From an archaeon (GTDB lineage Archaea; B1Sed10-29; WALL01; JAGHAM01), in NCBI GenBank assembly GCA_021107635.1, contig JAIOSL010000003.1, positions 1 through 37,785 on the forward strand: DNA of 37,785 nt, in the 5' to 3' direction. The notes beneath the pieces were generated by a model. That model saw nothing but the letters and a program-made list of their open reading frames with translations. It was not told the DNA's origin and ran no database searches. Position 1 is the stretch's first letter, and every line of letters starts with the position of its first letter. The translations under genes and the position numbers were made by a program. Positions 1 to 37,785 of the stretch are shown piece after piece.

Positions 1-180
1 AAAAGAGAACAAAACGCAAAAGACTGCCCGTGCACATATCCATGCGACAAGAAAGGCCTTTGCTGTGAGTGCGTGGCATATCATCGAGCTAGGAAAGAGC
101 TGCCGGCATGCTTTTTCCCTCCTGAAGTAGAAAAAACTTATGACAGGTCTTTTGATGCTTTCATACGATGCAGAAAGTAA
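1..180 (+). CDS. DUF6485-like Cys-rich small protein, C-terminal part
   Basis: The window opens inside a reading frame (frame 1) that ends with TAA at 178-180, giving the last 59 residues of a small protein. It carries CPC, then C-x5-6-CCEC, and later single cysteines, followed by a [20 protein letters not shown] stretch. This order of Cys motifs and the CFFP...EKTYDRS tail match my recollection of the DUF6485 family of small Cys-rich, probably metal-binding proteins of unknown function found in anaerobes. The start lies before base 1, so length cannot be judged. The next gene, a ferredoxin, follows 43 nt later on the same strand behind its own TATA-like element (about 183-190). Family assignment is from memory of the pattern; function unknown. 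Confidence 0.6.
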
Positions 181-223
181 AAGCTTTTAAAGTTTCCTTA
201 CCAAAGAAAGTTTAGTGTTTATC

Positions 224-397
224 ATGGCAGTAACTGTTGATGAAGCAAAATGTATTGGTTGCGGGGCTTGCGTAGCAATATGTCCTGTAGTATTTGAAAT
301 GGGAGACAATGGCAAATCTAAAGTCAAAGATGCTAACGGAGAATGTGACCTGGAAGCATCCAAAAGCGGTTGCCCTGTTGGAGCTATCTCACTCTGA
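224..397 (+). CDS. Single-cluster ferredoxin
   Basis: Encodes a 57-aa electron carrier. The frame is open from a GTG at 215, but the ATG at 224 fits ferredoxins, which begin just before the cluster motif. The sequence has C-x2-C-x2-C-x3-CP near the N-terminus and a second half with one C..CPVGAI motif, as in archaeal mono-cluster ferredoxins of the Pyrococcus/Thermococcus type. By analogy three of the first cysteines plus the late CP cysteine bind one 4Fe-4S cluster, and the remaining two could form the disulfide known in that family. Cytoplasmic, acidic, no partner gene next to it. A TATA-like CTTTTAAAG at about 184-191 suggests a short or absent leader. It runs convergently toward the minus-strand surface gene, overlapping its 3' end by 9 nt. 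Confidence 0.9.
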   Translation: MAVTVDEAKCIGCGACVAICPVVFEMGDNGKSKVKDANGECDLEASKSGCPVGAISL

Positions 398-1873
398 GAG
401 TTCCTCTTTTTTTCCGTTTAGTTCCGTGAGCGCGAGATACGCGCTTGCTACAGCAGTAACAATAGCGATAAGTCCTAGTGCTACGGGGATGGGTGTGTAC
501 ATTGTTGCTAGGCCAGTTATTGGTTTGATGTTCTGGGGTTCATCATACTTGAAAATTAGGAGAGTGTTAGTTTGTCTAACATCTCTGTTACCCTCAGAGT
601 CCACGCAAGCAATGAAAACGTCAGTATAGCCATTACTCAAGCCAGTGATTGGACAAGTGATTATTTCACCTTCGTTGCAATTGTTTACCATGTCATCGTA
701 GCCAATGTCAAACAAACTCCACTTGCAGTGCCCGTGTTCATTCAATTCAAATATTAAGTCAAAAGAATTAGAGGCTATTTCACTTCCGCTCTGAGGATTC
801 CAATTGCTTTTTATTGGAGGTTCTTCATCTCTATCTGGTTCAGATTTGTTCCAGCATGAGATTTCTTCTTCAGACCAGTCGTCAGGGCATTCATCGAACA
901 GCTTGCCTACTCGTGCGTTTCCAACACATTGATAACACTTTATTCTGGTTTCGTTTGTTTCGTTCTTTGGTTGAGGTGGATACAGTATTGGTCCGCCTGT
1001 TCTTCCTGTACTTCTTCTTCGTTTGATTGGTTCTGGAGGATTACAATCTGCTGGACAGTTCACATAGTTTTCATCAATCAAGCATTTTCCGTCTCCACAA
1101 TATGGTAATTGTTTGATACTGTAAGCTTCAACATTAACAAGGGTAGTAAACGTGTCAAGTGTCTTGTTTTGAGTTGAATCTATTTTTTCCCATACTGCAT
1201 GACACGCTTGTTCGGTCATGTTCCAGTTTTGACAAGCATAAAGAGCTAAAGCGTTTTCGCTTTGATAATTTACTCCACTGTACGAAAAAGTCGTTGAATC
1301 TGCTTGAGGATAATCGCTTTTGATGGCATAAGTAACTAAGAATCCAGTTATTGAGTTAACCTGATCAAACCAGGTGGTCTTGTTGTTTTCTGTTTCCACG
1401 TCTATGCTCTCAAAAGTTACTTTAGACTTCTTGGCAGAAAGAATTAAGTCATACACTCCAGGCTCTAAATCTATGGAAAAAGAACCATTGTTTGAGTAGT
1501 ATTCTCCGAAGAGACTGTTGTTTTGGTACAAGCTTAAGTTTGCTGTCAAGCCTTGAGAGTTTGCGTCAAAGACAGTAGCTTTGAACACAAATTCAGGTAT
1601 TGCTATAGTAAGATTGCCTAGAGTCACTTCCACTGAATTGTTTGATTCGTCTGAAGCAGTCATGTTCAAAGTATAGTTTCCTTCAATATCAGGAATTACA
1701 TACTCTACTGTTGTGCTATTGTCGATGAAAGAAACTGTTTCAACAGTAATGTTTTCGTTATAAAGAGTGAAAACTAGGTTGAGGGGGTATTCACTAGAAT
1801 TAAAATCTACAGCAGGAGGTCTGCTGGCGCTAGGGTTACCGGGAGAACCGGCGAGGTAATAAGGTCGGTTAAC
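389..1873 (-). pseudogene. C-terminal part of a frameshifted surface protein
   Basis: The minus-strand frame is open from 1873 to the stop at 389, but has no signal peptide and no convincing start; a TTG at 1669 is only the first possible internal start. The protein shows Ig/cadherin-like beta domains (motif EGNYTLNMTASDESNNS near 1660), a Cys motif CGDGKCLIDENYVNCPADC, a basic stretch RRRSTGRTGG, a further Cys-containing beta domain, and one membrane helix about 25 residues before the C-terminus, preceded by PITGLATM. This topology (outside domains, one C-terminal anchor) needs an N-terminal signal peptide, which is supplied by the frame just upstream (1807-3312). Joining the two with a one-base correction gives exactly 975 codons. 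I therefore read this as the second half of one gene. Sequencing error and true inactivation cannot be told apart here. Confidence 0.75.
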
Positions 1874-3312
1874 TCAGGAGGTGCATTATCCGGTTCCCCT
1901 AGCGTTATAGCAGTATGATTTATCCAAGTCGTGTTTATGTTGTTGTTAGTGTCAACAGTTTGAGTGGATAGGGTATATATGGTCTCTGAAGACAGGTTAG
2001 TTGTATTGAAATTGTTGTTTGAAGTATCACCTATAGAGCTGTTATTGATGAATAGCATTACATGAGAAAAGTCTTCATCTTCTGGATTTTCCCAGTTCCA
2101 ATAAATCCAATCGCTGCCAGTTGTACTGGTTAGGTTAGTTATTGTTCCGGGTGGTGTGGTATCAGGATAAAAACAGATGCAATCCACGCAAAATCCTTCT
2201 CCGCACTGAGTGTCATTTGTGCATTCTGCACCACAACTATCCAGCACGCAAACAGGTTCACTCCAAATGTCTTCAACACAACCACATTCTCCATCACAAT
2301 ATCCAAATGCGTCTCGGTAAGAAGTTTTATTCCCAAAACAAGTTTCAACGCTTTGATTACAATAAGTGTTGTTGTCAGTGCTGTTCAGTTCACATTGTTC
2401 CGGCGCTTCAACAAGATCATCTCCGCATATTGGAATGTATTCATGTACGCATTGACAAGAATCGTTACAAGAATCCAAAGTATATGGATTCAGATCATCA
2501 CAATCACTGTTATTTTCACAAGATGCTCCGCAGTTTCCAATTACACAAGAAGCATTGCTCCAAGGAGTTTCTAAACAAGTACAATTGACCCTACAAGCAC
2601 CGAAAAGATCCCTGGTCAAAGTTCTGTTTCCATCGCATTGAAAGTTATCTTGTTCACAAAAAGAATTGTTCTCAGTGTTAGGCAATTCGCATTCTTCCTC
2701 ACTGTTTACTTTTCCGTCTCCACAGAATGGATTACAGATTAATGCAGATACTTGCACATGGTCATGGAAAGACCATCCAGGACCATACCCATCATGGCCT
2801 TGGAATTTTATCTCCAAATTACTCAAATCTTCTGGAGAATCAATATAACTTAGATTCAATTCTTCCACTGAATCATTTGTAGGCGGGCTTGTTGGAGGAG
2901 CTAAAAATTCGTTTTCAACCCATTGGTCATCATTTTCATCCCAAACAGACATTTTAGCATATTCAACATTAGGACATCCAGTATACCACTCAAAAACCAA
3001 TCGTATGTTTTGAACAGTCTGATCGGCAGCTATCTCAAAAGGAAAACCAAAAAGCAGGTACCTTGAAGAAACATACTCATTTCCAAACCAATACTTTTTA
3101 GTTTGATAACGAACATTATCGCTCTCAGAAAGCATCTCAAGCTCGCTTTCATTCAATTCATGAGAACTGTTAGTAGTATCCAAGCCACTGCTTGGAGAAT
3201 AAACAACTTGAGTACAAACAGGAGCAACAATCATGCTTTCTGCATTAGCTGAAATAGATATCACTACTACTGCAATGAATGTTACCATCAAAAATTGATC
3301 AAACTTATTCAT
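1807..3312 (-). CDS. Secreted Cys-rich surface protein, N-terminal part of frameshifted gene
   Basis: The frame is open from 3486, but the ATG at 3312 begins a good signal peptide (MNKFDQFLMVTFIAVVVISI, cleavage near ANA-ES), so I take it as the start; this gives 501 aa to the stop at 1807. Domains in order: a beta-sandwich-like N-terminal region (about residues 50-190), two Cys-rich repeat units each starting CGD and containing ECEL/QCEL, N-x-S/T sites and C-x-C-x-C turns (about 190-385), then a fibronectin III-like domain opening with PPGTITNLTST. The last residues before the stop look out of frame, while the frame carrying the rest of the protein continues downstream. A TATA element (3371-3378 on the minus strand) lies about 60 nt upstream. 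Probable role: glycosylated cell-surface or adhesion protein; ligand unknown. Confidence 0.8.
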   Translation of the reverse strand: MNKFDQFLMVTFIAVVVISISANAESMIVAPVCTQVVYSPSSGLDTTNSSHELNESELEMLSESDNVRYQTKKYWFGNEYVSSRYLLFGFPFEIAADQTVQNIRLVFEWYTGCPNVEYAKMSVWDENDDQWVENEFLAPPTSPPTNDSVEELNLSYIDSPEDLSNLEIKFQGHDGYGPGWSFHDHVQVSALICNPFCGDGKVNSEEECELPNTENNSFCEQDNFQCDGNRTLTRDLFGACRVNCTCLETPWSNASCVIGNCGASCENNSDCDDLNPYTLDSCNDSCQCVHEYIPICGDDLVEAPEQCELNSTDNNTYCNQSVETCFGNKTSYRDAFGYCDGECGCVEDIWSEPVCVLDSCGAECTNDTQCGEGFCVDCICFYPDTTPPGTITNLTSTTGSDWIYWNWENPEDEDFSHVMLFINNSSIGDTSNNNFNTTNLSSETIYTLSTQTVDTNNNINTTWINHTAITLGEPDNAPPELTDLITSPVLPVTLAPADLLL

Positions 3313-3370
3313 ACAAAAAAACCCCCAGTTTGTAACTACATGGTAGTTGTAACTATCTTGCATTTCCTTG

Positions 3371-3378
3371 TATATAAA
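3371..3378 (-). promoter_or_regulatory. TATA box for the Cys-rich surface gene
   Basis: TTTATATA on the minus strand, about 60 nt ahead of the ATG at 3312. It would give transcription from about 3347 with a leader near 35 nt. It lies inside the 3' end of the upstream gene (3396 is that gene's stop, so the box is just past it), which favours independent transcription of the two surface genes. Confidence 0.5.
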
Positions 3379-3395
3379 TATTTGCAATGCGCCTT

Positions 3396-5084
3396 CTAGC
3401 TTTGTTTTATTCGATATAAGAGGTAAAATATACGTAGTGAACCGATTAGTATAATCAACAGGATTATAATCGTAGGCAAATTCCATTCCACTCTTGAGAT
3501 TAGTCTTCCTGTCACAGCTGTTATACTAGAGTCTTCTGGAATAACCTCTTTCTTTATGGATTCTTTGTTTCCAAGCCTGTCTATACTATAATACTCTAAA
3601 ATGCCTGCTTTTGCTTTAAATGGCTCGACATAATACTCCCAGTTTCCACCGATTCTATAATAAATAGCATCTATTCCAGATCCGTTATCCATTGCTTCAA
3701 ACGAAATCAGCTCTTCTTTTTTCAGAGTTGTTTTTGGAGGTGTATTGTCTATTATCACGTCTAGTTCAGTTCGTTTTAGATTAGCTAGTTCATCTCTTGC
3801 GATTAAGACTAGAGTCTGTAATCCATCTGATTCATGCCGAGTGTCCCATGCTGCAATTAATTCATTTTCTTTGGTTGATCCTAGTGTTTCACTAGCATAC
3901 AAAAACTGACTTTCAAGGCTCATGTCTGAAGAGTTAGTAAAGACTTCTACAACTCCATTCAAGTAGATGTCTTCATTGATCTCAGTGGATGGAATAATAC
4001 TAAGAATTTCTGCTTTAGGCTTACTAGCGTCTATACTGTAATAGCCCACTACAGTTTCCCCTTTATTGCCTGCTTTGTCTACTGCATACGCTTCTACTTT
4101 GCAAGTATTCTCTCCTTCCTTGCTACACTCTGCTTTAACTGTAATAGCTCCTACATCTCCTGTGCACGAAAAGCTTTTCCAGTCTCTGCCTATCCGATAA
4201 TAGCAAATTTCAAGGCCGCTTCGCACTTCATCTGCATAAACTATAGTAACAAAAAATTCCTGCTCTTCCCAACTGCCAGGAGCAGGCATCTGAATAACTG
4301 TTCTAGGTTTACTATTGTCTATCTTAAACTCAACAGGTCCTGAAAAACCAATGTTGAAAGCATTATCCATAGCAACAGCACAAACCCAAGAGTGCTGGTT
4401 AACAGTGATCGTTCGGCCGTTAGTGTATAAAGAATAGTCTGAAGGACAAGTAGGCTCATCACTCAAATAAAAACCATAACTTGAATAGTTACAACCGCTA
4501 GCAGGATCTCCTTCATCAGAACAAGTCATGCGAGCTCGGGTTTTAGTCCTTTTCCATTCAGACGGCGCGCCGCTGATTAAAGGGATTGGTTTTTGATAGT
4601 CTATTATCACATCTATTCCAGTGCTTTCCTCTTCTCCGTCCGAGTCAACGGTGGTTACATAAAATTTGTATGAACCAACTTCTTCCGGAACTAGAGCATA
4701 AAAAGTGAAGGCAATGCTATCATCTGGCATTAATTGGAATGGTGTGTTCGCAACATAAGTAATTTTGCTGTAATAATTGTCTTCATCATATTCAGATAGT
4801 GAGCTTGGCACAAACCAAGTGTTTACATATCCTTGTAATGGAATACCATCCAAAACGCTTTGTGAGTCAATTTTGAAATCTGATTCATTGCTGCTTGTTG
4901 GTATTTCTAGTACAATCTGGTTTATTTCATGATCACTGTATTCTTGGTTGGATATCCTAATGTAAAAGGGAGCATAGCCGTTTGAGTTTATTGCTTCAGG
5001 AAAGAAAAACACGGAGTGATCATGTTCTGCTACTGCTAAAGCAGTTAAGACAATTAAAGCAAGCAAAAAGATACCAACGCGCAT
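3396..5084 (-). CDS. Surface protein with Ig-like/OmpL47-like domains and C-terminal anchor
   Basis: 562 aa with a signal peptide (MRVGIFLLALIVLTALAVAE) and a single C-terminal membrane helix (about residues 535-557) followed by a short basic tail. Between them are repeated beta domains: an N-terminal region with EIPTSSNES and NTPF, then units marked by YSIDASKP, DNSKPRTVI and DNTPPKTTL, the usual borders of bacterial Ig-like domains, and a unit with YYRIGGNWEYY ... LEYYSIDRLGNKES that resembles the OmpL47 beta-barrel repeat. A VTGRLISR stretch sits just ahead of the anchor, echoing PITGLATM in the neighbouring protein. The minus-strand TATA at 5110-5119 lies about 30 nt from the ATG, so the gene is probably leaderless. 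Likely an adhesive or structural cell-envelope protein; no catalytic site seen. Confidence 0.85.
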   Translation of the reverse strand: MRVGIFLLALIVLTALAVAEHDHSVFFFPEAINSNGYAPFYIRISNQEYSDHEINQIVLEIPTSSNESDFKIDSQSVLDGIPLQGYVNTWFVPSSLSEYDEDNYYSKITYVANTPFQLMPDDSIAFTFYALVPEEVGSYKFYVTTVDSDGEEESTGIDVIIDYQKPIPLISGAPSEWKRTKTRARMTCSDEGDPASGCNYSSYGFYLSDEPTCPSDYSLYTNGRTITVNQHSWVCAVAMDNAFNIGFSGPVEFKIDNSKPRTVIQMPAPGSWEEQEFFVTIVYADEVRSGLEICYYRIGRDWKSFSCTGDVGAITVKAECSKEGENTCKVEAYAVDKAGNKGETVVGYYSIDASKPKAEILSIIPSTEINEDIYLNGVVEVFTNSSDMSLESQFLYASETLGSTKENELIAAWDTRHESDGLQTLVLIARDELANLKRTELDVIIDNTPPKTTLKKEELISFEAMDNGSGIDAIYYRIGGNWEYYVEPFKAKAGILEYYSIDRLGNKESIKKEVIPEDSSITAVTGRLISRVEWNLPTIIILLIILIGSLRIFYLLYRIKQS

Positions 5085-5109
5085 TATGCAATAATTTTAT
5101 GTAATTGAG

Positions 5110-5119
5110 TATTTAAACT
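5110..5119 (-). promoter_or_regulatory. TATA box for the OmpL47-like surface gene
   Basis: GTTTAAAT-type element on the minus strand about 30 nt before the ATG at 5084, the spacing of a leaderless archaeal promoter. Confidence 0.5.
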
Positions 5120-5129
5120 TTTTGCAAAG

Positions 5130-5780
5130 TTATGTTCCGAGTCTCATGGTTTTCCTTAGTTCATCCCAATCAGCGGTTGTTCCAACGCAGCCATCTGTGA
5201 GTAGTGGTACTCCTTGAGTGGGTATGCCCAGTGCAGAAGTCATTGCGGTTCCTTCTTTTATTTCATTATAGCAACCTAAACCGATAATGGCTTTAGGTTT
5301 GTGTTTTGCAATCATTCTTTTGACAAAACTGCTTCCGGGAACAATAAAGAACATGCAACCGAGTTCTTCTGCTTCCTTTTTTATTTTCGCAGCTTCACAA
5401 CGACCACATCCGATACAGATAATTCCTTCTCCGGTTAATTTAGCAGGACATTCAGCATGCCTTATGCATTGAGGAAGAAATATTGCTCTTTGGCTCATTG
5501 GAATTTCACTGAAATGCTTTGTGTATACTTGATTGCGTATTTTAGCAAGCATCAGGTCTATCCTGTCCTGGCCTTCATGCTTAGTGTTAATTTTGAATGT
5601 CCATAGGATATGCTTTATTGGAATTTCCATCATGCTTACTACTAACAATGTTACTCTTGGAACAATGATTCTGCTAGTTTTTATGAAAATTAGTACTAGC
5701 ACTAATCCAACAATCACTAGTGTTGCTAGTCCAATCAGCAACGCCAGCGTAATCAAACCTAATAAAAATAATATTTCCAT
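5130..5780 (-). CDS. DUF116 family Cys-rich membrane-linked protein
   Basis: 216 aa from the ATG at 5780, preceded by GAAGG. An upstream ATG at 5810 is possible but would overlap the previous gene by 19 nt. The N-terminus holds one or two membrane helices (about residues 1-35). The rest matches the DUF116 pattern: PQCIRHAECPAK, then CIGCGRC, then an alternating alpha/beta part ending GLGCYNEIKEG and PLLTDGCVGTTADW. Cysteines at 105, 111, 122, 125, 128, 142, 170 and 198 could hold an iron-sulfur cluster. The biochemical function of DUF116 is not known to me. Its direct neighbour upstream is a DUF59 Fe-S assembly factor on the same strand, 11 nt away, so the two are probably co-transcribed, which fits a metal-cluster protein. 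Confidence 0.85.
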   Translation of the reverse strand: MEILFLLGLITLALLIGLATLVIVGLVLVLIFIKTSRIIVPRVTLLVVSMMEIPIKHILWTFKINTKHEGQDRIDLMLAKIRNQVYTKHFSEIPMSQRAIFLPQCIRHAECPAKLTGEGIICIGCGRCEAAKIKKEAEELGCMFFIVPGSSFVKRMIAKHKPKAIIGLGCYNEIKEGTAMTSALGIPTQGVPLLTDGCVGTTADWDELRKTMRLGT

Positions 5781-5791
5781 TCTACAACCTT

Positions 5792-6079
5792 CTATTTTTT
5801 TCCTTGCCATCCTTTTATTCTTTCAGGAGTCCATGGAGGATCAAACACAAGGTTCACTCTCACTTTTTGAACACCTTTTACACTTACAGTAGCGTCTTCA
5901 ACCATATTAACAATCATAGCTGCTAAAGGACAGGCAGGATTAGTCAAGGTCATATCAACGGTTACAGAACCTTCGCTCTCCTCAACCTTATAGATCAAGC
6001 CCATGTCTACAATACTAATTCCTAGTTCGGGATCTAAAACTCCTTCCAGAGCAGTCATCACTTCTTCCTTCATGGTCAT
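5792..6079 (-). CDS. DUF59/MIP18 family Fe-S assembly factor (SufT/PaaD-like)
   Basis: 95 aa from the ATG at 6079, chosen because GGTGA lies 4 nt upstream; the frame is open from an ATG at 6106. The sequence is nearly all DUF59 domain: LDPELGISIVDMGLIY near the N-terminus, VDMTLTNPACPLAAMI with the conserved cysteine, and VNLVFDPPWTPERI at the end. In bacteria, archaea and eukaryotes this family (SufT, CIA2/MIP18) helps mature 4Fe-4S proteins. It precedes the DUF116 gene in a likely two-gene operon and faces away from the glutaredoxin-like gene at 6148, so both are read from the 6080-6147 gap. Family is clear; client proteins unknown. Confidence 0.92.
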   Translation of the reverse strand: MTMKEEVMTALEGVLDPELGISIVDMGLIYKVEESEGSVTVDMTLTNPACPLAAMIVNMVEDATVSVKGVQKVRVNLVFDPPWTPERIKGWQGKK

Positions 6080-6147
6080 TGTTTCACCGGCATACTTTAA
6101 TATCAAAAAACATTATAATAAACTTCCCTTTTTAGGAGGTTTCGTAA

Positions 6148-6378
6148 ATGAATGTTATAGTATACTCTACTCCCACCTGTCCATGGTGTATACGCGTCAA
6201 GGATTTCCTCAAAGAAAACGCGGTTGAATTTAAGGAAGTTGACGTGTCTGCAGACCAGACTGCAGCACAAGAAATGGTAAAGAAGAGTGGTCAAATGGGT
6301 GTGCCAGTTGTTGAAGTTGATGGCAATGTTGTCGTTGGCTTTGATGAAATGAGATTGAGACAATTGCTCAGCATTTAA
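6148..6378 (+). CDS. Glutaredoxin-like NrdH-type redoxin
   Basis: 76-aa thioredoxin-fold protein, cytoplasmic. The CPWC redox pair is at residues 11-14, the cis-proline is in MGVPVVEVDG, and VVGFDEMRLRQLL at the end matches the glutaredoxin/NrdH C-terminal helix. It likely reduces disulfides or supports ribonucleotide reductase or Fe-S assembly; the neighbourhood favours the last. A strong ribosome site, AGGAGGT at 6134-6140, sits 7 nt before the ATG. Its stop overlaps the stop of the convergent HTH regulator by 4 nt (6375-6378). Confidence 0.93.
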   Translation: MNVIVYSTPTCPWCIRVKDFLKENAVEFKEVDVSADQTAAQEMVKKSGQMGVPVVEVDGNVVVGFDEMRLRQLLSI

Positions 6379-6731
6379 TGGCACAAAGAACACTCTCCAA
6401 GCCCTGCACTCTCTCGATGCATTTCACAAATAAGACCTTGTGCTCTAACCGTTTTGCATAACTCGCAAAACCTTTTTATCTTTTCTTTTTCGTCTAGTTT
6501 TTTTTGCATCAATTCATCAGCAAAAGAGTTTATTTGCTCTTCAACTAGCTCGTTTTGAATGCTATTGCTTCCTCTGGCTTTATGTAAGTATTGTGTGACC
6601 GCAGCAGGAGTTAAGCCCATGCGTTTAGCAATTTCCTTTCCAGACAAACCTTTTTCAGAAAGTTTCAGTGCGAGCCTAGCTCTTATTGCAGGAAGTGTAC
6701 TCTTAACTATGATTTCACAAAACGGTTTCAC
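6375..6731 (-). CDS. COG2522-type HTH regulator with Cys-rich C-terminus
   Basis: 118 aa, GTG start at 6731; the N-terminal MKPFCEIIVKSTLPAIRA is the typical beginning of this archaeal family, which fixes the start. A helix-turn-helix spans about residues 27-50 (SGKEIAKRMGLTPAAVTQYL). The C-terminal part has CELC (89-92), C102, H105, C114, C117 and H118, a likely metal or Fe-S binding site. It is divergent from the cupin-iscS-iscU operon, and a perfect 7-3-7 inverted repeat lies between them at 6761-6777. I infer that it senses metal, redox or Fe-S status and controls that operon and itself. The family is recognised; the signal is not known. Confidence 0.88.
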   Translation of the reverse strand: MKPFCEIIVKSTLPAIRARLALKLSEKGLSGKEIAKRMGLTPAAVTQYLHKARGSNSIQNELVEEQINSFADELMQKKLDEKEKIKRFCELCKTVRAQGLICEMHRESAGLGECSLCH

Positions 6732-6737
6732 GCAAAG

Positions 6738-6766
6738 CTTTTATACCTCATTATATTTAAAATTAA
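6738..6766. promoter_or_regulatory. Divergent promoter region, regulator and cupin-iscS-iscU
   Basis: Overlapping AT-rich elements lie in the 61-nt gap. CTTTTATACC (6738-6747) and TTATATTTAAAAT (6754-6766) can serve as TATA boxes: the second is about 25-30 nt from both the GTG at 6731 (minus) and the ATG at 6793 (plus). Both transcripts would have little or no leader. Confidence 0.5.
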
Positions 6767-6777
6767 CACCGTTAATT
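6761..6777. promoter_or_regulatory. Perfect inverted repeat, candidate operator
   Basis: AATTAAC-ACC-GTTAATT, two perfect 7-nt arms with a 3-nt spacer. It overlaps the downstream edge of the TATA-like sequence and ends 15 nt before the cupin ATG, the place where an archaeal repressor would block polymerase. The adjacent HTH regulator is the natural candidate to bind it. Confidence 0.5.
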
Positions 6778-6792
6778 CCAGGGTGGGTTTGT

Positions 6793-7062
6793 ATGGATAG
6801 AAGACCATGGGGCAGAATAGAATCACCTGAAGGTGAAGGAAGCTTAGATTTAGTAATAGTTAATCCAGGAGAAGAAATTCCTTTGCACTACCACGAAAAA
6901 ATGCTGGAGGTTCATGTCATACTCAATGGAAAAGACAAAGGAAAAGTAAACGTTTTAAAACCAGGAAATGCACATTCTTACAAAAATGATGGCCAAGAAG
7001 AACTTAAAATTCTCTGTCTTTGTGTTCCTCCTTTCAATGATAAAAAAGATGTGAAAAAATGA
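6793..7062 (+). CDS. Small cupin-domain protein
   Basis: 89-aa single cupin domain. The frame is open from 6559, but that stretch is antisense to the HTH gene; the ATG at 6793 starts directly before the domain. The metal-binding face is visible as G..IPLHYHEKMLEVHVIL (HxH and a Glu) and PGNAHSYKN with the late histidine. Such stand-alone cupins bind a metal or small ligand; substrate unknown. Its stop overlaps the iscS start as ATGA (7059-7062), so it heads a tightly coupled cupin-iscS-iscU operon, which suggests a role in sulfur or iron handling (inference). Confidence 0.85.
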   Translation: MDRRPWGRIESPEGEGSLDLVIVNPGEEIPLHYHEKMLEVHVILNGKDKGKVNVLKPGNAHSYKNDGQEELKILCLCVPPFNDKKDVKK

Positions 7063-8201
7063 AAGCATATTTTGATAATGCATCTACCACTTGCATATCT
7101 CCAGAGGTGCTTGAAGTAATGAAACCATACTACCTTGAAAAATATGGTAATGCTTCTACCATGCATCAATGGGGTGTGGATGCTTCAGAAGCTCTTGAAA
7201 AAAGTAGAGAAAGCATCGCTAAATTCATGAAAGTGAAACCACGAGAGCTCGTTTTTACTGGTTGCGGAACAGAATCAGATAACCTTGCACTGAAAGGCAT
7301 TGCTTTCTCCACTCAAAAAAAACATTTGATAACCACTCAAATTGAACACCCAGCAGTGTTAAAAACAGCCGTTTGGCTCGAAAAACAAGGGTTTGATGTT
7401 GATTATCTTTCAGTTGATTCACAAGGTTTTGTCAAACCGGAAACGCTCGAAAAAAAGATAAGGAATGATACTGCATTAGTTTCCATAATGACAGCAAACA
7501 ACGAGATTGGTACTATCGAACCAATAGAAGAACTTGCAAAAATCACGCATGATCACGGTGCATTGTTTCATACGGATGCAGTCCAGGCTTTCGGCAAGAT
7601 TCCTCTAATGCTGGAACACGTTGATTTACTGAGCGCGTCTGCGCACAAGTTGCACGGCCCGAAAGGTATTGGATTGCTTTACGTTAAAGAGGGAACGCAG
7701 CTTACACCACTCCTTCATGGAGGCGGGCATGAGTATGGTTTACGTTCTGCAACAGAGAACATGCCTGGTATTGTTGGCTTTGCTAAAGCAGTAGAGCTTG
7801 CAGAAAAACACATGGAGAATGAAGCAAAACGTCAGTCAAACTTACGGGACAAGCTCATAAAAAGTCTTGAATCTATTGATGATTCCTGGCTGAATGGTCC
7901 TCGTGAACGTTTGCCTAACAATGCGCATTTTGGTTTTGATTTTGTTGAAGGAGAATCACTTGTACTACGCTTGGATGCAAATGGAATAGCTGTTGGCACA
8001 GGCTCTGCATGCTCTAGTCATGATTTGATGCCTTCGCATGTGCTTTTGGCTATTGGTCTCCCTCCAGAAAAAGCGCATGGATCCCTTAGATTAACTATGA
8101 GTAAGTATACTACTGAAGAGGAAGTTGATTATGTGATTGATTGTGTTCCTAACGTAGTAGGCGACCTGAGAAAACTTTCTCCTTTAGTGAGGCGATCCTA
8201 A
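7059..8201 (+). CDS. iscS: Cysteine desulfurase (NifS/IscS class)
   Basis: 380-aa PLP enzyme that takes sulfur from cysteine and passes it, as persulfide, to the IscU scaffold. Visible residues: H97 (IEHPAV) stacking on PLP, D173 in HTDAVQAFGK, the Schiff-base Lys197 in SASAHKLHGPKG, the R229-SATEN motif, and the catalytic Cys318 in GTGSACSSHD on the mobile loop. Length and motif order are standard for the family. It overlaps the cupin gene by 4 nt and shares one base with the iscU start (TAATG), so the three are translated together. NifS and IscS cannot be separated by sequence alone; the symbol reflects the iscU partner. Confidence 0.96.
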   Translation: MKAYFDNASTTCISPEVLEVMKPYYLEKYGNASTMHQWGVDASEALEKSRESIAKFMKVKPRELVFTGCGTESDNLALKGIAFSTQKKHLITTQIEHPAVLKTAVWLEKQGFDVDYLSVDSQGFVKPETLEKKIRNDTALVSIMTANNEIGTIEPIEELAKITHDHGALFHTDAVQAFGKIPLMLEHVDLLSASAHKLHGPKGIGLLYVKEGTQLTPLLHGGGHEYGLRSATENMPGIVGFAKAVELAEKHMENEAKRQSNLRDKLIKSLESIDDSWLNGPRERLPNNAHFGFDFVEGESLVLRLDANGIAVGTGSACSSHDLMPSHVLLAIGLPPEKAHGSLRLTMSKYTTEEEVDYVIDCVPNVVGDLRKLSPLVRRS

Positions 8202-8581
8202 TGGCATATTCTAATAAGGTAATAGACCACTTTCGCAATCCTAGAAACTATGGTGAACTGGAAAATCCGGATTGTATTGGCGAAACAGGCAATCCAGTAT
8301 GCGGAGACGTAATGAAAATCTTTTTGAAAATAGGCAAGAATGAAAAAGAAGAGGAATTCATCGAGGATATCTCTTTTTTGACTTATGGTTGTGCTGCGGC
8401 AATAGCCACGAGCTCAATGCTGACAGAAATGGTTAAAGGTAAGACGATTGAAGACGCACTGAAAGTTAAGGAAAAAGACATTGCTGACAGGTTGGGTGGT
8501 TTGCCTACGATAAAAATGCATTGTTCTGTTTTGGCAACAAAAGCTTTGAAAGAAGCAATAGATGATTATAGGACTAAGTGA
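8201..8581 (+). CDS. iscU: Fe-S cluster scaffold protein IscU
   Basis: 126 aa, complete IscU/NifU-N domain. The three cluster-ligand cysteines are present: C34 in NPVCGD with D36, C64 in YGCAAAIA and C108 in KMHCSVLA; an extra cysteine lies at 25. It receives sulfur from the desulfurase encoded directly upstream (one-base overlap) and passes the cluster to client proteins. No LPPVK chaperone motif is evident: the equivalent segment reads GGLPTIKMHC, as in archaeal/Gram-positive forms without HscAB. Its last 8 nt overlap the convergent end of the beta-helix array. Confidence 0.96.
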   Translation: MAYSNKVIDHFRNPRNYGELENPDCIGETGNPVCGDVMKIFLKIGKNEKEEEFIEDISFLTYGCAAAIATSSMLTEMVKGKTIEDALKVKEKDIADRLGGLPTIKMHCSVLATKALKEAIDDYRTK

Positions 8582-10010
8582 GATTGTCTAATACAATTTT
8601 GTTGGTTGTGGTTGAAGCATCTTGTATGGGTGTAGAACCAGTATTAACAACAACATTGTTTGTTATGATGAAGTGTTCACTTTGAGTGTCAGCAATTTGG
8701 ATTCCTTGATTAGTGGCTCCGTTTATTATGCAATCAGAAATTATGTAATCTGATGAAGGGTCATTTCCGGAAACATATATTCCTTTTGATCCAGAATTTG
8801 TTACAATCGAATTTTTTATCATGATGTCTGAAACGTCTCTTAGATAAATGCCATATTCTCCTGTGTCAGATACCTTAGAATCGCTTAAAGATACTTTTTC
8901 TGCACCCCACAATCTTATTCCGTGCGTCCCTCCTTTAATCTGGATATTGCTAAGAGAAACTTGTTTGGGACTGCTTCCAAGCAAACCCCAATTAACTGAA
9001 TCTTGTATTTGAATGTTGGAAAAAGACAGATTTTCAGAATCATCTAAATGAATGCCAGTGTCAGAAGGACTTGATATGAGGATGTTATTGAAATTGTTGT
9101 TGAAGCAATCCATTCCACAGAGCAGTCCGGTTTCGCTTCCAGTTATTCGTATGTTGTTAAAATTGCTGTCTTGAATCGTATATAATTTTAAGCCGTAGTG
9201 TCCGTCTGAACTGTCAAGTACATGGATATAAAAATTGTTGAAATTATTGTTTGATGATTGATAATCGACCATTTTTATTCCCCAAAACGATTCTGTTACA
9301 AAATTGTTGAAATTGCAGTTATGTACTGCATGTAAATCTAAAGCGTATCCATCATCAATTCCTTCCATGATTACATCGCTAAAAGTACTATTGTAAATGC
9401 TAGTCATTGCAAAACCATGCCATTCCTGCACGTTTTGTATGTAGATGTTTGAAACCATACCATTATTCAGTTGTCCAAGATACAACGCAGAGTCTCTTGC
9501 ATTTAGAAGATGTACTCGCTCTAGCACAAAATCACTGGTTCCTTGGTCAAATCGTATGCATTCGCCGTCTCCAGGATTGTTCTGTAAGTTTGCGTCTATT
9601 GTCATATCGGAGATGGTAACTTCACTTTTTCCTCTTACTAGAATAACATATCTAACTGTTCCTGCGCTTGGTTGACTAGCAGGATTCATTCCGTTTTTAG
9701 TTCTTAGCATGGTATTCCCTGTTCCGCTTCCAACAAAACGGATGTTGTCATCGAGATAGATGGGATAAGTAATCTCAAAAAGTCCGGGTGGTAGCCATAC
9801 TGTTCCGCCGCCAGAAGCGGCAACGTCATCAATTGCTGCTTGAATTTCCACTTGAGAGTTTGTTTCGCTTGGTTCCCAGTAGTTGCCGTTGCTGTTCCTG
9901 ATGAGCGTCTCTTTGTTGTCCATGCTGTCGCTTATTGAACGAGTCACAGAACCAACAAAATAGAGTGTGGTTAAGAGTAAAACTACTACAATCAAAAAAT
10001 TTTTGGTCAT
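8574..10010 (-). CDS. Beta-helix surface protein, array gene 7 (last)
   Basis: 478 aa. N-terminal hydrophobic segment (about residues 4-22) with GSVTR, then the array's conserved NSNGNYWEP block and a pectate-lyase-like cap: IQAAIDDVAASGGGTVWLPP. The rest is a right-handed parallel beta-helix with stacked Asn-rich rungs (NFNNF, NFNNI repeats) and a C-terminal rung ending in DNLT. Compared with its paralogues it has a 4-residue insertion between WEP and IQ. No catalytic residues of a known polysaccharide lyase could be assigned. It is the last of seven genes, overlapping the previous by 4 nt, and its 3' end overlaps iscU by 8 nt. Likely exported or membrane-tethered by the N-terminal helix. 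Confidence 0.85.
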   Translation of the reverse strand: MTKNFLIVVVLLLTTLYFVGSVTRSISDSMDNKETLIRNSNGNYWEPSETNSQVEIQAAIDDVAASGGGTVWLPPGLFEITYPIYLDDNIRFVGSGTGNTMLRTKNGMNPASQPSAGTVRYVILVRGKSEVTISDMTIDANLQNNPGDGECIRFDQGTSDFVLERVHLLNARDSALYLGQLNNGMVSNIYIQNVQEWHGFAMTSIYNSTFSDVIMEGIDDGYALDLHAVHNCNFNNFVTESFWGIKMVDYQSSNNNFNNFYIHVLDSSDGHYGLKLYTIQDSNFNNIRITGSETGLLCGMDCFNNNFNNILISSPSDTGIHLDDSENLSFSNIQIQDSVNWGLLGSSPKQVSLSNIQIKGGTHGIRLWGAEKVSLSDSKVSDTGEYGIYLRDVSDIMIKNSIVTNSGSKGIYVSGNDPSSDYIISDCIINGATNQGIQIADTQSEHFIITNNVVVNTGSTPIQDASTTTNKIVLDNLT

Positions 10011-11398
10011 GTTAAGTTGTCCTCCACTAACTTATTGACTGTTCCAGGCGTGTTGTCGTTTAAGTTTTGGATGTTGTTATCGAGGATTACGTTGTTGGTT
10101 ATAATAAAATTATCGTGAGCGTCCGAATCAATAAAAATGCCTCTATTGTTTTCTCTGATGATATTGTCTGAGATTATGAAGTTTGAGTTTATGCCAGAAT
10201 TTCCTTCAATGAAAATACCATTGCCATTGTTATTAAGTATCTGGCATCGTTTAATGCTGAAATCATTTGAATTTTTGATTTCAATGGCATAGCTTGGATC
10301 GTTTCCGTTCAAAAAGAATGAGTCAGAAATGCTTACTCCAGTAGAACTGTATATTGTATTTCTTCCGCCTGCGTTGTGTACTTGAACATTTGAAACGGTT
10401 GCGTCTTCAACTGAATCAATGTGAAGTCCATACGCTCCTGTGTTTTTTATTATTGAATTTTTTACGTTTATGTTGTCTCCGGATATTGCAAATCCTACAT
10501 TATCGATATTTTCGACTTGTATGTTGTTAAAGTTCAAGTTAGAACATGTACTCATTACGTTAACTCCGTTTCCTCCGCCTTGGTCTATTCGAATGTTATT
10601 GAAATTGCTGTTGTGCGTGTCACTGATTTTAAATGTGCTTCCGGTTCCTGTGCCACTAATAACAATGTTGTTAAAGTTGCAGTTTTCATTGTATTCGTCG
10701 GCAACTATTTTGATTCCGAAATTACAGTCTTTTATGATTATGTTGTTCATACTAACATTTCTTCCATCTGATAAATCAAGTGCATAGCCGATAGTGTTTG
10801 TGTTTCCGTAAGCGATGCAATCGCTTAATATAGAGTCTTCAAATGAATCAAGACCGAAAGAATGCCTTTCTTCTTTTGATACGTTAAACACGGAAACTTT
10901 TGAGATAAAGAAACGTTTGCAAACGCCTGAACTCATTACTCCGTTTGCACCAGGATTATTTATGTGGATGTTTTGGACTAGGATATTTGTTGCATCTCTG
11001 AATCTTAATGCGTTTCCTCCCATGCTGTGCATTTCAACTGTGAAATCTGAAAGAGTTATGTTGTGCCGGTCAACAATCCAGAATGGGTATATTGTATTTG
11101 AAGTCGAATCAATGATTGTAGCTCCTATGCCACTTCCTTGAATACGCACGTTATTCCCAGGTTCAATGTCTTGAGTTATGTGTAGTATTCCCGCTGGCAA
11201 CCACACCGCTCCTCCTTGTACACCAAGATCGTCTATTGCTGTTTGAATGTTTTCACCTAGAGGTTCCCAGTAGTTACCATTGCTATTGCGTATCAAGGTT
11301 TCCTTGTTATCTTGGGAGTTACCTATTGATCTAGTAACGGAACCAACTAAATATACTGTTACTATTAACAGAACAATTACAATCCAATGTTTTTTCAT
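10007..11398 (-). CDS. Beta-helix surface protein, array gene 6
   Basis: 463 aa, the shortest member. Signal-anchor (MKKHWIVIVLLIVTVYLVGS), VTRSIG, the NSNGNYWEP block, then IQTAIDDLGVQGGAVWLPAG. The helix body shows rungs such as NCNFNNIVI, NSNFNNIRI and LNFNNIQV, and a final ISDNIIRENNRGIFI rung before NKLVEDNLT. GTVWLP, seen in most paralogues, is GAVWLP here. Joined to both neighbours by ATGA overlaps, so expression probably depends on the single promoter near 18540. Function: probable extracellular binding or lyase-like fold; no active site identified. Confidence 0.85.
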   Translation of the reverse strand: MKKHWIVIVLLIVTVYLVGSVTRSIGNSQDNKETLIRNSNGNYWEPLGENIQTAIDDLGVQGGAVWLPAGILHITQDIEPGNNVRIQGSGIGATIIDSTSNTIYPFWIVDRHNITLSDFTVEMHSMGGNALRFRDATNILVQNIHINNPGANGVMSSGVCKRFFISKVSVFNVSKEERHSFGLDSFEDSILSDCIAYGNTNTIGYALDLSDGRNVSMNNIIIKDCNFGIKIVADEYNENCNFNNIVISGTGTGSTFKISDTHNSNFNNIRIDQGGGNGVNVMSTCSNLNFNNIQVENIDNVGFAISGDNINVKNSIIKNTGAYGLHIDSVEDATVSNVQVHNAGGRNTIYSSTGVSISDSFFLNGNDPSYAIEIKNSNDFSIKRCQILNNNGNGIFIEGNSGINSNFIISDNIIRENNRGIFIDSDAHDNFIITNNVILDNNIQNLNDNTPGTVNKLVEDNLT

Positions 11399-12798
11399 GT
11401 TAGATTATCTCCTATTAGCTTGTTTACTGATCCAGTGTTATCGTTTATGTTACCATTTGTGTTTTCTTGGACAATATTATTAGTTAGAATAAAGTTGTTG
11501 TGAGCTCCATTGTCCAGATAGATTCCCCTGGCGTTATTTCTTATTAGGTTATCGGAGACAATGAAATTTGTGTTTGGCCCGCCAGTGTCATCAAAGTATA
11601 AACCATTTCCTGCATTATTAATTATTTGAGAGCCAGAAAATATTACGTTTTGAGAATCTCGTATGATAAAGACGTGATCTGTTGCTGTTCCCTCAGAAAA
11701 AATGCTGTCTGTGATTGTTATTCCGTTGGATTGAGATATTGAATTCCATCCATTACTTCCTTTAGATTGATAGTTGGATATTGAAACGTTTTCAGCATTG
11801 GTTATTCTTAGAGAATAAGCATCAGGTTCGAAAACGTGAACATTGTTGACGTTAATGTTTTTTCCTAGTATTGCCATGCCGGAACCAGTGGATTGCATGT
11901 TAACGTTGTTTATGTTTATGTTTTCGCAAACTTCTAAAACACTTATTCCTCCATCACAGTCAACCAGGTTAATGTTGTTGAAATTAGAGTTACGCACGGC
12001 TTTTATTTGAAGACAAGCTTCCCCTCCACTAATTATAATATTATTGAAAGAACTGTTTTCAGTGAAATCATTTTCATCTGCTTTTCCAGTAATTTTTATT
12101 CCGTATTGACTATCTTTGATTATCATGTTGTTTACTTGAGTGTTAGATGTTTGAGTTATGTCCAAGCACATGTTTTGTTTGCAGTCTTTGAGGACACAAT
12201 CATTAAAAATCAGTCCATCTGAGCCTGTGACTCCTATACCTTGATGGTTTAAGTGATCTGTGTCAGTTACACTTATTTTTGAAAAAATGCCATTTTTGCA
12301 GTTACTAACGTATATTCCTGCACCCGAAGGATTTACTATTTGAATTTTTTCTAGGATAAAATCTTCTGAAAAACCGGTTCTCATCGCATGTCCTATTCCG
12401 CCTCCCCTACGGTTTCCATCCAGAGTCAAGTCTGAAATAGTGAAGTTTTTAGAGTCTTCGGCTAGGAGTATCATCGTTCCGATTTCAGTTTTTTTAAGTA
12501 TTGTGTTTCCTATTCCATTACCTATTAATTTTATGTTACTTTTTAGTTCTATTCGCTGGCTTCCAATTTCAAAAGTACCTGCTGGGATCCACACAGTACC
12601 ACCTTCAGAATCAAAATCGTCTATTGCTGTTTGAATGTTCGAGCCTATCGGCTCCCAGTAGTTACCGTTACTGTTCCTAATCATCATTTCTTTGTTATCT
12701 TGAAAGTTACTTATTGTTCTAGTAACTGATCCGATTAAGTAAAAGGAAGATAGTAAGAGTACAATTGCCATTAACAGTTTAATGTGTTTCACGTTCAT
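11395..12798 (-). CDS. Beta-helix surface protein, array gene 5
   Basis: 467 aa. N-terminal helix (about residues 6-24), GSVTRTIS, NKEMMIRNSNGNYWEP, then IQTAIDDFDSEGGTVWIPAG. Rungs include SSFNNIIISG, NSNFNNINLV and INNVNM; the last rung reads VSDNLIRNNARGIYL and the tail ends NKLIGDNLT. The conserved block has MM where the paralogues have TL. Start is ATG at 12798, overlapping gene 4 (ATGA). Same fold and probable location as its neighbours. Confidence 0.85.
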   Translation of the reverse strand: MNVKHIKLLMAIVLLLSSFYLIGSVTRTISNFQDNKEMMIRNSNGNYWEPIGSNIQTAIDDFDSEGGTVWIPAGTFEIGSQRIELKSNIKLIGNGIGNTILKKTEIGTMILLAEDSKNFTISDLTLDGNRRGGGIGHAMRTGFSEDFILEKIQIVNPSGAGIYVSNCKNGIFSKISVTDTDHLNHQGIGVTGSDGLIFNDCVLKDCKQNMCLDITQTSNTQVNNMIIKDSQYGIKITGKADENDFTENSSFNNIIISGGEACLQIKAVRNSNFNNINLVDCDGGISVLEVCENININNVNMQSTGSGMAILGKNINVNNVHVFEPDAYSLRITNAENVSISNYQSKGSNGWNSISQSNGITITDSIFSEGTATDHVFIIRDSQNVIFSGSQIINNAGNGLYFDDTGGPNTNFIVSDNLIRNNARGIYLDNGAHNNFILTNNIVQENTNGNINDNTGSVNKLIGDNLT

Positions 12799-14204
12799 TC
12801 CACCAAGTTTTTTGTAACAATACTGTTTGATGCACTACTATCATCGTTAAAGTCTTTACCACTGTTGTAAAGGAGATTGTTGTTGGTTACTATAAAATTA
12901 TCATGTGTGCCAGAAGGCAAAGCCATTATGTCAATGCCTCTACCGCCATTGCCGGTGATTATGTTGTCTGTTAAAACAAGATTTTCACATGGCATACCTT
13001 CATTCCAAAAGGTTATCCCATCTGCAGTATTGTCTTGTATTCTGCAACCAGATATGATAACATCACTGGAAGATTTTATTGAAAGCCCATGGATTGCTCC
13101 ATTGGTTATAGAACAATCAGAAATGACTACATTATTTGAATTTATTATTGGGTTATCATTGTTTGGAGAATGGATTTGCACATTGGAAACCGTGACGTTT
13201 TCTGCTGAGTTAATACACAATCCGTATGCTACTGTGTTTTCAACAATACCATTGTTCACGTTCAAGTTTTTCCCGCTTAACACAAGACCTTGTCCAATAG
13301 TTCCTTCCACATAAAAATTGCTTAGGCTTACGTCCGTACAGGTTTCCCATATTTTAATACCGTTCCATCCTCCTGAAACAAAGATATTGTTATAGTTAGT
13401 GTTCTTGTTCATTTGTATCTTAAGACCATCCCCAGCAGAATCCAAATTAATCAAGTTTATATTATTAAACACTGAATTTTCCGTGTATCTTGCGTCTTCA
13501 TCGTCATCAACTTTAATTCCCATTTTACTATCATACACTAAAATATTGTTCACGGTACAATCATGGACTCCAGAAAAATCTATTCCGTATCCATTAGTGT
13601 TCCACATGATACAATCGCTTACAGTTATACCATCTGAGGTCCCAACAGTCAATCCATGCCATCTCTCTGTATCATCTGCTTTATAGTTTGAAATGAACCC
13701 ATTTTGCGAACGTTGGACAGAAAGTCCACTAGCGGCTGCTCTAGTCATGTGAACATTTTCGATTATGAAATTTGAACAGTCTCGTATCACCATGCCATTC
13801 CCATCACATCCATTATGACGGTTTCCATCAACAGTCAAATCTGACACAGTAAAGTTTTCAATAAATTCTGCCCACAGTGGATAACCTGCAGTTCCATCAC
13901 CTAGCTTGATTACGGTTATTCCAACACCGCTTCCCACAAGACGAATATTGCTCTTGAGATAAGTCTTATATGCAGTTAAAACATATGTCCCAGGAGGGAG
14001 CCAAACTGTTCCTCCATTTCCCAAATCATCAATAGCTATCTGGATATTAGCTCCTACTGGTTCCCAGTAATTACCGTTACTGTTCCTAATCAGGGTTTCC
14101 TTGTTGTCGTGGAAATCGCTTATGGAACGAGAAACAGAACCAACTAAATAAACTGCTGCTAAAACTAGCAGTAAACCAATAATTCCATAAACCTTTTTTT
14201 TCAT
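12795..14204 (-). CDS. Beta-helix surface protein, array gene 4
   Basis: 469 aa. Signal-anchor MKKKVYGIIGLLLVLAAVYL, then GSVSRSIS (Ser for the usual Thr), NSNGNYWEP and IQIAIDDLGNGGTVWLPPGT. Rungs include NSVFNNINLI and NTNYNNIFVSG; a MPCENLVLTDNIITG rung precedes the end. The C-terminus is the most diverged of the set, ending TKNLVE rather than DNLT, because the coding frame runs two residues further into the next gene's start. Overlaps both neighbours by 4 nt. Confidence 0.85.
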   Translation of the reverse strand: MKKKVYGIIGLLLVLAAVYLVGSVSRSISDFHDNKETLIRNSNGNYWEPVGANIQIAIDDLGNGGTVWLPPGTYVLTAYKTYLKSNIRLVGSGVGITVIKLGDGTAGYPLWAEFIENFTVSDLTVDGNRHNGCDGNGMVIRDCSNFIIENVHMTRAAASGLSVQRSQNGFISNYKADDTERWHGLTVGTSDGITVSDCIMWNTNGYGIDFSGVHDCTVNNILVYDSKMGIKVDDDEDARYTENSVFNNINLINLDSAGDGLKIQMNKNTNYNNIFVSGGWNGIKIWETCTDVSLSNFYVEGTIGQGLVLSGKNLNVNNGIVENTVAYGLCINSAENVTVSNVQIHSPNNDNPIINSNNVVISDCSITNGAIHGLSIKSSSDVIISGCRIQDNTADGITFWNEGMPCENLVLTDNIITGNGGRGIDIMALPSGTHDNFIVTNNNLLYNSGKDFNDDSSASNSIVTKNLVE

Positions 14205-15625
14205 AGCAAGTTATCTCCAATAAACTTGTTTGAACCAGTACCTTGATCTCTCACGCCTTGGCCAGTGTTGTCTGTCAAAATATTATTTGTTATGATATAA
14301 TTGTCATGTGCGAAAGCATCTACTCGAATGCCTTCGTTATTGTAAGTGATGATATTATCTGATATGACAAAGTTTGTACAGAGTCCTTCAGTTCCAAGAA
14401 TGTATATCCCCGCTCCGTTGTTATCTTTGAAGTTTGAACCTGAAATAATAAATTCATCTGAATTTTTGACTATTAAACCTCGTTCGTTGCCACCATCAAA
14501 AGAACATTCGCTTATCAAAACGTTGTTCGCATCTGAAAAAACATTGTAGTTAGGAGATTCCACGAACTGAACATTCGAAAAAGTAGCGTCTTTAATCCCT
14601 TTAGCATAAAACGTTCTTCCTGAACCAACATGTTTGACTATTCCATTAGCAATGTTGATTCGTTCGCAATCGTGAAGCCAGTTTGAAATGTGTAAAGCAG
14701 ATTGAGTGCCATCTGCTTGAATGTTAAAGTTGTTTAGGTTGATGTCGTTGCTTCCATCTAAAACTATACCTACTTCTGCTTCAACGTTAATATTTGTGAA
14801 ACTTGAATTATATTCTCTTTTAATCCACAGTCCGAACCCATCTCCACTATATGAAATACTTTGAATGACAACGTTGGTCACAACGTTATTTCCTCCTTTT
14901 TCTCCAGGATCTCCAAAAAACTTTATTCCCATTCCCGAATCTTTCACAATCAAGTTATTCAAAGCACAGTTATGCAAAGTATGGAAGTCCATACCCATAT
15001 ACGCAATATCCGTTGCAATCAGATTACTAAACGTAGAATCCCACGCACTGTTAATGGCAAATCCCTCATAAGAATATCCTTGTAGTTCACTTGCCATGCA
15101 ATCAGACATAAAACCTCTTTCACAATTACCAAACACACCAAAACCATTACTCAAAGATCTTCTTGCGTGAACCCGTTCTATAATAAAACCTGAAACACTG
15201 TGTAAGTATAATGGATTGCCCATGACATAATTACCATCAATAGTCAAATCTGAGACAGTCACATTAAGTTGTCTGGCTGAACTGGAACTACGGATCATTG
15301 TTCCTCCGTAATTGCTCTCTGCTTTTATTGTTGTAATTCCCATTCCCTTGCCAACAAGCCGAACATTGTCTTTTAAGTAGATGGTTGAAGAAGGAACAAG
15401 AGTTCCTGCTGGAAGCCATACTGTTCCTCCTCCTGTGCTTTCTGCGTCGTCTATTGCTGTTTGAATGTTCTCTCCTGTCGGCTCCCAATAGTTTCCATTG
15501 CTGTTCCTAATTAATGTCTCTTTGTTGTCATGAATATTGCTTATGGAACGGGTTATTGAACCGATTAGGTATATGCTGATTATTACAAAAAGGATAGTCA
15601 GGAAAAGTAATTTGGAGTGTTTCAT
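14201..15625 (-). CDS. Beta-helix surface protein, array gene 3
   Basis: 474 aa. N-terminal hydrophobic helix, GSITRSISN, NSNGNYWEP, then IQTAIDDAESTGGGTVWLPA. The body has fewer NFNNI rungs than its neighbours (NSSFTNINVE, NLNNFNIQ) but the same 22-25 residue periodicity, and ends with a FVISDNIITYNNEGI rung and NKFIGDNLL. One WLHDCERINIAN segment near residue 310 breaks the repeat and may form a loop. Overlaps neighbours by 4 nt on both sides. Confidence 0.85.
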   Translation of the reverse strand: MKHSKLLFLTILFVIISIYLIGSITRSISNIHDNKETLIRNSNGNYWEPTGENIQTAIDDAESTGGGTVWLPAGTLVPSSTIYLKDNVRLVGKGMGITTIKAESNYGGTMIRSSSSARQLNVTVSDLTIDGNYVMGNPLYLHSVSGFIIERVHARRSLSNGFGVFGNCERGFMSDCMASELQGYSYEGFAINSAWDSTFSNLIATDIAYMGMDFHTLHNCALNNLIVKDSGMGIKFFGDPGEKGGNNVVTNVVIQSISYSGDGFGLWIKREYNSSFTNINVEAEVGIVLDGSNDINLNNFNIQADGTQSALHISNWLHDCERINIANGIVKHVGSGRTFYAKGIKDATFSNVQFVESPNYNVFSDANNVLISECSFDGGNERGLIVKNSDEFIISGSNFKDNNGAGIYILGTEGLCTNFVISDNIITYNNEGIRVDAFAHDNYIITNNILTDNTGQGVRDQGTGSNKFIGDNLL

Positions 15626-17091
15626 GTTAGGTTATCCTCCACTATTTTGTTAGTTCCGTCTCCTAGATCAGTTATTTCACTTATTGAATGACCACCAACA
15701 ATGTTATTTGTTATAATGTAATTGTCATGAGCAGCATCAGTAATGAAAATGCCTCTCTGGCCATTATTTCGAATAATATTATCTGATATGATGAAGTCTT
15801 TGCAGGTTCCTGCTGCATGACTCACATAAATTCCATACGTGTTTCCATCTTCAATTTGATTCCCTTTGATAATGACGTCTTCGCTATCATCGATAAATAA
15901 AGAACCGTACGCACTTTCACTTGTTTTGGTTATTTTATTATCTGAAAAAACAATGTTTTTTGAGTTTCTGATTTCGTTTGCGTAAGGAACTCCAGAAGTA
16001 GCAACATCAAAAAATAGAGAGTTAGTTACAACAATGTTTTCTCCGCCAATGTCAAATCCTTTAGCTCCTGGAGAAATCACTTGAGCATTTGAAACTTTAA
16101 TGTTTTTCCCTAATAATGTCAAACCGTTTTCTTGAGAACGGACAACCTGAACATTATTGAATACTAGGTTTCTTGCTTGAGTATCTACTAGTATTCCTTC
16201 TCTGCCGCCTGTTAGTTTGATATTTGAGAACGTGGAATTATAACAGTTTTGTATTTTGTATCCGTAATCTCCTCCTTCCAAACTGTTTTCTTTAAGGATA
16301 ACGTTTACGTTGTTAAAAGTGTTATTGGACGCTCCTCCAGCAATTTTGATTCCTTTCTCTCCGCCTAATACAAGCAAGTTACTCAAAACAGAGTTCCTGC
16401 ACCAAAAGTCCATTCCTCCTGCTCCAGAACCTGTTCCGACTTCATCTGTTAGAGCAACAAGATTACTGAAAACACAGTAATCTGCTTCTGAAACTGCTAT
16501 TCCATGACCTCCAGTAGCATCTATGTCATCGATTTTATGTCCGTAAAGGTTGTTAAAGAAAGAATTGGTGCATTCGCTGATGTATATTGCGTTAAAGTTG
16601 GCGTTAATGCTTGAGATATCCTCAACATGCATATTGTTTCCTCGAACATACACACCGTTTCCACTTTCTGTTTCTCCATGATTGTGCATGTTTACAGTGA
16701 AACCTTTCAGCATGACATTATCTGCGTAAGCCCATACTGGGAAAATGTTTCCTTCAGTAGTTTCTATTATTGTAATATCTCTTCCTGAACCAATCAAGGC
16801 AACGTTATCTTTCAATTCAATAGCATGTTCGTTTGAACCGTCTTCGTCTAAAGCATTAACATTAAATGTTCCTGGTGGCAGCCATACTTTTCCACCTCCA
16901 GACATAGCAACATCATCGATTGCTACTTGGATGTTTGCGCCTATAGGCTCCCAGTAATTACCATTAGAGTTTCTGATTAGTGTTTCCTTATTGTCTTGAG
17001 AATCACTTATTGTTCTAGTTACTGAACCCACTAAGTAAATTGTTGTCAAAACCAACAATAAAACAATAATTCCAAAAAACTTATCTTTCAT
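15622..17091 (-). CDS. Beta-helix surface protein, array gene 2
   Basis: 489 aa, the longest member. Signal-anchor, GSVTRTISDSQ, NSNGNYWEP, IQVAIDDVAMSGGGKVWLPP. It differs by an insert of about 10 residues (NALDEDGSNEHA) between the cap strand and the first rung, which accounts for its length. Rungs include NNTFNNVNVI and NLVFNNVQVV; the final rung reads FIISDNIIRNNGQRGIFI and the tail NKIVEDNLT. Overlaps both neighbours by 4 nt. Confidence 0.85.
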   Translation of the reverse strand: MKDKFFGIIVLLLVLTTIYLVGSVTRTISDSQDNKETLIRNSNGNYWEPIGANIQVAIDDVAMSGGGKVWLPPGTFNVNALDEDGSNEHAIELKDNVALIGSGRDITIIETTEGNIFPVWAYADNVMLKGFTVNMHNHGETESGNGVYVRGNNMHVEDISSINANFNAIYISECTNSFFNNLYGHKIDDIDATGGHGIAVSEADYCVFSNLVALTDEVGTGSGAGGMDFWCRNSVLSNLLVLGGEKGIKIAGGASNNTFNNVNVILKENSLEGGDYGYKIQNCYNSTFSNIKLTGGREGILVDTQARNLVFNNVQVVRSQENGLTLLGKNIKVSNAQVISPGAKGFDIGGENIVVTNSLFFDVATSGVPYANEIRNSKNIVFSDNKITKTSESAYGSLFIDDSEDVIIKGNQIEDGNTYGIYVSHAAGTCKDFIISDNIIRNNGQRGIFITDAAHDNYIITNNIVGGHSISEITDLGDGTNKIVEDNLT

Positions 17092-18521
17092 GTCAAGTTA
17101 TCTCCAATAAACTTGTTTGAACCAGTTCCATCATCATCAAGTCCTGTCCCTCCGTTGCCCAGAAGGACATTATTAGTAATAATGTAATTGTCGCTATCCG
17201 GTTCTCGGATAAACACGCCTTTATCTGCGTTATTTCTTACTATGCAATCGCTTATGATAAAATTAGAATAGCCATAATCTCTAAAATCAAACATTATGCC
17301 ATCATCTGAATTGTCTTCGATAATGCCTTTTGAGATGATTATATCGTTCCCGCCTTGAGCGTAAATTCCGCGAGTTGAACCTTTTGATATGAAATTTGTT
17401 AAAGTGAACTTGTTGACTTCAAAAAGCTTTATTCCTTCAGCATCACAATTCCTTACTTGAACGTTTGAGAGAGTGTTTCCCGTATTCTCTCGTATTTGCA
17501 CACAGCTTTCGCCAGTATTTTCCACTAGCATGTTGTTGACTGTGATGTTTTCTCCCCAGGAATAGAAGCCATGAGTATTAACATTTTTTATGTGAATGTT
17601 ATTAAACTGAGTATTGTAAGTCATCATTGAACCTTGATAGTATCCATAAACGTAAATCCCTTGACTGACTTGATTGTTTCCATCAATGAAAATATTGTTG
17701 TAGTTACAGTTGTAATTATGTTGGATTTTAAGCCCTGCATCACCAGATCTACTCTCAGTTATGACGATATTATTAAAATTACTATTGTAAATTCCGGTTG
17801 CAGCGGTTGAACCTATAACTTTCATGGGGTATCCACAGTCTTTAATGACAATGTTATTCAATTCAGAGTCTCTCATGTTCGCGCAGTCGACTGCTTGCAT
17901 GTTAACATCCCAAAAGATACCTCCGTCGACAAGCATGTTTGAACCGCTTAAAGCCAAACCATGATATGAGCTTACTATGTCGTGAGCAAAAACATTTTTT
18001 ATGAACCCGTTTTGAGAGTTATCATAAATTCTTATTGCATTTCGGGTAGGACCAGAAAGGTAAACGTTTTCTATTATGAAATTCTTGCTGTTTTTTATGT
18101 CCATGCCATTGTAAGAACCAGGATTGTTTGGCCTATTGCCCTCAAGAGTCAAATCAGAAACAGTAAAATTTTGTTTGTTGTGAGCAACTATGATTCCAAA
18201 ACGGTTGTCGTTGATGTCATCATTACGAATAATAGTATTTCCTATACCCATCCCAATCAAGCGAATGTTATTTCCAAGCAAAACATTTGAAGGTGTGTTG
18301 AAAGTTCCTGCAGGCAAAAATACTGTCCCACCTGCTAATCCAAGGTCATTAATAGCAACTTGGATGTTGCTTCCAAGTGGTTCCCAGTAGTTACCATTAG
18401 AATTATAAATGAATGTTTCTTTGTTGTCGTGAGAATCACTTAGAATTCTTGTGACAGAACCAATTAGCATTATGCAAGCTATAACTACAAAAACGCTGAA
18501 GAGGAACACACGGTGTTTCAC
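17088..18521 (-). CDS. Beta-helix surface protein, array gene 1 (promoter-proximal)
   Basis: 477 aa, GTG start at 18521 with GGAG about 5 nt upstream. It has the N-terminal helix (about 6-22), GSVTRILS, NSNGNYWEP preceded by FIY instead of LIR, and IQVAINDLGLAGGTVFLPAG. Rungs include NSNFNNIVIT, NCNYNNIFIDG and NTQFNNIHIK; the last rung is FIISDCIVRNNADKGVFI and the tail NKFIGDNLT. First gene of the seven-gene operon, with a palindromic TATA box at 18540-18551. It lies 83 nt after the end of the pepC-like gene. Confidence 0.85.
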   Translation of the reverse strand: MKHRVFLFSVFVVIACIMLIGSVTRILSDSHDNKETFIYNSNGNYWEPLGSNIQVAINDLGLAGGTVFLPAGTFNTPSNVLLGNNIRLIGMGIGNTIIRNDDINDNRFGIIVAHNKQNFTVSDLTLEGNRPNNPGSYNGMDIKNSKNFIIENVYLSGPTRNAIRIYDNSQNGFIKNVFAHDIVSSYHGLALSGSNMLVDGGIFWDVNMQAVDCANMRDSELNNIVIKDCGYPMKVIGSTAATGIYNSNFNNIVITESRSGDAGLKIQHNYNCNYNNIFIDGNNQVSQGIYVYGYYQGSMMTYNTQFNNIHIKNVNTHGFYSWGENITVNNMLVENTGESCVQIRENTGNTLSNVQVRNCDAEGIKLFEVNKFTLTNFISKGSTRGIYAQGGNDIIISKGIIEDNSDDGIMFDFRDYGYSNFIISDCIVRNNADKGVFIREPDSDNYIITNNVLLGNGGTGLDDDGTGSNKFIGDNLT

Positions 18522-18539
18522 AGTAACTCCTACTCGGTT

Positions 18540-18551
18540 CTTTTATAAAAG
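18540..18551 (-). promoter_or_regulatory. Palindromic TATA box of the beta-helix operon
   Basis: CTTTTATAAAAG, a perfect 12-nt palindrome, about 20-30 nt ahead of the GTG at 18521. A second AT-rich element (TCCAATAAAAC on the minus strand, around 18557-18567) could place the start far enough upstream to include the GGAG ribosome site. No other strong promoter is visible inside the array. Confidence 0.5.
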
Positions 18552-18604
18552 CTTGGAGTTTTATTGGAAGATATCGTAGTAACAATAACTGATTTTCAAA
18601 TAAA

Positions 18605-19915
18605 CTATCTCATGGGTGCAAGTGAACCAAGTGGATCCCATGGCATTAGTTCTATTGGTTTTTGTTTCAACGCCTTTTTCAATTTTGGCGAAAGGAATTT
18701 CTTGTGGATGACTGATTGATAAACGTATTCATCAAACCAGGAATCACCCATGATGAAATAGCCTTTTTTGCCTTTTTTCTCTCCCCAACTATTCTCTACC
18801 TTCCAACGATTTGGCTTGTTTTTTATCAAATTAACTCCGGTAAACACCATTGCATGAGTAAGTTTGCTTTCACCATAGTCCAAGCGTTCTCCTTTACCCA
18901 ATGTTAAATCTGTTTTGAGCGCGTCTTCATAAAGGAATAGTTTTGAATCCATAAGTCCTGTTTTTGATTCCATCATTTTCATTATGTCACACCCGAACCA
19001 AACTGGCATGCCTGTTTTTAATTGGTTTAGGGACATGTCTTTCATGGTTTGATTGTTTACGTTCAAGTAGAGTATTTTTTTTCCTTCGATTACATTTCCA
19101 AGATATTTCACGGTAAATGTTTTCTCAAATGGTTTGTTTTTTGTTGGAGCGTTAACAATGCTTATGAAATCGTCTAGTTTAAGGTTGACATATTTCTTGA
19201 AAAATGTTTTAGGAGTTAGGTTGCGGTCTCGATGAAATTTTTCTTTTTTGTCTTTGTATTCAAAATCAAAGCTGGTTGGAGGTTCTCCGAAAAACTTGAC
19301 TAGCATTTGATATATTTCAGAAATCATTTTTTCTTTTTTTTCTGGTTTTTTTCTTAGTTTTATTGCGTTTTGTCTTAGTTTGAGTGTGAGCAGTTGATTC
19401 ATGGCTCTTGGGTTTTTGCTGTCGAAAGTTTCAGGCATTACAGCTTTTGGCACGACCCCATACTTGTCTATTAGGCTAGCAAGCATATCCCATTGTCCTC
19501 CGTCCTGAACCGGATCAGTTAATAACCAGGTTAGTAGTCTGCTGTCTTGTTTTTCATTTCGTGTTTCAATGATGTTTTCCAAAAAATAGTTTGCTTTTTC
19601 TAGTTTGTCCCAGAACATCACATAACTTTGAGATAGCTCAAAATCTTTTATGTTGCATTTTTTTGCTACTCTTTGTCTGAAAAGGTTTAGACCTGCGAAC
19701 ATCCAACATCTTCCGCTTCTTTCTTGGTTAGTTATTTTGCCTGTTTTCACTTCATTTGAAAAAGTATTAGGTAACCGGATTAGTGAGTTACGATTCAAAG
19801 AAACTGAATCTATTCCATTTTGGATTATTGCGCTAGATAGTAATTCTGTGTTCTTGTCCAGTTTATGTTTCAACAGGTTTTTTCGGGAAATGCATTTCAT
19901 GGCTCGCACCAACAT
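18605..19915 (-). CDS. pepC: Aminopeptidase C / bleomycin hydrolase family (C1B)
   Basis: 436 aa from the ATG at 19915 (a TTG at 19930 would add five residues). Papain-fold cytoplasmic cysteine aminopeptidase that releases N-terminal residues from peptides; known members are hexamers with the active sites facing inside. Catalytic residues counted from 19915: Q64 and C70 in NQERSGRCWMFAG, H354 in LTHAMVFTGV, N375 in VENSWGEKKG; PVQDGGQWDML is also typical. The C-terminus, which lies in the active site cleft in this family, reads PWDPLGSLA but continues with PMR. The family is mainly bacterial and eukaryotic, so transfer is likely. It follows the MFS gene by 33 nt and may be co-transcribed with it. 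Confidence 0.92.
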   Translation of the reverse strand: MLVRAMKCISRKNLLKHKLDKNTELLSSAIIQNGIDSVSLNRNSLIRLPNTFSNEVKTGKITNQERSGRCWMFAGLNLFRQRVAKKCNIKDFELSQSYVMFWDKLEKANYFLENIIETRNEKQDSRLLTWLLTDPVQDGGQWDMLASLIDKYGVVPKAVMPETFDSKNPRAMNQLLTLKLRQNAIKLRKKPEKKEKMISEIYQMLVKFFGEPPTSFDFEYKDKKEKFHRDRNLTPKTFFKKYVNLKLDDFISIVNAPTKNKPFEKTFTVKYLGNVIEGKKILYLNVNNQTMKDMSLNQLKTGMPVWFGCDIMKMMESKTGLMDSKLFLYEDALKTDLTLGKGERLDYGESKLTHAMVFTGVNLIKNKPNRWKVENSWGEKKGKKGYFIMGDSWFDEYVYQSVIHKKFLSPKLKKALKQKPIELMPWDPLGSLAPMR

Positions 19916-19948
19916 ATCATTCTCGTTCAATCAATAAAAATCTTTAGT

Positions 19949-21163
19949 TTAGACTTTTCCCATCAAAAAGTATATCGATGCAACCATTGGCAAAAGAAAA
20001 GCATACTGCAAGCCTGTCTGAGCTAAAAGAGTGACTAAAACGATTATAGCAGAAAGGTTAAGCACTGCTCCTGAAGCCAATCCAGTAGTTCTGAAAACCA
20101 TGAATTCTGCAGGATTCTCCTTGTTAGCTTCATCACACGTTTTAGCATATAACGGAATATCAACCAATGCACTAGTAAAACCAATAGCTAAAGAAACTAT
20201 GAGAAGATTAAGTGTACTCGGTATGTATCCTACAAACAAAGCTCCTAGCATAGACAAAAACAGCAGTAAACCGCCTGCTTGAATCAATTTTGTTTTACTG
20301 AATTTATCTGTTAGTCTTCCGACAATCAGAGTAAAACAGGCTACTCCAAGTGCAATAGCAGATCCAGCAGCGCCAACTAATAAAATGTTTCCATCAACCA
20401 AATAAAAGATGTATACCGGCCACAAGAATGCTATGCTAGAATATAACACTCCTTGCGCAGAATAAGCATCAAAGAGGTCTAAATTTTTGATTGAAAAAAC
20501 TTTCTTCCACTCATAATCCAATTTAGGTTTTTTATCAGCACTGAAAAACAATGGAATTATTGAAAGTACTAAGATCACACCAACTAACAAAAAAAGAGTA
20601 TCAAAACCATAATATGCAAGAACACCCGCTCCTAAAAGAGGTGCCACCAAAGCAGCAAATTGAGGAAACGTATACAAGTAGCTTATTTCTTTTCCTCTTG
20701 ATTTTTTATTACTACAGCAAGCAAATTCTGTGTTTGTAGGCTGCCAATACAATTGTTGTGCTAGCGCGTACACTCCTGCAATAAACGCAAGAGTAAGCAT
20801 TCCGCCTTCTAAGAATTCAAGAGAGAACAACAAAAGGAAAAAAAGGATAAACAAAGGAATTGTTAATGCGATTGTATGCTTTTCTCCTATTCTCGATTCT
20901 GAGAAGGCCCCAACAAAACTTAAACAACACATGAAGCCGTAATACACTCCAAGAAAAGCCATTACTTCAACAATAGAATAATTCAAATTAAGCAAGTAAA
21001 CAGGAATAAAGATTCCAACCAGAGACAATGCTAACTGCTGAAGCAAACGATTAGCATAAATTTCTCTTCTATGACTCATATGCCTAGCTAAAAGACCAAA
21101 GTGTATGTGCAAGTGATGCCAATCCATTACAAAAGTAAAACAAAGCAATACATAAAAAAACAT
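19949..21163 (-). CDS. MFS transporter
   Basis: 404 aa with about 11-12 membrane helices. The MFS signatures are weak but present: loop FSESRIGEKHTIALTIPL after helix 2 and GRLTDKFSKTKLIQAGG in the second half, with a charged central loop (SADKKPKLDYEWKKVF). A QQLYWQPTNTEFACCSNKKSRGK loop follows helix 4. The substrate cannot be inferred. ATG at 21163 lies about 37 nt from a TATA box shared with the thermosome promoter; a second ATG at 21127 (MDWHHLH) is an alternative start. The downstream pepC-like gene suggests a link to peptides or amino acids, but this is only context. Confidence 0.85.
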   Translation of the reverse strand: MFFYVLLCFTFVMDWHHLHIHFGLLARHMSHRREIYANRLLQQLALSLVGIFIPVYLLNLNYSIVEVMAFLGVYYGFMCCLSFVGAFSESRIGEKHTIALTIPLFILFFLLLFSLEFLEGGMLTLAFIAGVYALAQQLYWQPTNTEFACCSNKKSRGKEISYLYTFPQFAALVAPLLGAGVLAYYGFDTLFLLVGVILVLSIIPLFFSADKKPKLDYEWKKVFSIKNLDLFDAYSAQGVLYSSIAFLWPVYIFYLVDGNILLVGAAGSAIALGVACFTLIVGRLTDKFSKTKLIQAGGLLLFLSMLGALFVGYIPSTLNLLIVSLAIGFTSALVDIPLYAKTCDEANKENPAEFMVFRTTGLASGAVLNLSAIIVLVTLLAQTGLQYAFLLPMVASIYFLMGKV

Positions 21164-21195
21164 ATGTGAACTACATATCCATCAAAAGTATCGCC

Positions 21196-21203
21196 TTTAT
21201 ATA
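21196..21203. promoter_or_regulatory. TATA box between MFS and thermosome genes
   Basis: TTTATATA on the plus strand, readable as TATATAAA on the minus strand. On the plus side it would give a thermosome leader near 50 nt with GGAGGT at 21264-21269; on the minus side it fits a start about 10 nt before the ATG at 21163. It is the only strong TATA in the 114-nt gap, so the two promoters probably overlap. Confidence 0.55.
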
Positions 21204-21277
21204 CGTTCAAACTTACGAACTAAGAAGCTGAACATAGGGGAAAGAAGCAAAAATTATACTAACGGAGGTAATTTAAA

Positions 21278-22927
21278 ATGACACAACTAACCGGACAACC
21301 AATACTAGTGCTCCCAGAAGGAGCACAAAGAATTCTCGGCAGAGACGCACAAAGAGTAAACATATCTGTCGCAAGAGCCGTGGCAAACGCGGTAAGAACA
21401 ACACTAGGTCCAAAAGGAATGGACAAAATGCTTGTAGACGAACTAGGTGACATAGTTGTCACCAACGATGGAGCAACAATTCTAGATGAAATGAGCGTAG
21501 AACACCCAGCAGGCAAAATGATGGTCGAAGTCGCCAAAACTCAAGACAAAGAAGTTGGAGACGGTACCACCACAGCAGTAATAGTAGCAGGTGAATTACT
21601 CAAAAACGCTGAAGACATGCTAGATCAAAAAATCCATCCAAGTATAATCGTTCGTGGTTACAACATGGCAGCAAACAAGTCACTCGAACTGCTAAAGAAA
21701 CACTCTCTTGACGTGTCAGCAGACGAAACAGAAAAACTTGAGCAGATCGCAGACATTGCAATGACTGGAAAAGGAGCCGAACGAGTAGGCAAAAAGTTCG
21801 GAGAAATAACAGTTAAAGCAGTCAAACAAGTCGCAGAAGAAAGAAACGGTAAGGCAGTAGTTGACACAGAATACATTAAAATCGAGAAAAAGCAAGGTGG
21901 AGACATGCTTGACAGTGAACTGATAGAAGGCTTGGTAATTGACAAAGAACGAGTTCACGCAGGAATGCCAAAACTCATCAAAGACGCAAAAATAGCATTG
22001 CTAGATGCTGCAATGGAAGTCAAGGAGACCGAGACTAACGCTGAAATCAGAATCACATCCCCAGATCAACTTCAAGGATTCCTCGAGCAAGAAGGAAAAA
22101 TGCTGAAAGGCATGGTCGCACAAGTCAAAGAATCCGGAGCAACCGTTGTATTCTGTCAGAAAGGTATCGATGACGTTGCACAACACTTCCTTTCAAAAGA
22201 AGGCATCGTTGCTGTAAGAAGAGTCAAGAAAAGCGACATGGAAAACCTAGCCAGAGCTACCGACGCAAAAATCGTGACAAACATCAAAGACTTAACTTCC
22301 ATAGACCTAGGAAGTGCAGGAATCGTCGAAGAACGCAAAATTTCCGGCGACGACATGATTTTTGTAGAAGAATGCAAAGACCCAAAATCAGTAACTATCT
22401 TAGTACGCGGTGGTACAGAGCATGTTATCGACGAAGCAGAACGCTCACTACATGATGCAATTGGCGTAGTGGCTTCAGCAATCGAAGATGGCAAAGTCGT
22501 GCTTGGCGGAGGATCCATAGAAATCGAAGTCTCATTAGGACTTGACGAATACGCAAAATCTGTTGGCGGCAGAGAACAGCTAGCAATCAGTGCATTCGCC
22601 AAAGCACTAGAAGTCATTCCTCGCACTCTAGCAGAAAGTGCAGGTATGGATTCCATTGACACTCTGGTCGAACTGAAAGCAAAACACCAGAAAGGCGAAA
22701 AAAACTATGGCATTGACGTAACAAGAAACAAACTCGAAGACATGCAAAAACTTAAAGTCATTGAACCAACAAGAATCAAAGAACAAGCGATTACCAGCGC
22801 AAGCGAAGTTGCAGAAATGGTATTACGCATAGATGACATTATTTCGTCTTCAGGTAAAGGCAAAGGCGGAATGCCCCCAGACATGGGCGGAATGCCCCCA
22901 GGTATGGGCGGAATGCCCCCAATGTAA
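21278..22927 (+). CDS. Thermosome subunit (group II chaperonin)
   Basis: 549 aa, full length for an archaeal thermosome subunit. It folds client proteins in an ATP-driven double-ring complex in the cytoplasm. ATP-site motifs: [10 protein letters not shown] (43-52), NDGATIL (63-69), GDGTTTA (94-100), and [14 protein letters not shown] in the second equatorial half. The tail is a Gly-Met-Pro repeat ([20 protein letters not shown]). Ribosome site GGAGGT 8 nt before the ATG. Codon choice is visibly richer in C-ending codons than in neighbouring genes, as expected for a highly expressed protein. Only one subunit gene is in the window; ring composition cannot be told. A perfect hairpin follows the stop. 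Confidence 0.98.
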
Positions 22928-22935
22928 AAACAACC

Positions 22936-22957
22936 GTTGGCGGCTAGTGCCGCCAAC
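22936..22957 (+). terminator. Perfect stem-loop after the thermosome gene
   Basis: GTTGGCGGC-TAGT-GCCGCCAAC, a 9-bp GC-rich perfect stem with a 4-nt loop, beginning 8 nt after the thermosome stop and followed by CCTTCTTTACC. It could be a terminator or an mRNA 3'-end stabiliser. It lacks the long T-run of a bacterial terminator, so the exact role is uncertain. Confidence 0.55.
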
Positions 22958-23008
22958 CCTTCTTTACCACAGAAACCTTTTTATTCTTCAAACAGGTTAT
23001 TTCACTTA

Positions 23009-24079
23009 ATGTCTAACACAACAAAAACCCTAATCTTCTTGCTGTTAATATCAACTGCACTAGCAGAAATACCAGAATGTGAAGAATTCGCTCAGCAAAG
23101 TAAATATTCTGTTGCAGCAGACTGCTACAAAAAAGCAGAAGCATGGGATTACTGTACTTATTATTACTTAATGGCAGGAAGAGACGCAGAACTGGCATGG
23201 GATAGAGGTAAAGGAGACTACTTTGAAAGAAATGTAGCTTTAACATTCTATGATCCAGATAACATTGAAGTAAGAGCATGTGTAATAGGATATGGAGATA
23301 ACGATCTCAAACAAAAAATGAAAGACTATTCCGACTGGATACTATTCTACACAAGCAACCCAGTAAATCCTCCAAGCGACATAACCATAGAAATTGAAAA
23401 ACTTAATCAAAGCCTATACCTTCCACCGAACGAATGCGAAACAAACGAAGAATGCAATGATGGGAAACCATGTACAGTAGACACCTGTCAAGGCACTCCA
23501 AAAAAATGCACTGTTGCACCACTCACAGAATGCATAAACAACAAAAGCGATGGTTGCTGTCCAGATACCTGCACTGAAAACACAGATTATGACTGTGCAG
23601 AATGTCATTCAAACCAAGACTGTCCAGAAGCCGATGAAAAATTTGACTACTTCTGCCTTAACGGAAAATGTCAACAAATAGAAATCAAAGAATGCAAAGC
23701 AGACGCAGACTGTGCAGATAAAGATCCAGGACTAGGCTACAAATATGTTTGTAGTAACAATGGCACATGTATTACAGAAACCGACACATCATACTGGGTA
23801 ATCCTTACAGTGATAATCCTAGTGATCCTTGTTGTAGGAATTGGGATAGCAGCAATAGTCTTCTTCAAATTTTTCTACAGAAGTAAAAGCAGAGATACCC
23901 CATCTCCACCAGAAGCACCAAAAAAACCTGTGATCACCAGAAAAGAATTCCAAGAACTAACCCCAAAAAGCACATCAGCAGGACAACCAAGAAAAAAACG
24001 TAAACTTACAGAAGACGAAGCAACAGAAGAACTAGAACGAATCATAAAAAGCGTAGAAGAACTCTCAAGCAAAAAATAA
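23009..24079 (+). CDS. Cys-rich membrane-anchored surface protein
   Basis: 356 aa from the ATG at 23009; the open frame starts earlier (22937) but that part covers the hairpin. Signal peptide MSNTTKTLIFLLLISTALAE, then a helical, Tyr- and Cys-containing region (about 20-125; pattern AADCYKKAEAWDYCTYYYL recalls TPR-like helices), then Cys-rich repeats (about 145-265: C-x5-ECNDGKPC, DGCCPDTC, CAECHSNQDC, ADADCADKD). One membrane helix (about 265-293) is followed by a 60-residue basic, Pro-rich cytoplasmic tail ending in a short acidic helix. A TATA-like CTTTTTATTC about 30 nt ahead of the ATG implies a leaderless transcript. Function unknown; the layout is that of a receptor- or scaffold-like surface protein. 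Confidence 0.8.
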   Translation: MSNTTKTLIFLLLISTALAEIPECEEFAQQSKYSVAADCYKKAEAWDYCTYYYLMAGRDAELAWDRGKGDYFERNVALTFYDPDNIEVRACVIGYGDNDLKQKMKDYSDWILFYTSNPVNPPSDITIEIEKLNQSLYLPPNECETNEECNDGKPCTVDTCQGTPKKCTVAPLTECINNKSDGCCPDTCTENTDYDCAECHSNQDCPEADEKFDYFCLNGKCQQIEIKECKADADCADKDPGLGYKYVCSNNGTCITETDTSYWVILTVIILVILVVGIGIAAIVFFKFFYRSKSRDTPSPPEAPKKPVITRKEFQELTPKSTSAGQPRKKRKLTEDEATEELERIIKSVEELSSKK

Positions 24080-24095
24080 CCAACGAGGAAACACC

Positions 24096-24617
24096 ATGTT
24101 TAATGCATACAGATGCAAGATATGTGGAGAAACATATCTAGGCGCGAAAGAACCCGAAAACTGTCCTTTTTGTGGCGCGCACAAACACTACATGAAAACT
24201 CTAGCACATTATAACCGAATAAAACCAAAAAAAATATCTGAAAAAAGCGGAGAAAACATTCTTGCTGCAATTGAGCTTGAAGTTGACAACGCAAAATTCT
24301 ATGCTTGCGCAAAACGTAAAAGCACTGATGAGAATGAAACATCTGTATTCAAACGCTTGAGCAAAGTAGAAACCGAACACGCTGAAGCGCTTGCAAAACT
24401 AATGGACATCAACCCAAGAAAAATACCAGTATATGATGAATGCAATAGTGACCCAAAAAAGCTCTATGAAGAAGCTCACAAGCGCGAAGACCGTGCAATC
24501 AAACACTATTCTAAGTTTGCGCAAGAAGCAAAAGAACCTGAAATCAAAAAATTCTTCCAAGCACTAGTCGAAATAGAAAGCGACCACTTAGCACTCTCAA
24601 AAAAGAAAACAAGATAA
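24096..24617 (+). CDS. Rubrerythrin-like protein (rubredoxin + ferritin-like domain)
   Basis: 173 aa. The rubredoxin-like zinc/iron knuckle comes first (C7-x2-C10 ... C23-x2-C26 in CKICG and CPFCG), followed by a four-helix ferritin-like domain with E60/E62, E92-x2-H95 and E161-x2-H164 as likely di-iron ligands. This N-terminal rubredoxin order is that of reverse rubrerythrins. Role by family: peroxide removal in anaerobes, using electrons from rubredoxin or ferredoxin. The gene starts 16 nt after the preceding surface-protein gene, with GAGG ahead of the ATG, so they may share a transcript. Electron donor is unknown; the ferredoxin at 224 is a possibility. Confidence 0.88.
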   Translation: MFNAYRCKICGETYLGAKEPENCPFCGAHKHYMKTLAHYNRIKPKKISEKSGENILAAIELEVDNAKFYACAKRKSTDENETSVFKRLSKVETEHAEALAKLMDINPRKIPVYDECNSDPKKLYEEAHKREDRAIKHYSKFAQEAKEPEIKKFFQALVEIESDHLALSKKKTR

Positions 24618-24656
24618 TCTGACTATTTTTTATATTCTAGTTGTTTAGGCTAATCC

Positions 24657-25838
24657 ATGCGTCCGCCTTATGCCAGAAGAGTCACTAAAATGAAAGCATC
24701 TGAGATCAGAGAATTACTAAAGCTCACAAAGAAACCAGACATCATCTCCTTTGCAGGAGGACTTCCAGATCCAGCAGCTTTTCCGTACAAAGAAGTAGAC
24801 ATGATATCTACTCAAGTAATAGAAGAAAACTATGTCAAAACCTTGCAATATGGTACAACAGAAGGTTTCAATAGGCTTCGCAGGCAATTAGCCAAACGAA
24901 TGAAACAAAAACTCAAATGTAATGTCTCAGCAGATGAGATCATAGTTACTTCCGGCGCACAACAGGCCATTGACTTGGTTTCAAAAGTTTTTATAGATGA
25001 AGGCGATACTGTTCTAGTCGAAAAACCTGGCTACTTAGGCGCGCTTTCTTCATTTAAGTTGTTCCAAGCAAAGTTTTTCGGGATACCGCTTGATGAACAA
25101 GGATTGAAAACAGAAAAATTAGAAGAAGGATTGAAAAAATACAAGAAAGCAAAGAGGCCATTCTTGTATACTGTACCTACTTTCCAAAACCCTTCTGGTA
25201 TCACAATGAGTCTTGAAAGGCGCAAACACTTGATGGAAATTGCGTCTGAATATGATTTAGTCATAGTAGAAGACAATCCTTACAGTGAATTACGTTATAG
25301 TGGTAAAGAAGTACCCACGTTAAAATCAATGGATACGGAAGGTAGAGTGGTTTACCTTGGCACTCTCTCCAAAGTCTTTGCTCCAGGCATGCGTTTAGGA
25401 TGGGCAGCAGCACCAGAAGGCATCCGTAAGAAACTAGTGCTTGCTAAGCAAGCTACTGACTTGTGCACAAGCAGTCTAATTCAGTATACCTCATACAAGT
25501 ATATGAAAGATGGACACATGGTTAGACAGATCAAAAAAATAAAAGCATTGTACAAAAGCAAGCGCGATACCATGCTTGATACAATGGATGAATACTTCCC
25601 TAAAAGCATTAAATATAATCGTCCTGAAGGCGGAATGTTCTTGTGGCTTGAATTCCCGAAAGGTATTGATTCACGAGTGCTGTTCAAAAAGGCAATTAAA
25701 AAGAAAGTTGCTTTCGTGCCAGGAAGCGCGTTTTATGTGACTGAGGGAGAAGGCGCAAACACAGCAAGATTAAACTTTAGTTTTGCTTCTGAAGAACAGA
25801 TTAAAGAAGGAATCAAACGATTGTCTACTCTGCTTTAG
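24657..25838 (+). CDS. PLP aminotransferase, class I/II (2-aminoadipate/LysN-like)
   Basis: 393-aa fold-type I aminotransferase. Motifs: SFAGGLPDP (31-39), TSGAQQAIDLVSKVF, VPTFQNPSG with N178, VEDNPYSELRY with D206 and Y209, the Schiff-base Lys239 in LGTLSKVFAPGMRLGW, and a late Arg in ANTARLNFSF. The GGLPDP and QNPSG signatures place it in the multi-substrate LysN/ARO8/2-aminoadipate group, which transfers amino groups between 2-oxoglutarate and several amino acids. A TATA-like TTTTTATATTC about 25-30 nt upstream suggests a leaderless mRNA. It faces an APC permease gene, with stop codons overlapping by 4 nt; both suit amino-acid uptake and breakdown (inference). Confidence 0.93.
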   Translation: MRPPYARRVTKMKASEIRELLKLTKKPDIISFAGGLPDPAAFPYKEVDMISTQVIEENYVKTLQYGTTEGFNRLRRQLAKRMKQKLKCNVSADEIIVTSGAQQAIDLVSKVFIDEGDTVLVEKPGYLGALSSFKLFQAKFFGIPLDEQGLKTEKLEEGLKKYKKAKRPFLYTVPTFQNPSGITMSLERRKHLMEIASEYDLVIVEDNPYSELRYSGKEVPTLKSMDTEGRVVYLGTLSKVFAPGMRLGWAAAPEGIRKKLVLAKQATDLCTSSLIQYTSYKYMKDGHMVRQIKKIKALYKSKRDTMLDTMDEYFPKSIKYNRPEGGMFLWLEFPKGIDSRVLFKKAIKKKVAFVPGSAFYVTEGEGANTARLNFSFASEEQIKEGIKRLSTLL

Positions 25839-27181
25839 TGTTTTTTAGACATCAAAAAGAATGCTATTATTCCACTAACGAGCAATGCTATAAAGAACAA
25901 CACGGAATTATCTAAAACAAACGTTATTCCTGTTTCTTCCAATTTGATTACGTAAGAGCTTAAAGCTATTAAACAAGTTATTGCACCAAGAAAAGACAAC
26001 ACAGGAAATCTTCCAATGTTTATTGGAGTCCTAAACTCGCGTTTCTCGTTTGGCTTAGTGTATCTTAGCGTCAAATGAGCAAGATTAACCACTAAAAATA
26101 CAGTGAAAACTCCAAAGTTTGCTAGTTCTGCTAGTGTTTGAATATCAGATAATGCACAGAAAAGTAGAGAAAAGACCATTATAGTAAACACTGCCAGATA
26201 AGGTGTATGCGTACCCGGATTAATTTTTGCCAACCAAGAAGGCAGGCTACCATCAGAAGCAACTCCATAAGCCATTCTTGACTGCACTATCAAAAATACG
26301 AGCACTGTGTTTGCCGTAGCAAACAACGCTATCACAGAAAGCAGTCCACCAGCTCCGGCAAAACCTTTTTCTGCGACTAGCGCAAGAGGTGCTTCTGAAG
26401 CAGCAAGTTCAGCGCTTGGAACCAAGCTTACTGCAGAGAGAGCTACAAAAATGTAAATGATTGTTGTCACAATTAAAGCAATAACAATAGCCTTTGGAAT
26501 AATCTTTTTAGCTCCTTTTACTTCTTCACTGATGTTAGCCATGTCTTCAAAACCAATGTATGCGAAAAAAGTTACTGCCATTGCACCTAGCAAACCGGAT
26601 ATGCCTGCAGGCATCTCAAAATAATTCACGCTACCCATGCTTGGCAAGCCAATAAAAATGATAAATAGCAGTCCGCCAACCTCTATGAGCGTTAAAACAA
26701 TATTCAACCAAGTGCTCTCTTTGATTCCTTTATAGTTAATCAGAGACATCAGCATTATCAAGCCCATTGCCACAAATGCTTCAGTAGAAAATGAAAAAAA
26801 CAGGAAAGAACCGAAATCAGTTGAATTACCTAAAAACATGTGTACAAAATAGCCTGCGAAACCCAATGCAACAGTAGCAACTGCAGCAAGGCCTGCAATA
26901 AGAATAACCCAAGTAATTAAAAATGCTAGCAGCCTATTCCCGGACGCTTTTTTCACATAAACGTATTCTGCTGCTTCCTTTGGAAACATTGAAGAAAGTT
27001 CTCCGTAGGCCAAACCAGTAAACGAAGCAATTAGCGCTCCGAACAAAAATGACATCCATAAAGAATTGCCAGTCAACCCAGCGCCTTTGCCGATTAATGC
27101 ATAAATACCAGCTCCTAAGATTACACCGATACCGTATAGTGTTACTTCTTTCAGGCCTAAAGCTTTCTTTAACTCTGCCAT
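25835..27181 (-). CDS. APC-family amino-acid permease
   Basis: 448 aa with about 12 membrane helices. The first helix contains the APC substrate motif GVILGAGIYALIGKGAG, and VTFFAYIGFEDMANISEEVKGAKKIIPKAI is the well-known helix 6-loop signature of amino-acid/polyamine/organocation transporters. The substrate is not determined from sequence. ATG at 27181 with a TATA box at 27213-27222 about 30 nt upstream, so probably leaderless. Divergent from a small membrane protein gene, with a 12-nt palindrome in the shared gap. Confidence 0.93.
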   Translation of the reverse strand: MAELKKALGLKEVTLYGIGVILGAGIYALIGKGAGLTGNSLWMSFLFGALIASFTGLAYGELSSMFPKEAAEYVYVKKASGNRLLAFLITWVILIAGLAAVATVALGFAGYFVHMFLGNSTDFGSFLFFSFSTEAFVAMGLIMLMSLINYKGIKESTWLNIVLTLIEVGGLLFIIFIGLPSMGSVNYFEMPAGISGLLGAMAVTFFAYIGFEDMANISEEVKGAKKIIPKAIVIALIVTTIIYIFVALSAVSLVPSAELAASEAPLALVAEKGFAGAGGLLSVIALFATANTVLVFLIVQSRMAYGVASDGSLPSWLAKINPGTHTPYLAVFTIMVFSLLFCALSDIQTLAELANFGVFTVFLVVNLAHLTLRYTKPNEKREFRTPINIGRFPVLSFLGAITCLIALSSYVIKLEETGITFVLDNSVLFFIALLVSGIIAFFLMSKKH

Positions 27182-27212
27182 AGAGCTAGTTATTACACAC
27201 TAACATAAAAAG

Positions 27213-27231
27213 CTATTTATATCTTAAGATA
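27213..27231. promoter_or_regulatory. Bidirectional TATA region with 12-nt palindrome
   Basis: CTATTTATAT (27213-27222) reads as ATATAAATAG on the minus strand, correctly spaced for the permease at 27181, and in the plus direction for the ATG at 27245. TATCTTAAGATA (27220-27231) is a perfect palindrome touching it and is a possible binding site for a regulator. Confidence 0.45.
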
Positions 27232-27244
27232 CGTATTATAAGCA

Positions 27245-27469
27245 ATGCTTTTGGAACCACATACTGCTTTGGTTGCTATGGAAACCCTTTCAATGCTCCA
27301 AATTGTTTTGTTTGTTTTAGGCATACTCATTCTCGTTGGTTCATTTATTCTATTTAAGAAAAAACCAGATCTCAAAGAAAAGCATGACAACAAACTGGAT
27401 AAAATAGGCATAGTACTGCTTGTAGTGATTGTAGGCGCGCAGATTCTCATTGAAATCCTAAAACGATAA
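27245..27469 (+). CDS. Small two-helix membrane protein
   Basis: 74 aa with two membrane helices (about residues 16-37 and 53-71) joined by a charged KKKPDLKEKHDNKLDK loop. A second ATG at 27278 would shorten it to 63 aa but keep both helices. It is divergent from the APC permease and appears leaderless (TATA about 25-30 nt upstream). No family recognised; the hydrophobic/charged pattern and promoter make it a likely real gene. Confidence 0.65.
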   Translation: MLLEPHTALVAMETLSMLQIVLFVLGILILVGSFILFKKKPDLKEKHDNKLDKIGIVLLVVIVGAQILIEILKR

Positions 27470-27554
27470 TTTTCACGAATAAAAAATAGCTTTTTAGTGA
27501 ACCTTAGGCAAGTTTTTTATACTTGCTTTTTGTTTTATTCTTGAGGTAATTACT

Positions 27555-28232
27555 ATGAAGTATAATATAAACGGCACGACTCTCCAGACCCTTGACATTG
27601 AACTCAACGAAGGAGAGGCTGTGTACACTGAATCAGGAGGAATGTCCTGGATGAGTGCCAACATGACAATGAAAACAGACACTCGAGGTGGCTTAATGAA
27701 GGGTCTTGGCAGGATGGTTTCCGGAGAATCTTTATTTTTGACTACTTACTGTCCAGAGCAAGGCGTTGGAACAATAACTTTTTCCTCTGAATTCCCAGGG
27801 AAGATAGTTCCTTTGGAACTAGCTGAAGGACAGACAATGATTTGTCAAAAAGATGCTTTTATGGCTGCCGAAGATGCTGTTAAACTAGAAATTCACTTTC
27901 GTAAAAAGTTAGGTGCAGGATTTTTTGGTGGTGAAGGATTTGTTCTTCAAAAGGTAACGGGTCCGGGAATAGCTTTTCTAGAAATAGCTGGAGAGATAAC
28001 CCAATATGAACTACAGGAAGGACAAATTTTGAAAGTGGATCCGGGACACATAGCGTTCTTTGAACCTTCAGTGAACTATGATATTACCAGAGTCAAAGGA
28101 ATGAAAAACATGTTATTTGGCGGAGAAGGAATATTCCTTGCTGCTGTGAAGGGACCAGGCAAAATATGGCTCCAAAGCATGCCTTTGTCAAACTTAGCTG
28201 GTAAACTAGCATGTCATCTGTCAGGAAAGTGA
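27555..28232 (+). CDS. AIM24 / TIGR00266 family protein
   Basis: 225 aa. The pattern GEAVYTESGGMSWMSANMTM, GGLMKGLGRMVSGESLFLTTY, and repeated GPG turns (VTGPGIAFLEIAGE, VKGPGKIWLQSMP) match the AIM24 domain, a beta-rich trimeric fold of unclear biochemical function. The C-terminal half repeats the LEIHFRKKLGAGFFGGEGFVLQ theme. Ribosome site GAGGT 7 nt before the ATG. A small membrane-protein gene follows 4 nt after the stop, so the two are likely one operon. In bacteria and mitochondria AIM24 proteins are linked to membranes; that is the extent of the functional clue. Confidence 0.9.
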   Translation: MKYNINGTTLQTLDIELNEGEAVYTESGGMSWMSANMTMKTDTRGGLMKGLGRMVSGESLFLTTYCPEQGVGTITFSSEFPGKIVPLELAEGQTMICQKDAFMAAEDAVKLEIHFRKKLGAGFFGGEGFVLQKVTGPGIAFLEIAGEITQYELQEGQILKVDPGHIAFFEPSVNYDITRVKGMKNMLFGGEGIFLAAVKGPGKIWLQSMPLSNLAGKLACHLSGK

Positions 28233-28236
28233 AAAA

Positions 28237-28485
28237 ATGGAAGACCTTATTGCAGCGGGGGCCCTCTTTGTCATGGGAATAGTCTTTGCTGTACTTGGTT
28301 TTTTCACAATTGGAGGTGCACTCATATTGTTGGCTGCAGCATTCACTTTTTTGCTTTCTATAGGTGTTTTCATATATCATTTCTTCAAAAAGGAAGAAAC
28401 CTTGAAAGAAATGCCAGCATCAAATCGTTCGTTCAGCTTGAGTCAATCAAAAGAAGTTATAACAAACAATAAAACCAATAGGTAA
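28237..28485 (+). CDS. Small two-helix membrane protein, AIM24 partner
   Basis: 82 aa, starting 4 nt after the AIM24 gene stop. Two closely spaced membrane helices (about 4-27 and 30-50) with a Gly-rich turn, then a polar tail of about 30 residues. No family recognised. Tight coupling suggests that it anchors or works with the AIM24 protein (inference). Confidence 0.65.
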   Translation: MEDLIAAGALFVMGIVFAVLGFFTIGGALILLAAAFTFLLSIGVFIYHFFKKEETLKEMPASNRSFSLSQSKEVITNNKTNR

Positions 28486-28575
28486 GAAAGAGTTAAATAA
28501 TCTCTTGGATTAAATTTTTTTATGAACAACGATAATACTAAAAGTCAGGTTAAACCATTAAAAGGAGCTAAAAAT

Positions 28576-28929
28576 ATGAAAGAGGTAGGCCTTGTTGAAA
28601 AAGTAGCAGTTTGTGGTAAACAAAAAGTTGACGCACTAGCAAAATTTGATACAGGAGCTGCTCGTACAAGTGTAGATAAAACTTTAGCAGAAAAAGTAGG
28701 GCTTGGTCCTGTGTTACGAACAAGAAAGATTAAAAGTGCATTGTCTAAAGGCCAAGAACGTGAAGTGGTTAAAGCTCAAATTCAAGTGGCAGGAAAAAGT
28801 TTTGATACTGAAGTGAATTTGAGTGATCGCAGTCACTCAAAATGTAAAGTGTTGATTGGCAGGGATTTAATGTTTGAAAATTTTGTGATTAACATTTCTA
28901 AGGAAGGCAAGCCACCGGAAGTAGTCTAG
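28576..28929 (+). CDS. RimB/COG4067-like retropepsin-type aspartic protease
   Basis: 117 aa from the ATG at 28576, which has GGAG at 28564-28567; an in-frame ATG at 28522 would add 18 polar residues. The catalytic triad-like motif is FDTGAARTS, followed by KIKSALSKGQ and the second conserved block KCKVLIGRDLMFENFVINI, as in the COG4067 family (formerly 'ATP-dependent zinc protease'). In Pseudomonas the related RimB is reported to be a retropepsin-type protease that trims glutamates added by the RimK ATP-grasp ligase. Here a RimK-type ligase lies directly beyond, convergent, so the pairing is preserved. One DTGA site per chain means it should work as a dimer. Target unknown. Confidence 0.85.
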   Translation: MKEVGLVEKVAVCGKQKVDALAKFDTGAARTSVDKTLAEKVGLGPVLRTRKIKSALSKGQEREVVKAQIQVAGKSFDTEVNLSDRSHSKCKVLIGRDLMFENFVINISKEGKPPEVV

Positions 28930-28958
28930 TCTAGTTTCACGCCGATCTTTTCAAGGTC

Positions 28959-28965
28959 TTTTTTT
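28959..28965 (+). terminator. T-run after the RimB-like gene
   Basis: Seven T in a row (28959-28965) plus further T-rich sequence, 30 nt after the stop at 28929 in the gap between two convergent genes. This is the usual form of an archaeal terminator; no strong hairpin precedes it. The rest of the 133-nt gap holds nothing else I can identify. Confidence 0.4.
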
Positions 28966-29062
28966 ATTTCTTCCAGTTATTTTTCAGAGATTGAAAATTT
29001 AAAAAACTTTCTGAAACATTATACGCCACCAACATCAAAAATAACAACTTTTATCATTGAAC

Positions 29063-29950
29063 TCAGTCTTTTGCTCTGTTGTAGATGAATTTCATTACGT
29101 GGTCATAAAGATTTATTCCTGCTACTGTGCTAATGCCTTTAAAGCTCGGTCCATCATTAATTTCTATTAACATTGGTCCGTTATCTCCAGGAATAATGTC
29201 TACTCCGCACACTTCCATACCAATAGCATTAGCTGCTTTCAATGCAATGTCAATTTCTTCTTCTGTTGGCTTATACTTTTCGGGTTTTCCGCCGATTGTG
29301 ATGTTAGCTCTGAATTCTCCTTCTTTCATACACTTGCGTTTCATTGCTGCTGGAACTTCTTCACCTACTACAAACAGTCTGTGATCTTCTTTTGGATTTT
29401 TGATGAATTCTTCCACGTCCACGATTTGATCTAGTCTTGCCATTGCATCAATGATTGGAGCGAAATCGTTCGGTTGAGAAATTAGCATAACTCCTTTGCC
29501 ACCCATTCCACCTAGCAGTTTAACTACTACTGGAAATTGAAAGTCTTCAACTACTTTTTCCACTAGTTTTGGTGAGGTCATCAACACGGCTTTTGGTGTG
29601 GGTAAGCCAGCTTCAGCCATCACTTTTAGAGTATAAAATTTGTTTTTTGCTATTGTTATTGCGTCAGGTTGTATTGGACAGTATACGCCAGCATCAATTA
29701 GAATGTCTAGAATAATCGGTGCATATGTTGCATCTTGTGAGGATGAACGTATGTAAGTGGCATCAAAATCACAAAGGTTTGTATCTCCAAGCAATACTTG
29801 TCTACTTTCTCTGTCAAGCACAGTTCGTATCTCAGAAAAAGGTGCCTTTTCTACTTTATCGAAGTATTTTCCTGCTGATTTTAACAACTTTTCTGTTACT
29901 TCTCCGTAATTTCTTGAACCAGGTATTAAAACAAATTTCAAGGTTTCCAC
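29063..29950 (-). CDS. RimK-type ATP-grasp peptide ligase
   Basis: 295 aa, GTG start at 29950, overlapping the upstream channel-peptidase gene by 13 nt. ATP-grasp motifs: QPDAITIAKNKFYTLKVM, K144 with the Gly-rich loop KLLGGMGGKGV, VEEFI around E180, DHRLFVVG, and the metal site D251 and E263-x-N265 (LIEINDGPSFKGI). These are the RimK/LysX/glutathione-synthase type, which join an amino acid to a carboxylate through an acyl-phosphate. Substrate cannot be deduced; a tail of glutamates on a protein or small peptide is the RimK precedent. With a RimB-like protease and an MscS-C39 protein alongside, it forms a probable ligation/cleavage set. Confidence 0.92.
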   Translation of the reverse strand: METLKFVLIPGSRNYGEVTEKLLKSAGKYFDKVEKAPFSEIRTVLDRESRQVLLGDTNLCDFDATYIRSSSQDATYAPIILDILIDAGVYCPIQPDAITIAKNKFYTLKVMAEAGLPTPKAVLMTSPKLVEKVVEDFQFPVVVKLLGGMGGKGVMLISQPNDFAPIIDAMARLDQIVDVEEFIKNPKEDHRLFVVGEEVPAAMKRKCMKEGEFRANITIGGKPEKYKPTEEEIDIALKAANAIGMEVCGVDIIPGDNGPMLIEINDGPSFKGISTVAGINLYDHVMKFIYNRAKD

Positions 29951-31443
29951 AACCGTTCGATTCGTTCAACTTCAGTGCTTTTGAATTCATCGATAAATTC
30001 TCTTAGGTAACTTGGGAAAACATCTTTAACGCGTTTTGATTGTCTGAATACTTGTTCTAGTTTGCGTTCTATGCCTTTGCTTAGTTTTTCGTAGTGTATT
30101 GGATCTGAGTAGTATAACTTGTTTTTAACTCTCCAGTATGCTTTGGTTCCTCTTGGAGCATATGCAATGTATCCTCTTTCATCGCCTTCAAACGGTCCCA
30201 TGGCTCGTTCCATGTCTTTATAGTTAACTAGGTAAACTCCACCAGTATTCGAATTTGGATCCATTATGAGCAGTTCATCTCCTTCAATTCCCATGCAAAG
30301 AACTGCATGTTTTTGTTCTCGTTTTACTCCAGGGAACAAAGCTGCTTTATAAAAGTTTAGTACGAGTAATGCACCTTCTGAAAGCCATGCTTTGACTTCC
30401 TCTTTAAGGTTTATGATATCTTTGTAAGGAACCATTAATCCTTGCACTTCTCCTTCCGTCATACGTTTTACTGCACTCATTGCATTCTTTGGAGATGTAC
30501 CACCTGGCACTTTAGTTTTAGCTTCTTTCGCAAGCGTTTTCTGGCCTCCTTTAACAGGATAACCAAATAGAGTTAAAACAATGTTCAGTACTGCTGGCAC
30601 ACAATAAGAGCTTTCTTGAGCAATGTAATGTCTCCTCATTGATTCTAATGTTTTCAACTCAAACCTTGATTTTTTTATTCGAATGTCCTGATTTATGAGC
30701 GTTGAATGAGGAACAGCAATAAAATAACCTTTTCCCGTGTCAAGCACAGTAGCAAAAGTTGAGAAACCTACTACTTCTCCATCAGCTTCATCCGTGAACA
30801 CTCGCTGACCCATTTTCAAAAAGTGAGAGGATTTCAAGTACCAACCAGCAATCCAATTCCTTACAGGATCTTTTAATGAGACAAATGCAAGCCCAGCTAC
30901 AAGTAAAGCAAAAGCTCCAGTAACATAACCAGTAGTCTCTCCAAGTATTGTACTTAAATTTAGTTGAGTGAAAAATGCGTTTAATACTATTAAGTAAAGT
31001 ATTACTCTTAGTGCCATGATTGGAATGCGCATAAAGGTTTCGCGTATTCCAATATCCCGCAAATAAGACTTAAAATGTAAACCAGAAAGGAAAACATTGA
31101 TTATTTCCATAAACAAGTTAACAAGCATCACTCCAAGCACTAGAATAACTATAGCAGTCATTACTGCAGGAGCATATTCTCCTAGCTGCTCAAGCATTGG
31201 CTGAAGCATTTTTGCTCCTAGTGTTTGGTTTTCATCCCAGAAGTAAACAGACAAGAAAATAGTTAAAATGATTAAGAGGTATTGGGTTGCTTTCACTAAT
31301 ATTCTCCAATGACTATCCTTTTTTGTTACTTTATAACCAAGCTTCGCTATGAGTCTAGTGACAATTAAACCGGTTATTAGGATTCCCAAAGTTGCTATTG
31401 CAACTGAAATATTTGAGTCTAATCCCATAATATCTAATGCCAT
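29938..31443 (-). CDS. MscS-like channel fused to a C39-like cysteine peptidase
   Basis: 501 aa. The N-terminal half has about five membrane helices (12-35, 50-68, 93-118, 140-160, 170-190) followed by the MscS beta domain (KDPVRNWIAGWYLKSSHFLK to PHSTLINQDIRI, about 191-256). After a short linker comes a papain-like domain of the C39 type (about 270-440): Q276 and Cys281 in QESSYCVPAVLN, His379 in EQKHAVLCMG and Asp395 in LLIMDPNSN, the correct order and spacing for an active peptidase. A C-terminal basic helical part (440-501) follows. It is co-transcribed with the ATP-grasp gene. The peptidase should sit in the cytoplasm, where the MscS C-terminal domain lies. This fusion is unusual; the activity is inferred from motifs only. 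Confidence 0.85.
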   Translation of the reverse strand: MALDIMGLDSNISVAIATLGILITGLIVTRLIAKLGYKVTKKDSHWRILVKATQYLLIILTIFLSVYFWDENQTLGAKMLQPMLEQLGEYAPAVMTAIVILVLGVMLVNLFMEIINVFLSGLHFKSYLRDIGIRETFMRIPIMALRVILYLIVLNAFFTQLNLSTILGETTGYVTGAFALLVAGLAFVSLKDPVRNWIAGWYLKSSHFLKMGQRVFTDEADGEVVGFSTFATVLDTGKGYFIAVPHSTLINQDIRIKKSRFELKTLESMRRHYIAQESSYCVPAVLNIVLTLFGYPVKGGQKTLAKEAKTKVPGGTSPKNAMSAVKRMTEGEVQGLMVPYKDIINLKEEVKAWLSEGALLVLNFYKAALFPGVKREQKHAVLCMGIEGDELLIMDPNSNTGGVYLVNYKDMERAMGPFEGDERGYIAYAPRGTKAYWRVKNKLYYSDPIHYEKLSKGIERKLEQVFRQSKRVKDVFPSYLREFIDEFKSTEVERIERLWKP

Positions 31444-31503
31444 TTCCTAACCTGTAATAGCTTAAACCCCTGCTCATTTAAAAAAGTAGTGGGATACCAA
31501 AAA

Positions 31504-31513
31504 GGTTTTATAG
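31504..31513 (+). promoter_or_regulatory. TATA box for the stomatin pair
   Basis: GGTTTTATAG about 25 nt ahead of the ATG at 31535, so the mRNA would be leaderless. The gap to the divergent MscS-C39 gene is 91 nt. Confidence 0.45.
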
Positions 31514-31534
31514 TTTATTTGATTATATGAAAGC

Positions 31535-32317
31535 ATGTCAGTCCTTCTTGCTATTTTAGGTATGTTACTTGTTCCAGGAGTGGTTATTTTTGGTTTAGTT
31601 GCTCTAGCTGGAATCAAACAACTCTGGGAATATGAAAAAGGAGTCAAATTTAGGCTTGGAAGATATCATAGTCAAATGGGTCCAGGACTTAATTATGTGA
31701 TTCCGTTCATTGAAAAATGGGTTAGGATAGATACTAGAATATTTACTGTGGATATTCCAAACCAAGATGTGATAACAAAAGATAACATTCCAGCAAACAT
31801 CAATGCAGTCATCTATTTCAAAGTAAAAAATCCAGAAAAATCAGTGCTGGCAGTAAGAGATTATCATTATGCCATCTCAAAATATGCTCAGACCTCATTA
31901 AGAAACATGGCTGGTGAAGTCACTCTTGACGAACTATTATCTCAAAGAGACAGCATAGCAAAAAAACTGGAACAAATTGTTGATGAAGCTACAAATCCAT
32001 GGGGCTTAGATGTAACAGGCATAGAGCTCCAAGACATCCAATTGCCAGAAATGCTCAGAAGAACAATGGCTAAACAAGCAGAAGCAGAAAGAGAAAAAAG
32101 AGCAGTAATAATCAAAGCAGAAGGAGAAGTTGCAGCTGCTGTCAACCTTTCTAAAGCAGCCGCTAAATACAAAAATGCTGAAGCAGCACTCTTTTTACGT
32201 ACACTAGAAACAATAAACCATCTTTCACCAGAAAAGTCTAAAACAAACATTTACGCAATCCCAGTGGAAGTGCTCAGAGCAGTTGAAAAATATTCTGAAG
32301 ACGGAGGTGGAAAGTAA
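31535..32317 (+). CDS. Stomatin/SPFH-domain protein, copy 1
   Basis: 260 aa. One N-terminal membrane hairpin or helix (residues 1-28), then an SPFH/band-7 domain (about 30-190): YEKGVKFRLGRYHSQMGPGL, VDIPNQDVITKDNIPANINA, RDYHYAISKYAQTSLRNM, and ELQDIQLPEMLRRTMAKQ. The C-terminal Ala/Glu-rich helix (QAEAEREKRAVIIKAEGE) is the oligomerisation coiled coil. Stomatins form large membrane-bound rings and in known cases regulate channels and membrane proteins. No NfeD partner gene is present; a second stomatin follows directly (stop then ATG with no gap). Confidence 0.95.
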   Translation: MSVLLAILGMLLVPGVVIFGLVALAGIKQLWEYEKGVKFRLGRYHSQMGPGLNYVIPFIEKWVRIDTRIFTVDIPNQDVITKDNIPANINAVIYFKVKNPEKSVLAVRDYHYAISKYAQTSLRNMAGEVTLDELLSQRDSIAKKLEQIVDEATNPWGLDVTGIELQDIQLPEMLRRTMAKQAEAEREKRAVIIKAEGEVAAAVNLSKAAAKYKNAEAALFLRTLETINHLSPEKSKTNIYAIPVEVLRAVEKYSEDGGGK

Positions 32318-33139
32318 ATGTTAGACTTAATTTTAGGAGGCCTTCTAGTATTAGCAGGTCCCTTTGTACTACTCGCCCTTTTGATATTACTTTCAAGCAT
32401 TAAAATAGTCTATGAATATGAAAAAGGACTGAAATTTAAGTTCGGACGATTCACTGGAATACTTGAACCAGGAATAAGATTCGTCTGGCCAGTCATAAAC
32501 AGTTGGAGAAGGATTGACACACGAATCAACACCATAGACATAATGCCACAATCAATGATAACAAAAGACAACGTTCCAGTCTCAATTGACGCTGTTGTAT
32601 ACTTTAGGGTAGAAGACCCAGAAAAAGCAGTGCTTAACGTAGAAGACTATTACTATGCTATATCCAAGTATGCTCAAACATCACTAAGAAACGTGGTAGG
32701 AGAAGTAGAACTGGATGATTTACTCTCAAAAAGAGAAGCAATTGCATCAGAACTAAGAAAAATAGTTGACGTAAAAACAGATGAATGGGGCCTCAAAGTA
32801 ACCATCCTAGAACTACAAGACATCAAACTACCAGAAGACATGAAACGAATTATTGCCAGGCAAGCAGAAGCAGAAAGAGAAAAAAGATCAGTGATAATTA
32901 AAGCAGAAGGAGAAACAATAGCTGCTGATAACCTGGTCAAAGCAGCTACCATGCTTACATCCACACCAGGCGCACTACACTTGAGAACACTTACATCCTT
33001 AGATGACATTGCAAGCGACCAATCAAATTCTGTGACGTTCTTTGTACCAGTAGAACTAGGAAAAACATTCACAGAAGACTTAGGTAAACCAATGCCAAAA
33101 AGACCAAGAAAGTTTCCTCTAGTAAAACCTAAACTATGA
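32318..33139 (+). CDS. Stomatin/SPFH-domain protein, copy 2
   Basis: 273 aa, a paralogue of copy 1 with the same layout: N-terminal hydrophobic stretch (1-28), SPFH domain with YEKGLKFKFGRFTGILEPGI, IDIMPQSMITKDNVPVSIDA, and ELQDIKLPEDMKRIIARQAE, then the coiled-coil helix REKRSVIIKAEGETIAADNL. It has a longer basic C-terminal tail (PMPKRPRKFPLVKPKL), likely to touch membrane or nucleic acid. The ATG touches the previous stop, so both are made from one mRNA and may form a hetero-oligomer (inference). Confidence 0.95.
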   Translation: MLDLILGGLLVLAGPFVLLALLILLSSIKIVYEYEKGLKFKFGRFTGILEPGIRFVWPVINSWRRIDTRINTIDIMPQSMITKDNVPVSIDAVVYFRVEDPEKAVLNVEDYYYAISKYAQTSLRNVVGEVELDDLLSKREAIASELRKIVDVKTDEWGLKVTILELQDIKLPEDMKRIIARQAEAEREKRSVIIKAEGETIAADNLVKAATMLTSTPGALHLRTLTSLDDIASDQSNSVTFFVPVELGKTFTEDLGKPMPKRPRKFPLVKPKL

Positions 33140-33174
33140 AACTTTTTTAAACCCTGACAGAGAAAGCACTAGCA

Positions 33175-33708
33175 ATGAAAATCGTCGTGCTGGTGCTGCT
33201 CGCATTTTTAATTGGATGTATTGGAAATAGTGATCAGCCGTTAGAAGAAACCATTGATTTGCAGAAACTAGAATGTGATGTTCACACAAAACTTAATCAA
33301 GAAAGACCAGACAAGCTTCTAATGGATATTGACTTGCAAAGAATAGCAAGAGCACACAGCAGAGACATGGCAGAAAACGATTTCTTTAACTATACCAACC
33401 TAAACAGAGAAACACCTTCTCAAAGAGCAATAAAAATAGGATATAATTGTACAAGAGATTATGGAAACTATTCAGTTCCAGGCATTGCAGAAAGTATTGC
33501 TTTCGTATACCATGCGAAAAAAATTGATGAAGACGGCAAAGTTTTAGAATACAACACGCACGAAGCACTACTTGAACAAATAATTGATGGCTGGATGGAA
33601 AATCCTCAACAAAAAGAAATGATTTTATCCAATAATTTCACTAGAGTAGGAATAGGCACAGCTAAAGGCGAAGGCTTTAAAGTTTATGTTACTGCAGACT
33701 TTTGCTAG
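33175..33708 (+). CDS. CAP/SCP-domain lipoprotein
   Basis: 177 aa. Signal peptide with a bacterial-type lipobox LIGC (C15), so it is probably lipid-anchored outside the membrane. The rest is a CAP domain (CAP1/SCP-like): LQRIARAHSRDMAENDFF with H61, PSQRAIKIGY, IAESIAF with E106, IIDGWMENPQQKEMIL, and the closing VGIGTAKGEGFKVYVTADFC. Usual length for the domain. Function in archaea is unknown; in other organisms CAP proteins bind lipids or act as secreted factors. TATA-like CTTTTTTAAA about 30 nt upstream. Confidence 0.85.
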   Translation: MKIVVLVLLAFLIGCIGNSDQPLEETIDLQKLECDVHTKLNQERPDKLLMDIDLQRIARAHSRDMAENDFFNYTNLNRETPSQRAIKIGYNCTRDYGNYSVPGIAESIAFVYHAKKIDEDGKVLEYNTHEALLEQIIDGWMENPQQKEMILSNNFTRVGIGTAKGEGFKVYVTADFC

Positions 33709-33716
33709 GTGAAGAA

Positions 33717-33914
33717 ATGGGCAGACAACTGAAAAAACCTTGGGAAGAATTTAAGACAGAGGCATACACAATTCCAGGAGTCTCAGAAGTCCGACATCGC
33801 AATGAGCCTGGCTGGGAAAAAGAAAAAAATAAAAACTTGACACCCATCCTAATAATAGGTGTCTTGGTTGCCATCGCCTTGATAATTATATTTGGATACT
33901 TGGCAATAGGATAA
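33717..33914 (+). CDS. Small tail-anchored protein
   Basis: 65 aa, ATG at 33717 with AGGTGA at 33707-33712; 8 nt after the CAP gene stop, so the two are probably one operon. A polar N-terminal part (KKPWEEFKTEAYTIPGV, RHRNEPGWEKEK) is followed by one C-terminal membrane helix (about 42-63). No family recognised. Confidence 0.65.
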   Translation: MGRQLKKPWEEFKTEAYTIPGVSEVRHRNEPGWEKEKNKNLTPILIIGVLVAIALIIIFGYLAIG

Positions 33915-33917
33915 AAA

Positions 33918-34172
33918 TCAGTCGTCATCTGTCCAATCATGATCTGGATTTCTTGGCACTATAATCCATGCTATAAAGTATGCGAGTATTCCTAATCCTC
34001 CAGAAAGCGCGAACAAAACAACCAAGAGAATCCGAATCAGTACAGGATCTACACTGAAGTATTCTCCTATTCCGCCACATACTCCACCTAAAATTTTTTC
34101 CTTTCCTGAACGGTAGAGTCTTTTTACTTCCTGTTGTGTCTTCTCAACTGGTTTTTTAGGAACTTCTTTCAT
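33918..34172 (-). CDS. PspC-domain membrane protein
   Basis: 84 aa. After a basic start comes the PspC domain: RSGKEKILGGVCGGIGEYFSVDPVLIRILLVVLF, then a second hydrophobic stretch (SGGLGILAYFIAWIIVPR) and an acidic C-terminus. PspC is an inner membrane part of the phage-shock/envelope stress response in bacteria and occurs widely as a stand-alone protein in archaea. Convergent with the tail-anchored protein gene, 3 nt apart. The neighbouring stomatins and AIM24 gene suit a membrane-stress setting. Confidence 0.92.
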   Translation of the reverse strand: MKEVPKKPVEKTQQEVKRLYRSGKEKILGGVCGGIGEYFSVDPVLIRILLVVLFALSGGLGILAYFIAWIIVPRNPDHDWTDDD

Positions 34173-34296
34173 GACAGTATTTTAGTCCAACCAGTTTATC
34201 TATTTTTTGGTAATTTTGACGAAATTCATCTAGACCTTAAATAAGTTACTTAGGAGCGAAAAGCTAATCTCTAAATTTTGCGTTCGCTTTAGACTA

Positions 34297-34455
34297 TTAT
34301 CCCAAAAATTGTAGCAACCCGTAAACAAGGAAAGCAGGCCAGACAAGTGCTTTAAAGAAACCTACAAATGATTCCCAAAAGCTTGGGCAACAGTTACGTA
34401 ATACACCAATGAATCCCAAAAGATAAGCGAAACCTCCTGTTTTGTTCCCATGCAC
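34297..34455 (-). CDS. Small membrane protein of 52 aa
   Basis: A short minus-strand frame: GTG at 34455, TAA at 34297-34299. It starts VHGNKTGGFAYLLGFIGVL and continues with CCPSFWESFVGFFKALVWPA and FLVYGLLQFLG. The 'GGF.YLLGF.G', 'FW...GFLKALVWPAFLVY..L.FL' pattern matches a recurrent family of very short archaeal membrane proteins known to me only as conserved hypotheticals. Two helices are likely. No ATG is in frame, so GTG is the only good start; the region upstream has a stop. Its function is unknown. Confidence 0.6.
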   Translation of the reverse strand: MHGNKTGGFAYLLGFIGVLRNCCPSFWESFVGFFKALVWPAFLVYGLLQFLG

Positions 34456-34684
34456 GCTCTCTTTTATTACGCACTCGAACCATAGTGTTACCTCTTCCGT
34501 TTATTTATTTCCTAAATTAATCTAGGTAAACCCGTCTTTAAAAACTTGAGTGCCCACGCTAAACTCCACGCTAAGAAAAGAAAGTCATTCTTCTGATAAC
34601 CTGACTCGATTTCAGAACCTGATGCGAGATTACTCTATTTGTTCAGGTTGCTTTGTTATTTAAAATTATCTGCGGACAATTTCT
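34456..34684. other. Non-coding gap
   Basis: About 230 nt between the 52-aa gene and the 3' end of the 839-aa gene. I see no convincing open frame or promoter beyond AT-rich stretches. A few CTGA and CTGAT words at 34590-34632 recall C/D box motifs but do not form a proper box set. Confidence 0.4.
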
Positions 34685-37204
34685 TTAACCTTGTTTTTTT
34701 TCTTGAGGTTCCTTGGTAATTTTTGCGTTTTTATCTTTTTCCTTGTTTGACCTGAATATCCTCTGGCTGATTAATGCTATTGGAGCGATGCCCATGAGGA
34801 ATAGTAGACCTGTGAAAAAGATGGCTAATACTATTATAACAGCGACAAGAAGTATTATCAGGGTGTAGTCCTGCTGTTGTTGTGCGATGCAGACGCAATT
34901 GCTTTCATCGAGGAAAGTTTCTGGAGGGCAATTTATGTTACAACGCGAAGAGGAACTAACGTTCTGCTCGCTTTCGGGTTCTGTTGGGGTTCCTCCTGTG
35001 GTAGGCTCTTCAATGGTAACATTTGTCTCGTTTAGTTTAGGTTCTTCTTCGGGCACAGGCTCTTCTGGTGGTTGCTCTGGTGGTTGCTCTATTGGAGGTT
35101 CTTCTTCAGGACCGACGCACTCGCACTCTTGTGGGTCTAGGACCTTATTGCCCGAGCATGTCATAGAACACTCACACACACCATTTTTGCAGGAGTAATC
35201 TTCTTTACAGTCCGAATCGTCCATGCAGGAAACAGGTTCTCCAGACACTGCAAAGTTTGAGAAACTTATTATCTTGGCCGTGTATTGGTTGTTCACGTCC
35301 CCAGTTTCAATGAGAGTTGTTTCCAATTTTATCCATTCTAAATCCGCATAGTGGTATAAATCAACATTATTATTGGGTATCATTTTTTCTTGCAGCCAGT
35401 TTGTAGGGACAGTGAAGAAAAGTATGACATAGTCAACACCACCCTGGAACTCGTAAGGCAGGCCAAGCTCATAGCATTTATGTAATTCTCCGGGCACCTG
35501 GCTAGAGCAATCTTTTTCGCTTGCAGTGAAGTATTTCATTATATCGATAGAGTCTCCATGGTACACTTCCATCTCTTCCAATTCTGCTGGGAGAGCAGTG
35601 AGTGTGAATTCGAAAGTCTGGTTGGCGTCTCCAAGGTTTATTGTTTTTATAGCTTCACAGTACCCATCCTTAGAAACTGCTACAGTGTAATTGGGGTAGG
35701 GTATGACAGTCTGAGATCCTTGCTCAATTACTATCTTTTGGATGGGAAGAGTCATCTCTTTTTCATGACCTACAGGAAAGATTGTCTGATCTAGTTCAGT
35801 GCTGGCGGAATCAAGCAGGAATTGGTCTGGAGTGATTGCTTGTGTTTCATTGTCCAAGAAGCTGAAAGAAACCTGTTTGTATTGCCATAGTGTGGAGTTC
35901 TCTTCGTCCGAGGATATTTTTTCGGCGTCCAGTGGAGTATCAAATAAGTCTAAGTCAGATTCGCTGAGGAACAACTGGTTGCAGTCACTCAAATCGCTTC
36001 CACTCAACTCGGCATTTGAAGATTCCATGTAAATGCACGTATCGACTAATCCATTAGCCTCAAAGAAAGAGATGTTCGCTTCTGAGTTTTTCATGTGGAT
36101 TGATTCGTCAGTGCCCCCATTATCCGTGATGCCATCAATCGAAGCTTTGCTCGAGCTTAGCGACACGCCCATGGCTTCACTGTTCGGCGAAAAACATACC
36201 ACATCAGAGCATTCAAAACCGCCTTCCACTTTAAGATTTTCGCAACTCAACGCGCTGAGTCCATATGTGTCCAGCCGACCTTCCACATCGGTCACGGTTA
36301 TTAGCGCCTCAAACGTGGCTTCTCCACCGTTAACGCTGACACCCATTGCATTGCTTTCACTAGAGCTTATTCCAGACACATCAATGGACTCCTTGAAAGT
36401 CACGATACTGTTCACAGACCATAATCCCATAGTATACCCTTCTGAACTAATGTAACTGACATCGATACTTTCTTCAATTGTCACAGTGGAATTGTCAAAA
36501 GAGACTCCTACAGCGCCGCCGTTGTTGCTGGATGAGATTGAGTTTACATTTATATCTCCATTGATGGTTAAAGGGACTGAATTCTCTATCCTGAGCCCAT
36601 AAACCCATGAAACATAGGAAGTCGTTGAAATAGTATTAATCTCAAAGCTGTCAGTGTTTATCTCACCGCCACTTGTTTCTCTAATCATGATGCCTGCCAC
36701 CGTGTTAAGTCCACTGACATCCTCGATCAGGATATTTCCTTGTAGTTCCCAATCAGGAGTTTTGTATAAGTAGATTCCGTGGGGGTAGTTTGGTCCGATT
36801 CCTACAATGTTTTTCGCGTGAATGTTCTCAAGGGTCAATTGAGATACGTTCTTTGCTTGGATACCTCTATAACCATTCTCTACGTCCAGGTTTTTCAGTG
36901 CAATCCAGGACGAATCCTCTACATCAACAACAATGCCGGAACTCCCAATTATCTTAACGCATCCCTCACACTCACCTATAATGAAAATCCGATGCGCGTT
37001 TTTTATCTCAATTTCCTCGTTGTATGTTCCATCACAGATTATTATCCTGTCACTTGTCTCAACAACAGCTAATGCTTCGGATATTGTAGTGTAGTCATAG
37101 CCGTCGCAGCCCTGTGCGTTCCCGTCATCGTTGACGTAGAATGTTTCTGCAAGTGCCAGCTGCGCGAGCATGAGTATTGCAAACAAGAAAAATTTCCTTT
37201 TCAT
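34685..37204 (-). CDS. Large beta-helix surface protein with PGF-pre-PGF-like domain
   Basis: 839 aa. Signal peptide MKRKFFLFAILMLAQLALA, then FYVNDDG...DYTTISEALAVVETSDRIIICDGTY, the start of a right-handed beta-helix (about 20-450) with rungs such as ITLNGDINV-like Ile/Asn/Ser repeats. Next a beta domain (about 450-560) and a region FTVPTNWLQ ... NVDLYHYADLEWIKL ... KIISFSNFAVSG (about 590-650) resembling the archaeal PGF-pre-PGF domain. Then Cys-rich motifs (CMDDSDCKEDYSCKNGVCEC), a Pro/Glu linker (EEEPPIEQPPEQPPEEP), another Cys pair region, one membrane helix (about 780-810) and a basic tail. TATA at 37231-37241. Probable envelope protein; its beta-helix is unrelated in N-terminal cassette to the seven-gene array. 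Confidence 0.85.
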   Translation of the reverse strand: MKRKFFLFAILMLAQLALAETFYVNDDGNAQGCDGYDYTTISEALAVVETSDRIIICDGTYNEEIEIKNAHRIFIIGECEGCVKIIGSSGIVVDVEDSSWIALKNLDVENGYRGIQAKNVSQLTLENIHAKNIVGIGPNYPHGIYLYKTPDWELQGNILIEDVSGLNTVAGIMIRETSGGEINTDSFEINTISTTSYVSWVYGLRIENSVPLTINGDINVNSISSSNNGGAVGVSFDNSTVTIEESIDVSYISSEGYTMGLWSVNSIVTFKESIDVSGISSSESNAMGVSVNGGEATFEALITVTDVEGRLDTYGLSALSCENLKVEGGFECSDVVCFSPNSEAMGVSLSSSKASIDGITDNGGTDESIHMKNSEANISFFEANGLVDTCIYMESSNAELSGSDLSDCNQLFLSESDLDLFDTPLDAEKISSDEENSTLWQYKQVSFSFLDNETQAITPDQFLLDSASTELDQTIFPVGHEKEMTLPIQKIVIEQGSQTVIPYPNYTVAVSKDGYCEAIKTINLGDANQTFEFTLTALPAELEEMEVYHGDSIDIMKYFTASEKDCSSQVPGELHKCYELGLPYEFQGGVDYVILFFTVPTNWLQEKMIPNNNVDLYHYADLEWIKLETTLIETGDVNNQYTAKIISFSNFAVSGEPVSCMDDSDCKEDYSCKNGVCECSMTCSGNKVLDPQECECVGPEEEPPIEQPPEQPPEEPVPEEEPKLNETNVTIEEPTTGGTPTEPESEQNVSSSSRCNINCPPETFLDESNCVCIAQQQQDYTLIILLVAVIIVLAIFFTGLLFLMGIAPIALISQRIFRSNKEKDKNAKITKEPQEKKQG

Positions 37205-37448
37205 AAGGCATCACTTAAAATACTCGGGTACGATATAAAAATCTTTTCCTTCTTTAATTTTTCCAACTCCGAACGTTTTATGGAGTTCTTTTGCTATTTT
37301 CATGTGTTTCAGAAAGGGTAGATAGTGGACCGTAGTCTAGACCATAATGAATGACGAGTACAACTGTCTATCCTTGACAAAAGTCAAAGGTTATTAAATA
37401 AACAGAGTTTTTATACTTTGCATGAATAATAGCATGCGGTGAAACAAA
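37205..37448. other. Divergent promoter gap
   Basis: 244 nt between the 839-aa gene and the lipoprotein gene. A minus-strand TATA (TTTTTATATC, 37231-37241) lies about 30 nt ahead of the ATG at 37204, and a plus-strand TTTTTATAC (37408-37416) lies about 33-40 nt ahead of the ATG at 37449, with GGTGA at 37438-37442. Nothing else identifiable. Confidence 0.5.
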
Positions 37449-37785
37449 ATGAAAAAATCGTTTCTTGTTATACTAACCATCTTACTATTCTCCTCAATAC
37501 TTATTGGGTGTACTCAACCACCCGAAGAAGTTGAAGTACCACCTCCAGAGGAGCATCCCGGACCTGAAACAGAATCCAATGTGGAAACTCTTCTTGCTAC
37601 TCCTCCGCACATCAGTGGAATTGAGTTAACTGTGCGCATGGACGAAACTTCGTTCAAAAGAGAAAAAAAGGGTTCCCGGGAAGGAGTTTCTCTTGGATGC
37701 CATCTTAGATCCCGTTGTACTGAAGAGTTCCCTCCTGAACTAAAAGGCAAGGAAGCACTTACATTCTGTGGAATTTATCAAAAAA
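37449..37785 (+). CDS. Lipoprotein, N-terminal part (runs off window)
   Basis: Open from the ATG at 37449 to the last base, at least 112 aa, no stop. Ribosome site GGTGA at 37438-37442. Signal peptide with lipobox LIGC (C21), then an acidic, Pro-rich linker (TQPPEEVEVPPPEEHPGPE), then a domain with ISGIELTVRMDETSFK and cysteines in LGCHLRSRCTEEFPPEL and LTFCGIYQK. No family recognised from this part. The lipobox matches that of the CAP-domain lipoprotein at 33175. Confidence 0.75.
   Translation, partial: MKKSFLVILTILLFSSILIGCTQPPEEVEVPPPEEHPGPETESNVETLLATPPHISGIELTVRMDETSFKREKKGSREGVSLGCHLRSRCTEEFPPELKGKEALTFCGIYQK

Follow-up and report, generated by a model that had tools for sequence, protein, structure and literature searches.

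A conserved RimK-type ligase and MscS-papain fusion in DPANN archaea as a possible module for reversible amino-acid ligation

Genes at the locus

The window, by which we mean the whole stretch of 37,785 nucleotides analysed here, is contig 27 of a 1.2-Mb archaeal genome (88% complete) whose nearest relatives bear the name Candidatus Diapherotrites. The original prediction had placed in it a cluster of three genes for a ligase, a protease and a channel-peptidase, and open reading frames together with Pfam and NCBIfam profiles recovered all three where it had set them (Table 1). The channel-peptidase gene is followed by the ligase gene and by a convergent RimB gene, an order found also in the relatives G001, G002 and G005.

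Table 1. Features of the locus, in positions of the window
Feature	Coordinates	Strand	Basis
RimB/RloA-like retropepsin (117 aa)	28576..28929	+	PF05618, alignment with 4 relatives
RimK-type ATP-grasp amino-acid ligase	29063..29950	-	PF08443, TIGR00768, PDB neighbours, residues
MscS channel and papain-like (C39-like) domain fusion	29938..31443	-	Pfam, hydropathy, AlphaFold2 and Foldseek, triad
Papain-like domain plus tail, residues 256-501	29941..30678	-	Identity comparison, invariant columns
C-terminal [RK]-hydrophobic-W-x-P motif, codons for LWKP	29941..29952	-	Motif count over 36 sequences

The ligase gene had been said to overlap the channel-peptidase gene by 13 nt, which is true only with an upstream GTG start, whereas the relatives point to 4 nt. 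Because three of them have an ATG three codons downstream of the GTG, overlapping the channel-peptidase gene by a 4-nt ATGA, and the window carries TTGA there, its ligase very probably starts at the TTG at 29941 (minus strand) and the true overlap is probably 4 nt. The 13-nt overlap was rejected as a special coupling device, given the shorter ATGA overlap indicated by the relatives.

The RimB-like open reading frame spans 28522-28929 of the plus strand, and since four aligned relatives begin at the residue corresponding to 28576, the shorter extent is the likelier one. Its reading as a DTGA protease held up, with PF05618 ('Zn_protease') matching at E 4.6e-11 and 43.2 bits against a cut-off of 27, and with the clan AA motif DTGA invariant in the retropepsins of 4/4 relatives (active site D43 in the numbering of the 135-aa reading frame). 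The NCBIfam models RloA3 (4.5e-7) and RimB (8.9e-6) match far under their cut-offs, and the protein scores 18.5-29.7 bits against the RimB/RloA equivalog/exception cut-offs of 200-280 (NF052261-4). As no hydrophobic stretch or signal peptide was seen at its N-terminus (MKEVGLVEK..., judged by eye), this retropepsin is probably cytosolic.

Assignment of the ligase to the RimK-type ATP-grasp enzymes was borne out by PF08443 (RimK; E 8.8e-41, 140 bits versus a cut-off of 21), by TIGR00768 (RimK-family alpha-L-glutamate ligase; 178.2 versus 143.4 bits) and by a complete set of catalytic residues, all tested ATP-grasp positions being intact (K104, K144, E180, R191, N216, D251, E263 and N265). Its PDB neighbours are RimK structures (5zct/4iwx, E ~2e-29), and it misses the equivalog cut-off of RimK proper, the S6 ligase (PRK10446), with 125 versus 331 bits. 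Poly-glutamate tails are not the sole substrates of RimK-type ligases, as LysX and MptN illustrate. As C39 peptidases are found together with ATP-grasp ligases in graspetide loci (PMC8939145), one might think of a RiPP pathway in which the ATP-grasp enzyme would cyclise a precursor peptide, the C39-like domain would remove the leader and the channel would be the exit. We consider this extremely improbable: the overlap of ligase and channel genes and a ligase-RimB spacer of about 130 bp in the window, shorter in the relatives, leave no room for a precursor, the adjacent genes include no ABC transporter, and the ligase is of the RimK family and only weakly MvdD-like (9bou, 1.3e-5). A graspetide locus was rejected because of this absence of a linked precursor gene and the wrong type of ligase.

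The fusion of an MscS channel with a C39-like peptidase also stood. The Pfam domains MS_channel_2nd and MS_channel_1st_1 are above cut-off in the channel part, where the MscS beta-domain reaches 28.4 versus 20.2 bits and the conserved TM helix 26.7 versus 22 bits, and the family profile matches PDB MscS at 1.4e-10. Peptidase_C39_2 reaches 21.6 bits, slightly under its cut-off of 24, which leaves the second half outside the Pfam C39 family, although its predicted fold is C39-like and the papain-like active-site set Q276/C281/H379/D395 is intact. In AlphaFold2 models (pLDDT 75 for the full-length fusion and 82 for the papain-like domain), Foldseek recognised MscS in the first half and, in the second, phytochelatin synthase Alr0975, the pseudomurein endoisopeptidase PeiR and the C39 domains of ComA/PCAT, with E values of 1.6e-7 to 1e-5 and a probability of 1.00 against C39/C83/C71 structures. 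Five TM helices are predicted from hydropathy and the loop charge pattern fits an N-out topology; the beta-domain and the peptidase domain should therefore face the cytoplasm. The peptidase domain comes directly after the beta-domain, at the usual position of the MscS vestibule, and it appears to replace the C-terminal alpha/beta vestibule. Together with the tail it is the most conserved region of the protein, with 78% identity to the nearest relative compared, versus 39% for the channel part.

Structurally, the papain-like domain comes closest to the glutathione-cleaving enzyme Alr0975, a likeness at superfamily level only (16-18% identity) that ComA C39 and PeiR equal more or less. It accords with a role in small-peptide metabolism, in which the ligase would make a gamma-glutamyl or oligo-glutamyl osmolyte or thiol and the channel-peptidase would cleave it and release the pieces on hypo-osmotic shock. 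The ligase also matches the GSH synthetase profile PF02955 (1.2e-16), a GCS2 gene (glutamate-cysteine ligase family) is part of the clusters of several relatives and also lies elsewhere in the window's genome, and MscS-type channels release small solutes. However, GCS2 is missing from many clusters, the known RimB/MATCAP-type peptidases work on protein tails, and the fold match is no closer than stated above, so we place this explanation on the unlikely side.

Conservation and ancestry

When 101 relatives were searched, ten genomes, counting that of the window, proved to have a full-length channel-peptidase, and the trio is kept in 4/4 of the Diapherotrites genomes having one (the window, G001, G002 and G005), among which the genes flanking it all differ. 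The neighbourhood comparison proposed with the original prediction thus upheld the trio within the window's clade, but RimB is unlinked beyond it. Chance adjacency was ruled out by this recurrence with unrelated flanks and by the ligase tree described below. The flanking genes of the window, for AIM24, a small TM protein, two SPFH proteins and a CAP protein, were discarded as parts of the system, relatives being found without them.

The proposed profile searches confirmed the ligase and located the papain-like domain plus tail in 32/394 archaeal genomes, of which 30 have the channel fusion or its fragments. Standalone C39 matches in G115 and G351 were set aside as ordinary proteins of ~150 aa without a channel. 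In a non-exhaustive pattern scan of a collection that includes bacteria, the named matches were all DPANN (Diapherotrites, Aenigmatarchaeota, Nanohaloarchaeota and Micrarchaeota), and a viral origin was rejected after a scan of viral contigs gave no relative of the papain-like domain.

ATP-grasp genes come next to the channel-peptidase in nearly all genomes carrying the fusion; four families (f92, f104, f124 and f127; L130, L131, L133, L134 and L135) have a channel-peptidase but no ligase close by. Beyond the window's clade, the core consists of the channel-peptidase with two ATP-grasp proteins, A and B, and the window's clade has B alone. Catalytic positions, among them the Glu-x-Asn motif, are missing from ATP-grasp A, whereas every linked GraspB checked is complete, a difference that suggests a pseudo-enzyme paired with an enzyme. 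Elsewhere RimB gives way to varying partners, namely GCS2, a MobB-like P-loop protein, a MATCAP/TMCP-type peptidase or a third ATP-grasp. Ligase and channel-peptidase are co-inherited across DPANN archaea. As RimB is linked in no clade but the window's, it does not belong to the core of the module, which is made up of the ligase and the MscS-papain fusion.

In a tree of 39 ligases, those linked to the channel, the window's among them, form one clade (support 100/99) that also contains two unlinked genes, and the RimB-linked archaeal RimKs fall outside it. The window ligase is therefore the channel's ligase by descent, and RimB was added or kept solely in the window's lineage. The three genes might still be neighbours without a joint function, with RimK and RimB acting on a ribosomal protein or another protein of the cytosol and the channel-peptidase being unrelated, as related archaea (G004, G055, G095 and G098) have such pairs without the channel and RimB is encoded on the opposite strand. 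The position of the ligase in the tree, its gene overlap with the channel and their co-inheritance make this very unlikely.

The C-terminal tail

The fusion protein ends in RLWKP, which closes a conserved C-terminal tail; beyond the folded domain this tail is modelled with low confidence and predicted to be disordered. The tryptophan of the motif is present in 36/36 sequences that reach it and the proline in 32/36. In the window's clade the W-x-P motif is the exact end of the protein (WKP in the window), and in many other relatives genome-encoded, mostly acidic tails continue after it (e.g. WSPEEEE). From the sequences, the tail could be a docking or acceptor site for the ligase.

The ligase might modify the channel itself, glutamylation of the RLWKP tail tuning the gating and the peptidases removing it. 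The near-invariant motif at the end of a predicted disordered tail is compatible with this, as are the acidic extensions of the relatives beside the abrupt stop of the window at WKP, and the protein C-terminus is the site of RimK action (PMC12239564). Against this, the motif persists where no ligase is linked (families L130, L131, L133 and L134), which speaks for a more general role, and it might be structural or serve assembly; we consider the channel a clearly unlikely substrate.

Alternation of peptidases

The window and most relatives retain the full Q-C-H-D set. It has been lost in some Nanohaloarchaeota and, on a separate branch of the tree, in L132/G388. A linked MATCAP gene was found in 7/8 assessable genomes with a dead triad and in 0/23 with an intact one (Fisher 3e-6, a value that ignores shared ancestry). 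Since no more than two independent losses are needed to explain the tree, the association rests on few events, and MATCAP lies in a cluster with a dead triad in at least two lineages. The HExxH motif is intact in the six cluster MATCAPs checked. G168, whose genome is 99% complete, has a dead papain-like domain and lacks MATCAP altogether. Strong unlinked MATCAP matches occur in G255 and G322, which were scored as having intact domains, their triads not being read directly; the rule of alternation thus holds only for the linked MATCAP subfamily. Such swapping of peptidases at the locus would fit a cycle of ligation and cleavage.

Proposed function

A membrane-linked system that adds and removes a tag, and that might respond to membrane tension or ion flow, had been proposed for the trio. 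Its conservation, the co-inheritance of ligase and channel and the swapping of peptidases agree with the proposal, which is qualified by the restricted linkage of RimB, the loss of some triads, the four families without a linked ligase and the RimK-RimB pairs that occur without the channel. Our tentative reading, to which we give a chance approaching even, is a module for reversible ligation of an amino acid, most likely glutamate, tied to a mechanosensitive channel. In the mechanism that we infer, which takes in glutamate as the unit, the substrate, the enzyme activities, gating by tension and the direction of coupling, the RimK-type ATP-grasp enzyme would attach one amino acid or several to a carboxylate of a peptide or protein. 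The papain-like domains, probably seven, would hang below the MscS pore in place of the vestibule and handle the ligase product at the membrane, the cytosolic RimB-like retropepsin would trim or reset that product, and the channel would couple the state of the tag, or a poly-glutamate pool, to membrane tension under hypo-osmotic stress. An MscS channel in a DPANN module would be compatible with an osmotic role.

Poly-glutamate tails are made by RimK-family ligases. They are cut by RloA and RimB (PMC12239564), and mammalian MATCAP/TMCP enzymes shorten poly-glutamate chains (PMC10499314). We infer a glutamate tag because both of these peptidase families trim poly-glutamate and the ligase belongs to a glutamate-ligase family, and the presence of two unrelated deglutamylase families at the ligase-channel locus, in different lineages, is the best available hint of it. 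The RimB/RloA and MATCAP/TMCP families are unrelated in fold.

Counted for the module were the trio in 4/4 genomes with unrelated flanks, the ATGA overlap, the single ligase clade, the intact ligase residues and triads, the conservation of the papain-like domain far above that of the channel, the alternation with MATCAP and the parallel with RloABC. Counted against it were the absence of RimB outside the window's clade, the dead papain-like domains, including that of G168 without MATCAP, the other substrates of RimK-type ligases (LysX, MptN), the four families without a nearby ligase, and the periplasmic location of the papain-fold domain of RloB, that of the window being predicted cytoplasmic.

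A bolder version, which we hold to be rather unlikely, is that the channel itself forms a ring of cysteine peptidases that act on what its partner ligase makes, so that tension would directly control whether a glutamate-type tag is removed (or released). This would be a mechano-enzymatic switch confined to DPANN archaea. If the module as read above is right, it would join reversible glutamylation (RimK/RimB, RloABC, the tubulin code) with mechanosensitive channels, fields so far apart, and would be a concrete tie between membrane tension and covalent modification in archaea with tiny genomes. It would also suggest a reason for the importance of RloABC under hypo-osmotic stress in P. aeruginosa, and the W-x-P motif and the conserved partner genes make the idea directly testable.

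Relation to known systems

Neither an MscS-C39 fusion nor an MscS/ATP-grasp locus was found described in the open-licence literature, and an earlier mention in an amidoligase survey is possible. As best read from the sequences, the module would be parallel to, yet distinct from, RimK-RimB and the RloABC of Pseudomonas. With the former (Pseudomonas rim operon, poly-glutamylation of RpsF) it has in common a RimK-family ligase adjoining a cytosolic RimB-type retropepsin; it differs in the MscS-papain fusion, in a ligase and a protease under the RimK/RimB equivalog cut-offs, in that RpsF, the substrate of RimK, is the bacterial S6, and in that its other DPANN relatives are without RimB. RloABC of Pseudomonas aeruginosa, composed of a retropepsin, a membrane-bound papain-fold protein and an ATP-grasp enzyme, controls hypo-osmotic tolerance (PMC12239564), and the window has the same three-part layout of retropepsin, membrane papain/transglutaminase-type protein and ATP-grasp. 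However, its membrane part is an MscS protein with five predicted TM helices and RloB is an inactive transglutaminase with seven; and because the papain-like domain is predicted cytoplasmic with an intact active site, unlike the periplasmic, inactive one of RloB, and the retropepsin is without the N-terminal signal peptide of RloA, the two would be different systems.

The fusion has the conserved TM helix and beta-domain of MscS-family channels, with a papain-like domain and not the alpha/beta vestibule. Its papain-like fold and Q-C-H-D set are those of C39 (ComA/PCAT), C83 phytochelatin synthase and C71 PeiR, and PCAT is alike in carrying such a domain at the cytoplasmic face of a membrane transporter, whereas here it is carried by MscS, with no ABC transporter or double-glycine precursor and with an extra conserved C-terminal tail. 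MATCAP/TMCP metallocarboxypeptidases (DUF1704/PF08014) occur at the same locus in Nanohaloarchaeota, not in the window, and the archaeal ones are distant from the eukaryotic. The proposed DPANN switch would work on the principle of the tubulin glutamylation code, a ligase versus an eraser of retropepsin, MATCAP or papain type.

Variants of the cluster

Paired ATP-grasp modules form a broader family that extends to archaea without the channel, in which degenerate and intact ATP-grasp genes occur in pairs (loci L080, L081, L083, L086, L087, L088 and L096), some of them together with RimB and a MATCAP-like gene. At locus L041 of genome G092, two ATP-grasp genes, one degenerate and the other intact, lie beside an MscS channel devoid of the peptidase domain, and here the linkage of channel with ligase reaches beyond the MscS-papain fusion; a RimB-like gene is present elsewhere in the same genome. 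Fusions with an intact catalytic triad and no ATP-grasp gene in the vicinity were found at five loci (L130, L131, L133, L134 and L135), and these constitute one clade.

Neighbouring and related genes

In several Nanohaloarchaeal loci, among them L051, L053, L060, L067, L127 and L132, the aIF2-gamma gene precedes the cluster. Because the ATP-grasp protein CDC123 acts on eIF2-gamma in eukaryotes, this proximity may or may not prove significant. The genome of the window also carries, apart from the cluster, a GCS2-family gene (L142) akin to those beside the cluster in L056, L058 and L059.

Coordinates of the features discussed
Feature	Location	Positions	Strand
Seven-ORF tandem array	window	8574-18521	-
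Predicted papain-family protein (bleomycin hydrolase/PepC-like; sequence reading)	window	18605-19930	-
AIM24 gene	window	27555-28232	
Two tandem SPFH/Band-7 (stomatin-like) paralogues, adjoining the channel gene	window	31535-33139	+
Channel and ATP-grasp genes	L041 (G092)	7784-10334	
GCS2-family gene	window genome, contig 42 (L142)	4967-6298	

Neither the SPFH/Band-7 pair nor the AIM24 gene is retained next to the cluster in relatives, and the PepC-like protein has no kinship to the C39-like domain of the channel-peptidase. The ORFs of the tandem array (463-489 aa each), successive members of which overlap by 4 nt, share an N-terminal TM / IGSVTRSISD..DNKETLIRNSNGNYWEP start followed by beta-helix-like repeats, and are predicted to be an expanded family of surface or secreted proteins.
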